DNA of 64,000 nucleotides from Vishniacozyma victoriae (lineage: Eukaryota > Basidiomycota > Tremellomycetes > Tremellales > Bulleribasidiaceae). A program made the translations under genes and the position numbers. Location of the stretch: positions 72,001 to 136,000 of the forward strand of contig JADPYG010000089.1 in assembly GCA_017654735.1 (NCBI GenBank), in the 5' to 3' direction. Positions 1 through 64,000 of this stretch are shown piece after piece. Under the pieces are notes generated by a model. The model did no database searches. It worked only from the letters and a program-made list of their open reading frames with translations, and was not told the origin of the DNA. Every line of letters begins with the position of its first letter. Positions within the stretch are counted from its first letter, which is position 1.

Positions 1-485
1 AAGACGGGTTGGGGAAGTGACATATTCGTACTAGATTTATCAGTCAGATTTCATGTTGGTAGGACATAGACACTCACATCTCCTACTAGATCTTGGAACC
101 ATATCTGAGTCGCCCGAGCTTGATCGGTCCATACATTCATGAATGGTATTCGTTTACATAGGTTGGGTTGTTGGGAAGCTAGGTCGGCCAGGCGTTTGAA
201 AGTAACGCGGTCCCATCCAGCTTGACGGGTCGAAGAGTCGGACTCGAAAGAGTGCCAATTACATCCCTACACATCAGACAGCATAGCAAGTATGTCATAG
301 TACTTACTGCCCATGGTGATGCGAAACCGACACTCTCTGTATCCTCAGGTAGATCCTTCGCGACTATCACAACATCAAGTCCTTTCCGTCTAAGCTCGAT
401 AGCAGCCGACAAGCCGATCACTACACATCAGCAGAAGTCGTTCCGGATGCTTACCTCCTGCTCCTACTACGACGACATCGACCAT
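1..485 (-). CDS. DAO1: D-amino-acid oxidase, N-terminal part (cut by window edge)
   Basis: This is an FAD-dependent D-amino-acid oxidase, which oxidatively deaminates D-amino acids to 2-oxo acids with release of ammonia and H2O2, usually in peroxisomes. Translation from the ATG at 485 starts with [20 protein letters not shown], a clear Rossmann dinucleotide-binding GxGxxG motif. It continues with [21 protein letters not shown] and NWHSF, the usual D-amino-acid oxidase pattern. Reading it needs three short introns: after the GAG stretch, after SPWA, and near position 65. The last frame runs off the window with [10 protein letters not shown], so the C-terminal half, including substrate residues and any peroxisomal targeting signal, is not visible. 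The closest alternative is D-aspartate oxidase, which this half cannot exclude. Confidence 0.88.
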
Positions 486-1459
486 GTTGACCGAGTTGAC
501 CGATGTATGAGTATGAATTGAGTGATTCGGTTGCGAAGAAGACGCGCTTATCATGTTCAGGGATTCAATCTCTTGGCAAGCCTAATTATCATTTCTTCTT
601 CGACAGATTGGACATTCTCGTCAATTTTAGCGAGGTGTTGCTCTACAGATGCGGCTCACACAGAGCAGCTCCTAGACTATATATCTACCTGTGTGCATGC
701 ACCCGATTCTATGGTGATTGACCGAGTTGATTTTGGCTGCCATTCATGGATTGAAGTTCACCACCGGAGCTCATCCACGACCATAGAATCTAGAAAATTC
801 CGCATCCCGTCCGATCTGCGCAGACAACCTGGATATCGCCCAGTTAGTAGCAAGGTGGGGGACCACTTGCGAATCCTGTTAGGTGTTGTGGTTCATTACC
901 TTTTGGCGCGTCTTTACCTCAACCAGGATTTGTTGGTTTACGGCCAGCAGGCCAAGCAACTTGACATGCATCAGGCTTCTCAACGTTTTTTGTCGTTCGG
1001 AGGGTCATTGCTCCTGGCGGGTCTCACGAGTCTCCCATATGTTCCCCGGTCGACAATTCAGCTGGCTCAAGTGAGCTGGCGTTGAACTTTGCATGAGGCT
1101 GGATGGGGACGGAGACCGGACGCGTCAAGATCCTCGTTTCGCCCATTCTCCAGAGGTCAGCACTGGTTTCACACCTTTGTGCCTCCCACCAGTCTGTTGA
1201 CTGCCAGAAGTGAATGGTCTATAGCATGAGAGTCTGTGATCCAGCGACGTATGCTTGGTGCCAAGCAGCGGTGCTGAAGCGCATTTTGGTACAGCAATCC
1301 GCAGACCTCGGAACTTCCCCGATCGGTTCCAGGATCTTCGGTTTGCTTGTAAGGAAGCTGTGTAGAGAGATATGTATATATGTCAAACCTCCTTTCAAAT
1401 CTACAAGTACTCCTCTCTCACTACTGTAGTACTAGACATAATCACATCCCAGTCTGAAA
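486..1459. other. Intergenic stretch without a supported gene
   Basis: This lies between the divergent oxidase and CYSTM genes. An open frame of about 187 codons crosses it on the plus strand (522-1085), but it starts only with GTG and matches no family I recognise. A short direct repeat, TTGACCGAGTTGA, occurs near 488-500 and again near 718-730. The region probably carries the two divergent promoters, and a small lineage-specific gene cannot be ruled out. Confidence 0.4.
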
Positions 1460-1853
1460 ATGGGCAAAGAGAAATACCCTCAACAATACAGTGCGTGTTC
1501 CCGCCCCGGAGTTGACCGATAAGCTTATTTCGTAGATAACGCACAATACTATCAACCTCAGCAACAAGGTCCATATGGAGCTCAATACGGTGCACCTCAA
1601 TATGGACATTATGCGCCTCAGTAAGTTGACTCTGACTGTTTGCCATATAGACTAATGAGCAGACCACAACCCGTTCGTGCTTTAGTATAGACAGACTGGG
1701 AGATTACTGACTCCGTAGCAAACAATTCTCATCAAGGAGCCTTCGAGAGAACGCGGTGGAGGATGCTGTTCGGCAATAACGTGTTGTGGAATTGGAGCAT
1801 GTTTCGCTTGGTTGTGCGAGTGTATTTGTTGTCCATGTTGTTGTTGCTGCTAG
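1460..1853 (+). CDS. Small CYSTM-family cysteine-rich protein
   Basis: This 86-residue peptide has a Tyr/Gln/Pro/Gly-rich N-terminus (MGKEKYPQQYNNAQYYQPQQ) and a C-terminal cysteine cluster (GGGCCSAITCC ... CECICCPCCCCC). That is the layout of the CYSTM family of tail-anchored, stress-linked membrane peptides. I read four exons: 1460-1490, 1536-1620, 1663-1672 and 1719-1853. The third is a 10-nt micro-exon; it keeps the frame between the QYGHYAPQ and QTILIKEP segments. The family is linked to tolerance of metals and other stresses at the membrane, but the molecular function is unsettled. The start is the first ATG in frame. The weakest point is the micro-exon, which RNA reads would settle. 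Confidence 0.8.
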
Positions 1854-2158
1854 ACTTTATGGCGGAACTGGTATGTATCTCGTAGTAGAAGAATAGCGTC
1901 TCACATGTATCATATGTAGCTTTACAGGTGAGCAGATGCTACACTCATTGATGTTGCGACTATTATAGGTGGAAGGGAAAAGGGAATGATTGGCATGAGA
2001 AGTACAAACTTGGCCGAATATTTCGACGTTCAGGTCCAGGAATTAGTCACTCGGGATCTAGGCGGATCAAATGCCGGAATCGTCTTTCCATGGCATATAT
2101 ACATGTAATCCAAATCATTTAGGATGCAACAATCAACCTACAAAGGGTCCGAAGTACG

Positions 2159-2929
2159 ATGCCCGACTCCAATATCACACTCTGGTTTCTCAATTCCTCT
2201 CGAGCAATACGGGTCGCCTGGCTCCTCGAAGAGCTGAATCTACCTTACACAGCAATCTGTGCCGATAGAGCGCCCAGTGGTCTAGCTCCACCTGAATTCA
2301 AATCCCAAATCCCCAACGCACTCGGCAAGAGTCCAACTATCAAGGACGGTGAACTAGTGATTACGGAATCAGGAGCGATCCTAGAATACCTCTGCGAGAC
2401 ATACGACCAGGAATCCAAGTATCTACCAAGTGACGCTGGAACTAGGGCGGAGGTGAGACAATGGCTCCATGCGGCCGAGGGGACTTTTATGACTCATGGA
2501 CTGGCTATTTTATATGCGAGATGGCAGATTCCTGAGGAGGGAAGAGGGATGTTGGCGGGGATGGAAGAGAGGTTGAGTAAGAATGTGAAGAATGATTTAG
2601 GGTGGTTGGAGGGGGCTTTGAAGGATCAGAGGGCGAAGGGGAGGGAATGGATTGTTGGAGATAGTATCACAATTGCCGATATACAGATGCAGTTCAGGTA
2701 TGTCCGGGACCTCTCTTCGTCCTCTGAGCTCGCTCGATATACCAAGACGAAGACGAAGACGCTGATATCCAGTATCGAATTCATTTTTGCGCGAAAATTG
2801 GGGGTCGATCCTGTCAATCACGAGTTTCCCAAGGTTGAAGCTTGGATGACGAGGACGAAGGTGGAAGTAGCGTATAAGAAGGCAGTCGAAAAGACGGGGT
2901 ACACTCTCGAAGGGAATTTCAAGAAGTAG
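2159..2929 (+). CDS. Glutathione S-transferase
   Basis: This is a cytosolic GST of the fungal GTT1/theta-like kind. The N-terminal thioredoxin-like domain (residues 1-85) starts MPDSNITLWFLNSSRAIRVAW and contains the cis-proline and glutathione-binding segment LGKSPTIKDGELVITESGAI. The helical C-terminal domain contains the N-capping region WIVGDSITIADIQM. An intron at 2698-2772 has a GTATGT donor, a branch-like GCTGAT near the end and an AG acceptor. It is 75 bp, divisible by three and without a stop, so a simple ORF reading wrongly keeps 25 extra residues. Removing it joins TIADIQMQF to SIEFIFARKLG, which restores the normal helical domain. The spliced protein is about 231 residues. Likely role: glutathione conjugation or peroxide detoxification. 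Confidence 0.9.
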   Translation: MPDSNITLWFLNSSRAIRVAWLLEELNLPYTAICADRAPSGLAPPEFKSQIPNALGKSPTIKDGELVITESGAILEYLCETYDQESKYLPSDAGTRAEVRQWLHAAEGTFMTHGLAILYARWQIPEEGRGMLAGMEERLSKNVKNDLGWLEGALKDQRAKGREWIVGDSITIADIQMQFRYVRDLSSSSELARYTKTKTKTLISSIEFIFARKLGVDPVNHEFPKVEAWMTRTKVEVAYKKAVEKTGYTLEGNFKK

Positions 2930-3627
2930 ACCCTGCTTAAATGAGTACAATGGAACGGAATAGTAGCCATTGCGTCTGTACTCGGACCGTTGGCCATCCA
3001 TCAATCCGTCTTCTCGGATCATCTCGGAGACGTTGTGTCCGGCACTCACGGGCGACTGACGCAGAGAACACGCCATGGCGTATTGAGAACTTTCTAGTCT
3101 CGTTCCTATCCCTACGTCCGTCCGACTCAATCGGATAATATGCATGCACGGCCGCGGTGCTCTTCACACACCCACGAAAGACCCATCCTTCCAATACAAA
3201 GAGATTGTTGCTTATCTGTAATCCCACCAACGAGATTTGTAGAACGCGTGAAACCGGGGTACCGGCCAAACCCGAATTTGTAGAAATCAGCCAAGGATTT
3301 GTATTTTTCCATTCATTGCATTCGTCATACTTCATAGCCGGTATCTTCCATTCTTCTTTGAGTGAAGTCATACGAGCTTGACCGAGTATGGGTAGGCTGT
3401 GGGTTCAATGAACTGATGCTGGACGTACTGATGCTGTGCTCTCGTACGGGCGGAGTTGACGGACGGGAGTATGTTAGACGTCGGACGGGTACGGTTGTCT
3501 CTGGCGATTCTGTCCGATTTGGAAAGGTATAAGAAGGTCTGCGAGGAGTATTGGGGGATCATCAGTTCAAACGAAGCTACATAACCAATACTTATACCCA
3601 CACTACCACCCGCTAAATACTACAAAG
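2930..3627. other. Intergenic stretch
   Basis: About 700 bp separate the GST stop from the next start. Open frames on the minus strand (2937-3371 and 2597-3145) show no family pattern and partly mirror the GST exon, so I treat them as chance. The end presumably holds the promoter of the small mitochondrial gene at 3628. Confidence 0.5.
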
Positions 3628-3996
3628 ATGTCTTTTAGACTCGCAATCAACTCCACTCGCCAAAGCTTCGCTCGGCCATTACCTCGGTTGACGTCAGCGA
3701 CTAGAGCTTACTCAACTCCATCTACTACCAATCCAGTGAGTCATCTTCGTTCCGATATCCCATCTCGGCTGACATATAGGTACGACAATTCTTCGCTCAT
3801 GGGATACCGATTGAATGTTATCCCATCATTGGCGTCACAGCCTGTGTGTTAAGTTTTGCTACTTTCTCAATATCAAGACATGTTATCCAGGACCGCGATC
3901 ATGTAAGTCTATTTCCAAACATACGCTGAGTGATCTGACATCTAGCTTCGCTGGCTACCTGGAGGAGGTGGGGTAGCATATGTCCCAAGTCAGTAG
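3628..3996 (+). CDS. Small mitochondrial membrane protein, B12D/NDUFA4 (MLRQ)-like
   Basis: This 92-residue protein is assembled from three exons: 3628-3735, 3780-3902 and 3946-3996. The first exon is a typical mitochondrial presequence, rich in Arg, Ser and Thr without acidic residues (MSFRLAINSTRQSFARPLPR), ending near RAYS. The mature part has one hydrophobic segment (CYPIIGVTACVLSFATFSIS) followed by RHVIQDRDHLRWLPGG. The order 'YP - single membrane helix - charged Asp-rich stretch' resembles the B12D/MLRQ family of complex I and complex IV accessory subunits. The match is loose and based on layout only, so the family is tentative. The frame is closed and splice signals are good, so the gene itself is likely real. 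Confidence 0.6.
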
Positions 3997-4408
3997 ACGA
4001 ACGAAATGCTTCCCCACAACACGGATCTTCTGTATTCTTCCGTTCCGTATATGAAATCAAACTACAATAGTATAATCAGATGCATGTGAAGTCACCAGCA
4101 GCACTACGGCTTTATATCTTATATGACTCCGTATTCCCGTTGTTCTTACTTATGAACTATCGCCCCTAACGTCGACTATACCCTAAATACCACGTGTCAC
4201 CCCTAAGTGTATCTTTCATCTCGGCCCTCTATACTGGTTCACTCTACATCATACCATACCTGTTTACTACACCTGTATCACAGCCAGCACCCATACTGCT
4301 GCATCTATAGCACGCCGAATTATCGCAATCGGTGAATAATCGCAATCCGAACCGCTCACTTCGGACTTTCGTAACGCCAGCTCATACTCCCATACACGCC
4401 CCTTCAAA
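3997..4408. other. Intergenic stretch
   Basis: About 410 bp lie between two genes on the same strand. It holds the 3' end of the upstream gene and the promoter/5' UTR of the CstF-64 homologue. I see no further coding frame or repeat. Confidence 0.5.
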
Positions 4409-6401
4409 ATGGCTGGATCAAAGACGATCTTCGGTACGTCATTTCACCTTCGCAGCGATTCTAACATCCCTTGTGCCTTCTGAGAATGAGATCAGAGTAT
4501 CGGGAGAAATTTCAGGCAAAGAATAGATTGCGAAAAGAGGGCTGTTGGGGAATATTTGGATAAATTAAGTTTTGAAGAAAGTAGCTGACAACCGTAGTCG
4601 CCAATATCCCGTTGTAAGTCACGAACCATAAAGATGTACTATATGGACGACGCCGATTCGGACGAGGCTTGACAAGGTTCTCAGTTTCGGGAGCTAACGA
4701 TACAGTGATACATCAGAAGAACAGCTCGCTCGAGTATTCGCAGAAGCAGGTCCAGTGCAGGGTGTAGAGTAAGTCACCCAGCCACCACTTGATGACAGGT
4801 GTAAAGGAACAGGCTGATAAGTCAGTATCAAATTTGGACCTGATGGTAAACCAAGAGGATTTGGTTTTATTCAATTTTACGGTTAGTCCCTCTCTCACCT
4901 GAATATCGAGTATGTGCTGAACAGCTCCTCTTCATTCTCCACCTCTCTTTCAATCCTTCACTTTTCACTCTTCTTGACGATACGATATATCCGAAACTAT
5001 GGACTCCTATACTCAACTCCCCTCTTTTCCTCGACTTCACTTCCACACTCTCCCCCGACGACCTCCACAACAAACAGATGAAGCAGCAGCAGCTTCTGCC
5101 GTCCGGAATTTAAATGGAGTAGAAGTAAACGACCGAGCGCTCCGTATAGAAGCATCATCCGATACGCCAAATCATAAACAAGGCGGTCGTTCCGGAGGAG
5201 GTGGAGGAGGGAGGGGGGGAGGAGGAGGAGGGGGAGGTAGGGGAGGTAGGGAAAGATCGTCCCCCCCACCGCCATTTAGACCACCACCCCCAGGAGCTGG
5301 GTATGGTGCGCCACCTATGGGTGGACCTGGACCTGGACCTGGACAGGGGTATGGACCTCCTCCGCCTATGGGTGGTGGTGGACCACCACCACCACCTGCT
5401 GGTGCTGGACGGATGGACTTTGGGATGTTACCCCCTGGAATTGATTTGCCTAGGGGCGAAAAAGCTTTGGATCAGATTACAAAGACCTTGGCGGAAATTC
5501 CTGCCGGGCAATTACAGGATGTTATGGCTGGAATGAAGGTGAGTCCAGATACTTCATTCTTTACCTTCATTCTTTACCACCATTCTCGATCGTCATACGG
5601 GAAGAGCGGCTTGTCCGCCTATTACAAGAGTCTTCAACATCATCCTTTATCCGACCCAAAGATTCGCTCCCAACTCCGGGGGTGATATGCAGTACTAACG
5701 CCCAGACTCTGATAGCTACTCAACCAGACCAAGCACACGCCCTCCTCACTCAAAAACCACAACTCGCCTATGCCCTGTTCCAAGCAATGGTCCAATTAAA
5801 CATCGTAGACCCACAAATAATGCAGGTAAGCTAGATTCCCTCCCTTCTCATCTGCTCTACGCCGCCTGACGAAATAGCAAATCCAAGCAACTCAAGCTCC
5901 TCCATCAAATTACCCGCCACCTGCTGCTGCTGCCCCCGCCCCTTACCCCCCACCTCAACAATATAAACAAGCTCCACCCCCAGCTCCATACCCCCAGGGA
6001 GGTGGTGATCCTCGATTAAATTCTTATAGACCTCCACAACCAGTACCAGCACCTGCTCCTGGGTATGGTGGACCACCTCCAGCTCAGTCTTACGTTCCTC
6101 CACCATCTGCCCAAGTTGCGTCGGGATTATCACCTGCTGTGATGGCTCAGTTGAATGTCCTTCCACCTGATCAGAGGGTATGTCTACTCTCTCTCTCTCT
6201 CTCTCTCCCTCATCCTTCCATTACAATTTCGATGCGGAGCTGATGATTAGGACATCCTGGTACAGGTATTGCAAATGACGCCTGATCAGATTAACGGGTT
6301 AGATGCGGAACAGAGGGCTAATATTATGCAATTGGTAAGTGTCGTGCTCCCTATGTGCGGCTTCTGCTAACGAACTGCAGAGACAGCAATTCGGGGTATA
6401 A
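4409..6401 (+). CDS. RNA15: Cleavage stimulation factor subunit CstF-64 / Rna15 homologue
   Basis: This RNA-binding subunit of the mRNA 3'-end cleavage and polyadenylation complex recognises the U/GU-rich element near the poly(A) site. Nine exons are readable (introns near 4434, 4614, 4769, 4882, 5539, 5826, 6178 and 6335). The N-terminal RRM contains VANIPFDTSEEQL (RNP2) and PRGFGFIQFY (RNP1). A low-complexity Gly/Arg and Pro/Gly tract follows. The hinge domain includes DQITKTLAEIPAGQLQDV and ATQPDQAHALLTQKPQLA. The end, DAEQRANIMQLRQQFGV, is the conserved C-terminal helical domain. An earlier ATG inside intron 4 should not be taken as the start, because only the ATG at 4409 supplies the first half of the RRM. 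Intron 7 holds a (CT)10 run. Confidence 0.94.
6187..6206. repeat. (CT)n microsatellite in intron
   Basis: About ten CT units lie just after the 5' splice site of intron 7 of the CstF-64 homologue. They add pyrimidine-rich sequence to the intron and are a likely length-polymorphic site. Confidence 0.9.
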
Positions 6402-6512
6402 TCAATCTCAAACAGATGGAGTGTCAGAAAGGGACGAGCTGGATTAGCATGGATGAAGATCAAGATCAAGGGACATATAGTATGAAACGCATGTATTCAT
6501 CCCACTACCCAA

Positions 6513-8130
6513 CTAGGCTTCATCATCATCAATCTCTTCAACGGTAGCTCCCTGCCTCTGACTCAATCCCTGTGTACCGTTAATCTCTGTAGCACTACTC
6601 TTGCCCTGACTCTGACTCTCTTCTCCTTGTCCTGATTTCTCAGACTTTGATTTCTTGCTAGAGCTCTTGACTTTTTTCTTCTTTTGTTTTGGTTCGTCGT
6701 ATGCCCATACTGGGACGAAGGAATCGAACTGGGTATCAGCATCTGTCTCGAAGAAAGATGGTGGTGGGTGTGATATGTTGAAGTGTAATTTGGGTGGTAT
6801 ATCCTTTCGACTCGGCTCTCTTCCCTCTGCGTGTCACGACACCTCCCTTCACTCCTCACACCCGAATCTATGAACAAACAGGAGAATGACTCACAAATCC
6901 AACATCCTCGAACAAATTTGGAAACATCCAAATAGCCTTCTTACAAACCACAACGGTAATACACCAAAATATCAATCTCACAATCGCAAGAACAATAAGT
7001 GCTCCAAGCAAGCCGAGAGCCAAGATGGATAAATACCAAACTCCAATCCTCAATTTAACGGGCCATAAGGGAAACATGACTCCAGCCAACATGATGATTA
7101 CCATTGCTGCTCCCCCCAAGATTGTTGTTAGGGGGGAACCATCGTAGAACCATGCGTAGTATGCTTCTTCTTCTAATGATTGTTGAGGGGCTAGGAGGAG
7201 GGTTTTGGGTTGACCTGGTTGTGGGGCTGGTGGGGTGGGGCGATCGACTCGGAGGAAGAATGCGCTGTGGGTTAGCCTGAGGAGAGAGGACGATGGTCCG
7301 AGGGACGGGGGAGTAGGCAAACGATGGAAAACATGTTTCGAAATGGCGTTGGGGATTGGGACATGAGGCTCTTTCCTATTCCCTGTGATCCCTATCCATC
7401 CTCTCGTCCGGAGATCCTATTACGATTACGAGGGGGGAGATGACTCACTTGGGTAGGATCTTGCTCAACAGAGCTTTTGCTTCCTCCTCATTATCGACTT
7501 TAGGTACTTTCTTGAGTTTTGCATATGCCGGACCTAGGATGGTTCGGATGGCTGTCTTGCCTATTTGTCAGCGTCAGCGAGCAGACCTACGAGAGAGATG
7601 GCGCGAGCCAAGCAGGGTGAGATGAGTTGGGATAACGGTAGAGAGGGGAATGGAAAGATTGACTGGAGTAGTGATTCGAGATATGGGTGGTCGAGATATA
7701 GCTAGTGGGGAGTATATGGATGGGTATTGGTAGAGGTGGGATATCTTCCCAATCGTCCATCCGACCTCCTTAAGCCAGAGAGAGCTGTCAACCTTCATCC
7801 CCATGGATGGCTCCACATTCCATCTGCGTCATTCCACCAAAACCACAGTCCAAGCCCGATATCTTACTTTGAACTCACCTTTAAAGTAATCTACCCTCTT
7901 GCCATTCAACACTCCCCTCCTGACTTTAGGTCCATTCTTACCCCTCAAAAACTCTACTACAGCTTTATGTTCCGCAGAAGCCTATCATCCATCAGCTCGC
8001 TCATCATGTGCTCCATTGTCACTTACGCGTTTTCTATATCATCAGCTCCATTCTTGCATTGTAGACACATTGGGATTAAGGAGACGTACTGTGCCTCTAC
8101 TACTGGAGTAGCATCTGCTGGACCTGACAT
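6513..8130 (-). CDS. SEC62: ER translocation protein Sec62
   Basis: Sec62 is an ER membrane subunit of the post-translational Sec61-Sec62-Sec63 translocon. The N-terminal cytosolic part reads AEHKAVVEFLRGKNGPKVRR, the basic Sec62 signature, followed by KTAIRTILGP. Two transmembrane helices follow (GGAAMVIIMLAGVMFPLWP and YLSILALGLLGALIVLAIVR). The cytosolic tail starts FVPVWAYDEPKQKKK and ends in an acidic stretch, EEIDDDEA. Five introns are needed. The second exon is only 7 nt (8027-8033); without it the frame cannot join the initiator exon to ASAEHKA. The start at 8130 gives MSGPADATPVVEAQ. The gene is convergent with the CstF-64 homologue. SEC61 lies at 40.7-42.9 kb in the same window. Confidence 0.93.
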
Positions 8131-8284
8131 CTTGTATACTGTATTGTATTATCTGATGTAAAGTGATTAAAGAGGGAGTAGAATGCGTTGGAAGGTAATG
8201 TACTGTATTCCACGTGGCATATGTACTATTCTTCTAATGATATGGGTGGTATGCATACTATACTATGTACGCATCTGATCTAAT

Positions 8285-9864
8285 TTATCCATGCCATTGC
8301 TTTGATTTGGGTGCGATCTTGCCTCGTTTCAAGAGGAGGACTAGCATTACTGATGTTGCAGCGGAGAGTGAGAACCTGTATGTTAGCAATTGTTCGCCAT
8401 GGGTCACCAGCGGGGCATCGCCCTCGTCAAATGAGAGAAGTGGGAGGTGGTAGAGGAGAGAAGTAGAGTAGAGTATATGTCGTGAATGTAAGTCAAGGGG
8501 ACATACCAGGTAGCAGCGTATTGAGCATGTTGATTCCTCAATTCTACTACTGGGGGTTTACCTAGAGGGATACCCCTCTGCATAGCCAACGACGCTTGAA
8601 GCTCTCCCTCTGACCATTAGCTCAACCCTATACGCAAGGGTACAAATGACAAAATCATCTTAGACTCTGTTAGGAGCGGAAAGTCAAAATGCTCATCCGC
8701 CATGACCTGTCGGCCATAGGGAGAGCAGCCTGCCGGCCTGATGGAAAAGGAAAGCGGCCTATCGGCCTCGGGACGACTCACGATCAATCACATCAACAAG
8801 TACAGGCTGTACACCCCTCTCCTCACCTCCACACCAATCAGCCATCCTCTGAACATCCTTCCAGAACCACTCTCCCTTTTCAGGCATATTCTCAGGACTC
8901 CACCCTTGTCCAATCAATTTCGATAGGTATCCCTCTACAACAATCTCTTCCCCCACATTTGGTGGTGGTTCGTGCCCCGCCCTGATAGAGGCTGCTTGTG
9001 GGTTAGGAATGAATCCTCGATTTAGGAGGATTGTTGATGGGTTTTCTAGTTCTGAAGAAAAGATTTGAGCGGGGGAAAGGGAGTTGGTTGGAGGTGATCG
9101 GGAGAGTGGTTGGATTAGGTCCCATCCTGGGACTCCTTCTTCTACTCGTGGACCTAGGAGGATTGGGGGGTAAAGGATCTTTCCTTTGAGTAGGACTCGA
9201 CGGAATGTGAATTCGGGTAGGGCGGATAGGCTGTTTTGTTAGCCCAAATTGCTGAGACATGGGTACCGCCGAGCATGTCCTCCTTTTACGTCGTTCTACC
9301 GTCCATATACCTTCACCATGCTTGATGGGGGTTATCCACACGGTAGTAAGTGTAATTCCTCCAGCCGATCTTTGATCGTATCATTGGATCTCAGCAGCCT
9401 AGTGTGACGTTTCCGATCGCCTAAGATCCCACCCAGTATACAATTCCTCCTGTACGACTTCTTCCACAGCTCGTAGAACTTCACTCTTGCCCTCATAGAT
9501 ACCTGACGGCCTGACGGCCTTGAACCACATTCCAGACGGCCTATCGGCCTGGCCTGACTTACTTGACATGCGCCGGTAGAACCATCGGCTCCCTCTTCAT
9601 ATTCCTCTCGACCTCCTCGATCAATCCAACTTTCCACCGTAATCTCTGAATCTGCCAACATCCCAATCCGAATGTAAAGATAGGTACCAAGATCAAAACG
9701 ATCGTAGTTGGTCTCATGATTTGAGCACCTAGGGTTTCCTGTCGGGCATGGCTCTGGCTCGATTGTCGGATTTGAAATCGAACATTACGGGTGATTCTAG
9801 GAATTGTAGTGGGTCTAGAAAGGGATGGGAGTGCTCTTAGAGCTGCTAGACCTATCCTTGACAT
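8285..9864 (-). CDS. SHY1: Cytochrome c oxidase assembly protein Shy1/SURF1
   Basis: This is a mitochondrial inner-membrane assembly factor for cytochrome c oxidase (SURF1 family). Exon 1 (9563-9864) carries an Arg-rich presequence and the first membrane helix (TTIVLILVPIFTFGLGCWQIQRLRWK, in part). Exon 2 (8782-9230) holds LPEFTFRRVLLKGK, the GPRVEEGVPGWDLIQPL segment and LLNRGFIPNPQ. Exon 3 carries ELRNQHAQYAATW, the hallmark start of the second helix. The last exon gives FSLSAATSVMLVLLLKRGKI and a stop at 8285. The two upstream introns are long (332 and 172 bp) and share an odd GGCC-rich motif near their 5' splice sites (reported separately). It is divergent from STN1, with about 160 bp between the starts. 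Confidence 0.94.
8755..8767. repeat. GGCC-rich intron motif, copy 2
   Basis: CGGCCTATCGGCC (plus strand) lies 14 bases inside the 5' splice site of SHY1 intron 2. An identical 13-mer occupies nearly the same place in intron 1. Related CGGCC words occur around 8710 and 8733. Confidence 0.85.
9537..9549. repeat. GGCC-rich intron motif, copy 1
   Basis: CGGCCTATCGGCC lies 13 bases inside the 5' splice site of SHY1 intron 1. It is preceded on the plus strand by GACGGCCTGACGGCC (about 9505-9519). Confidence 0.85.
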
Positions 9865-10021
9865 TGTATATGATGTAAGAAGTATGAAGTATAGTATAGT
9901 AGTATGCTCATTATCGATTAATCGTTCATCGCCATCTGATCCCGAATAATCATCTATCTGTTCCTGAAAACACCGTCAACAACTATTCAACTCTTCTCTT
10001 CCTTATATTATACATCATGAG

Positions 10022-12262
10022 ATGACATCTTGGGCATCTACCTCTGTCACCACTCCATTACCAGCTTTAGGAGTACTGCAAGCATGGGTACATCGTCCTC
10101 AAGCTTTGGCGAAATGTACCATATCCGATTTATATGGTATGAGGGCTTTGGTAAAGTGTAATAATGAGGGGGTTGGGGTCAATGTAGGGTATACCTCAAG
10201 GGGTGAGTATCTTCTCTTCTCTTCGCTCTGAACAAATCTGGATGAGGAAGAGGAGAGTTTGTTGGAGATATGAGCTGATGATAGATGTATTCGTGTTGAA
10301 TAGATTCCCATGTAGAATGGTCGAATTAGTAGGATGGGTAGCGGGGGTGGATGAAAAGGAGAAAACGCAGACTATCTACTGTATGTCCATCTCATCTTAT
10401 CATTTTCGTAATTTCGTCTCGTCCTTCTCCGATGCTCGTTCTCGTCAGGATAGTGAACAATAGCTGATAACAGTGGACGATGGGGATGGGAAACATGTCC
10501 TACCAGTGACTGTGAGATTACCACTAGTAACCATAACCCCATCATCTCCTCATCCTACTCCAACTCCTCGCCAACCCCAATCTCAATCCCAACTTGGTAC
10601 TCAGAGTCAAGGAACACATTTCATCCCAGCAAAAGAACGTAAAGCGCTCAGGAAACTTGCAGTTCTTGAATCTCAGGCTCAATGTCAAGCTGAATTGAAG
10701 GGGAAAAGTAAAGGAAAGGAGACGGAAAAGGAAAAGGGATATAGGAGGAATGATATTAGAGTTGGAGATACGTTGAAAGTGAGGGGACGGATTGATGAGT
10801 ATAGAAGAGGGGGGGAGTGGGTGAGGGTTGTTGTTGTTGAACCTGGAAGTGGGGGGAGTGTGGGTGAGTTCTTCTTCTGCTTATCACTTCCATGTATCTT
10901 CACATCAGCTTTTCTTCTCCTCTTTGCTCGGGTCCATCGCTCATTGGTGTGATGGGCTATATCGGCTTTTGAGAGACTGAGCTAATGAATAGAGGTAGTA
11001 GATCCAGAACAGCAATACCACCACCTCTCGACCGTCTTAGAACTACATTCGACACTCTATTCCCAACCATTCATCTTGCCGCCTACGAATCTACTCAACC
11101 CCATGCCTATCACTCAAGTGGATGATGTTTCGACATTTGGGACTCTTGATTCTACAATGCCCTCTAGTGAGATTACTAGTGAGATCAGCTTGAACTCCGA
11201 GCAAGTTAAAGTAAGCCCTCCTTCTCCATCTTCCTTGTTTTCCTCTCTGTGACTTTCCACCTTTCATATCAATACATCACGATCGCTCCAAGGCCCATAT
11301 ATTGAGGGTACAAAGCTAATATCCAGCTATGCAACCCCTCCAAACTTCGTTCTTCCCAACTCACAGATCGGACATTCAGGCTCTACCTCCTCGATCACAT
11401 GTCTCAGGAGACGAGTAGGGTAATAGAAGAACTGTCGGAAGGGGAATTAGAAATAGCTCTAAAAGAGGTGTTTCCGGAATATCGTCCCCTTCTCCCTTCT
11501 CGATCTCTACCACAGTCACAGGTCCGAACACCATTACGATCACATTCATTGAATAGTACCGACAATCTCGATCCCGATACTACTCCACGCCCAATGAAGA
11601 TGTACACTCCCCGTATACCTTCCATACCGGGATTCACTATTTCGTCTATCCTCTCTGTTCCTCAATTGGAGGAACTTGCAGATTTAGTGGTGGATGAACA
11701 ATCAAGGAAAGAGGAGAAAAGGCGTAGGAGACGGATTAGGGATGGGACTGCGACTCAAAAAGACTTGCAATCTCAAGGTCAATCTTCGGTGGAAAGCCAA
11801 GGCTCAAAATCAGGGAACGGGTGGAGGTTGAGCAGGGATGAAAAGAGGGCTAGGAAAGAAAGACTCGTCAAGTGGGTTATCAGGGGTTTGTCCGAGGAGG
11901 GAGTATTGGTCCAGATCAAGATGAAGATCGACCGAATCAACTCATCCCCATCACAATCACAATCAAGGAGTAAAAGATATATGGAAGCATACCTCCCATT
12001 ACCGGAACCACTCCTGCTCCCTCTTCTTATACCCCACTTATCCGCCGAAATGAATCATCGTTCAAAGATCTATATCCCCCGTTCTGATCCTCGGTATGGA
12101 CATGGTATCCTTTTGGAGGAAGTGATGAAGAGGTTGAGCGGATGCGGTGAGGATGGGAGGTGGGAGAGAGTTGGGGAGTATTGTGTTGAGGATGCTTTGC
12201 AATATGGTGAAGGGGTGGGGAAGGGGTTGAAACGTGTTGGAAGGGGGTGGATTATCGCTTGA
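10022..12262 (+). CDS. STN1: Telomere-capping CST subunit Stn1
   Basis: Stn1 is the OB-fold subunit of the Cdc13/Ctc1-Stn1-Ten1 complex that protects telomere ends and recruits polymerase alpha. After the first intron (from 10203) the frame gives VLNRFPCRMVELVGWVAGVD and YLDDGDGKHVLPVTV, the OB-fold core where Stn1 proteins carry 'hP..V.hVG.V..hD' and 'Y.hDD..G'. Then comes VGDTLKVRGRIDEYRRGGEWVR (in part), the last OB strands. A later exon contains NPSKLRSSQLTDRTFRLYLL, the typical end of the fungal N-terminal module. The C-terminal third, with EELSEGELEIALKEVF and LEEVMKRLSGCGEDGRW, fits winged-helix domains. Five exons; several intrinsically disordered, Gln/Ser-rich parts. The family call rests on motif order. 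Confidence 0.85.
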
Positions 12263-12561
12263 TTAATCTAATCTGGGTTGAGGTCATTGGCTTTATGATG
12301 GCATCGTCGCTGAGTTGTATCATGTAGTATCTATACTGGGGTTACGATATGTTGTATGCATCTACCATCCCAAAATCAGATAGAAATCAGTCGCGTCTAG
12401 ATATGTTGAGATGATGACGAGGTTTATCTTAATTGATGACGATCATTGAATTCATTCTATTCCTTCTGTCCATATACCTTCTATTATTACTACTACATCA
12501 CATACCATCTAGCCGTACAGCGACCTCCAGGGAATAAGATACAGATAAAGATAGTGATAGG

Positions 12562-14416
12562 ATGGATTACTCGAACCTCACTCAGAGACTGAGTCCAGCT
12601 TGGACAAAAGCACAAGAAACGGTACGTCCCCCCCCCACCTCCATCCTCTTTCCCTGGTCGTTCTCTCTTCTTCAACCACTTTGTAGTCGGCTGACTGATA
12701 CCAGACACTACTTGAGCCATATACATACATATCTGCAAACCCGGGCAAAGAAGTTAGATCCCAGTTAATTGAAGCGTTTAATCTATGGTTAGACGTCCCA
12801 GAGGGGGATTTGGAAGTGATTAGAGGTGTTGTTAGGATGTTGCATAATGCCAGTCTACTGTATGTCCCCTTATCCCTCTATCGCTTTCCAAGAGTCTATC
12901 TCGCCTCAACAGGCTTTCCACTCGTCATCAGAGTATGACCTCGAGAGAGTCGGTAATACAGCTGTGGATTGCCCGAGAATCGTTTCCACAACACTCGCTC
13001 CGCTCGTGTGCTGACTCGCAGGATGGACGACGTGGAAGATAACTCTGAATTAAGAAGAGGTGAACCAGTAGCCCATACGATATACGGTGTTCCCCAAACG
13101 ATAAATACAGCGAATTACGTTTATTTCCAAGCTATCCAAGAACTCCTGAAACTACAATATAACTCTTCTGAAAAGAAGAGTGATGATAGGGAAAAGGGGA
13201 AAGGAAAGGGTAAAGAAGATTTGATTGGACTTGTAACGGAGGAATTATTGAATCTACATCGTGGACAGGGGTTGGATTTATTTTGGAGGGATTCATTGGT
13301 TTGTCCTACAGAGGAGGAATATGTACATATGGTACTTGGAAGTATGTCTCCCTTCATCCTCCTCTCCCCATTCATTCGAAGATCTTACTGGGTGATATAT
13401 TCCTATAGAAGGGAAAGCGAGACTACATCATTGCCTGTGTGGTTGGGACGATACTGATCAATTAGAGACGGGTGGTTTATTCCGTATAGCAGTAAAGTTG
13501 ATGATGGCCCGTTCATCTTCCGATGTGTACGTCCCCTCTCTTCTGATGTAAGATTAGGACTCGAAGCTGATTAACAGCGATTACGTTCCACTCGTAAACC
13601 TCATTTCGGTATTCTTTCAGATTAGGGATGATTATATGAATCTACAATCTCCAGAAGTGAGTGTCTCCCTTCATCCTCCCCATCCACCTCTAGGATTCTA
13701 TTACCATCTTTCATCACTTTAAAGGCGGGAAGGGACATCTTATATATCTCCCCTCGCCATGATACGACATATTGTTCTCGATCAACTACCCTCTCGAATT
13801 TGGGCATGCCCCCGCAGCTCCATGATTTTAAATCCCTTCGTTCGCTGATTCTCAGTATGCCGATAATAAAGGATTCGCAGAAGATCTTACCGAGGGGAAA
13901 TTCAGTTTTCCCGTCGTTCATGGGGTACGGGCTGATACTTCCAATCGGCAGTTGCTGCGTGAGTCCACTGTTCATCTCTAGATCAATCACTTTCCCCATC
14001 ACTCTTTCTCCAGTTCATCTCCTTCCACCCTCTTCATCGCCCATGATCTTTTCTCGCCATCATGCAGTCTATGGCACAGTGTCTGCTCAACCCTCCTCAC
14101 ATCGCCATCTCGGTCTCTTCTCTCCAAACTCTCATTACGTCACTTGTTGACCTCGGCAACCTCGCAACCTCGCTAATCCTTAGACGTCCTCCAAAAACGA
14201 ACAACCAACAACGCCCTCAAAGCACATACAGTAAACTACCTGAAAACACAAACGAAATCATTCGAATATACACGTAAAGTCCTACATCAGATCTATTCAC
14301 AGACGGAAGATGAAGTAAAGAGGTTGGGTGGGAATAAGTTGTTGGAAAAGATTCTTGAGAAGTTGGGTGTTCCACAAGGGGAAGTTAGTGGAGAGGTTAT
14401 GGAGGGCAAATCTTAG
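12562..14416 (+). CDS. BTS1: Geranylgeranyl diphosphate synthase
   Basis: This short-chain trans-prenyltransferase makes the C20 diphosphate used for protein geranylgeranylation and carotenoids. The first aspartate-rich motif lies in [18 protein letters not shown] (DDxxD), just after [18 protein letters not shown] and [11 protein letters not shown]. The second motif appears as [15 protein letters not shown], followed by [20 protein letters not shown]. All are in the order expected for class I GGPP synthases. Many small introns split the gene. The last exon starts after a long intron (from about 13957) and gives [19 protein letters not shown], and the stop is at 14414. A minus-strand frame at 13622-14002 is only a shadow of exon and intron sequence. 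Confidence 0.94.
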
Positions 14417-14779
14417 ACAGAATATATATTCGAACTGAGGGTATATGTGTTGTATGAACACTATTGTTATTGGTAAAAGATGACCTAGACGGCTGAGAGG
14501 CCGATGCAAGATTATATCTATCCATCTCGTCAGAGCTGGGCTGGTCTCCTTGCCATATACCAAGACCGCAGCGTGATGACAATCAATCCTTTTGATGCAA
14601 CCCAACCACTCAGCAGCATGGCCGTTCTCGGTTTCCAGTCATCACTGCACGTCAATTAAGCTCAATCGAGTCGACCAAAGACGTGAGTGCAACGGTTCCA
14701 TCGATCCGGTTCGTGTGACCATGAAACATATTACAACTCTGTACAGCTAGATGCACTGCTTTGGTACATATCATGTCGT
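14417..14779. other. Convergent intergenic stretch
   Basis: This separates the BTS1 and amidotransferase stop codons, which face each other. I see only 3' UTR-like sequence, with no coding frame that looks conserved. Confidence 0.5.
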
Positions 14780-15844
14780 CTAATTATGAGGTTTCTCGGA
14801 ACTGATTTCTAGCATGAAATCCAACATTGCCCAGCCAGCAATGTCCTCGTCTGCACCACCAGATCCTGAACTTCCATCTACCCGCTTCCATGCCTCCAAT
14901 ACTTCACTCTCGGTCAACACCTCGGATTTCAGCCGGATCGCCATTAAGAATGCCGTCATGTCTCTTGTAAGCTCCGGATGGCCCTGCATCGTAATGACTT
15001 GTCCAGCGGGGTGATCGTCCCGTAATTTGATCATTGAATGGCAATAACAATCGGTAGTACTTGCGAGCAGGTCAAACTTTGGTGGTAGTACTGTTACCTG
15101 ATCGCGATGCTACATTTAGGTCTTATCTCATGTTGACGACTTACGAATTGTTGTATGCGCTGCTTATTTAGCAGATTTTTAAATGCTATCGGAGAAACAG
15201 TCCATGGGACTTACCAGAACTCCTTTATCGCCCTTCCACCAACGTTGTCCTTTTTCAGTCAACTCCAAATCATATACTCCCAACTCGACTTTTTCAGCTC
15301 CCTCCACTCGACCTCCAAAGGCTTCAGCGATAATTTGGTGACCTAGACATACACCAAAGATCTTGATATGCTGAGAATTGGGTGAATAGACAATATCGCG
15401 CATAAATTGCTTGGTGTGTAATATCCAGGGCAGAGGGTCATACGAAGCAGCCCCTAGCAGCCTTTAGCAGAATCACCGCCAGTTGTGAGCTGAATCTGAA
15501 CTTACTACCTCCCGTGATGATGATTGCATCGAAACAACCTTCCGTCCCAAAATCTTCCAGACTGGGCCATTGCGCCTCCCATATTTTGTATGTTCTCATA
15601 GTGATCTGAACTCTATCCCGCACAGATCCGGAAGGATGAGTGGAAACCGAGGCGCTCAACCAGTTGTAGAATAGCTCGGCATCTACTAGTTAGCTCAGGC
15701 CATCTTGCGACTCGTTTTATCCTCACAATCGCCTTTGGGTGCGAATTCCGGACCCTAGATTATTCAGCAGTAATCCAATGTCGATCTTGTACTCACCAAG
15801 TCATCGCACAGCAGAGTACAGATTCGTAACAGCTGCCCAGTCAT
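14780..15844 (-). CDS. Class I glutamine amidotransferase-like protein
   Basis: The protein has a triad-type class I glutamine amidotransferase fold. The ATG at 15844 gives MTGQLLRICTLLCDDLGDAE, the usual first strand. FDAIIITGG and YDPLPWILHTKQFMRDIV follow after introns. The nucleophile elbow is FGVCLGHQIIAEAFGG, with Cys at the elbow. VTVLPPKFDLLASTTDC and ITMQGHPELTRDM supply the catalytic His and Glu. The C-terminal tail ends EISSEKPHN. Stand-alone fungal proteins of this kind resemble the glutaminase domain of GMP synthase, but no synthetase partner is encoded here, so the acceptor substrate is unknown. One small exon (about 15137-15154) was placed only by frame. A gamma-glutamyl peptidase role is possible. 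Confidence 0.85.
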
Positions 15845-16264
15845 CGTCAGACTGCCTTCCAAAGGCTAAGAGCGACAGTGGCTGCAAAATCAGTTGCGGA
15901 TAAATCGCCGCGAATTGTAGATAGTCATAGATATCTTTCCCTGAATGCAGTCGCGGAGAAACCTAGACCCATTATTCAAACGGGCGGGCCGACCAGTTGC
16001 CATCGCGACATGAAGCTTGCGTGCATGATTCCGGTGGTAGCGCCAAGGCCATGACTAAAGCTTTCCCAATCATGTTCACTCTCGTTAAGCTTTGACCATT
16101 CCAATGTCGAAAGTCGAATCGTCCAATATGTGTCGCTACACTTTGTCAACGCCGGGTAGCCTAGTGCCGGTTCGTTACGTACTTTGGTCCCTGGAAGATG
16201 CACAAGTCATGCCACGACGGTCTTGTAATGTCGAGCTTTATTCACTGATACATATCCCGCCAAA
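15845..16264. other. Divergent promoter region
   Basis: About 420 bp lie between the amidotransferase and alcohol dehydrogenase starts. A 75-codon minus-strand frame (15976-16203) resembles no family and is likely chance. The stretch probably holds both promoters. Confidence 0.5.
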
Positions 16265-17535
16265 ATGAATCAAGAATCGCTGCCCCCGATCATGAAAGCA
16301 GTGGTTCTCAAGGCTCCTTATAAAGTAGTATGTGAAGAGCGGCCTACTCCACAAGTAACTGCCGACGATCAAGTCATTGTGAAAGTACTCGCGTCGGGTC
16401 TTTGTGGTCAATCTCAGCCCCTTTTCCATTTGGGTTGTTGAGCTGATGCCTAGGATCCGATTTACATTGGTATCGCGATCATGCCAAGTCGAATTTCGAT
16501 TTCATCCTCGGGCACGAATTGGTCGGACGTGTAGTTGCGAAAGGCAAAGGTGTCTGCAAATTCAACGTAGGGGACATCGTCGCATCGCCATTTTCACTTA
16601 GCTGTGGTAAGTCGAGCCCACTGTGCACCAGGTAGAAACCATGTTGACATCCAACCCTAGGTGATTGCTTCTATTGTCGACTTGGAAATACTGCTCGCTG
16701 TGCGAAGTCGCGTGCTTTTGGTACTCCTACAGCTGATGGAGGACAAGCGGAATATATCAATTTGAGCATGGCCGATTCCAGCTTGTTCAAGGCTCCCGAA
16801 GGAATGCCTATCGATCTCATGGTACTCATGACGGACATTATACCGACCGGGTACTCTGTTGCGAAAAACGCCCTCACTCTCCTAGAAAGCGATGGGGCCA
16901 AGTCCAAGGAAAAGACAGTATGCGTCGTGATTGGGTGTGGTCCAGTGAGTCTCTTACCTCATGGCAATAAGCGCCATTGACAGCAGGTTGGACTATGCGC
17001 GATTTCATCGGCGTGCTCTCTCTTCGACGTAGTATATGCGACTGATATAGCGACGCATCGCTTGGAAGCCGCGACACGACATGGTGCGATCGCATTATCA
17101 AAGGCAGAGTTGGAAAGTGAGGTATTGCGAATCACATCGGGTAGGGGGGCGGATGCGGTCCTAGAAGTCGTCGGACACGAGTCTGCCCTTCTCCATGCGA
17201 TTGAAATGGTCCGACCTTTTGGAGTCGTAAGTAGTTGCGGAGTACATACCCATACATTAAGTCTTGTGGGGTCCCGATTATACGCCAAAAAGTACGTGAT
17301 TCCAATCCAAAGTCTAGTCTGGAAATCTGACAAGGACAGTATACGACTCCAATTTGGACGATGCTCCGTGCCCAAATTCTATGAAGGAGGTTTAAAGGTT
17401 CTGAACGATAATCGTGAACTGTTCTCGACTTTTGTCGAAAATAAAATCCGTCTCGACCAAGCGACAGAGGTGAGTTTGTCCGAGTTCGAGGGTCAGGAGG
17501 ACGGAGCTGACGTAGTAGTATTACGAACTCTTTGA
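16265..17535 (+). CDS. Zinc-dependent medium-chain alcohol dehydrogenase
   Basis: This is a medium-chain dehydrogenase/reductase, NAD(P)H- and zinc-dependent. Catalytic zinc ligands are visible as GLCGSDLHW (Cys) and ILGHELVGRV (His-Glu). The structural zinc site is CGDCFYCRLGNTARC, with all four cysteines. The Rossmann segment is VCVVIGCGPVGLCAISSACS, whose GxGxxG motif is completed across an intron. Three introns (near 16409, 16606 and 16944) split the gene. The substrate cannot be told from sequence; fungal relatives act on alcohols, aldehydes or polyols. The next gene downstream on the same strand is a haloacetate-dehalogenase-like hydrolase, but a 560-bp gap with its own promoter-like motifs separates them. 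Confidence 0.9.
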
Positions 17536-18095
17536 GCAGAATAAAATTGCCAAGACCATATTTGTAATGGATGATTAGAGACTATCAATACATGTAGTCA
17601 ATCTACCGCCATTGAAGGAATGCATTTTGAATCGGCTGTTGTATCCCATCGCCAATCCCATTCGTAGCACTGAGTGTTCTACTGCTATATTACGGACCTA
17701 AGCAATCTAGAAGACTGCCTTTAGAGAACTGACACCTGGGAAGTAGCTCTTGACGAAGCGGGCTGCAGTGAGAAGACAATTGATGCTCGTCAGATCATGA
17801 TTGCCTCATACGCCCTCCGCCGTCAGATGGCAACCAGAATCAGAATGACCGTTCCAGGTATCTCGGAGCTAAGCGGAATGCTCCCAAAATTCACCAGGAT
17901 TCACGAATGCCCAATGATCGTTCAGGCATTATCGCGTACAAGTATACTCATTCCAAATGACTTGATCAGGGTTACCGGAAATGAGGTGTAATTCCGGAAC
18001 GCCGGAACAGCCAGAACCGGAATACCGCTAATCATTACCGTCAACTTCCTTTATACCCTCTACTCTATCCGCTGAATTCATCATCAACCCTCGCC
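17536..18095. other. Intergenic region with clustered CCGGAA words
   Basis: About 560 bp contain no convincing gene. A 64-codon frame at 17797-17991 has no family pattern. The last 120 bp before the next ATG hold four CCGGAA hexamers, listed separately. Confidence 0.5.
17975..18022. promoter_or_regulatory. Cluster of four CCGGAA sites upstream of the dehalogenase gene
   Basis: CCGGAA occurs at 17975, 17994, 18002 and 18017. The second lies within the perfect palindrome TTCCGGAA (17992-17999). The group ends 74 bp before the ATG at 18096. CGG-containing clusters are typical targets of Zn2Cys6 regulators, and binding here is inferred from density alone. Confidence 0.45.
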
Positions 18096-19480
18096 ATGTC
18101 GACCTTTACTGGGTTCAAAGAACATCGTGTTAAAGTCCACTCGGATATCGTTGGTGATATTGAGGTTTACGCAAAAGTAGGAGGTTCAGGACCTGGATTA
18201 CTTTTGATTCATGGGTATCCGCAATGTCATCAGTGCGCCCTTCCCCTCTTCTTATCTTCCCCTATTTTCTTGCAGACTCTTTCCTTCTTGCAGAATTCCT
18301 GCTCCGTCGATAATGATGCACAACGAAACCACATCCGGTATGTGATGGAGCTGATGGGTAGTATGTGGAATAAAGTCGCTGGGCAATTAAGTCAGAAGTA
18401 TACAGTAGTCTGTGCAGATCTAAGAGGTAAGTCCATATCCCCTCTCCGTCTTCTTCCTTAATCGTTCCTCTTGCAGAGAAGTAATATGGCAAGGGAAGAG
18501 CTGATAGAAGGCTACGGCAGATCATCAAAACCACCTGGTTCATCGACCCATATCGAATATTCGAAACGAGAATTAGCGAACGATTTGGTGCAACTCATGT
18601 CCCATTTCAAGTTTGAGAAATTCAATATCCTAGCACATGATAGAGGGGCTAGAGTCGCTCATCGTCTTGCTTTGGATCATCCGGGGAAAGTTGAAAAGGT
18701 CGTATTGTTGGATATTGCACCTACGCTTTGGATGTATGAGCAGACTGATATGGCTTTCGTACGTTCCTCTCTCCTTCCCCTCTATCTTCCTTGATACCTG
18801 CAAAGCCCCTCTCTCAGTATGAAGTGAGATGAGACTTCGGCTCGTCAGCCCCCAATCGCTGACCATCCCTATCACCTCTCATTGACCCAACTCAGCCAGC
18901 TAACAACCAGGCAACAGGTTACTGGCACTGGTTCTTCCTCATCCAACCATCCCCCCAAGTGGAGGAATTCATCTTGACAGATCCAAAGAAATATTGGGGG
19001 ATGTTATCTTCTAGGGGATCTCATACAGGGGTTAAATGGTCCGAGGAAGATGTCGCGATGTACCAAGAGGGATATTTCACGAAAGAGGGGATTCATGCTG
19101 TATGTCTTCCTTCCTCCTTTTATTCACGTTCACATCTCTCATCTCGATCCATCTCTTTGCTTGAGGAGCAGGGCTCGACCAGTAGACGTGAAAGCTGATA
19201 TCAGGCTTGTGAGGATTACAGAGCCTCAGCAACGATTGATCTCGAACACGACCGTGAAAACTTGAAATCCAACAACAAACTCGCCATCCCACACTTGAAA
19301 ATCATATGGGGTGAAAAGGGGATCATCAACACCCTAAACAATGGGAACGTCAAGGCGATTTGGGAAGGATATTGCGGTGATAAAGTTGAATTGACGGCTG
19401 AGAGGTTGGGGTGTGGACATTATATTGCCGAGGAGAAACCCGAGGAGTTGCTGGCTGCGATTGATGGGTATTTTGATTAA
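18096..19480 (+). CDS. Alpha/beta-hydrolase, haloacetate dehalogenase / epoxide hydrolase type
   Basis: The N-terminal part contains LLLIHGYPQ (oxyanion-hole HG) and, across an intron, MWNKVAGQLSQKYTVVCADL. The nucleophile elbow is ILAHDRGARVAHRLALDHP, where the Asp of HDRG is the nucleophile, as in fluoroacetate dehalogenases. VVLLDIAPTLWMYEQTD and the following YWHWFFLIQPSPQ match that group closely, including the Trp that helps bind halide. The general base His appears late in GCGHYIAEEKPEEL. Members hydrolyse C-F or C-Cl bonds in haloacetates, while others act on epoxides. The real substrate in a yeast is unknown. Introns fall near 18231, 18427, 18759 and 19100. A complete catalytic set suggests an active enzyme. 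Confidence 0.87.
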
Positions 19481-19704
19481 TGCATTGAGATACAAGACGG
19501 ATGAATTATGTGTTTACTTGCTGTATATGGATATCGTATTTGGATAGTCGTGACCGATCTGATCATTACGAGGTTCGATGTGCGATGAACGCCCAAGCAC
19601 CAGCCATCGATTGTGTCTCTCCACCTTGAGCATCAATACTGGTTGAGGTTTCGATGACAGACTTGCGCTCGAGCACACGGTAGTGATGGGATAATAATGA
19701 AAAT

Positions 19705-20411
19705 CTAGAACATCCCCCTCGGTACTTGCGGCAGACCTGCATATCAGCTCATCATCAAAGAATCGAAGAGACGCAACATACCCTTACCCACTTCCCTAGC
19801 TTTCACACCCTGCTCTTTCCTCTTGATATCATCCCTCCGCATCTCGAATATTTGACGATGTAATGCGAATTTCCGATGACTCGCTGCTGGTGTTGGGGCA
19901 GGGGACGAAGGGATAGGCGAAGCCGGTTTCGGTATGTCCTCCTTCTTATCCTTATCGTCCTTCTTATCTTTATCCTTGTCATCCAACTTGGCCCCTTTCT
20001 TCTCTTCACGAGCTTTGTAATCCGCTATTACTTTTTTGATTTCTTCCTGACTTGGACCGGATGGTGTCGGGACTGGCGGTGGGGATAGTAGGGTCGCACT
20101 GTTATCAGTACACTCGTTCCTCTATTGACTTCGAAAGCAATTTACAATCCACTATGGAGTCAGCATGGACATGAAGAGATACGAACGTCACTTACGAATC
20201 AGTCAAATGAGAATCGCAGGTGTATAAGAAATCTTTCGTATCGATTGTAGCTAGTACCACCACCGTCGGTCTCTTGCAGATATAACATGGTTTCTCCGTT
20301 GCTACTTTCTGCTACTCAGCCATTGCACTAGGACAATGTGCAGTCGATGAGAGAATGGCTTACACGTTCGTAGTAGATGTTCTGTAATGGCTTAGCTGAT
20401 GTTGATGCCAT
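19705..20411 (-). CDS. VFA1: VPS4-associated protein 1 (Vfa1)
   Basis: Vfa1 is a small protein that binds the AAA-ATPase Vps4 and tunes ESCRT-III disassembly at endosomes. The N-terminal zinc-binding part reads NIYYERKVATEKPCYICKRP, then TVVVLATIDTKDFLYTCDSH with a pair of Cys and Cys-His. This is the family signature. The middle is a highly charged Lys/Asp coil (DDKDKDKKDDKDKKED). The end is MRRDDIKRKEQGVKAREVGK, then GLPQVPRGMF after a last intron with a GCTGATATGCAG acceptor. Skipping that intron would give the wrong tail MLRLFDSLMMS. The start at 20411 (MASTSAKPLQ) is the first in frame. Confidence 0.88.
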
Positions 20412-20873
20412 GCTGGATGTAGAGTAAGGTTAACAAATCAACAGACACTCAGGAACACTGAATACCCGCATCAGTAACCAGTAACCAGTAACCAAGCCGG
20501 AAATTGGCACAACTGCATACGCATCAATAAATGATACATTCACGACACCATGCATCCGACGACACATGATCAAAACTTGTACCTTTGTGAAGAGAGGTAT
20601 GTATGATGCATAGACGCCAATAAACAGCACAGCATAAGGGGTATAGAGTGGACCTTGGCGTTAGATTCCAGGGATACTCCGCCCTGAATAGCCGCTGATG
20701 ATTACTCTCTACAGACTGTTCCTTCGGTCAAACGGGCTATAGATAGGTAATGTACCATGCCGGTCCTGATACGTGGATCCGACGTGTCACATCCGCAGCT
20801 GATGACCTGGAACTGGAACCGATGAACCTGTCACTTGTCAATCCACTTTCCCCACGAATTCGACTTATCCAAG
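20412..20873. other. Divergent intergenic region with a small tandem repeat
   Basis: About 460 bp separate VFA1 from the next gene. Three tandem copies of CAGTAAC occur at 20472-20492. No coding frame is supported. Confidence 0.5.
20472..20492. repeat. Three tandem copies of CAGTAAC
   Basis: Three perfect head-to-tail 7-bp units lie in the VFA1 upstream region. They could be slippage or short protein-binding sites, and nothing else in the window matches them. Confidence 0.85.
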
Positions 20874-23402
20874 ATGGATATCGACAAAGATGCCATCCGT
20901 CCACCCCAGGCTGTTCGACGTAAACGACCCTCGGCCGTCAAATGCATTATCGTCCTATGCGCCCTTGTTGGGGCTTTGATATTCGGCCTCATCGTCTACG
21001 CTATAGGGAAGGGAGCGTACATGTTGGTTGACGGAGCGAAGAATCCACACTCTTCCTTATACTTGAACTCTACTTCGAACGAAACTGCGATTCACCCATT
21101 CATAGGCAAAGACGAAACATTCGATGTATACCTCACTATCTGGGCTCGTGTACCCGACAACGAAGCGGGCACTCCTTCGGATGAAGATGTCGAGAACGCA
21201 AAAGAGAGGTTTGGAGGTGGATGGGATACTATCAGAACAATGGTCAAGAATCCGGAGAAGGAGATATTGTTTGATCCGGTCGAGAAGGTTATATTTGCGG
21301 AAAAGATGTTTGAGAAAGTTGGGAGGAAGGATAGGAATCTCCACAAGGACATCACCTTTGAACTACCTCTGGAAAGATTGTAAGTAATATGACAAGGGCA
21401 ATGAACTGATATCAGTCGAGACAAGTTGGTCTTCTCGGGGGACGTCAGAGCCGCAGCAGTCCTCATTCCTACTTCACAGAGTCTCCACAACGTGAAGGAG
21501 TGGACAGGCTGGAAACCAGAGGGCGCATTCTCGTTCCCGAGGATAGACGACAGGTGAGTCCATCCAATCCACCCTCGCCATACGCTAATCCCAGGGCCGC
21601 CGCTACGCTAGGACTGGAAGGAGTTCAACGCGAGGCCCTTGACGCAGTCTCGGTCTCATTCGGCATGCTGGAGCTACACGACAAGAATTACATGAACAGA
21701 ACAGAAGAAGAGGGTAAACACGAATACTTCCCCGATCAAGATGCGGATTCAGACATGCGGAGGAAACAGTTGATGGAGCAATGGTCAACTTATCAACCCC
21801 ACTTCGTTACCAAGTGAGTGATCTCTCTGACTCGACAATATGAACTCATGATAGATCGCATGTGGTACTGGTCGACGAGTCTCGTCCGTTGAATAGAACA
21901 GCTTGGGAGAAGAAACATAATGACACAAGAACGCGCTCAGTGAGAACATTGCTCCAAGAGTGGTGGGATATAGACTGATCAATAGTGCGGACAAGGCTTG
22001 TCATTGAAACCCACCCGATTTCTATGTCATCGGGGCGGTTACAGTCACCATGGAGATTGGGAGCATCGGCTCGTCCTCGACACTGATCAAGGGGAGGAAG
22101 TGAGGTATGGGCCTTTTGTTGACATCATGAATAATATGGCTGGTCCCAGGGTAAGTATTCTATTAATATCTACTTGTGTGAGCTGATCATTAGCATTTGA
22201 TTCCACTACCCGTAAAGCGAGGTGTACCTTTCGACAAATCTTCAGGTCCGTATTACTTAGGCCGTAAGGACAGGTGGGCTGATAAGCAGATAATTCAAGC
22301 ATAACTGTTCACCATCAATTCACATTCTCGTCGTTTACACCCGGTCGTAAACACCTCATTGATAATTTTGTTGGCCCATCAATCACAAACCCCGCCAAGA
22401 ATGCTACCGAAGCTCAACTCATCCAGGCCCATAGCGATTGGGAGCAGTGGAGTGAGCCCTTTTGCTTTCGTTTTAATTTCGCTAATAAACAGTGGGTGTA
22501 ATGGGGAGCAGAGGAAAGGATACACATCCAAGGACACGGTTGGTAATAAGCCTTCTCGAGTAGGTCCCCATCTACCGAACATAGCTGATATCAAGCGAGG
22601 TATTCCTATCCCTCCCTATCCTGCTCCTGGGACTACTATACTGGTACACCAGGATGACAAGTGCCGGTATCGATTCTCCCGCAACACTCATTACTGGTGG
22701 TGCAATCCTTTTGGAGATGGTCGCGAGCATGTGGAAATCATCATTCGCGAAATCGGTCACTTGGGAAATGTACATCTTTGTATTCTTCCTATCTGGATTC
22801 GATCTGGCGCAGAGTTACATGATGATCCGCTTAGTACTTCCCTTCGAAGTTGTCTGGAAGGGATGGATTCCGACCGGACTAGTCAGATCGAGGTGGACGA
22901 AAAGGGAACGAGCAACTAGGCGATTAGAGGGGAAAATAAGCTGGGTACAGAGGGGTTTGGTAAGTATCATCAAATATCACTTGATTGAGCTGATAAATAG
23001 CTCGCCGCTGGATTATACGCGATCGTGTATACGATCTATCACTTCGATCTCACCCTCATAAATCCCCTCATCCAGATCGAAAGTGAATACGCAGATACCC
23101 ACCTCCCAGTCATCTTAGTATCGCTCATAGTATCCGCGAAATTCCTAGCGACGATCCTACAAATCATACATAATCACAACGCCAAGACATTTGCCGGTCT
23201 ATATGCTCTAGAGGCTTATATGATTGGTGTCAGGCGCGTTGTAAGACTACTGGAGTTCTGGCCATGGTTCATGGGACGATACGAGGTCAGAGGTGGACTT
23301 GGGGCGATCACTGCTATTGAGATAGTAACTGATGCTGTTGTCTTGTGGCAAGCTTGGACCCTTCCGAGGGTAGAGCAAGTCGTCCCGGAAGATGACGAGT
23401 AG
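20874..23402 (+). CDS. Unrecognised multi-pass membrane protein with a lumenal domain
   Basis: I do not recognise the family. The ATG at 20874 gives MDIDKDAIRPPQAVRRKRPS, a basic cytosolic start, followed by one hydrophobic helix (CIIVLCALVGALIFGLIVYA). A domain of roughly 350 residues then has several N-glycosylation sequons (NSTSNET, NRTEEE, NRTAW), pointing to the ER lumen or outside. It includes WTGWKPEGAFSFPRIDD and HHGDWEHRLVL. The C-terminal part has about six hydrophobic segments (for example LPILLLGLLYWY, MYIFVFFLSGFDL and LPVILVSLIVSAKFLATIL) and ends in an acidic tail, VVPEDDE. The layout (one helix, glycosylated domain, helix bundle) recalls CLPTM1-type proteins, but I see no shared motif. 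Around nine introns; some internal junctions (22150-22650) are tentative. Confidence 0.7.
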
Positions 23403-23636
23403 ACTAGAATGATTTGAGGACTAAAGCATGTAAAACATCGCTCCTTAGCTGCTTTCAGGGGGCCAGAGCTTACCGAGATATCGGTCCGGATGTTGCCCGG
23501 ACTTAGTGCTTATCTATCGCTATTCCGAATACTAACGGGCGAGTACGTGCTCATCCCCACCCTGTCTATCTCTGTCACTGGTACATTAACTAGATTCTTC
23601 TTAATCCCCATTGCTAAACACTTGGTTCCATCCGCG

Positions 23637-24985
23637 ATGACTGAATCAAAATACGTCCAAACCCTTCATTCAATTCCCAAAGAGACTTTCCTCGTACGTC
23701 CCCTACCCTATCTGACTGACATCAGTTCGGTCCATCTCCAATCCAATTCCTGCCCAACCTAACATCTTCACTTGGAGGGAAAGTGAGGGTATGGGCAAAA
23801 AGGGAAGATTGTAATTCCGGCTTGGCGTATGGTGGGAATAAAGTCAGGAAGGTATGTACTTTCTTTCCTCAGGAAATGTGCGCGAGGTGGCTGATGGACA
23901 GCTAGAGTACCTAGTAGCGGATGCTAGAGCGAAAGGATGTGATACCCTAGTCTCAGTGGGTGGTGTTCAATCGAACCATACAAGGGCAGTTACAGCCACA
24001 GCAACTGCTTGTGGTATGAAAGGTACGCATTATCCCAAATAGCAAAACAAAAACTGATGAGATAGCTGTAACGGTCCAAGAGAAATGGGTTCCTATCGAT
24101 CCACCATTATATGCCGAGACTGGTAATATCTTATTATCGAGATTGATGGGTGGGGATGTACGGCTTAATCAGGAGGGATTTGATATTGGGCATAAGGAAG
24201 CTACGGAACAGGCGTTTAAGGATGTTGAGGAGAGGGGTGGGAAACCATAGTATGTGTCTTGTCCTTCGTCTCCTGTCTTCCTTGCTCCTCCTGAATTCCA
24301 CGCCTTCCTCGTGTCCTTCTATCCTTTCTTTCCTATCACCATACACAATTCCTCATAGTGAAATCATTCGCTGACATGCAGCTATATCCCAGCTGGAGCA
24401 TCAGACCACCCCCTAGGCGGCTTGGGATTCACCAACTTAATTCTCGAGATCGCCGCTCAAGAATCTTCCATGGGCGTGTTCTTCGATACTCTCATAATCT
24501 GTTCAGTAACAGGATCCTCACACGCAGGATGTATCGTAGGTGCAGTGGCTGAAGGTCGGAAAAGGAAGATCATTGGGATAGACGCTAGTGCTAAACCTGC
24601 CGCTACCCGAGCTCAGGTATTGCGGATCGCTAAGAATACCGCCAAGATCCTTGATGAGGATCTCGAAATCAAGGATGATGATGTGATTCTCGATGAGAGG
24701 TTTCATGCGGGGGTATATGGGATTCCGGATGAAGGGACTATTGAGGCTATGAAATGTGAGTCTTCGGCCGGTTTGGTTACCTGCGAGGTCGGGACAGGAT
24801 TGATGATAGTGGCCGCTTCGACAGATTCAATGATCACTGATCCAGTATACGAAGGAAAATCAATGGCAGGAATGATCCAACTTATCAAGGAAGGAGCGAT
24901 TGAGGCAGGATCAAACGTCCTCTATATCCACCTAGGCGGTCAACCAGCTTTAAACGCTTATAGTTCATATTTCCCACATAACTAA
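23637..24985 (+). CDS. 1-aminocyclopropane-1-carboxylate (ACC) deaminase-like enzyme
   Basis: This PLP enzyme of the ACC deaminase / D-cysteine desulfhydrase family opens ACC to 2-oxobutanoate and ammonia. After a short first exon, [13 protein letters not shown] and [20 protein letters not shown] give the family signature. The Lys in [15 protein letters not shown] is the expected Schiff-base lysine, followed by [18 protein letters not shown]. Later parts include [27 protein letters not shown], the helical [17 protein letters not shown], and the end [18 protein letters not shown]. Fungal members occur in plant-associated yeasts and moulds and can reduce plant ethylene precursors. D-cysteine desulfhydrase activity is the main alternative. 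The stop is only 32 bp from the convergent GH31 stop. Confidence 0.92.
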
Positions 24986-25017
24986 ATTCATATTCTTTTT
25001 CATGCTACAGCTACACA

Positions 25018-27793
25018 CTAATCCTGAGCGAGAACCACCTCCAGTAAAGCGTCCAACATATCCTCATCCAAGCCGAAAGCTTTAAGCCGACTTAGGAAGA
25101 TATTATGACTTAAACCCTTTTGTTCGAAATGCTCCCAAACTCGCCATTTCAGATCGTGGTCGATCTGTCCTCTATCCAGGATCTCCAAAGCACGGGTCTT
25201 GATATCGTTCCTCTGGAGTCTGGGTTTGGCGCCAAGCTCGATAATAACCTCTTTGGAAGATGAAACGGGATCGGTGAGCTTGACGATCACTGCTCCTGTC
25301 TTTTCATCTCGCTTGACTTTGGTATCGACCTTTCCAGAACCTATCTTGGCGGTGAGTTTGTCGAACGATTTTAAGTCCCCTTGGAAAGCGGGTAGTCGGA
25401 TCGACCAAGTCCTCTCCTTGATCAGTGCATCTCTAGTCGCACTGATGCTGATTCGCCCGCTGTCCTGATCGAACGAGATCTCAGTCTTGGCGAATTTGAT
25501 ACTCTCGATATCCTCCGCTTTCCCATCGTCCTCTAGTAATTCGAACTTTCCACTCTTTCCAACTACGACAATGACCTCGATAGCTTCTGGAATCGGAGCG
25601 CCGTTCCTCACGTGACCATCTGCAGAGGTATCATCGAGTGGTACGATTGATCCTTCCCTTGCGAAAACTGGCGTTTTATCGGTTGATCGGAACATCTTGA
25701 TAACCCTGTCCCCGTCATACACTAATCCAGTGAACAAATCAACATAACGACCAGCAGGAAGCCAAGTCTCAACAGATCCCATATCGGTACTATATCCCTT
25801 CCTCTGGGTGATGGGGGAAACAACAAGTTCCGATCCGAAGAGGTATTGGTTCTTGTTCCCATACGCCTCGGGTGAATTCGGGTGATCGTAATACATGGGT
25901 TCCACTAGTTGTTGATTCGTTTGAGTGGCCCTTACTGACATTGTGTATAGGTAGGGGATTAATTTGTGTCGGAATTGAAGGGCTTGGGTCATTATGGATT
26001 GACATTCTGGTGATCGGAGCCATGGGGCCCGGGAGAGGAAGGGGTTGTTGGTCGAGTGAAGTCGAAGGATTGGGGACCAGAGACCTAATTGAGTCCATCG
26101 AGCTAGTAGTTCGTCATCCTGGAGCTTCAGCTTCGAGCACCGTGAATGCAGCGGGATGGACATACCTTGACACCATGGAAATGACCTCCGATATCATGAG
26201 ACCACCATCCAAACCCGATATTAGAGGCAGTAGCAGTAAATTCCGGTTGGAAATGCAAAGAATCCCAAGTGATCACCGTATCCTACTCATCAGTTTCTCC
26301 ATCTCATCTCAGTGGAGGTAGACATACACCAGAGAACCCGATAGGATACCGTTGACTACCCGGTCCAGCAAATCTGGAGAAAGTCATTCTCCTCCCCAAT
26401 TTCCTCTGAGAGTCGAGGAAATGGAAATGATTCAATACCCAAAGCGGATCGATTCCAGGAGTTTTACTAATCTGACCTTGTTGCCAGTCCATCCACCAGA
26501 AATCAACACCTTCATCTTCAAGGGGATGATGTACTGCTTTGAAATATGCGTCCAGGAATTTCCGGTCGGTGGGATCAAATGCGATCGGCTATTTGTTAAT
26601 CTTTGATTCATTTGTAAGACCAGGATTGGGATTTACCTCTTTGTCTTTTGGGTCTTTGCCGAGAGCTTTACACATTCTCTCGTAGGAGTCTTCAAAAGCT
26701 CTGATACCATCTGCTGGATGGGTGTTGAGAGTGACTTTGAGATCTCGATCATGGAGCTGTATCATGAACCTTTCGGGATCGGGAAAGAGATCCTTGTTCC
26801 AGCTGGATCATTAGCTGTGATCATGAGATCGATAAGGTGACTTACGTGTAGCCCGTCCATCCTGCTCCATATTCTTCAGGCAAATCTACCAGGTGCCTAT
26901 TATCAGCTCAGCCAAGAGGAGATGCAGACGGCTCACCAATCCATATCAATAACCCCGACGGAAAGGGGGATTCCTTCATCCTTGAATCGATCCATCAAGT
27001 CCACATACTCCTTATCGGTATAAGCGTCTACGATCAGCTACATTCCTTCCTGAAGTCATTTGAGAGTAAAGAAAAGAAGACTTACAAAACCTAGACCACC
27101 AATTCCCAAATGCCCATCGAGGGAGTACAGGTGATTTACCCGAGACGGTATAATAAGCATTCAATGCTTCCCTATAATCCTGCCCATATCCGAATATATA
27201 GATATCGGATCTTCCAACATCTTGTTTTCGTGCAGCGACAAATCCGTCGGAAGTGAAGAGCATAGATTTGGAATCATCGATTATACTTACTCCATTCTGA
27301 TTGTCAGTATCGTAATGTATGAAGATGATGCATACCTCTGAAATGATCCCTGTGCCAAGATCACATCGGCCGTCTACTTCATCTAGGGTTCTGGCTGTTC
27401 CTCCTAAATTCCCTCTGGATGGTACTCCGTAACGCCATTCCGAAGTCCCCATCTCGCCGACCTCTATTCCATCAGCACCGTCCTTAAAAAGGACTTACTC
27501 TTCTTCACTAGCACCACATGTAGTCCACTAGGACTAAATGCCTTTCCATCATAAAACACCCTCATCCTCTCTGTAACTAGCTCAACACCATCTCCGACAA
27601 CCTTTAACCGACATTCGGGTTTCGGTAGTCGTCGATTGACAGCAAACGTACTGGCTCGATCTTCAAATTCCCCATCTGGGGAGAATTCAAGTCGAACAAG
27701 TCCGGGAGTGAGGACTGTAAGTCGATATTGTTTACCTGATATCACTGATTCGGGTGTAGGTAACGGGTCACCGTAGGACATGTTTTGGGACAT
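25018..27793 (-). CDS. GH31 family glycosidase, paralogue A (cytosolic)
   Basis: This retaining alpha-glycosidase belongs to family GH31. It starts MSQNMSYGDPLPTPES with no secretion signal. The N-terminal beta-sandwich contains YRLTVLTPGLVRLEFSPDG. The (beta/alpha)8 barrel includes PRWAFGNWWSR and MDWQQGQISKTPGIDPLW, where the nucleophile Asp sits in a WIDWQQG-type context instead of the usual WxDMNE. The acid/base region surrounds FSGV and the WW(S)HD stretch across introns, followed by RWTQLGLWSPILRLHS and RFRHKLIPYLYTMS-like sequence. A long C-terminal part includes GSIVPLDD and ends LEVVLAQD. It is clearly paralogous to the gene at 46417, with the same order and many identical blocks (for example SDIYIF, PVLPRW and GPGSQRYPIGFSG). 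Substrate unknown: alpha-glucoside, alpha-xyloside and alpha-galactoside remain open. Confidence 0.9.
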
Positions 27794-28079
27794 TTTGACT
27801 GAGGAAAGAGAAGTATAGTGGAGAGATGGAGAAGTGAGGGGCTAAGAAAGGCTCCTTTACTACGGGGAGTCAAAGGAGTGGGACATTTTCGGCGATTAAG
27901 TGGGGGAACGCCGAAATCCGACCGGTCCATGCGTCTTGGCGGTTAGTGACGGACCGTACTCGAGGGGTGCAAGGTGCTCTTCGCCTGTTGAACGCGTCCT
28001 TGTACCTCTCCTATGGTAGGAGATGCAAAAGCAACATGGTGACTGATTCACGCGAAGTCAAAGGCTACATCATACGTAG

Positions 28080-28322
28080 CTACTCGTGGACTTGAGGGGC
28101 CACTTCCGACCCCAGCCAAACCTTCAAAACCTCCAATGCCGCCTTATATTCCACATCAACACTAGCCTTGATCCCAAAAGGAGCCTTATCCCACCCATGT
28201 TTCTCCCCCGCTACGACCCTTTCGCCCACTTCCTGTCCCAGCTCTTTTCACCGTGTAGCTAATCGATGTCCCTCCCGCCTTAGCATATCATGTTCGCAGA
28301 GTACCAGATGTATTGGCGGTAC
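28080..28322 (-). pseudogene. C-terminal fragment of an alpha/beta-hydrolase, interrupted
   Basis: On the minus strand the frame reads VPPIHLVLCEHDMLRREGHR, then LATR, a TGA stop (28248-28250), then KELGQEVGERVVAGEKHGWD and KAPFGIK, to a natural stop at 28080. This is the last quarter of an alpha/beta-hydrolase: CEHDM carries the acid Asp and GEKHGWDKAP the catalytic His. The upstream three quarters are missing, because at about 28322 the sequence turns into the antisense of the ErdS gene. The in-frame TGA could derive from CGA by one C-to-T change. The fragment is thus broken at both levels, by truncation and nonsense. It fills what should be the ErdS promoter. Confidence 0.72.
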
Positions 28323-28333
28323 TCTTTTTTGAG

Positions 28334-30727
28334 ATGCCTGGAGAGATCACACCATTGGAAGAAGTCGTCAAGATGAAGCAAGGCAGGGAAGTGACGTTCA
28401 GAGCGAGGATCCATGTTCAACGAGCTGTTTCTTCGAAATTGGACTTTATCGTTTTTAGGCAAAGGGGAGTCATGATACAAGGGGTATTACATGATTATTG
28501 TTCAGAACATATGATCAAGTGGGTCGAGAGGTTACCGAATGAAACGATCGTCCAAGTTAGCGGTAACCTACGTAAACCGCCAAGCGAACTGAAGGCATCA
28601 CTCGACTCGCCCCTTCAAATATCGGTACAGGATATCTATCTGGTCGAAACCTCGAATTCACTTCCATTCAGATTATCAGGATCAGCTCCACCTCAAAGTA
28701 CACGGCTGGGGAATAGGATTCTTGATCTCCGACATCCGTCAAATCAAGCTATTATGCGTATACGAGCCAAAATATTACAGGTGTATAGGGATGTTCTGGA
28801 TAAGGAGGAATTCATGGAGATTCAAACTCCTAAGTTACAGCCTGCAGCTACCGAGTCTGGAGCAGAGGTCTTTAAAGTGAATTATTTCGGGAGAAAGGCA
28901 TTCTTGGCACAAAGCCCTCAGTTGGCAAAACAGATGGCTATCTCTGCGGATTTTGGAAGAGTGTACGAGGTAAGTCCAAATGCTATACAACATGTCAGAT
29001 GAGGTCCTAGCTGATCCTAGATTGGTCCAGTGTTCAGAGCGGAAAACAGTAACACCCATCGACACCTCACTGAATATACCGGACTCGACCTCGAAATGGC
29101 TATCCAAAAAGATTATCACGAAGTCATGAACGTAATCGACTCTGCTCTTAAATTGATCTTTTCCGCCATTTCATCTATGAAAGCCCAATTATCCAGAGTC
29201 CGAGAAGAATGGCCTTCGGAAGAGTTCCTTTTCCTCGACAAGACTCCTGTTATTCCATTTTCAGAAGCTATTCAAATCCTCCGTGATGATGGTCGGGATG
29301 TGGAAGAGGAAGACCTTTCCACACCTGATGAAATCAGATTGGGCGAGTTGATGAGGGAGAAATATAAAGCCGATTATTACATTATCGATAAATTCCCCCT
29401 ATCTGCTCGACCTTTCTATACGGTCAGTGAAGATGGTATCACCTCCAATTCATTCGATGTATTCGTAAGAGGTCAGGAAGTATGTACGGGTGGACAACGA
29501 ATCAATAATCCGAAACAATTAAGGGAGAGTATGCGCAAGAATGGAATAGACGAGAGGACGATGAAGGAATATTTAAAGGCGTTTGATTGGGGGGTACCCC
29601 CGCATGCGGGTGGTGGATTGGGATTGGAAAGAATCGTTACTTTCTACCTCGACTTGCCTGATGTCAGGCTTGCATCCCTCTTCCATAGAGATCCACAATC
29701 ACTGCCCGAACAAGGACCATCATTCCCCCACCCTGATGCCGATACTCTCCACACGCAGGATGCTGAACATCCTCCACCCCTCGAGAACCTCATTGCGAAC
29801 TATGGAGATGCAACAAACACTTCATGGCTCGATGAACGATTCCAAATCTACCGCGATGAACCAACAGGTGCGGCTGTGGGATATGTCGAACAAGGGAAAT
29901 TCTGCATGATCACCGGTGATCCACTTTGTGACCCTGCTCAGAAACCGCAAGTCTCACGCCGATTCCTTGATTTCGTCAAGAACGAACTCGACCTCAAACC
30001 AGTCTGGATGCTCGTCTCGGAAGATCAACAGACCATCTTATCGGACGAATTGAATTGGCGATCGTTCAGCTGTACAGTTGAACAGCGGGCTGATTCGAGT
30101 GCTGCTGCCAAGGCAGAGACTAAGAAAGGGAAGAAGGAATATACAGTCAAGCAAGTTGATCCAAGTGAGGAGATCAGGAACGCTTGTGATAAGAGGATTG
30201 AAGATTGGAAAGAGAGTCGAAGTGGGAAAGGAAAACAAGTTCATCTGACCGAGATTGCTCCTTGGAAAGATACGGAACATCGACAATATTTCATCGCTGA
30301 ATCAGCCTCCTCATCTTCCGACAACAACACACAAGATTCCCAATCAACATTCCATACTCTCGTAGTCTTGGCACGCCTCTCGCCCGAACATGGATATCAA
30401 GTGAAATGGGCTCTCGACTTCCCATCTTCCCCCAACGGAGCTATCGAATCAACAGTCCAAACCGCACTAGCTTCAATCCCAGATTCCCCAGTCACCTTCG
30501 GAGCTGGTGTATCGGAGGACTTCGTTCCGAAAGCGCACATGGGCAAAACGAGGGCTAACTTTATGACTAGGACTTATAAGGGTATAGTCAAGAGTTTCGG
30601 GCTGGATAAAAAGGCTGGGTTCAGGGAGAAGTTTGGAGTCAAGGGAGAAGAAGTGTATATCTGTTTCCCCAAGGGTGGTTTAAAGGCTGGAGAGTGGGGA
30701 GAGGTTGTCAAGTTCTTCGAGGAGTAG
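28334..30727 (+). CDS. erdS: Ergosteryl-3beta-O-L-aspartate synthase: aspartyl-tRNA synthetase fused to DUF2156
   Basis: This is a fusion of a eukaryotic-type aspartyl-tRNA synthetase (about residues 10-450) and a C-terminal DUF2156/aminoacyl-tRNA transferase domain (about 455-780). The synthetase half shows the anticodon-binding OB fold (VTFRARIHVQRAVSSKLDF), YFGRKAFLAQSPQLAKQ, class II motif 2 (GPVFRAENSNTHRHLTEYTG) and motif 3 (GGGLGLERIVTFYL). The second half starts LIANYGDATNTSWLDERFQI and has AVGYVEQGKFCMITGDPLCD and DFVPKAHMGKTRANFMTRTY, the DUF2156 pattern. In fungi this fusion is known to move Asp from Asp-tRNA to ergosterol. One intron (28970-29020) joins VYE to IGPVFRAE. The first ATG in frame is 28334 (MPGEITPLEEVVKMKQ), and earlier in-frame codons are not ATG. 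The N-terminus sits right at the hydrolase fragment, so a few native residues or upstream exons may be lost. Confidence 0.92.
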
Positions 30728-30900
30728 CTGGGAATGAGAGGACGGGGAGGGTAGGACAAAGGATGAAGGCAGGAAGGACAGACCTCAAGGATAGTCAAAT
30801 TCACGATTATAATACCGCATGCACCGATTCAAAGTTATGTTAATATGCAACACTCCGCCATTGCGCATTGATGCATTCTACTTATCTACCCGCTCTATGC

Positions 30901-32005
30901 TCAAGGCTTTCCACCAGCCTTCAGCCTCTGTACTCTCATGTCTCCCAAAGCGACCTTTCCAACATAAGCAGTGACAACTCCTAAACCGAGGAAGACGGGT
31001 AGGAACTACGCATCAGCTCAGTACGCTAAAGACTAAGACAGAACTCACTTGATAGATCTTTAGTCCGATCCAGTAATACGCAGTCCATCCTTCCAACAAT
31101 GCCAGTAAAGCGACAAAGACCTGTCCACTGACTGATGGGGATTTGAAGTCGAGACTTCCACTTACTCTTCCAATCTATCATTAGCTCGATCCCGTTGACA
31201 TCCCGAAACGACATACCAAAGCGAGAAGTACGAGCCATGGAGCAAGTACGATCGCAGTTCCAATCAAGCTCTTGGTGTAACCGACTGTCTTGTCTTCCGG
31301 CTTGAACGTGTGGAAGATCTCCTGTTGAGGTTGGAAAGCTGGTTCACCCTGTCGTGGGGGTAGAGAGTGCCTTTTTCGGGGGATGGGGCGGAGGATAGAG
31401 TTAGGTAAAGAGAGGTGGCCGAGGGGGTAGGATAGTGGTGCAGTCGAGTCTAGGGAGGATAAGAGGAGTGTAAGAGAGAATGCTCCGTGGGTTTCCAGTA
31501 GAGCAGCGGGGGCTTTGGCGGTATTCTACATATTAGCCTATTTCCCTAATGCTTGTAAATGACATACGATGGTGAAGCTAGCCTTTCCATTCTCCTTGAT
31601 AGTCACTGGGAGCGTTACATCCTCTTCGCCCTTCAAGTCCTCGAATAAGAGATGAGCTTGCTTTGGCTGGACGGCTGAACCGGATGTAGTGTCGATAGCG
31701 ATAAATGTGAATTTGAGAGTTCCTCCTTCTCCGAGTTCGATAGCGCTGGGTAGGGGAGCTGGTTCCTTTAGTCTGAAGCTCAGCTTGATTCAGAATCAGC
31801 TAAGGATAGAGACCACCAGGGAAGGGCAGTGGCCGACGGAATAAGGTGAAAGGAGTACTCACGTATAGGTAGCATCCGACAATCCGTCCGAAGATGTGAC
31901 TGCGACTTTGGCATTCTTAATTCCCAGCCCTGCAGCCGATACAGTCGACGCGAGTAGAAGAGCAGTGGCAGCAAAGCCCTTTGATCTTGATAAGAAACCT
32001 AACAT
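30901..32005 (-). CDS. SWP1: Oligosaccharyltransferase delta subunit, Swp1/ribophorin II
   Basis: Swp1 is a subunit of the ER oligosaccharyltransferase that N-glycosylates nascent proteins. The start at 32005 gives MLGFLSRSKGFAATALLLAS, a cleavable signal peptide ending near STVSA. The lumenal part includes GIKNAKVAVTSSDGLSDATY and QPKQAHLLFEDLKGEEDVTL. The conserved EIFHTFKPEDKTVGY precedes the membrane part, which has three hydrophobic segments (SLIGTAIVLAPWLVLLAL, GLVFVALLALLEGWTAYYW-like, and SFLPVFLGLGVVTAYV). The end is LGDMRVQRLKAGGKP. Short introns break the gene. It is convergent with the ErdS gene, with 174 bp between stops. Confidence 0.88.
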
Positions 32006-32099
32006 AGTGTATAGTACAAAGGTGGAGTTATATACAGACAGAGGGTTGAAGCGAATGGAGAGCGAGGCGGAACACGCGTAAACCACGTGGGTACTGGTA

Positions 32100-32930
32100 T
32101 TTGACCCTGAACACTCGTGGTAGCCCCATACCTAGCTTCTACAACAGCCTCGACCGCAGACTCCCCAGCATTGAGACCATCGAACTCATGTCCAAGTCTT
32201 GGATTAACATGCAATTCAACACTGAGTCCTGCTTTTGCTAATTCCGAGCAATTGTCGATACACTCTCCCCTGAATATATTTTCTCCCCTATATCCATGTA
32301 TATGGACGGCAGGCCTTTTGCTTGCTGGATCGTCATACGTCTTGCTGAGGATGTGACGGGTAGACTTGGATTAATGGATGTATCGCCCAAGAGAGCTTTC
32401 CAGCTGGACTCATTATCGGCATGAGACCGATGTTGTTGCCCGGTAAATTCGTTGGGGTATATATTCCGATCATCAAGCATCGGGTAGTTTAGGATCTGTT
32501 TAGAGAACTTGGGACCGTCTGGTCATCACCAAGAGTCAGCAGCCCATGGTTGAGAAGGGATGTAGATTGACAATGGATGAAAAGTAAACGCACTGTTGTC
32601 TGATGTACCAAACAAGCGGCTAATCCTCCACCAGCTAATTCTCCCATAATGCCAATCTCTTCGGATCAATCTCAAACTCCCTCTCCACGACCAGGTAGTT
32701 GGAAGCCGCATACCCTTCGATGACGTGGACGGGTGTTCCAGTCGTCGGGGCAAGCGTATAGTCCACCGAGAGTATAGGTACTCCCGTTTTTGCTACTATC
32801 TTCTTGAGGTTGGGGATGGAGTCATCTACGGAGCCTGATATCATGCCTCCACCGTGATAATGTATCAGAGCCGTTTTTTACTCCGAAGTAGGATGGAAGA
32901 GCCAGCTACATCAGCTTTGATGGTTGTCTG
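32100..32930 (-). pseudogene. Decayed alpha/beta-hydrolase (HSL/esterase type)
   Basis: Successive frames on the minus strand give parts of one hydrolase: ALIHYHGGGMISGSVDDSIP (oxyanion HGGG), VPILSVDYTLAPTTGTPV, then MGELAGGGLAACLVHQ, FSKQILNYPMLDDRNIYP, AKGLPSIYMDIGE and LAKAGLSVELHVNPRLGHEF (catalytic His). The parts do not share one frame. Shifts are needed before ALIHYHGGG (within an A-run), between the EIDPKRLA and IMGELAGG segments, and before LAKAGL. The nucleophile elbow should be GESAGG, but Ser is Leu (TTA for TCA). I saw no intron set that repairs all of these. The gene is therefore non-functional as a hydrolase. It lies in the SWP1-CYB2 interval. The boundaries are approximate. 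Confidence 0.72.
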
Positions 32931-33410
32931 GACAGGTTACTTGGTGTTCCGTCACCTGGATTTACGAGGTGGAACACGCCCAAGGGGTGAGTAAGTTCAT
33001 CAGTAAATATGCAATTTCTTACCATTTGGGATCCTACGGCGAGAGAGATCATGTAGACCTGCTCGGTCCGAACATGTATATGAACAATATCAAGTTGGGT
33101 GATGCACCATTCAACACCTTTCAATTTGACAGGCACCTTGTGTGTGTTTTGTCTCAACCGGATCGCAACTCCCATAAGCATACATTGATTCACTCCAATT
33201 CGAAACCGCCCTCTTGTAATCATAACTTCGCTATACCAAGTCTTCCTGGACCTCCATGCCACCAAGGGATATGCCAATGGCAAGGTGAAATTGAAATGAC
33301 AAGAAAACCGAGAGATACCGGCGGGATGTGACCGGCGGAATATTAAGCCGGAATGATATAATCAAGTCAAACGACCGGTATCTCATTCGTCACCTTCCAT
33401 ACCGTACACC
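32931..33410. other. Upstream region of CYB2
   Basis: Short open frames on both strands (32906-33331) show no conserved pattern and may include 5' remains of the decayed hydrolase. Near the CYB2 start, GC-rich words CCGGCGG (33332) and GCCGGAAT (33347) occur, followed by ACCGGT near 33374. They resemble the CCGGAA group upstream of the dehalogenase gene. Confidence 0.45.
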
Positions 33411-35932
33411 ATGTCGTCGAGTAGGCTGGGCACTACACTGGGTCGGCTGAGGACTAATGTGAAATCATCTACGAGTAATATCAGACGAAGCATCGTTACT
33501 GCTAGACCTGCTGGAGGCTCGAAAATCGTTATCGGTTTAACTGGACTAGGGATATTAGCTGGACTCGTAAGTCACACCATACGTCTGGACTGATTTATAG
33601 ACATACGTATATAACAGAAGGCCTGTATATCTCGATTCGTCGGTATCCAAGGAGCATAATCTCAAGCTTCAGACGAACGATGTTCCACAGAGCGATAATA
33701 CGAGTAAAGAGGGATATATCAGTATGCAAGAGGTCGGACAGCATCATTTAGCGCATGATGCTTGGGTAGTAGTGGATGGGAAGGTTTATGAGTGAGTCTA
33801 GATGTGTCCTTGCCGATCTCTACATTTTAATTTGCCGGGAGAAGGGCTGATGATAGTGTCACAGACTTTCATAAACATCACCCAGGGGGATCGACGGTGA
33901 TAGTTGCAAATGCAGGTCGAGATGTAACGTATGTCCCCGTCCTACTTTTCTCTTCTCATTCCTTTCCCCATACCCTAGTTAGAGGCTGAAGGCACACAGT
34001 GGTGATGAGAAGAACAACGGCTGACGACCAGAGAATTATTCCGACCCATCCATCCCCCAAACACACTGGAGAAGAATTTAGGTCCGGGGCAGTATAAAGG
34101 TGTGATAGATCCCGTAGAGGCTGCGAAGGTATGTCTCCTGTCACTCTCTATTCGGTCTCACCTACACAAGTCAGGAAATGATGATAAGACTGGATGAAAG
34201 CGAATAGAGCTAATATACAGGCTACCGAAGCGTACGAAGCGGAGCGGAAAAAGGTGGAAGATGCAAGAGCGGCTTTACCAGATGTCGAAACCCTTCTATC
34301 TCTAAATGAGCTCCAAGTAGGTCACTTTTCTCTGTCCGATCCCCGGAATCAAACGCGAATGGCATTAGAAAAGAGCTAACAAACAGGAAGCAGCAGAATC
34401 AATCCTAAATCCCCGAACAGTAGATTACTACGGTGCAGCCTCTTTAGACGCCTACACATTAGCAGAAAACAAATCATCGTTCCGGAAATGTCGACTACTA
34501 CCCCGGGTCATGAGGGATGTGTCATCGATCAGACCACAAACCACGATATTCGGATGTGAAAGTGCGCTTCCGATCTACGTCAGTCCCGCCTCGAATGCTT
34601 TGTTGGGGCATCCGGAGGGTGAATTGAATATCACAAGGGGTGTAAGTCATACTCCCCACTCTCATGGCGCCAGTATGTGAGGCTGATAGCTAGGCGGCTA
34701 GGACTGGAATAGTCCAAGGGATCTCGGCTGCTGCTTCGTTTTCTTTAACGGAGATTCTCGCGGAGAAGGACAAGATGGATGAAGAGTTGGAATCGCAGGG
34801 GAGGAAAATGGGAATGGTCTACCAGGTGTATATGCAGACGGATCGCTCAAAGACGAAAGCACAAGTCGAAGAAGCTGTTGCTGGTGGTGTTCAGTAAGTC
34901 TCCTTCCCTCTCCTCTCGTCTCCTCTTCTCCTTACCTTTTATCTCCTCCGACTTGATTGACATCGGTCAACAAAGGGAGCGAAGTGAGCTAATACCAGGG
35001 CACTACTCCTAACAGTCGACACAAACGTCCTAGGCCATCGCCAAACGACCGAAAAAGTAAAAGGAACCAGAGGAAACGCAGAACCAGGAATCAGGATGGG
35101 TCCAAATGAAACTTATCCGGCTTATCATGATGCTAAATTAAATTGGGAGGATGTTGGGTGGGTGAAGGATTTAGCTGGGGGTGTTCCGATTTATTTGAAG
35201 GGGGTTTGTCATATTGATGTACGTCTTCTTTTCCGTTAGGAAAAGATGTCATCGATGATGAATCATGTGAAGGTGGCTGATGAATAGGATGTGAGGAAAG
35301 CGAAAGATCTTGGATTAGCGGGATGTATTCTCTCGAATCATGTACGTTCCCTCTCTTCTTCCCCTGATTCAATCGCCTCCTCCCAATTGTCATCACAGAC
35401 CCTAGGATACTATCTCTCTTGAGTAATCGCTCGTCAGCTATCGCTGACACTCCAGGGAGGACGCCAACTAGATCAAGCTCGAACAGGATTCGATTCCCTT
35501 CGAGCAATCCATTCCGAAGATCCGACATTATCAAAACAATTAGAAATATATATAGATGGAGGAGTTAGGAGAGGTACAGATGTTCTTCAGGCTTTAGCAT
35601 TCGGAGCTAAAGGTGTTGGGCTTGGAAGGACTTTTTTGTGGAGTCAGGCTGCTTATGGTGAAAAGGGGGTTTTGAGGGCTATTCGAAGTATGTCTATCTT
35701 CCCATCATTATACTCATCTTCTCATATTCGTATTCAATCGCCCGATCGATCCTCTTACCTGTCACATCTGAATTCTGACTCTGTCGATCCCCTGTGAATA
35801 CAAATGGGATGTATTGCTGATATACTAGTCATGGAGGATGAGATAATCATGGCTATGCGATTACTAGGTGTAAGAAAGATCGACGAGATAACTCCTGGGA
35901 TGGTGGAGTGCTTGAAGGAAGTCTGGCGGTAA
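33411..35932 (+). CDS. CYB2: L-lactate dehydrogenase (cytochrome c), flavocytochrome b2
   Basis: This mitochondrial intermembrane-space flavohaemoprotein oxidises L-lactate to pyruvate and passes electrons to cytochrome c. The presequence (MSSSRLGTTLGRLRTNVKSS) is followed by a hydrophobic sorting segment (KIVIGLTGLGILAGL). A cytochrome b5 domain follows with AHDAWVVVDGKVY and FHKHHPGGSTVIVANAGRDV (haem His in HPGG). The FMN barrel includes FRKCRLLPRVMRDVSSI, VYQVYMQTDRSKTKAQ, LLLTVDTNVLGHR, IYLKGV, CILSNHGGRQLDQARTGFDS (catalytic His, substrate Arg) and EIYIDGGVRRGTDVLQALAF. The last exon adds IMEDEIIMAMRLLGVRKIDE. Many short introns. The split acceptor of intron 1 was chosen to give THR-TYR-VAL reading in frame. 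A relative, glycolate oxidase, lacks the b5 domain, so the call is firm. Confidence 0.95.
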
Positions 35933-36113
35933 CGGACACAGGAGTTCTCATCTCGAGTCGATCTGTCAAAATCTGCCGGGTACTGGGTACTGCTACCAAA
36001 CGATCGAAGCAGACAGTCTCACATCCACCCGGATCTGCACGAATTGAGGAAAATGCGTTACGCGGGAAATCCATATCGAGCATCTATGCATACTGGTACA
36101 ACCCAATGACTTT

Positions 36114-37330
36114 TTATTGCACGAGACGGGCCAATGCCTTCGGTGCGAACAACCTGAGCAAGAGCAATACTACCACGAGAATCCCTGAAAATCTTATAAT
36201 CCCAGGCCAATAGAGCCTAATCGGAAGAGCATCCTCTTTCCCAGTCACTTGGAGGATGAAGAGAGTTAATGAGAAAATCCCGAAAAACCTAGCAATTCCA
36301 GGCCAGTGAACAGAAGTCTGTTTCTTGCCCTCTTTATCAATCACCTCGATCTCTTCCTTTGATAATTCAATATCGCCCGCGGCGCGGTACCCTCTGATCC
36401 TGGATTCGGTTTGGGAGGTAGTGATTGGTACGACCCTGTTCGTTAGCGTCATTTCTTCTGATAACATCTTCTCTCAACTATCTTAAGAGTAGAGAGGTAG
36501 AGACAACATACCCCTTTGCCTTTGACCAAGCAAGTAATACCTGATCAGGCTCCACTCCCTTCTCTTTAGCGATCTTCCCCACTACTTTGACCAATCCAGG
36601 AGCAGTCCCATCCCTCAATGGTTTAATCGGAGAATATCCCTCGGTAACGATTCCATGTTCTTTATGGAACTCCAATAATGCTTCTGATTCGGCGAGGACT
36701 TTGGGGTGGAATCGGATTTGGTTTACTGCTGGAGTTACTCCCGAGTCGTTGATGATTTCTTTAAGTTGTTCTACCGAGAAACTGACATCAGCGCTTGCTC
36801 AAATCTACAGGAGTGATTCCTAGAGGAATCAAAGAAAAGAGACATACTTTGATACACCAATACTCTTAGCCCAACCCTCCTTCTTCACCCCCCTCATTTC
36901 CCTCCATGTATCCTTGATATCCCCGCCCCAAGCTGGATTATGAATCAAGTATAAATCAACATATTCCAACCCTAACCATTCTAATGAATCTTTGATGGAC
37001 TCTTTTACCGTCTTGAGACCTGAAAACTTTGTTGTTACCCAAATATCGGATCGGGGGAGTGAAGCGAGTTTTAATCCGTCTCCTACTTGTTTCTCATTCT
37101 TGTAGACTATTCGTCAGCTCTCGTTGCCCTTGATTTCCGGGTACACAGTATCGAACTATGCCATGTGAAAGAGATGGAGACCTACTCTGGGCGGTATCAA
37201 TATGATCAAATCCACATTCAATAGCTAGATTAATATCATCCGCAGTCTTCTCTAAAGGATGTCCTGAAGATCCAAACCCAACTCCTGGGATCTTGTTCCC
37301 GTCGTTCAACTTGAATTCCGTCCAAGGCAT
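36114..37330 (-). CDS. Aldo-keto reductase with a C-terminal membrane tail
   Basis: The main part is an NADPH-dependent aldo-keto reductase. MPWTEFKLNDGNKIPGVGFG, the catalytic FDHIDTAQ region, LGLEYVDLYLIHNPAWGGDI, KSIGVSNFSVEQLKEII, AVNQIRFHPKV and VVPITTSQTESRIRGY all match the (beta/alpha)8 order. After the last barrel helix (ELSKEEIEVIDKEGKKQ) the frame continues for about 70 residues. It gives two hydrophobic stretches, WPGIARFFGIFSLTLFILQ and WPGIIRFSGILVVVLLLL, before ending FAPKALARLVQ. The two share W-PGI-x-RF-x-GI, so the tail looks internally duplicated. Ordinary aldo-keto reductases end before this point. The enzyme is probably tail-anchored, perhaps to the ER. Substrate unknown. 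Introns near 36514, 36790 and 37110. Confidence 0.87.
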
Positions 37331-37987
37331 GTTTGATGGTATGATATAAAGGTAAGAGAGAACAGATGAGTAGGTAAATAGCTTAAAGGAGAGTAAAGGG
37401 TGGGGTCGGAGAAGACCGATGATCAATGCCGTCGTCACGAGATCACATCATGATGGCTATATATACTTGCTTACGGGTAGAGGGTCTAGTTGATCATGCA
37501 TGTATGTATCATGCGATGGACTGGTAGTCTACACTATGCTCATCTGTTTCAGCACTCCAGCACTGGCGATTACAGGTCCCGACTATTTGGGTCGCGCGAC
37601 TTACTAGACCTGAAAGCAAGATAGATCTTCGAGTCAAATATACACTGGCATATAGACACTTTGACTCTTCATAGCGATGCCACAGACACGGAAGTGCAGT
37701 GATACAAATCGCCCAGCTCATTGCCCAGCTTGCCGCACCTGAGTCCCGATGTACTCCATACCGGGAAGGTGACATTCACCATTCTCGGCCAATCCGCCGC
37801 GTTCCGCGGTGGCACTGCTACATCCGTATTCCCAGTGACGCGACGTTCTCATTTCATACTCTATGTTGACACATATATATACACATACTCTGGGCTCGAA
37901 ATCCCCTTTAACGAATCCAATCACTTCTACTCCACAGCAATTCTCCTTCCCACCAGCATCATCACAGGCTTCACGAACATCGGCACA
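37331..37987. other. Divergent promoter region
   Basis: About 660 bp lie between the aldo-keto reductase and the FAD monooxygenase. Open frames on both strands have no recognisable pattern. The plus-strand frame that runs into the monooxygenase begins upstream without ATG support for a longer protein. Confidence 0.5.
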
Positions 37988-39253
37988 ATGACTGAATCCC
38001 CTCGACCCCTTCGAATCCTAATATCAGGAGCAGGCATAGCAGGTCCAGTCTGCGCTTACTTTCTCCGTCTATCCCACCCAACCTCCTCGATTACCATCAT
38101 TGAACGCGCTCCGGAAATTAGGAAAGAAGGTCAAACCATCGACGTAATTGATGAAGGATCAAAAGTGTTTGATCTAATGGGAATCACCGAGAGAGTCAAG
38201 GCAGAGACGACACGAGAAAAAGGGATAGATTTCATTGATTCTAGCGGTACCGCATGGGGACATTTCCCACAAATGGATGATGTCAGTTTCAGTAGGGAGA
38301 TTGAGATTGTTAGGGGTACTTTGGCACAGATATTATGGGAGGAAACAAAGGATAAAGTGGATTATATATTTGACGAATCGATTACGGCCATTTCACAATC
38401 GATAGATCAAGTCGATATCGAATTCCGATCTGGCGACAAGCAGTCATATGATGTTCTAATCATTGCCGATGGCTTGACTTCTCGAACTCGAGCACTGGCT
38501 TTCAATCAAGATGTACGAGATCCAATCAAGAGTTTGAATCAATATGTCGCTGGGTTTTCATTACCGGCCAATAAAGAACAAGGAGATGGAGATTGGGCAA
38601 AATGGTACAGTACACCAGGTGGACGTGTGGTTGTTCATCGACCCGATGGGACTGGGAAAATGCGTACGAATTTCATCAAAATGGATTACACTACCGATAC
38701 TCGAAATGCATGTTCTTCGAAAACACCCATTGCTCAACAAAAAGAATATTTCGCTCAACTTTTCAAAACCAACGGATGGCAATCCGAGCGACTGGTTCAA
38801 GCTATGATGAATTCAACGGATTTCTACACGTACGAAGTAGGTCAGGTCAAGATGGATAAATGGAGTAAAGGGAGGATAGTCATGATTGGAGATGCTGCTT
38901 CTTGTCCATCACCAATATCGGGATCAGGAACAAACGTTGCGATCACTCAAGCCTACGTCTTGGCTGCCATGATCACGAGGTATTCCGGCAATCACGGACA
39001 AGCATTCGACGCTTATGAAAAAGAATTAAGAGGATGGGTAGAAGGGATTCAGAAACTAGTACCCGGAGCACCTGAAGTCGCTTGCCCGAATTCATACTGG
39101 GGAGTTAGGGCGTTACTTTGGGCCTCTTACATGGGGAGTTTTGTCGTGAGATCTGGGCTTGTAGGGCTACTGGCGAGATGGTTCGGGTCAAGCAAAGGAG
39201 GGAGAAAGTTGCCAGAGTTGGAGGTTTTTGGCAAGTTTCCTCAATCAACGTAA
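37988..39253 (+). CDS. FAD-dependent monooxygenase (PF01494 type)
   Basis: This single-exon gene encodes 421 residues. MTESPRPLRILISGAGIAGP opens with the FAD-binding GxGxxG, followed by ITIIERAPEIRKEGQTIDV. DVLIIADGLTSRTRALAF is the DG motif, and GRIVMIGDAASCPSPISGSG is the second FAD motif (GD). The C-terminal end (WGVRALLWASYMGSFVVRSG) is hydrophobic and could touch membrane. Members hydroxylate aromatic or polyketide substrates, and relatives include tetracycline-modifying TetX-like enzymes. The substrate is unknown. It is intronless among intron-rich neighbours, which may hint at later acquisition. I chose the ATG at 37988 because the Rossmann motif begins about nine residues later. Confidence 0.87.
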   Translation: MTESPRPLRILISGAGIAGPVCAYFLRLSHPTSSITIIERAPEIRKEGQTIDVIDEGSKVFDLMGITERVKAETTREKGIDFIDSSGTAWGHFPQMDDVSFSREIEIVRGTLAQILWEETKDKVDYIFDESITAISQSIDQVDIEFRSGDKQSYDVLIIADGLTSRTRALAFNQDVRDPIKSLNQYVAGFSLPANKEQGDGDWAKWYSTPGGRVVVHRPDGTGKMRTNFIKMDYTTDTRNACSSKTPIAQQKEYFAQLFKTNGWQSERLVQAMMNSTDFYTYEVGQVKMDKWSKGRIVMIGDAASCPSPISGSGTNVAITQAYVLAAMITRYSGNHGQAFDAYEKELRGWVEGIQKLVPGAPEVACPNSYWGVRALLWASYMGSFVVRSGLVGLLARWFGSSKGGRKLPELEVFGKFPQST

Positions 39254-39515
39254 AGTATATGGAATAGAGCTAGATTAGATGTATGTGGATAATATATAGT
39301 ATAGTGGTCCCGAATGAATCAGCTGTAGCATCGTCAACGTTGTATACTGGACTGCAGCAAGGTGAGTTCAAGCTTGCCGGGCATCAATCTGTACGAGTAC
39401 ATCAAACCAGAGTCTAGCTTGTATTAGAACCAACTGCGTCCTGCGTGTATGATCCGGCAACCGGTGATACCCGTCATGAACCGAATCAATCCCTCTCCTC
39501 AACCCTCTACTCAAC

Positions 39516-40612
39516 ATGCGTCACAACCTCATTCCCGTCCTATTCAATGCTCGCAGGTACTCGAGTCCATCATCAATCCAAGAATGGATCTCTTCAACCC
39601 TCGCCCAGTCCCCATCAAGGCACACCGACACCATAGACTCATTACGGGCTTCACACCTCTCAAGAACTCTTCCGACGCGTCAACATTCCCCTCCTAGTTT
39701 GAGGGATGGAGATGAATTGATTAGAGGGGGAAATATGATTTATTTCCAGCCTGAAACTATGTTGATCGATTTAGGACGGGATGGGAGCTCCACGGTACGT
39801 CGCCTCATAGATCACCGTCTTCAACTTCTCATCATTTCGCTCGTCTTGCTGTTCCCCTTTTGCTGGCATACAACATTATGATATAAGATAGACCACTGAT
39901 GAGGTAGGAATACAATGCCCCCCACTCCTATACTCGTAGAATGTGGGCCGGCGGATCATTCACCTGGCCTAAAAGCACTGAGAAAGATAGAGTACTGAGG
40001 ATAGGTAGTAAAGTAATAGAGCAACGGGGTATTGCGAAGGTAGAACACAAGGTCAAAGGAGATATGATATTCATACACCAACAACGTGTTATCTGGAATG
40101 AGGAATTAGAGGGTAGAGAAGATAAATGGGGAGTTAAGGAGATTAGGACGCATGTTTTCCGACCCCCTTCTTCTCTCCCACCTACCTCTTCCTCTTCCTC
40201 TCCCTCTCCATCTGAATCGAACTCAAGCACGAAAAAGGATTCAAATGCGAATAAGAACCAAGCCGATATATCATTCACCTACACCCCAACCTCACCACTC
40301 TTATTCCGTTATTCAGCACTAACATTCAACGCCCATAAAATCCACTACGATCACCCCCATACTCTCACTCACGAACAACAAAGGACTTTACTAGTTCATG
40401 GTCCACTTACTGCTACTCTCTTGATCGAACTCGCTGTACGAGCTGGTATTGAACGTGGACAGGAGCTCATATCATTCGAGTATAGAGCTGTTGGACCTAT
40501 TTATGTCGATGAGAAAGTTGAGTTAGGTGGAAGGTGGGATAGTGATGGGTTAGAGTTGGAGGCTAGGCAGGGCGGGAGGGTTGGGATGAAGGCTAGTGCT
40601 ACCTTTGCTTAG
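39516..40612 (+). CDS. HTD2: Mitochondrial 3-hydroxyacyl-thioester dehydratase type 2 (Htd2)
   Basis: Htd2 is the dehydratase of mitochondrial type II fatty acid synthesis, on the route to lipoic acid. Exon 1 (39516-39794) starts MRHNLIPVLFNARRYSSPSS, a mitochondrial presequence. Exon 2 (39908-40612) carries TRRMWAGGSFTW and the hot-dog fold. LLFRYSALTFNAHKIHYDHP contains the hydratase-2 Asn/His pair, and LLVHGPLTATLLIELAV follows. The end, SFEYRAVGPIYVDEKVELGG, is the usual last strand. A Ser/Pro-rich insert sits in the middle (PPTSSSSSPSPSESNSS). The intron (39795-39906) restores the frame from GSST to EYNAPHSYTRR. Relatives include mesaconyl-CoA hydratases. Confidence 0.88.
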
Positions 40613-40704
40613 GTCCGCTTGGATGTATCAACCAGAACGGCATCTGTATCGTGAGACCAGAATGAGAAGAGATATCTCGTCAGTGTACCCATGTAGTCGT
40701 ACAA

Positions 40705-42947
40705 TCATAAGCCAGCAAGCTGAGTATCATCTCCGTAATCCAAGCAGCCGTCCCGCCTGATGCCAATTCTCAGTCGGTGATTAGTGTGTTCGGGACTCGA
40801 GTGTATGTATTCATATTTCTTTCTGTCCAAATTGGACAATGCTATTTTGAGTCGACCATCAAGTCTCCTCTCCTCCACCATCCATCCATCCGACCAAGAC
40901 CTGATTCGACACATCCTCCTCCATTTCTCATCTTCCTCCTCCTCTTCCTCGGTTCTCTAGATCTAGTAGGTCTAGTAGAACACACCACTTGGTTCCTTAG
41001 AACACTATTCATCAGTTTCATTCGATCAATAAACAGGGGGGACTTACAGAGATCTCCGAGACCTGCGGCATCCATACCAGAGTTCTCTTTGATACCAAGT
41101 TCAAAGTCTATCATCAGTCTCTACCCCATTGAAAGTCTTTACGAGGGGAGAAACTCACATCCGTAGATGATAGTAGTAGCCATCAAGATACCGGTACCAC
41201 TTCCAAGAGCACCCATCATATCCGCCACAACAGAGAGTAAACCGAGGGTAGCACCACCAAAGGCAGCAGCGGTGGGGATAACCCTCTTGAGCTCCTTGTA
41301 GATGGAAGCATCCCTGTGTCCGGCCAAAGTCATTCCTTGGTCCTTGAGTTGCTTGGCGACATCCCTTGGTCCTGATCCTGATACTTCGATCCATGTCTTG
41401 GAGAAGATTGCGCATGCGGTGACGATGAATGCAATGTAGATTGCAGTGTGGAATGGGTCGGATAGAGCGGCCTTGAGCGAGTGGGGAGCGGAAATGTAGT
41501 ATGCGATACCGGATACCGCGGACAACTGGCTGGGGGAGTCCTCCAATGGCTACTCATCAGCTCTATTCATATACGCAAAGAGAAAGGTAGACATACCTCC
41601 CAAACACCTAGAAGCTTGACGAGAAGGTTATCGGGGAACCTGTTGAACAACATCTGCGAAATGAGGTAGACGTTGGAAGTCAAGGCGGATTCGAGCATGA
41701 TGGGCATGTTGGAAGTATAGAAAAGCTTGACGGGGTAGGTACCTCGCTGACCCCTCATCTTGGAAGACTTGATAGGGATTTCAATTCTGAACCCTTGCAA
41801 GTAAATGACGACAGCGAAGATAACAACGGTAGCGAGGAGATTCATGACGTTGGGTAGTCGTTCCCTGTAGAATGCCTCTTTCAAAGCTCGAGATTTATCG
41901 TTCCAAGTGAATAACAAATGGAAGAGGGCAATGATGGCACCTTCGAACTCGGGTCCTCGGCCAGTGTTGATGGTGTTGGGAGAGAATGCCTTCCAGATGA
42001 TGTTTTCACAAATGTTGGTAGCGATAAAGAGGGAGATACCGGATCCGAGTCCGTAGCCCTTGGTGAGGAGTTCATCGAGGAGCATGACGATTAGGGAAGC
42101 GGATACGAGTTGTAGGACGAGGAGGAGGCAGACTCCGGCACCTAGGGAAGAGGGAGATCCGTAGAGTCCGGTGAGGACGTAGACTGTTGCCTGGCCGAGT
42201 GCGATGATGAGGGCGAATACTGCGAGTCAGCGAGTCATTCAGAGCGAGCGCGACGAGGAGGCGAACCACGAGCACGTAGCGCGAGAAGAACTCCGAGCGT
42301 TTGAAGCAGATGGTAGCGTGAAAGAGGATAGGTACGGAAAACATAAAGCGAACAGGGGAAGGAGGGGAATGGGTAGTGGATGGAGATCGAGTAGCCAGCT
42401 CGCCCAGACTCGATTCCACGCTGGGTACATGTCACCCCGGCGCCGTTCCCTCCATACGACCCGCCGACTCTTCCCCACCTAAGCATCCGCTCCACCCCAA
42501 ACTGCTCACACGACTATCTCACTACTAGTAAAGACGACTCACACTTTTGCGCACCACCAAACAATGCCCTATCATCCTTCAATCCAAAGTCGATATCAAT
42601 CAACTGAGCACCAGCAAGCAGCTGCATGATCATACCAGAAGTAACGACGGGGGTGATACCCAATTCCATAAGAGTACCCCTGTTGGACGCGAGGATAGCT
42701 CGTAGCCAATAGAGTGGATCGGAGGAATCGGACGACATGATCCCGTACAATGGTACTTGAGAACATACGAGGAAGATGAGGAGAGTGGTTGCTGTCCATA
42801 GTACTTTATGTTGGAAAGTGACCTTTCGTTCTGGAGCTGTAACCTCTGGGAGGATGCTCATGAACGGTCTCACAAGCTCGAGGAATCGGACTGTATGTTA
42901 GATTGGGTAGGAGATGAGAGGAAGGAGGAAGATGACATACAGCCCAT
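40705..42947 (-). CDS. SEC61: Sec61 alpha, protein-conducting channel of the ER translocon
   Basis: This is the pore subunit of the Sec61 translocon, a ten-helix ER membrane protein. The initiator exon is only 7 nt (42941-42947); after a 50-bp intron it yields [19 protein letters not shown], the highly conserved start. Then come [20 protein letters not shown], the plug/second helix region [59 protein letters not shown] and [20 protein letters not shown]. The late part is [20 protein letters not shown]. The last few codons lie beyond another intron and I could not fix the final acceptor. An end in the frame stopping at 40705 (..TQLAGL) is my best guess, so the 3' boundary is uncertain. It is divergent from DUS3, with about 210 bp between the starts. 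Confidence 0.93.
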
Positions 42948-43158
42948 GGTGAATAAGAGTAATGTAGGATAGAAGATGGAGGAAGGGAAGGTGTACAACG
43001 AAGAGGGGGGGGTTTGGTGGATGGATATGGTGCGTTGGCAGTTTACCCTGAATTACCCCTTCCAGGCTTTGACACGTGGGGTCGTTTACGTAAGGTGCCA
43101 AAAGTTGAATTAAGCTATAGTGGATTATGAGCGATACTATATAGCTATAGCATACACC

Positions 43159-45727
43159 ATGGCAGAAGTAATAGCAAAGACAGCAGTACCGGAAGTACCA
43201 CCAGCAGTCAAGGAAGATGATAGGGATAAAGGAATTGCTAGGATCAAGAAAGAGTACGATGACAGATTCGATAGTAGCTAACAAAAGGTACCTAGTCGAC
43301 AAATCTACCGCCAACTCGAACCGATCCGGGAACGTAGATGCAATCGACGACGATGCAGCCGAGAATGGTACCTCGACTGCTCAATCTGGAGACTCGAGGG
43401 ATGGACCACGAGATGCCAAACGTCGAAAAGTCCAAGGTGGGAAACAAAACAAGAACAGAAACTTCCCAGTGGCTAGGGATAGAGGACCTAAAATGTGTCG
43501 ACAATGGGAATTGAGCGGGATCTGCGATAGACCACAAGGATGTAAATTCGCGCACAATTGGGAAGATTACTTCAAGACAAAGCCCCAAGATGTACACTAC
43601 GATCCGACCGCTCAATTGAATGTTGAACCGCCATTCGTTACTCAGGCAGAAGTGGTCAGTGCAGGGGACGATGTTGTTGGACAAAGGTTGGATACGAGTA
43701 CAGTGTGTCCCGTCAAGAGGGATTTGGGATGGTGCCCTTATGGAATGAAGTGTCGGTTCTTGGGTGGGCATCTTGAGAGGGTGGAGGGTGAGAGCAAAGG
43801 AGCAGAAAATGAGCGATACGGTGGATGGGAATTGACGGATCATGTTGAGCCACTACAGCAGGAGGGATGGAAGCAGGGCGAGACGAATTGGCAGGACCAC
43901 GAAGTGATTAGGAAATTGAGGTTCCACGGTGTACGTCCCACTACTTTCCCAGATGATAAGTTCTGAAAGGGGGAGCTGATGATAGTACGAATACAAATAC
44001 TCCAAAGAATACTTGAAACGGATCGAACCGCACAAGGAATTCTATCATGACAAGAACTTTAAACCCACAGCTCCAGAGGCAGAGAATGAGGAAGAAGCAT
44101 TCAACGACCTAGCTGCGGGTGCTCAACCAGCTAGTGATATCCCCGGAGAAACTGAGGGTGATGATGTACCCATGAGACCGGAAGAGAAGAGGCGATTGAA
44201 TTGGGAAGGAGGTCTCTATCTCGCCCCTCTTACCACGGTCGGTAATCTAGTATGTCCCTCCCACCTCTCATACGGAAATAAGAACTGATGGTAGCCATTC
44301 CGAAGATTATGTGTAAACTACGGAGCGACAATAACATGTTCTGAAATGGCTTTATCTCAACAACTCCTAAGTGGTCAAAATGACGAATGGGCCCTAGTCC
44401 GTCGTCACGAGAGTGAAAAGAATTTCGGTGTACAAGTAGCAGGTGGTTATCCAAATATCATGGTCCCTACTGCTGAAATGATTGGGCGGGAATTGAAAGG
44501 AGGAGTCGACTTTGTGGATGTTAATATTGGTTGTCCTATTGATTTGGTATTCAACCAGGGTGCTGGGTCTGCTTGTGAGTTGATTTGAGTGTAGGTAGTC
44601 TGGTGCTGATAATAGTGATGGACTCTCAAGGTCGCTTAGGGAAGATCTTGGTAGGTATGAACAGAGCTCTAGGAGAGAGTGAGTCCCTTTTCCCCTTTCT
44701 CTGATACTTGACATTGAGAGTATACTAACAGTAGTCCCATTGACCGTTAAATTCGTATGTCTTCCTCCCATTCCTTCTCCTTTCCCCACTTATCACCCGA
44801 TTGTGGGACGCAGATGCTGATGAACAGCGAACCGGAGTAGCAAATGGGAAACCCAACGCCCACAAACTTATTCCCAAATTCGCTACAGAATGGGGAGCAA
44901 GCGCCATGACCGTAAGTCGATCACCTCTTATCCTATCCACCCAACCATCACCTCTCTCCCTCTTCGTATACCGCCCCTACCTGCAATCGACGCTCCACAG
45001 GCAAAACGCTAACACACAGCTCCACGGTCGATCCCGACAACAACGATATTCAAAACTAGCAGATTGGGCCTATATCAAATCATGCGCCCAAACACTCCGA
45101 GAATCCCTATCAGATGCCGGTCTACCAAAAGTCCCAATGTTTGGTAATGGAGATTGTTTTAGTGCTCAACAATATTATGAGGAGATGGAAGGAGCTGGGG
45201 TTGATGGAGTTATGGTTGCCCGTGGAGCTTTGATTAAACCTTGGATCTTTACTGAGATTGCAGAGAGGAGGGAATGGGATATTAGTGCTACTGAGCGACT
45301 TGAGGGGATTAGGAAGGTAAGTCACGTCTTCTACTTCTAATTCAACTCCCATTCTCCTCAAATCCCTCTACCATCCCTCTCCAGCCAATCGGCTTGAACG
45401 CTAAACGACCAGTACGCCGAATACGGACTCTCACACTGGGGTTCCGACCCCCAAGGAATTAATACAACCCGTCGATTCCTCCTAGAAGCACTATCATTCC
45501 AACATCGTTACGTACCCCTAGGACTCCTCGAAAGGCTTCCAGCACAAATGAACGAACGACCACCTGCTTATAGGGGTCGAAATGAATTGGAGAATTTGTT
45601 GAGTAGTCCGAATTGTGAGGATTGGGTTAGGATTAGTGAGATGTTCCTTGGGAAAGTTGGGGATGATTACAAGTTTACGCCTAAACATAAGACTAATTCT
45701 TATGGATCGGAGGAGGCTCAGGGCTAG
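43159..45727 (+). CDS. DUS3: tRNA-dihydrouridine(47) synthase Dus3
   Basis: This FMN enzyme reduces U47 in the variable loop of tRNAs. The start at 43159 gives [20 protein letters not shown]; a tiny intron (GTACGA..AAAAG) joins ARIKKE to YLVDKS. Two CCCH zinc fingers follow ([20 protein letters not shown] and [18 protein letters not shown]), typical of Dus3. The catalytic barrel includes [38 protein letters not shown] sequence (with the NxGCP motif), [13 protein letters not shown], and [37 protein letters not shown] and [15 protein letters not shown] follow. A C-terminal helical part ends [12 protein letters not shown]. Several introns; the active-site Cys lies in the exon around 44520-44575. 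Confidence 0.95.
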
Positions 45728-46416
45728 TAGTATGAGACTCAGGGGGACGGGATGGAGTTACTGTAAGTACTAGTTATGGGTATGCAGGTCATTTGATTTC
45801 TTTGGTTTCGCTTCACATCGCCGGGCCCAAGGTATGTTGACATTTATATTCTTTCTTGGACGCATTTCTCATCCCTTCTCTTCCATCATCCTGGTATATT
45901 CAAACTTCTCCACTCATTTTCACTGATCCTTTCTTCTCGCTCCGGGGCGTCTGATGCTACGATATCCTACCTCCTTTGTGGACGATCGCAAACTGATCAA
46001 ATTACCCCGTGACCTCCTTTGTCCATTTATGTGACCCATCCTTTTGACAGATCTCACCTTTGTTCCCACACCACCCGAGCTGACCCCTAATGATTGATTT
46101 ACTCCACTTCCCCTGGGATCTGTCACGCGATCAGATCAATCGCCCCTTGACCTCCGTTCTTCGAAAGCTGTACACCTGGGTTCTCCCGTGGGGATCAGAA
46201 GGGGCTCAAACGTCACGATCATCATTGTGGTCTAGGGACACATGTCACTCCATGCCTTCCGTTCACAAGGACCAAGGACGTCCATCCATCCGGTAACAAG
46301 CATAAATACCGCTTCTTGGATCTCAGCAATCTCTTTTCTTCACTCACTTTTGTGTTTTCCATCCGTCATCCCATACAATATATCTTATATCAATACTTCC
46401 ATCCAATACGCCCATC
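45728..46416. other. Intergenic region upstream of the GH31 gene, with a direct repeat
   Basis: About 690 bp lie before the first gene of the carbohydrate cluster. An imperfect 22-23 bp direct repeat (GATCAA..CCCC.TGACCTCC) occurs at 45995-46017 and 46134-46155, and further TGACCC words at about 46032 and 46081. This looks like the promoter of the GH31 gene. No gene is supported inside. Confidence 0.5.
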
Positions 46417-49173
46417 ATGTCCTCGCCAATGCTCTCAACTACTCACCAACCCCTTGCCAACCCGGACTCTATTGTCCAGGAGGATGATTGGCGACTTACC
46501 GTCCTTACCCCTGGTCTTGTTCGACTTGAACATTCTCCCACTGGTGAATTCGAGGACAAGGCCAGTACATTCGCCATCAAGCGAAACCTCCCCATTCCCG
46601 ACTTTAAAGCGGTCAAGACTGATGCTGGGGGATTGTCGCTCACTACCGCCAATATGATCCTCACTTATGATGGCAAGGCTTTCACCACCCATGGCCTCCA
46701 GGTCTTTGGTGTTGCCATGAGTGAGTTCTATCCACTCTTGGAATGAGATTCGGCTGATGGATAGGAATTGGGGAGAGTGGATGTGGAGGAAGTGCTGAAT
46801 GGCGAATTGGTCTTCCAGATCAGTATGGCCGAAACATGGGCGGTACAGCTCGAACTCTTGATTTCACCAATGGAAAGATTGACGTTGGCGAGGGTATCAT
46901 CTCTACTGTAAGTCACTCTACATGATGATGATATCGTATCTGATACTCTTAGGAAGGGATCAGCATGATCGACGATTCGAAATCAATGCTATTCACCGAC
47001 GATGGATGGTTCACTACCCGACAACCTGGACGAAGTGACATCTACATCTTCTGCTTTGGTCGAGACCATCGAGCTGCCTTCGCCGCATTCTATGCGGTTT
47101 CAGGCCCACCTCCTGTTTTGCCCAGGTGGTCTTTGGGCAACTGGTGGTCCAAGTACTGTATGTTTCGTTTCGACTGACATGTTCTCCATGGCTGATGAGA
47201 CTAGATCCATACAAGCAGGATGAGTACATGGCCCTTATGGACAAGTTCCAGGAAGAAAAGATCCCACTTGCCGTCGCCGTTGTCGACATGGACTGGTAAG
47301 TCTCACTGAGCGTCGTGAGCTGACTTTTAGGCATATCCTCGATATTCCTGCCAATCAAGGAGCTCCCTGGACTGGGTACACGTGAGTGCCTCTCTAAAGA
47401 CTATCAAGTAGTGAGCTAATCGGCACAGCTGGAACAAGGAACTATTCCCTGACCACGTCAAATTCATGGCCGACCTCCATGACCGAGATCTCAAGGTTAC
47501 CCTCAACACTCACCCCGGAGACGGTATTCGATCATTTGAAGAAAGCTACGAGCGAATGTGCAAGAAGTTGAATCGAGATCCTTCCGTCGGCGATGTACGT
47601 CTACCCCAGTATCGTCGACTAATGTCAGGCCGTTTTGTTTGATCCCACCGACCGAAAGTTTCTTGAGGCGTACTTTACCGAAGTTCATCACCCCCTTGAA
47701 GATGAAGGTGTTGACTTTTGGTGGATTGATTGGCAGCAGGGGAACTTTACTCGAACTGAGGGAATTGATCCCATGTGGATGTTGAACCACTATCACTTTA
47801 TGGAATCCAAGAGGCGACTCGAGAGAAGAATGACATTCTCAAGATTTGCTGGTCCTGGAAATCAGAGGTACCCTATTGGTTTCTCTGGTGTAAGTCGCTC
47901 TTGTGTACTCCGATAAGGTGCTGATGACCAGGACACCGAGATTCTCTGGAGCACTCTCTCTTTCCAGCCCGAATTCACCGCTACCTCTGCTAATATCGGT
48001 TACGGATGGTGGTCCCATGATTTCGGTGGACATCATCACGGAATCACCGTCAGTCATTTAGATCTTACGTCAAAATGGGCTAACAAGAAGGACGACGAGC
48101 TCATGATCCGATGGATCCAGCTTGGCCTTTTCTCTCCCATCTTGAGACTGCACAGCAACTGGAATCAATCGATTGTCCGAGAACCCTGGCTCCGAGGTCC
48201 CGAATGTCACAAGATCATGACCGAGGTCCTTCAATTCCGACACCGAATGATCCCGTACTTGTACACCATGTCTGTACGAGCTACTTTGGAGGGCCGATCT
48301 CTCGTCGAGCCCATGTACTACGATCATCCTACCGAAGATTATGCCTATCGAAATAGGAACGAATTCTTGTTTGGATCCGAAATGATCGTGGCTCCCATTA
48401 CCAAGAAGAAGGTATTCTGCACCGACATGGGTTCTGTTGAATGCTGGTTGCCCCATGGCAGGTATGTCGATCTATTTACCGGTACCACCTATGATGGTGA
48501 TCGAGTGATTGTCATGCACCGAACTGCCGACTCGATTCCCGTCTTGTCTGGTGCTGGATCAATCATCCCTCTCGACAATTCCGCCGAAGTCACTACTACC
48601 AACGGTGCATCCATCCCTTCCGCTTTGGAAATCATCGTTACCGTTGGAGTCGACGCCGAATTCACCCTCGTTGAAGATGACGGTACCGGTGAAGATGTTG
48701 ACCATATCAAGTTTTGCCGAACCCCCATCAAGTACATTCAAAAATCAGGCCAGATCATCATCGGCCCGACCAACAGCCCCCTTGTCCAAGTTCGAGACTG
48801 GACCGTCCAGCTTCCAGCGTTCCCCCTCGACCATATCGACCATATCAAGGTCAAGGTCGGCCAATCTCCCGTCGAATTCGATATCGCGCAGGACAAGAAG
48901 GGCGTTACTGTTCATATCAAGAAACCAGTTTCCGCCGATGACCAAGTGACCATCGAGCTCGGAACCGATCTTGAAATGCGAGACAATGATCTATTGTTCA
49001 AGGTTGACCAATTCCTCAAACGAGCTCAGATCGAACATGATACTAAGTTCGAGGTCCTCACAATCATCAAGGCCAATTTGACCAGGGCTGTGCTTGTCAG
49101 TCGGATCGAAGCGACCAAGATGGAACCAGAGGTCCAGAGTGCTTTGATGGAGTTCATTCTCGCGAACGTCTGA
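46417..49173 (+). CDS. GH31 family glycosidase, paralogue B (cytosolic, cluster gene)
   Basis: This retaining GH31 alpha-glycosidase starts MSSPMLSTTHQPLANPDSIV, with no signal peptide. WRLTVLTPGLVRLEHSPTGE begins the N-terminal sandwich. After introns, GCGGSAEWRIGLPDQYGRNM and DIYIFCFGRDHRAAFAAFYA precede the barrel. VDFWWIDWQQGNFTRTEGID carries the nucleophile Asp in an unusual WIDWQQG motif. FSGDTEILWSTLSFQPEF and NIGYGWWSHDFGGHHHG hold the acid/base Asp region. The last large exon (from about 48091) gives WIQLGLFSPILRLHSNWNQS, FRHRMIPYLYTMS and the C-terminal sandwich. The coding exons are rich in C-ending codons, suggesting strong expression. Convergent with the MFS permease at 49338. 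Paralogue A is at 25018-27793. Confidence 0.92.
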
Positions 49174-49337
49174 TCTCTTCTCGTAACGTTTGCTCCTTCT
49201 TCCTTTTCGAGTATACACCTGTTGATATTTTACGTTTCACTGCTTCCTGCGATACTGTTTATGCATGTCTTTCCTTCGCCTATAGAACACAATTCGACCA
49301 ACGTAGCTACATCATGACCCCTTTCAGATCGGGAATA

Positions 49338-51411
49338 TCAATGACCGCCCAATTGCTGTTCTCGAATCGCCTCTTCCGAGTTGGCATCTATCACAGTCCC
49401 CTTGAATTGTCTTGCAGGCAGCTTCTTCTGGAATAGAAGATTGATCTCGTAGTATGCTAAAGTCGTCAGTAGGGAGTGTCGGCGAGGAGGATCTACTCAC
49501 ATCTGTCTTTCAACTCGGGAAGTCGGTAAAAGCACCACACAGCCGACAGAGCTGCGCATGGAGCCCAGAAGAAAGCAGTCTTTCTGATATTGTCAGTGGA
49601 GGCGGGTATAGGAATCTTCAAACTCACCCCTGCCAGCCGAAAGCGGTCGGATTGATCATGTAGGCATTCAAGATGTTGAACACGATACCCTGGATCGAGT
49701 AACACATTCGAGCGAAAGCCAAAGTCTTGTTTCGGAGTCGAGTGGACGATGTTTCACTGATGATGGCGTAGCAAGTAGGGCCGAGGAAACCCGTATAACC
49801 GATCATGAAGGCCTGAAAGTCAGTTTAGGTATTGGGACTCGTATAAAGAGGCGTTGAGAGCACGTACCATCTGTACACCAGCTTGTACCCACTTTGCCGC
49901 AGCGTTCCCTTGAATACCATATACCGCTGCGACACCGACAATCAAGAGATTGAATGTGCAATAGACAAATCCTGCGATGTAGATAGTTCGACGACCGAAA
50001 TGGTATAGGAGGAACATGTTGAGGAAGTTGGCTCCAAGCTGAATCGCCGATGTCCCCCATCCGAGATCGTAAGCTACCGACTGGCTGATGCCGGCTTGTT
50101 GAAAGACATAAGTAGTATTTCCAGCAAACATGGCTCCTGACTCATCAGCAGCATTCCCAGGGGATCTCATCTGACTGACCTGAAAAGTTCTGAAGCACCC
50201 AGACAAAGACCGTAATCTCGGTCCTCCTGAGGTCGACACCCTTGAAGATATCGATCCATCGTCCAGAACCGGTAGTCTCCGCCATATCCTTCTCGAGCTG
50301 AGTAGTTCGTACCATATTGGCAACCTGCTCATGTGCTCTATCTTCCATTGTCTTGCCTCCTAGTCGCTTAAGTGACCGCTCAGCTTCTTGCAGCTTGCCA
50401 TTTCGCACAAGCCACCAGGGAGACTCGGGTGCTAGGAATGACAGAATGATGAGCTAGGCGTCAGTATTCAGCAGTCGAGTGACAGCTATAACGTACAGGG
50501 ACTGGCCAGAGCCATTGAGTAGCGTATGGGATTCTCCAAGACCAATTGTTGGGAATAGTCTGGGTTCCATTGATGACTCCGCTCGACACAAATCCACCTG
50601 AATATTAGTTACGCACCTGTCTGAGGGGACGATCGGACTCACCAATGTTCCAGCAGATATTGACATAACCAGTCATGTATGCCCTCAATTTAACGGGGCA
50701 AATTTCGGACGCATACGCCTCACCGAGACAAGCGAAACATCCAAAGGGGAACCCAATCAACAGACCAGCAGTGAGAAGCATGGCCTTGTTGGTAGCGAAG
50801 AAGAAGATGAAGACGATGGGGATACAGATAGCGTAGTTGATCATGAGAGACTTTCGGTATCCGTATCGGTCATTGAGCCAAGCACCCCAGTATACACCAA
50901 ATATAGCACCGATGGAAGGGGCTTGTCCAATCGCAGACTGACATCAGTACTTGTTTGTCTGTGATGCTCACCTGCCAAGCTGCTGTGGGTTGCCAGTCAT
51001 CAAGCTCGGGAAAGTATGATCCGAATGTCTACTTGTCAGCTAGGAAGCAGGTCCACCTTGCTCACCTTTCGATATTCGATCATACCCCACAAGTTTCCTT
51101 GTAGTCCCCAATCGTATCCCTCCATGATGATCGAGCAAGATGCTACGATAGACCAGAAGACTGCCTGTATCATTAGCACAGCTAAACGGAAGGTGTCAAA
51201 GACGTACCGCTTTGTAGATCTTAAAGGCCTGCCATGTCGTCATGTCATGTTCAAAGTGTTCAGCCTTGTTGGCGTCCTCGACCAGTATCTCATGCTTGAC
51301 CTGCTCGACACCATTCTCGACGTGCTCGGCCTCGAAATGTTTCTCTTTATCATCGTGAATATCCTCGACTTGTGATCCGCTGTGATTGACTACTGGTACT
51401 ATCTCGGCCAT
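49338..51411 (-). CDS. MFS sugar permease, alpha-glucoside (maltose) type
   Basis: This is a twelve-helix H+/sugar symporter of the major facilitator superfamily. It starts MAEIVPVVNHSGSQVEDIHD with a charged cytosolic N-terminus. EGYDWGLQGNLWGMIEYRKT is helix 1. GAWLNDRYGYRKSLMIN is the loop 2-3 signature. AYASEICPVKLRAYMTGYVN and SFLAPESPWWLVRNGKLQEA (PESP..L) are typical of fungal alpha-glucoside permeases. HFGRRTIYIAGFVY and GYTGFLGPTCYAIISETSST follow, and the end is FKGTVIDANSEEAIREQQLG. Several short introns. Its start faces the GH42 gene across a 560-bp shared promoter, which suggests co-regulation. It likely imports the oligosaccharide used by the cytosolic glycosidases. Confidence 0.92.
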
Positions 51412-51971
51412 TGTGTTTTGGTCTAGACGAGTCGATGTCGGGGGAAGAAGAAGTTGTGGGGTTCCATGGGCTCTCCATCGTCTTTATATATCCTTCAGCT
51501 CAAAGCCTCTGCATCGTACTAGTCTAGACGGTTGATCGGCAAAAGGCACCCAGAGGCAGTCCAATTTGTTGTCGCGACTTGGTAACTGATGGTCCGCGCG
51601 GATCTGACACCGGCCAAAGTGACTTGGCCAAAACGCCACCCGTTTCAATGCCGTCTCTACCGCCTCTTCGACCGGTTTATACGGCATCGACTGTGAACCA
51701 TTTGAACGAGAGCATCGGCTTGTTCATGCCATGTCTGACGGTGAGGAGCGGTGTTGTAAACGGTCGACCGCTAAGACCGACGCCTACACGGCCAAAGAGT
51801 AGGAAAACTGCCTCTGGTAAGCCGTTTCAAAGCCTCGGATATCCAACTTGAACCGTGCCCGGAAACCGTCTCGGCCCATTTCCGAAGCGACTGCCCGGGC
51901 CGTTAATTCGCCGCGACCTTCAGCCCATCAAAAGAACAATCCTGCTATTCGTCCTCATACACATTCTCACC
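51412..51971. promoter_or_regulatory. Divergent promoter of the MFS permease and GH42 genes
   Basis: This 560-bp region has many CGG/CCG words: a perfect palindrome CGGTCGACCG (51761-51770), GGCCAAAGTGACTTGGCC near 51614-51631, and ACCGGTTTATACGGC near 51671. Paired CGG triplets are the usual targets of Zn2Cys6 factors such as the one encoded at 61850. The role is inferred from composition and position. Confidence 0.55.
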
Positions 51972-53984
51972 ATGTCTTCCACCAGTACTCACAAGTTTCC
52001 CCAGCGAGCCGACAACAAGTTGTACTATGGCGCGGATTACAATCCGGAACAATGGGATCGAGAAGTTTGGGAGGAGGATGTCAAGTTGATGAAGGAAGCT
52101 GGCGTCAATGTCGTGTCTATTGGCATCTTTTCGTGGGCTCTCCTTGAACGATCAGACAATGTCTGGGACTTTGGCTGGCTCGACGATGTATGCGATCTCA
52201 TGCACAAGAGCGGTATATCAATCGATATGGGGACCGCAACCGCTTCGCCCCCGCCTTGGCTCAGTACCGCCCATCCAGAAATCCTCCCCACCTTCAAAGA
52301 CGGTACAATTTCGTCACCTGGTTCTCGAAACCATTACCGAATCACATCCCCTGTCTTTCGCAAGTACGCTCTACGCCTAGTTCAGAAACTAGCCGATCGA
52401 TACGGTTCACACCCTGGTCTCATTGCTTGGCACGTCAACAACGAGCTTGGTACGCCCGATTACTCAGATGATGCTGCTGCCGCGTTCAGGATTTGGCTCG
52501 AGAAAAAGTACAAGCACATTGATAAACTCAACGAGGCGTGGGGTACGGCTTTTTGGTCTCAGCGATACAACGACTACAACGAGATCCTTCCTCCTCGGGT
52601 CGGAAACACCTTCATCAACCCGACTCAGCAGCTAGACTGGGCCCGGTACACCTCGGACTCGTTGTCCGACTACCTGGACGACGAGACTGCGATCCTGCGG
52701 AAAGCGAGTCCCGATATTCCAGTCACTACCAATTTTATGCTCGCGGGGCAGACTAAGGGTATGGACGTCGCCAATTGGAAGGTCGACTTTGTTTCGAATG
52801 ATCACTACCGGATGCCGGGTCGGGAGCTGGATGCGGACGAGCTGTCATTCTCGGCAAGTCTGACGAGCGCTGTCGCCGGCTTTAACCCATGGTGGCTGAT
52901 GGAGCATTCGACAAGCGCCGTCAATTGGCAATCGGTCAACACTCGTAAGAAGGCTGGTCAGCTCATCCGTGATTCGTTGACGCATGTTGCCCACGGTGCC
53001 GATGCCGTTTGTTTCTTCCAATGGCGACAATCACGCTCAGGAGCGGAGAAGTATCACTCGTCGATGATTCCTCACGCAGGACCCAGCTCCCGCCTCTTCA
53101 AGGATGTTGTTCAGCTTGGTCAAGACCTCAAGACCTTGGCCGAGATTCGCGGTTCCCGAAAACAGCTCGCCTCCGTCGCTATTGTCTGGGACTGGGAGTC
53201 GTGGGTCGCAAGCGAGCAGGACGGTCATCCTTCAATATTGGTCGACTATTTCCGAGAAGCTCGCGAGTGGTGGGTCGCCTTGATGGACCTTGGGATTCGG
53301 GTCGACGTCATCACTGCTCATCACGATCTCTCGCCATATAAGCTCGTCGTCGCCCCCATTTTGTATCTCGTTCAGGACTCTGTCAAGTCGAACATCGAAA
53401 AGTTTGTGAAAGCTGGCGGTCACTTTGTCACGACGTACTTTTCTGGTATCGTTGACGAGAACGATCATGTTAGACTTGGAGGGTATCCTGGCGCTTTCAT
53501 TGATCTACTTGGTATACGGATCGAGGAATGGGCTCCGCTACTTCCCAACGAATCGGTCGAGCTCGATGATGGGTCCGTCGGCACGATATGGACCGACGAT
53601 ATCGATTTGACCTCGGACGTCCACGTTCTCCGCAAGTACGCTTCCGGCGAGCTAGAGGGCAAACCTGCCGTCACTCTCAAGTCTCACGGCAACGGATCAG
53701 CCGCATACGTCTCGACACGCTTGAATGTAGAGGGTCTCAAATCGTTACTGCCCGGGTTATTGCAGAACTCAGCAGTCGAAAGCGGTCTTCCAAAGTCTTT
53801 GAGGTCGACTGTGGAGCAAGTCATGAGGACAGATGGCAAGACGGAGTGGGAATTCTGGATCAACAGGACCGATGGGGAGATCGACGTTTCCGAGGCACCG
53901 GGTCAGCTCCTTTTGGCATCGGGTGGAGGCTCGGTAGGAAAGCTTGCGGGGAGAAGTATTGCCGTATTTCAACGAGATTTATGA
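51972..53984 (+). CDS. GH42 beta-galactosidase, intronless
   Basis: This GH42 beta-galactosidase is 670 residues, the normal family length, in a single exon. MSSTSTHKFPQRADNKLYYG leads into YNPEQWDREVWEEDVKLMKE, the family's first strand and helix. GIFSWALLERSDNVWDFGWL and TATASPPPWLSTAHPEILP follow. The acid/base Glu is in LIAWHVNNELGTPDYS and the nucleophile Glu in WWLMEHSTSAVNWQ. The trimerisation domain includes VWDWESWVASEQDGHPSILV and a YFSGIVDENDHVRLGGYPG region. No signal peptide. In-frame codons before 51972 lack ATG. GH42 is chiefly bacterial; its absence of introns here and its place in a sugar cluster suggest ancient transfer. Likely substrate: beta-galactosides in the cytosol. 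Confidence 0.94.
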   Translation: MSSTSTHKFPQRADNKLYYGADYNPEQWDREVWEEDVKLMKEAGVNVVSIGIFSWALLERSDNVWDFGWLDDVCDLMHKSGISIDMGTATASPPPWLSTAHPEILPTFKDGTISSPGSRNHYRITSPVFRKYALRLVQKLADRYGSHPGLIAWHVNNELGTPDYSDDAAAAFRIWLEKKYKHIDKLNEAWGTAFWSQRYNDYNEILPPRVGNTFINPTQQLDWARYTSDSLSDYLDDETAILRKASPDIPVTTNFMLAGQTKGMDVANWKVDFVSNDHYRMPGRELDADELSFSASLTSAVAGFNPWWLMEHSTSAVNWQSVNTRKKAGQLIRDSLTHVAHGADAVCFFQWRQSRSGAEKYHSSMIPHAGPSSRLFKDVVQLGQDLKTLAEIRGSRKQLASVAIVWDWESWVASEQDGHPSILVDYFREAREWWVALMDLGIRVDVITAHHDLSPYKLVVAPILYLVQDSVKSNIEKFVKAGGHFVTTYFSGIVDENDHVRLGGYPGAFIDLLGIRIEEWAPLLPNESVELDDGSVGTIWTDDIDLTSDVHVLRKYASGELEGKPAVTLKSHGNGSAAYVSTRLNVEGLKSLLPGLLQNSAVESGLPKSLRSTVEQVMRTDGKTEWEFWINRTDGEIDVSEAPGQLLLASGGGSVGKLAGRSIAVFQRDL

Positions 53985-54101
53985 GAGATCGGGGATGAGG
54001 AGTCTCGTGTCTTGCATGTATGATAAACAGCACAATTGCATATGCTACCATGTGATACAAGTTAGAACGTGGAGTCCAAATGCTCAATAGCGATATCCTT
54101 T

Positions 54102-56109
54102 TCAAGCTGTTCCCTGAGCCTGAGCTAGATCGAACTCTTCCTTAGCTAGCTGAGCTTTGGTCTTTGTCGTAGCGAATTGACGAGTGGGCGTTTTATTCTC
54201 GAACAACTCGTCAATCTCCTCGTAGCTTCGCCCCTGGCCCATCAGTACACCCTTCACGATGGGCGAAAGTACTCACTGCTACTTCAGGAACGGTGAAGAA
54301 CATGGCGATCCAGCCGGCAACCCCGAATCCAAAGAATAGGTAACCTATTTGTCAGAGCAGTGCGAGAGAGCTAGACATACCGGTCTTGTAGCTCCATCCA
54401 GCTTTCTGCACCGAGAGAAGAATCGGAGTGACAAAGTTGGTAAAGATACCGAAGCAAGCGGTGCAGGCCGCGGCGAATCCAGCAGTCTTGGCTCGCAGTC
54501 GAGGAGTTGCGATTTCGGCGAGATAGACGTATCCGATTGGAGCGCAACTGCTTGCGTAGCAGAAAGTCCATAGGCAGAACAAGGCGATGGTGAGACCTCC
54601 AGGTGGTACCCAGTTTAGAGTTCCGACCACGGCGATCGACAAACAAAAAACTGTCATACCACCGCCGCCGAGTAAGAGCAGGATCCTTCGGCCGAACCTC
54701 TCGATATTATACCACGAAATGACTTGAGCGCTGAGCTGAATACACTTGACGATGACGTTGCCGAGGAAAGGGTCTTTGACTCCCGCTGATCGTCAGCCAC
54801 ACCTTGACGATTGCAGGACCTACCAAGCTGGAAGAAGTATGTGGTGTACGACAATACAAAAGACAATCCTCCCAGCCCTTGGAATTGGAGGGGTAGCCAT
54901 GAGACCCATGTACGTCGTCTGGTCGTCAGTGTCCGGTACTGATGTCTGCTCACAAGTTGGTTCCACGGAAGATCTCTGCGTAGCTCGCGTTCTTTTGCTC
55001 CAGTTGCTGTCGGTTCTGCTGTTCTCGTTCATAATTAAGAACTCGATACTCGTGTTCCACATCATAACCATCAATTCCTCCATAGATACGCTTCAACATT
55101 TTCTTGGCATTCTCGGGTTGATCTTTGTTGAGATAATACCCTAAAGGTCAGCTAATGCACCGACGAATACATTGAGGACGTACAGGGGGTTTCGGGGATG
55201 ATGATAAACGCAATGGCCATCAACCCTATGAAGACAAACTGGGAATAGATCGGAGACAAGTAGCCGTCTTGAGAGACAGCTACCTGCAAAGCAATGGCGG
55301 CAGCAAACCCTCCAACACCAAACCAAAAATTGTATGTGGCGATCAAAGCACCTATATTATAAGCCTAGACTTCGACAACACGCAGGTGGCGTACCGCGGA
55401 GCATGTGAGGTCTACATATCAGTATTCTGTCCACATAAGTAAGAAGGAGACAACCTACGCAATTTCACTGATGTATACCGGAATACCAGTCTGCACCATA
55501 CCAGTTCCCCAGCCAGCGAAAAGTCGAGCGACCAGCCAGACTGGATTTGACTTGGCTACAATCTCCAGCACGACGCCCAAAGTCAAAATGACAGTAAGGA
55601 GAGCCAAATTGAACTTTCGACCAAAGCGATCCGCGGTCAGGGGACCGGAAAGCATCCCTATTATTCAGGCCAAGTCTTTGGTTGGACTTCGTGCTCACCT
55701 ATAATCTGTCCAACTGACTGAACTGCAGTCCATGCTCCAACATATACAGAGTCCAGTGCACAATTGCCGTTGGCCTCGGTGACGGTGCAGAATTGAGCAA
55801 TGAAATGCTTGTTTGCAACGATAGAGCCGGGGACTGTGCATTTAGAGGCGACCCGGGGCAATGTTGGTGTTCAGTGTACTCACTACTAATCAGGTACCCA
55901 TCCATGATTGCTGCCCATGCGACGAGCATAGCAAACAACACGGCTTTTCTGAAGACCCAAACAGCTTGACGCCTGGGCATGTCCCTCAAAGGCGAGACTG
56001 GTACCTCTTCAGAGTCGTCACGATCCAGCTTCTTGGCGTATATGGCCTCAGCATCTTCTATAGCGATATCGGTCGTCTTGATATCTGGATGAGCTTTAAC
56101 TTGGTCCAT
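54102..56109 (-). CDS. MFS sugar permease, lactose/hexose type
   Basis: This is a second twelve-helix sugar transporter. MDQVKAHPDIKTTDIAIEDA is the cytosolic start. VLFAMLVAWAAIMDGYLI is helix 1. GPLTADRFGRKFNLALLTVI is the loop 2-3 motif. VARLFAGWGTGMVQTGIPVY, PETPCWYYL-like sequence (PETP..Y) and WYNIERFGRRILLLLGGGGM follow. Helix 10-11 is represented by CAPIGYVYLAEIATPRLRAK. The last exon ends EFDLAQAQGTA, with the stop at 54102. The layout resembles fungal lactose permeases and related general sugar transporters. Next to a beta-galactosidase, lactose or galactoside uptake is a plausible role. It is convergent with GH42, with about 117 bp between stops. Confidence 0.9.
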
Positions 56110-56759
56110 CGTTGTGGTGATGAGGGGACAGTCACTACCTGGCCCTTCGGCTTTATACCTGTCAACGACTCCTCAAAGCCGTACGCTGCCCCACCCCCGG
56201 CGAGTGCCCCGCCGACCCCCACTTGGAGCTAACAAAGTAAGGTGTATGATCAATCCTTTTCCCCCGACGCGTAAGGTCCCGAGCTCGGTGCATTTGATCC
56301 CAAATCGGGACGCTTGGTAGAATGGGCTTAAGCGCGCTGGACGCGAGTGATCTACATACTCCACATCGCATTGTACGCTATGGAGTAAACATAAGCCGCA
56401 GCTCCACAGATCTGAGCGGCCCGTTTGTGCCGGACAAATTCGATCCTTTTCGATTTTCGGAACCTCCTGCACCGAGAATGCACAGGGAGAGCCTTCACGC
56501 ATGTTGACGCATGTTAACCACTCTTGTCTCTTGGGGAGGGATAGTCAAAATGAGATTTAGAACACCATCGTCCATCAGAGGTAATGAGGCTGGATGTATA
56601 CAATGACGATGTGGCGAGAATCGTGAAACCGGTGTTCCGGCGCCGAGAGTATATGCTATAAGTTAGGAGTCGGCACAGCCTGAACAGCGTCAGAGTCAAA
56701 GACGACCTATTGAGATGCATAGGGTCTTTATATATAGAGTCTTTACAGAACTAGACAAA
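56110..56759. other. Upstream region of the second permease, with a shared CGG element
   Basis: About 650 bp separate the permease start from the GH78 stop. Minus-strand frames here lack family patterns. The region includes CCGGTGTTCCGGCGC at 56629-56643, listed separately. Confidence 0.5.
56629..56643. promoter_or_regulatory. Shared cluster element CCGGT-N3-CCGGCGC, copy 1
   Basis: CCGGTGTTCCGGCGC lies about 520 bp upstream of the second MFS permease ATG. It contains two CGG triplets five bases apart in the same direction. The same 12 fixed positions recur at 59622. Confidence 0.5.
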
Positions 56760-59446
56760 CTACGGCACAAAGTTGTCGGGAATGAGCACACTCTGCGGTC
56801 CTGGGTGTCCTTGAGGTGGCCATCGCTCATCAGTCAACCACCGGCAGGTGAAGGTGTGCTTCCCAGATCCAATCTCCTCATGTACGCCGGGTAGTTCAAC
56901 CAGTGCTTGGCTATTTGGCGGAACCGTGACTTTGACCGACAATATCTCTTTCAGCAAAGTCCACGAGACAGCGTAAAGACCATAGGGAGAGTCGAATGAG
57001 GTCGAAGCGGATGTCAAGGTACCCCCGGGCTGAGGTCGGATCAGAGCCTTCTTCCATCCCGATTCCAGCGGTGAGAGACCACCGACAGTATGATGGAGGA
57101 AGGCCGCAACCGAACCCAAAGCATAATGATTGAAGGAAGTCATTTGGCCCGGATTCACCGATCCATCGGGGAGCAAGCTATCCCAGCGCTCCCACTGGTA
57201 TCGTCAGCTCTTTCTTATCGGCTTTACTCACTATCGTGGTAGCACCCATTCCTACCGAGTACAGCCAGCTCGGATTATCCTGTTCTTGCAACATCCGATA
57301 TGCTAGGTGAAGCTTTCCGTGTTTAGCGAGATTTGGCAAAATCAGTGGCGTTCCGGCGAAACCTGTCGAGATCTTGAAAAAGTCCCACTTGATGAGCCAT
57401 TCGAGGCGCTCGGCGGTATGCGCTCGCTGATCTTCATCTACCAGATCGAACCACAAGGCGAGAGTCAGGGCTGCCTGCGTGTCCGACGATATCCGACCAT
57501 TCTTGGTGACGTACTCGTCTTGAAAGAGCTTACGAAGTCGCTGGTACTCTCTGCCGTAGTGAGCAGCGGCTTGCGATCGACCGATTTGTTTGGCGATTCT
57601 GGCCACCAGCCCGGTCGTCGAGACCAGGTACGCATTAGCAGGTAGCAGGTAGTCTGTGCGACCGTGGGCAGGGTACTGAGGTGGAGCTTTCGGGTCCAGC
57701 CAATCGCCGTACTGAGCTCGAGAGCCATCCCACATCCCATTCGCCAATCTTGGGACTCCTTTTTCAAGCCAGATCTGCATGCTTTCGAACTGCTGTTCCA
57801 GGATCGTATCGTCACCAAACGCCTGATACAGATCCCAGGAAGTGATGGCAACTACATCGGCCCAGGCGCCATGTGGCTTGGGCTTGTGACCACCGAGAGG
57901 GTTGACGGCGTCTTTAGGCGGAGGGGTCCACGGAACAAAGATTGGCGGCACACCGTCATATTTGATTTGTTCGGCAGCAACATCTTTGAGCCATCCATCG
58001 AGGAACGAGTAGGTGTCGAACAAGTAATTGGCGGTAGGCGCGAAGACCTGTATATCGCCAGTCCAGCCAAGTCGCTCGTCCCGCTGAGGACAGTCGGTAG
58101 GAAGTGATACAAAGTTGCCCCTCATCCCCCAGACAACGTTCTCATGCAGCTTTGATATCATCTTGTGCGAGCAATCGAAATGACCAGTGCGACGAAGATC
58201 GGAAGCGATCACGACCGCAGTAAAATCTGCCATATTGATTGGTCCCTCATAGCTGACTTCGACATACCTGACATCAGCTCAAGAACTTTCAATAAGTTGC
58301 TTACCGGAACCCAAAAAAGGTGAACTTTGGCTCCCAGCCTTTGGTGGCTCCCCCAAGTTTGAGAGCGGCTCTAGCTAGCGCTGTTCTTAAAGGTCTCACT
58401 CCCAGTTCCCCATTCTCCAGGACTTCGGCATGCCTGAACGATAACTCCGATCCTTGCTTGAGGTCCGTCTCGATTCTGACATGTCCCACCAAATTCTGTC
58501 CAAAGTCGAGGATGGTTTTGCCTGTCGGAGTGGTGATGAGCTCGATGGGCTTGATTTCCATGACTCGTCTCACGGGTGGAGCCTCCGAAGAGATGAGCTG
58601 AGCACGAGGGAATGGTAGAATTTCCGCGGGTCCCAAAGCGTCGTCTAAAGTGGACAGATGTTTGGTGTCCACGACCTCTCCGTTATAGATCTCGGACTCG
58701 AGAACATGACTGGCCAAGTGGGACCAGGTGCTGTCGGTGACACATATGATTTTTCCACCAACCTCCACCTGACCCATGAACCCAGGTCTCTCACCCCAGA
58801 TATTCCTATTCGTCTTGCCCAGTCGACCAGCGTACCATCCTTCGGCCACATGAGCGATGACTTCGTTTTCCCCCACTTTGAGGTATCTGCCGATGTCGTA
58901 GGTCTGATAGTTGAGGTGATAGTCGTAAGAGGTCCATCCAGGCGTCAAAAGCTGGTCACCGACTCGATGTCCATTGATCGTCACTTCGTAGATCCCAAAA
59001 GCCGTCGCGTAGAGTCTTGCATTCTTGGTACTTTGGGCTGAGAACGTCTTGCGCAAGCGAAATGGTCTTTTCTGTAGCGCAGGATCCTGCAGCTGTCCAC
59101 TGATCATGGAGCAGGACCAATCGGTAGGTTCAAGCAAGGCCACTTCCAACGAAGCCTCTGCCCAAGGGGTCGTGGTTCCATCTTCACCAGTAGCTTGTAC
59201 TCGGATTGAGGCCGATTCTCGTGACCGTAGAAGGCGGCTAGGCCAAGGAACCAATACTGAGCGAGCCGAATTTCTGGTATGAGACTCTTCTACTCCGTTT
59301 CGTATGATTGTAATCTCGTAGGCCGCCTGAATCCAATTTTTCGCGTCGGTTTCTGCGAAACGCCATGACAGTCTTGGCTGGGATTTGGCTATACCAAACC
59401 CTGACTCGTGATGCTCGATACTGACTTGAGCGATTCGGACAGACAT
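56760..59446 (-). CDS. GH78 alpha-L-rhamnosidase (cytosolic)
   Basis: This inverting GH78 alpha-L-rhamnosidase removes terminal alpha-L-rhamnose from glycosides. It starts MSVRIAQVSIEHHESGFGIA without a signal peptide. SQPRLSWRF, then RPFRLRKTFS and RLYATAFGIYEVTINGHRVG form the N-terminal jelly-roll domains. TPGWTSYDYHLNYQTYDIGR and GKTILDFGQNLVGHVRIETD follow. After a small intron the (alpha/alpha)6 barrel shows LPTDCPQRDERLGWTGDIQV, with the catalytic acid in the D/E-rich motif. FVPWTPPPKD, WLEKGVPRLANGMWDGSRAQ and YGDWLDPKAP come next, then a last exon with PDGSVNPGQMTSFNHYALGS. The end is SVLIPDNFVP. About 880 residues. Two introns are visible. Divergent from the GH5 gene across 297 bp. 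Confidence 0.94.
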
Positions 59447-59743
59447 AGTGGTGTTGTTTGGGAGTCTAGATTTGATCCAATCGGTCCCAGAAGTCGGGTG
59501 GGGGAGGTATCCACTCGCGGCCCGGTCTACCAGACTCGTCGCAACATCACCCCGAATTAGTGGGACACCACTAAACGCCGAAAACCAAGCCCCCGCGATT
59601 CACCCGAGATCCAACGTCATGCCGGTCGCCCGGCGCTTTATCCGGGCCTTGTCCGCCGATGCTCTTTAGAGGTTGGATCACTCTGTGCAACCCATGCCTG
59701 ACCTTAGCTCTATCTACCAAAGCCAAACCTACGATCTAAAGAA
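59447..59743. promoter_or_regulatory. Divergent promoter of GH78 and GH5
   Basis: This 297-bp GC-rich region is shared by two glycosidase genes. It includes GGGTGGGGGAGG near 59497-59508, compatible with a Mig1/CreA-like repressor site, and the CGG element at 59622. Roles are inferred. Confidence 0.5.
59622..59636. promoter_or_regulatory. Shared cluster element CCGGT-N3-CCGGCGC, copy 2
   Basis: CCGGTCGCCCGGCGC lies 108 bp upstream of the GH5 ATG. It is identical to the element at 56629 except for the three central bases. Confidence 0.5.
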
Positions 59744-61873
59744 ATGGACGGTTTTCTACAAGTGAACGGTGACAAGATCGTCCCTGACGGAAAGCCCATA
59801 TTACTGAAAGGTTGGAACACTCCTCCAAGGTGTGTTGAGCTGACTCTCAAGGTGCCGCACTTGCAGGATGGAGTACGTCCAGCTGTCTGTGACTTGCTGA
59901 TGAGAGTGAACATGGAAAATTTCATCACGTAAATGTCTGTTTGCAGCCAGTGTCGCCTGGTCTGATCAACAGCGGATACACCGGTCACGAGTTTCAAGTG
60001 CGGGCTGAGCTCAAGAGAAGGCTAGGAGAAGAAAATTACCAGTTCTTCTTTGATAAGGTATGGAATCGAACATACTGAGCTGAAACTGGTTCCTCGAGCA
60101 TTTCTTCACCGACGAAGACGCGATTCTTTTCTCTCAGCTTGGGCTGAATTGCATCCGAATTCCGGTATGTCTGCGGGCCTATGCGACCTGACTTCGGCAG
60201 ATCAACTATCGGCATTTCGAAGATGACTCCAACCCGAGGATCATCAAGGAGTCAGGATTCAAGCATCTAGATCGGGTCATCGACATTTGCGCCGAACACA
60301 AGATCTACACCGTGATTGACCTGCATGCTGCCCCAGGAGGTCAGCCATCATACTCCACCGCCGACTGACCTCAAGGACAGAACAACGATTGGCATTCTGA
60401 CGCCGGGAACCACCAGGCGAATTGTAAGCGATAATTGCCGTAGACTCTAATGACACCAGTCTGGATCCACAGGGACTTTCAAGATCGGGCCGTTGTGCTA
60501 TGGCAGCACCTAGCCAAGGTGGGGCAGTCTCTGCGCATCACTGACCATAGCGATACCGAGACCATACATGGGTCGCCGGATATAACCCCCTCAACGAGCC
60601 GACCGATGAGGAGCATACGCGACTGCTCGACTTTTACGGTCGAATTGACGGCGTCATTCGTGAGATAGACCCACACCATATCCTGTTTCTGGAGTGAGTC
60701 CGTGTAAAGAAAGAAACTGATGCTTAGCGGAGACAATTATGGTGCGGACTTCTCCAGGTTCAGAGAAAGAGCTCTCATACGGAACGCTGTGTATGCGTGT
60801 CATGACTACTCCTCGTAAGGACCTGGTGACCTATCATTCCGCTGATGCAAGATATGGCTTCCCGTCATTTACAGGGCGATTCACCGTAAGCCTTGCTAGT
60901 CAAGACCCGCTGATCGGGAGCGAACTCCAGGGCAAGTTGAAATTCACGAACGTCAATTCAAGCGAAAGGTCGAGTTTATGCTGGAAATCGGGGTAAGTTA
61001 ACAAGTCAAAGAGATCATTGAATCGGTAGGCACCCATCTGGAACGGTGAATTCGGGCCCGTGTACCAGAGCGCCGACGATGGCAAGCCGGATTGGGAAGA
61101 GACCAATGACTCTCGACTGGAGGCATTGAAGCATCAACTCGAGATGTATGCCAAGCATGACGTATCTTGGTCGATCTGGCTTTGGAAAGGTGGTGTCGAT
61201 CTCGGAGCTATTGACCGGTGCTGAGCATACAGATATCGGATATCAGGGCATGGTATATGTGAACGAAGACACACCTTACATGCGATTGCTGAAGCCGTTC
61301 CTCGAGAAGAAAAAGGTGAGCCCAACGCGCAAACGTCTCGCTGATGACTAGCGCCTAGCGGCAGATTCATGGGGAAGTGACGATAGACATGTCCGGCATA
61401 TATTCGAGCCGATCGAGCAATGGCTCCTCGATGAGGTACCTGGAGTTGTCAACCGGTATCCAAAGATGCAGCGACAGCCAAAGAGATCCGTCGCAAGGGT
61501 CCTCAGAGAGATTGTGCTATCTGTACGTTCCGTCTGATGGCGCCCCTGATGAAAATAGGAAGAGCTAGTCCACGAGTACGGCGAGTTTTTCGAGGGCAAG
61601 ACAAAGGACGAGCTCGAAGATTTGGCTAGGAGCTTCTCGCTCGGTAAGTGCGCGTTGGCGACCAGAAGCTGACCTTTAGCCAATTGTACCAAGCGAGCCA
61701 AGTTGAATGCTATCTTGACCGAGGATGCGTCGAAGCGATATGGCATACTACTGAGCTGGAATCTCGGCTCTTCAGGGTTTGCCAGCCAGGGCCTAGGTTG
61801 TAATGGTAGAATTGCTTCCGTATTCATGTTGTTGATGTCATCTGTCCTCCATGTTCGAAGCTGGACCATCTAA
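59744..61873 (+). CDS. GH5 family beta-glycosidase (cytosolic)
   Basis: This GH5 (beta/alpha)8 glycosidase resembles fungal exo-beta-glucosidases. MDGFLQVNGDKIVPDGKPIL begins without a signal peptide. A 21-nt exon, GAALAGW in frame, links to MNMENFITGYTGHEF. The barrel shows GLNCIRIP-INYRHFEDDSNP, YTVIDLHAAPGGQNNDWHSD, GYNPLNEPTDEEHTRLLDFY (acid/base Glu in NEP) and PIWNGEFGPVYQSADDGKPD (nucleophile Glu). DVSWSIWLWKDIGYQGMVYV follows. A C-terminal extension of about 150 residues is less typical. Six or more introns. If the last exon has no further intron, the stop at 61871 overlaps the next gene's start by 24 bp. Substrate: probably a beta-glucoside, perhaps after rhamnose removal. Confidence 0.87.
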
Positions 61874-63794
61874 ACCGAGACTTAGAGCAAACAAGGCATG
61901 TGAGAACTGCAGACTCCGCAAGACTAGATGCTCCGGAGTAACACCATGTGAGCCATGCAAAAACGCCGGCATAGAAGGTCAATGCTTTGTGAGAAACAAA
62001 GCGCGCCCAAACAGGTGAGTGCGGTTCTTTCAGCCACGCTTACAGTAGACCCGCGCCCTCCATAATAGCTCGTACTAGGATCGAGCAATTCAGCCCACCC
62101 GCTGCATCGAATCTATCATATGCAGCACCCTCGTCACTCCAAGGTGTCACTCAATTTCCTGCTGCCCTCGTATCTCCTTCATCACCTCGGCAGAATCCGC
62201 TGGATTACCTGAAAGAGTTTGTGCAGCAATGGGGTACCGAGAATGGTGAGTGACCTTAAGCCCAAGAGCAACGATACACTAGATCTGTCTGATTCTTTGC
62301 AGGAATCAATCCGGAACTCCTTCTATTTCACGATAGCCCTCGCTTGTCGAAGCTGGCTGCCCCATCTTTACTGCCCTACCCGATGCGATATGACTTGGAA
62401 GACAGCTTGATGGATTGGTGCCTATCAGAGGATCTCCCTTATCTCAAGTGTTTGGACGAGCCAAGGCTCAGGGACCTGTATTCGAGATATCGGGCTTTAC
62501 CGGAAACTCTCACTGGGGATCAAATCGCTCTGATATACGCCTCACTATGTCTCGCTCGCTATAACCAGCTTCGTCGAGGAGGGGCATTGAAGAACAGAGG
62601 CCCACCTACGGTATCACGGGAGGATCTGACTTACTACCAAATGGCCAGGGAAGCTTTGGGGTCTTGGGAGACGGCTAGCATCACCGGCATGTGTGAGTCC
62701 CGATGTTGGAATTGACTGATGCCAGGGGCTCTATCCTGCCTTGCCATGTATGTTCAGCTCAATGGCAGTCCAGGGGAGTTTGGGGATATCACAGCGCTTT
62801 GGGCACGATACATTAAAGATTTGGGACTACACAAACGAGATATCGCTCAATTGTACCCTGAGCAGGATCTCGGCGAGACGTTTCTCACGTCGTACTGTTA
62901 TGGCGAGACGTGAGTGATAAGAGCTGCCAAGGTCCATGATCTAATCATGCAGGCTCCGCGCAATCATGACGGATCTTACACCCGCGATCCCGTTTACCCA
63001 AATCGACCTGGAACCCGATCGTATTCCAAACGGCATCAGTCTCAGTATGTCTCGAGCTTCGAATCATGCCGTCCGATATCTCTGCGATTACGCCGACACC
63101 TCAATGGATCTAGACACCGATGCTTACATCGCCGCCTCTGAAGACGAATGGTCTAGCGACATGGCGTTCCTAAGGGCCCAACGAATGAGAGGCATGGACA
63201 GGATCAAGCAGGGATGGGCAGAGATGCGCTTGCATTGGTAAGTCCCCTCCCAGGAGTCTGGCTTACGGGTTCAGGTTACGCATTCTACTATACATCCCTC
63301 GTTTGTCGGGCACCGAAAGTCAAAAGGGCCCTGCTCTGATGGTACTCGCTCGATCGCTGTTCAACATCATCAACATTCACACCGAGTCAGCACAGGCTGG
63401 AAAGCTCGATCCCTGCTGGCCGCAGCTGATCCGGATCATGACATGCGGGCAACTACTCGTCCTCTGTTGCGCCCGTGGAGAACTTCACACTCTTGAAGCA
63501 ACTGCCATGTTTGCTCGACTCATTGCGTTGCTCGGAGCGCATATGGCTTTCTGGCCAGCCGTGCAAGACGCCATCACTGGTTTCCGACATGCTGCCCTGA
63601 GATTTGGTACGTGACGCACCGAGCCTGCAGCTGACTCTGCAGATGTCACCGTGATTGGAACCCAAATAAAACCGAGAAAAGACTCGCCATTCGATCAGAC
63701 AGAACCCTTTGACGGCGCTGACTGGTCAGCGACATTCATAGATCCTGATGTGGATGTCCCCGCCGACCTCCCAGAGCAAGGAACGCTTTGGTGA
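61850..63794 (+). CDS. Zn(II)2Cys6 transcription factor, probable cluster regulator
   Basis: This is a fungal binuclear zinc-cluster activator. The start at 61850 gives MFEAGPSKPRLRANK, then ACENCRLRKTRCSGVTPCEP. The cysteine spacing is C-x2-C-x6-C-x5-C-x2-C-x8-C, the exact Gal4-type pattern. The middle homology region appears as LYSRYRALPETLTGDQIALI, ARYNQLRRGG, LGSWETASITGMWALSCLAM-like sequence and ARYIKDLGLHKRDIAQLYPE. The later part has LIMQAPRNHDGSYT and TPAIPFTQIDLEPDRIP. The C-terminus is acidic (DPDVDVPADLPEQGTLW), which suits an activation domain. The stop is at 63792. Downstream of four glycosidases and two permeases, it is the natural candidate to control them. Confidence 0.88.
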
Positions 63795-64000
63795 TCGGTG
63801 TAGCTCGCTTCGCTGTAGACCCATCAGGGGCGGACAGCGCCGAGGTTGCTTCCTTTGGGTCAATGAAGTCTGTGTGGCATGCATCTCAGCGTGGACTAGC
63901 GTAGAATCGTTCATGTGTGGTGTATTATCGGATATCCAGTCGTTTAGCATGTCTGGCGGGTCGCGGACTCGGCGACCGGACCGCGTGAGCCGTTGTATTT
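63795..64000. other. Downstream flank to window end
   Basis: Non-coding sequence after the zinc-cluster factor. I see no further gene before the window ends. Confidence 0.4.

What the first reader, a model, noticed from the sequence alone, without database searches (positions are those of the whole stretch)
46417..63794. A self-contained glycoside-utilisation cluster: four cytosolic glycosidases, two sugar permeases and a zinc-cluster regulator
Seen: GH31, MFS, GH42, MFS, GH78, GH5 and a Zn2Cys6 gene follow each other with no unrelated gene between. All four hydrolases start without a signal peptide. Known: GH78 removes rhamnose, GH42 galactose, GH5 beta-glucose, and GH31 mostly alpha-glucose-type sugars. 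Inference: the yeast imports an intact mixed oligosaccharide or plant glycoside and dismantles it inside the cell, a fungal analogue of a bacterial polysaccharide-utilisation locus. I know of no described cluster with this gene set in a basidiomycete yeast.
Basis: partly seen in the sequence, partly recalled or inferred. Interest (0 to 1): 0.85.

Follow-up and report, generated by a model that had tools for sequence, protein, structure and literature searches.

The report
Yeast gene cluster for plant glycosides
A yeast of the Tremella group carries, side by side, genes for several sugar-cutting enzymes that seem to stay inside the cell, sugar importers and a regulator, with two of the enzymes probably of bacterial origin, which suggests that it imports small mixed-sugar plant molecules and takes them apart inside the cell.

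Summary
In detail: GH31, MFS, GH42, MFS, GH78, GH5 and Zn2Cys6 genes lie in this order at 46417-63794 with no unrelated gene between, and no hydrolase has a signal-peptide-like start. The cluster is not self-contained: it runs past the window with a GH2 beta-glucuronidase and a third sugar porter, then a secreted-looking AA9. Refined: GH31 is of the GH31_u1 (alpha-1,3-glucosidase) type; GH5 belongs to a fungal group whose members bear mixed names (beta-xylosidase, xylanase, endoglucanase), most likely beta-xylosidase; GH42 and GH2 are single-exon genes whose nearest non-fungal relatives are actinobacterial. Five hydrolases plus three porters in 24 kb exceed random placement. Best reading: a catabolic cluster that imports small Rha/Gal/Xyl/GlcA-bearing glycosides or oligosaccharides and trims them in the cytosol. 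Substrate, co-regulation and conservation are unproven: listed GH5 and GH78 relatives are not neighbours in 10 of 10 more distant species, no shared promoter motif survived testing, and GH31 fits poorly. A new variant of a known kind (fungal catabolic gene cluster), moderate interest.

The parts
46417..49173 (+). GH31 of the GH31_u1 (alpha-1,3-glucosidase) type, 820 aa, 8 exons; least certain member because it is at the edge and has two paralogs elsewhere
   Evidence: Pfam PF01055 E 8.4e-60; best solved relative 7wj9, 600 bits; model
49493..51411 (-). sugar porter MFS1, 524 aa, 9 exons
   Evidence: PF00083 E 6.8e-71; TIGR00879 sugar porter 262.9 bits, cut-off 237.8
51412..51971 (.). shared divergent upstream region of MFS1 and GH42
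   Evidence: gene models; no significant shared CGG-type motif
51972..53984 (+). GH42 beta-galactosidase, 670 aa, single exon, probable bacterial ancestry
   Evidence: PF02449 E 6.3e-145 and PF08532; tree and identities
54102..56109 (-). sugar porter MFS2, 543 aa, 10 exons in the model
   Evidence: PF00083 E 3.5e-80; TIGR00879 255.3 bits, cut-off 237.8
56760..59446 (-). GH78 alpha-L-rhamnosidase, 870 aa, 3 exons
   Evidence: five GH78-related Pfam domains in order; 6gsz 760 bits; the organisms named among the 120 listed relatives are fungi, best 63%
59447..59743 (.). shared divergent upstream region of GH78 and GH5
   Evidence: gene models
59744..61873 (+). GH5, perhaps subfamily GH5_22 (beta-xylosidase type), about 480-511 aa, 17 exons in a hand-made model; extreme C-terminus unsure
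   Evidence: PF00150 E 3.2e-28 (earlier model); 9ku5 'putative beta-xylosidase' 252.6 bits (earlier model); 79% to Dioszegia hungarica P0121
61851..63794 (+). Zn2Cys6 transcription factor, 557 aa, 7 exons; start overlaps the modelled end of GH5 by 23 bases
   Evidence: PF00172 E 9.8e-5, 22.8 bits, cut-off 21; model
63795..64000 (.). start of the upstream region of the GH2 beta-glucuronidase, which lies outside the window at L044:128-1942 (contig C12:136128-137942), followed by porter MFS3 (L044 about 2500-4403) and an AA9 gene (L044 about 5405-6500)

Best explanation
A fungal catabolic gene cluster for small mixed-sugar glycosides or oligosaccharides. Shown by sequence: genes for five hydrolases of different families without signal-peptide-like starts (GH31_u1-type, GH42, GH78, GH5 perhaps GH5_22, GH2 beta-glucuronidase), three sugar porters and one Zn2Cys6 regulator, contiguous over C12:118417-140403, in a yeast of the Tremellomycetes probably near Dioszegia. 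Inferred: the porters bring in glycosides bearing terminal rhamnose, galactose, xylose, glucuronic acid and perhaps alpha-1,3-glucose; each exo-glycosidase removes its own terminal sugar in the cytosol, in the order set by the molecule; the regulator switches the genes on in response to substrate or product. Likely substrates are plant glycosides (saponin- or flavonoid-type) or trimmed gum/arabinogalactan side chains on plant surfaces. The set combines fungal genes (GH78, GH5, porters, regulator, probably GH31) with two genes of probable actinobacterial ancestry (GH42, GH2).
For: Domain content and order. No signal-like N-terminus in 5 of 5 hydrolases, with the open frame of the AA9 neighbour as positive control. 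Both porters tested pass the sugar-porter cut-off (MFS3 by Pfam only). GH2 passes the NCBI beta-glucuronidase equivalog cut-off (850.4 vs 544) and keeps NEP, EYG and NKKGVFTR. It is the only full GH2 match of the genome beside one weak partial match, and the GH5 is the only close copy beside one 24% match. Clustering exceeds the random-placement simulation. GH42: 15 rows (cluster gene, 13 proteins without organism name, and Saitozyma) form a clade with support 99/91, Streptomyces being next at 56-59% in the list. GH2 falls among Actinomycetota. Intracellular use of imported oligosaccharides by a cytosolic GH5_22 has been proposed in another yeast, where the gene is strongly induced on xylan (PMC13130702, passages).
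Against: No expression data. Listed GH5 and GH78 relatives are not neighbours in 10 of 10 more distant named species, and Saitozyma GH42 is on yet another contig. No shared CGG-type promoter motif after 60 tests (best uncorrected p 0.017). GH31_u1 does not fit the other four activities well, has paralogs at C12:97k and C12:535k and sits at the edge. I know of no single substrate that calls for all five activities. The specificity of GH5 is unsure, since names in its family are mixed. The regulator's nearest relative in the genome sits among genes that do not look carbohydrate-related by eye.
Confidence: 0.6

Rival explanations
1. A loose carbohydrate-rich neighbourhood: sugar genes gathered on this contig arm without acting on one substrate; each gene answers to its own signal.
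For: Other sugar genes lie on the same contig: GH78 at C12:25k, GH31_u1 at C12:97k, porter-like matches near 33k, 59k and 66k. No common promoter motif. Listed GH5 and GH78 relatives unlinked in 10 of 10 sampled species.
Against: Nine genes in a row with no other gene found between, two divergent pairs and a regulator inside; the outlying sugar genes just named are about 19 kb or more away, with a Dus gene on the left edge.
Confidence: 0.25
2. Gum arabic/arabinogalactan-protein use: secreted enzymes elsewhere free Rha-GlcA-Gal oligosaccharides; GH78, GH2 and GH42 then strip rhamnose, glucuronic acid and galactose in the cytosol.
For: Side chains of gum arabic often end in Rha-alpha-1,4-GlcA on beta-1,6-Gal; Fusarium enzymes work on a Rha-GlcA-galactobiose tetrasaccharide (PMC8377490, passages). 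GH78, GH2 and GH42 have matching sugar types.
Against: In the same paper the enzymes specific for gum arabic rhamnose belong to GH145, PL27 or a new lyase family, not GH78, and the Fusarium glucuronidase is GH79, not GH2. No arabinofuranosidase was found in the cluster. GH5 and GH31 have no role.
Confidence: 0.15
3. Recycling of fungal polymers: beta-xylosidase, beta-glucuronidase and alpha-1,3-glucosidase act on fragments of glucuronoxylomannan-type capsules and alpha-1,3-glucan of the yeast itself or its neighbours.
For: GH31_u1 enzymes of Lactococcus and a fungus cleave nigerose, and a role in fungal alpha-1,3-glucan metabolism was proposed (PMC9061262, abstract and passages). Capsules with beta-xylose and beta-GlcA are typical of the class (recalled).
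Against: No alpha-mannosidase was found in the cluster, and these polymers do not contain rhamnose (recalled), so GH78 is unexplained.
Confidence: 0.1

Closest known systems
Fungal catabolic (metabolic) gene clusters, such as those for galactose or allantoin (review PMC4347624, seen only as start of abstract in the listing)
   Same: Adjacent enzymes, transporters and, here, a Zn2Cys6 regulator for use of an uncommon nutrient
   Different: Five glycosidases of different families; two with probable bacterial ancestry; substrate unknown; co-regulation untested
Bacterial polysaccharide-utilisation loci
   Same: Several glycosidases, transporters and a regulator together; works alike in outline
   Different: MFS sugar porters and a Zn2Cys6 factor; no SusC/SusD type protein among the genes found; genes on both strands, so not one operon
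GH31_u1 alpha-1,3-glucosidases LlGH31_u1 (7WJ9) and the fungal CmGH31_u1 (PMC9061262)
   Same: 600-bit match over residues 15-659 of the query; catalytic Asp pair and residues matching His280, Gln343, Phe391 kept
   Different: Tyr99 position holds Gly in the alignment; extra C-terminal part; genomic setting
Beta-glucuronidase of 5c70/5c71 (Aspergillus oryzae, recalled; the listing says Glucuronidase)
   Same: Best solved relative, 807 bits over nearly the whole length
   Different: Not among the eight closest rows of the cluster GH2 in the alignment, which are bacterial (up to 62.7%); sits in a cluster here
Intracellular GH5_22 of the yeast Trichomonascus vanleenenianus (PMC13130702)
   Same: Perhaps the same GH5 subfamily, predicted cytosolic, proposed to act on imported oligosaccharides
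   Different: That paper shows xylan induction and the term 'gene cluster' does not occur in its main text; here there is a cluster and no induction data

Membership tests
fungal catabolic gene cluster | functionally related genes contiguous beyond chance | tested here: met
   models and Pfam; simulation, with assumed gene totals
fungal catabolic gene cluster | transporter and pathway-type regulator inside | tested here: met
   three porters and a Zn2Cys6 gene; that the regulator controls these genes is not shown
fungal catabolic gene cluster | co-regulation by one substrate | not testable with these tools
   no transcript data; promoter motif search gave nothing significant
fungal catabolic gene cluster | gene order kept in relatives | tested here: inconclusive
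   listed GH5 and GH78 relatives not neighbours in 10 of 10 more distant species by locus tag and contig length; lists capped at 120 rows; no close relative available
bacterial PUL | SusC/SusD transporter pair | tested here: not met
   the transporters found are MFS sugar porters
GH2 beta-glucuronidase | equivalog model over cut-off and glucuronate-binding N-x-K motif | tested here: met
   850.4 vs 544 bits; NKKGVFTR at 580; role of the motif recalled
GH31_u1 alpha-1,3-glucosidase | catalytic Asp pair plus His280, Gln343, Phe391 of LlGH31_u1 | tested here: met
   alignment, residue roles, positions; numbering offset of 20 worked out by hand
GH31_u1 alpha-1,3-glucosidase | Tyr99 of LlGH31_u1 | tested here: not met
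   aligned with Gly; gappy stretch next to an exon junction; not known to define the group
GH5_22 | falls in the CAZy subfamily | tested here: inconclusive
   no CAZy models here; best solved relative a putative beta-xylosidase; listed names mixed: XYL5, xylanase, endoglucanase, cellulase; 54% to XYL5_2 P0165
GH78 alpha-L-rhamnosidase | full set of GH78 domains | tested here: met
   five Pfam domains in order, each over its cut-off
GH42 beta-galactosidase | catalytic and trimerisation domains | tested here: met
   PF02449 and PF08532; no NCBIfam match; sugar specificity not testable here

The most novel reading that the evidence does not exclude
A plant-surface yeast carries a purpose-built intracellular deglycosylation locus for plant triterpenoid saponins or similar glucuronides, whose sugar chains join Gal, Xyl or Rha to a GlcA on the aglycone (soyasaponin and Quillaja/Caryophyllaceae type, recalled). 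Rhamnosidase, beta-galactosidase, beta-xylosidase and beta-glucuronidase strip these in turn, and two of the four enzymes were gained from actinobacteria and fitted into one regulated fungal cluster.
Probability: 0.13. Interest if true: 0.78.

Novelty: new variant of a known kind. Interest (0 to 1): 0.55.

Why it matters
If the genes work together, a yeast would have a eukaryotic counterpart of a bacterial glycan-use locus that works inside the cell, partly built from bacterial genes. That would make it possible to test how fungal catabolic clusters take up foreign genes, what plant-surface yeasts live on, and whether MFS porters carry mixed oligosaccharides or glycosides. The enzymes could also serve to trim plant glycosides.

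Tried and rejected
Alien composition of the cluster: rejected. Its GC (0.49-0.54 per 2 kb) and GC3 (0.54-0.61, 8 genes) exceed most of the left part of the window (11 other gene models, GC3 0.35-0.57), but 15 other loci of the same genome, mostly fetched as coding matches, have GC 0.48-0.53, so the left part is low rather than the cluster high. Shared regulator site: 60 CGG/CCG spacings in 6 upstream regions against 300 shuffles; best uncorrected p 0.017, not significant. Cluster relatives in viral contigs: the GH42 scan found nothing. Bacterial model for the cluster: in 80 bacterial loci around beta-glucuronidase genes (the best 80 of 473; flanks up to 10 kb, shorter in some), a GH78 relative lies nearby in 6 of 80, a GH42 in 1 of 80, GH31 and GH5 relatives in 0 of 80 at E 1e-15 (no control for the base rate), so nothing suggests that the cluster was taken over whole. 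Counting sugar porters with PF00083 failed because only 9 of 246 candidates were scored. The first gene-finder run joined all genes and was dropped; the second was too cautious. A stretch of GH5 after FFFDK, where relatives have FLE, remains doubtful. Papers: the listing for 'GE32' showed no paper on 9ku5. Searches for fungal or basidiomycete clusters of this kind listed no title that describes this gene set; only the listed titles and abstract starts were looked at (passages of one, PMC7147457), and only open-licence papers are held.
Full report
What is there. The window is bases 72001-136000 of contig C12 of an 11.58 Mb genome in 17 contigs. The nearest named relative of the cluster's GH5 is from Dioszegia hungarica (77%, 79% with the corrected model), then Kwoniella, Kockovaella, Saitozyma, Naganishia and Papiliotrema, so the source is a tremellomycete yeast probably near Dioszegia; the species was not identified. 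Modelled introns are 32-64 bases long. GH42 is a single exon.

Edges. To the left lies a tRNA-dihydrouridine synthase (Pfam Dus, E 1.4e-17), whose open frame ends near 45727. To the right the window stops inside the cluster. In L044 (C12:136001-144000) follow a single-exon GH2 (L044:128-1942), a third sugar porter (Pfam Sugar_tr E 8.1e-43 on one open frame; 36% to MFS1 on its longest match) and an AA9 gene (E 1.1e-11 on its second open frame, nothing on its first) with a hydrophobic, signal-like stretch before HGHV. After that an open frame tested gave no Pfam hit. So the cluster has at least nine genes, five of them hydrolases without signal-like start. Whether AA9 belongs is open.

What the enzymes are. 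GH31: the only strong solved relatives are 7wj9 and its variant (600 bits; the next is at 139 bits). PMC9061262 (abstract and passages) names 7WJ9 as LlGH31_u1, selective for nigerose, and reports a fungal homolog that also cleaves nigerose. Residues matching His280, Asp341, Gln343, Phe391 and Asp394 are kept; Tyr99 is not. GH5: best solved relative 9ku5, called a putative beta-xylosidase. The organisms named among the 120 listed relatives are fungi, and the protein names are mixed: XYL5 (two), endo-1,4-beta-xylanase 5, endoglucanase C, cellulase, glucan 1,3-beta-glucosidase. PMC13130702 (passages) says that GH5_22 holds endoglucanase and xylosidase activities and describes a cytosolic yeast member strongly induced on xylan. 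That the present gene is GH5_22 is my inference; no CAZy model was available. GH78: five domains; organisms named among the listed relatives are fungi. GH42: GH42 plus trimerisation domain. GH2: over the beta-glucuronidase cut-off, with catalytic and N-x-K motifs (the roles are recalled).

Location in the cell. The highest mean hydropathy of any 10 residues in the first 45 is 0.07-1.19 for the five hydrolases (GH5 in its earlier model) against 2.7 in the AA9 open frame. The full-length fungal relatives of GH42, GH5 and GH78 that I read start in a like manner by eye. This is a hydropathy test, not a trained predictor, and an upstream exon cannot be excluded without transcripts.

Origin. GH42: the cluster protein groups with 14 proteins, 13 without an organism name (66-96% identical) and one from Saitozyma sp. 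JCM 24511 (63%); Streptomyces follows at 56-59%. The tree used 40 of the 120 listed proteins, the two GH42 of this genome and one bacterial locus; it was drawn from a midpoint root set by that very long bacterial row. The second GH42 of the genome (C12:635k) is closer to Streptomyces rows (up to 58.8%) than to the cluster GH42. GH2: among 80 bacterial loci (best 80 of 473) and 5c70, it falls inside an otherwise actinobacterial group of 56 rows (SH-aLRT 99) that also holds 5c70, with weak support for its exact place (85-86); the quick method was used and the tool warned of long branches and unusual make-up for this row. Transfer of bacterial beta-glucuronidase genes to fungi has been reported before (Wenzl and others, recalled; not in the listing). 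Bacterial ancestry is thus likely for both genes; number and timing of transfers are unknown.

Chance. With 75-200 GH genes and 44 or 80 porters placed at random, 5 GH plus 3 porters within 24 kb came up in at most 0.0002 of 20000 trials per setting; five GH alone came up in 0.001-0.13. The families are also rare here: one close GH5, one full GH2 match, two GH42, three GH31_u1-like loci, four GH78 loci.

Conservation. Fungal DNA of relatives was not available. Locus tags and contig lengths let me compare the listed GH5 and GH78 relatives in ten species (Kwoniella pini, K. shivajii, K. newhampshirensis, K. dendrophila, K. mangroviensis, Kwoniella sp. CBS 6097, Cryptococcus sp. DSM 104549, Saitozyma sp. 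JCM 24511, Cutaneotrichosporon cavernicola and C. oleaginosum). In 0 of 10 are they neighbours: in nine the contig lengths differ, in K. mangroviensis the tags are 4742 apart. Each list shows 120 rows only, so further paralogs may be missed. In Saitozyma GH42 lies on a further contig. No close relative with both genes was listed. So the cluster is either young, confined to a small lineage, or lost elsewhere. A survey of Tremellales CAZymes (PMC7147457, passages) discusses GH78 but its main text does not hold the term GH42; its supplements were not seen.

How it probably works (mostly inference). Porters import small glycosides; GH78, GH42, GH5 and GH2 remove rhamnose, galactose, xylose and glucuronic acid from non-reducing ends in the cytosol; the Zn2Cys6 factor controls the set. 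The genome holds MR_MLE enolase-family matches at three places, one of them weak, the family to which the fungal L-rhamnonate dehydratase belongs (recalled), so use of released rhamnose is possible. GH31_u1 does not fit these sugars and may be a neighbour rather than a member.

Verdict. A real, non-random fungal sugar gene cluster, larger than reported, with two genes of probable bacterial origin. Substrate, induction and conservation are unproven. It is a new variant of a known kind.

Noticed in passing
window 25018-27793 (-): A second GH31_u1-type gene, 56% identical to the cluster's GH31, lies about 19 kb to the left; a third lies at C12:534844-537896.
   Followed up: partly
L002, L046 (C12:635-641k): A second GH42, about 56% identical over its longest match, lies near a GH43 gene.
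   Followed up: partly
C12:25-34k (L006, L127): Another GH78 sits near an SMP-30-type lactonase gene and two porter-like matches, possibly a small rhamnoside cluster.
   Followed up: partly
window 51930-51971: In frame just before the GH42 ATG the DNA reads as a hydrophobic stretch (RTILLFVLIHILT) without an ATG of its own; translation from a spliced or non-ATG start would give a membrane anchor.
   Followed up: no
window 61851-61873: The modelled end of GH5 and the start of the Zn2Cys6 gene overlap by 23 bases on the same strand; one end may be misplaced.
   Followed up: no
L128, L129 (C11:1506-1519k): The nearest relative of the Zn2Cys6 regulator lies among genes that by eye look like an epsin and kinases, not sugar genes.
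   Followed up: partly
L055 (Promicromonospora panici): The bacterial beta-glucuronidase that pairs with the cluster's GH2 in the tree (weak support) is also the only one of 80 with a GH42 nearby (45% identical).
   Followed up: no
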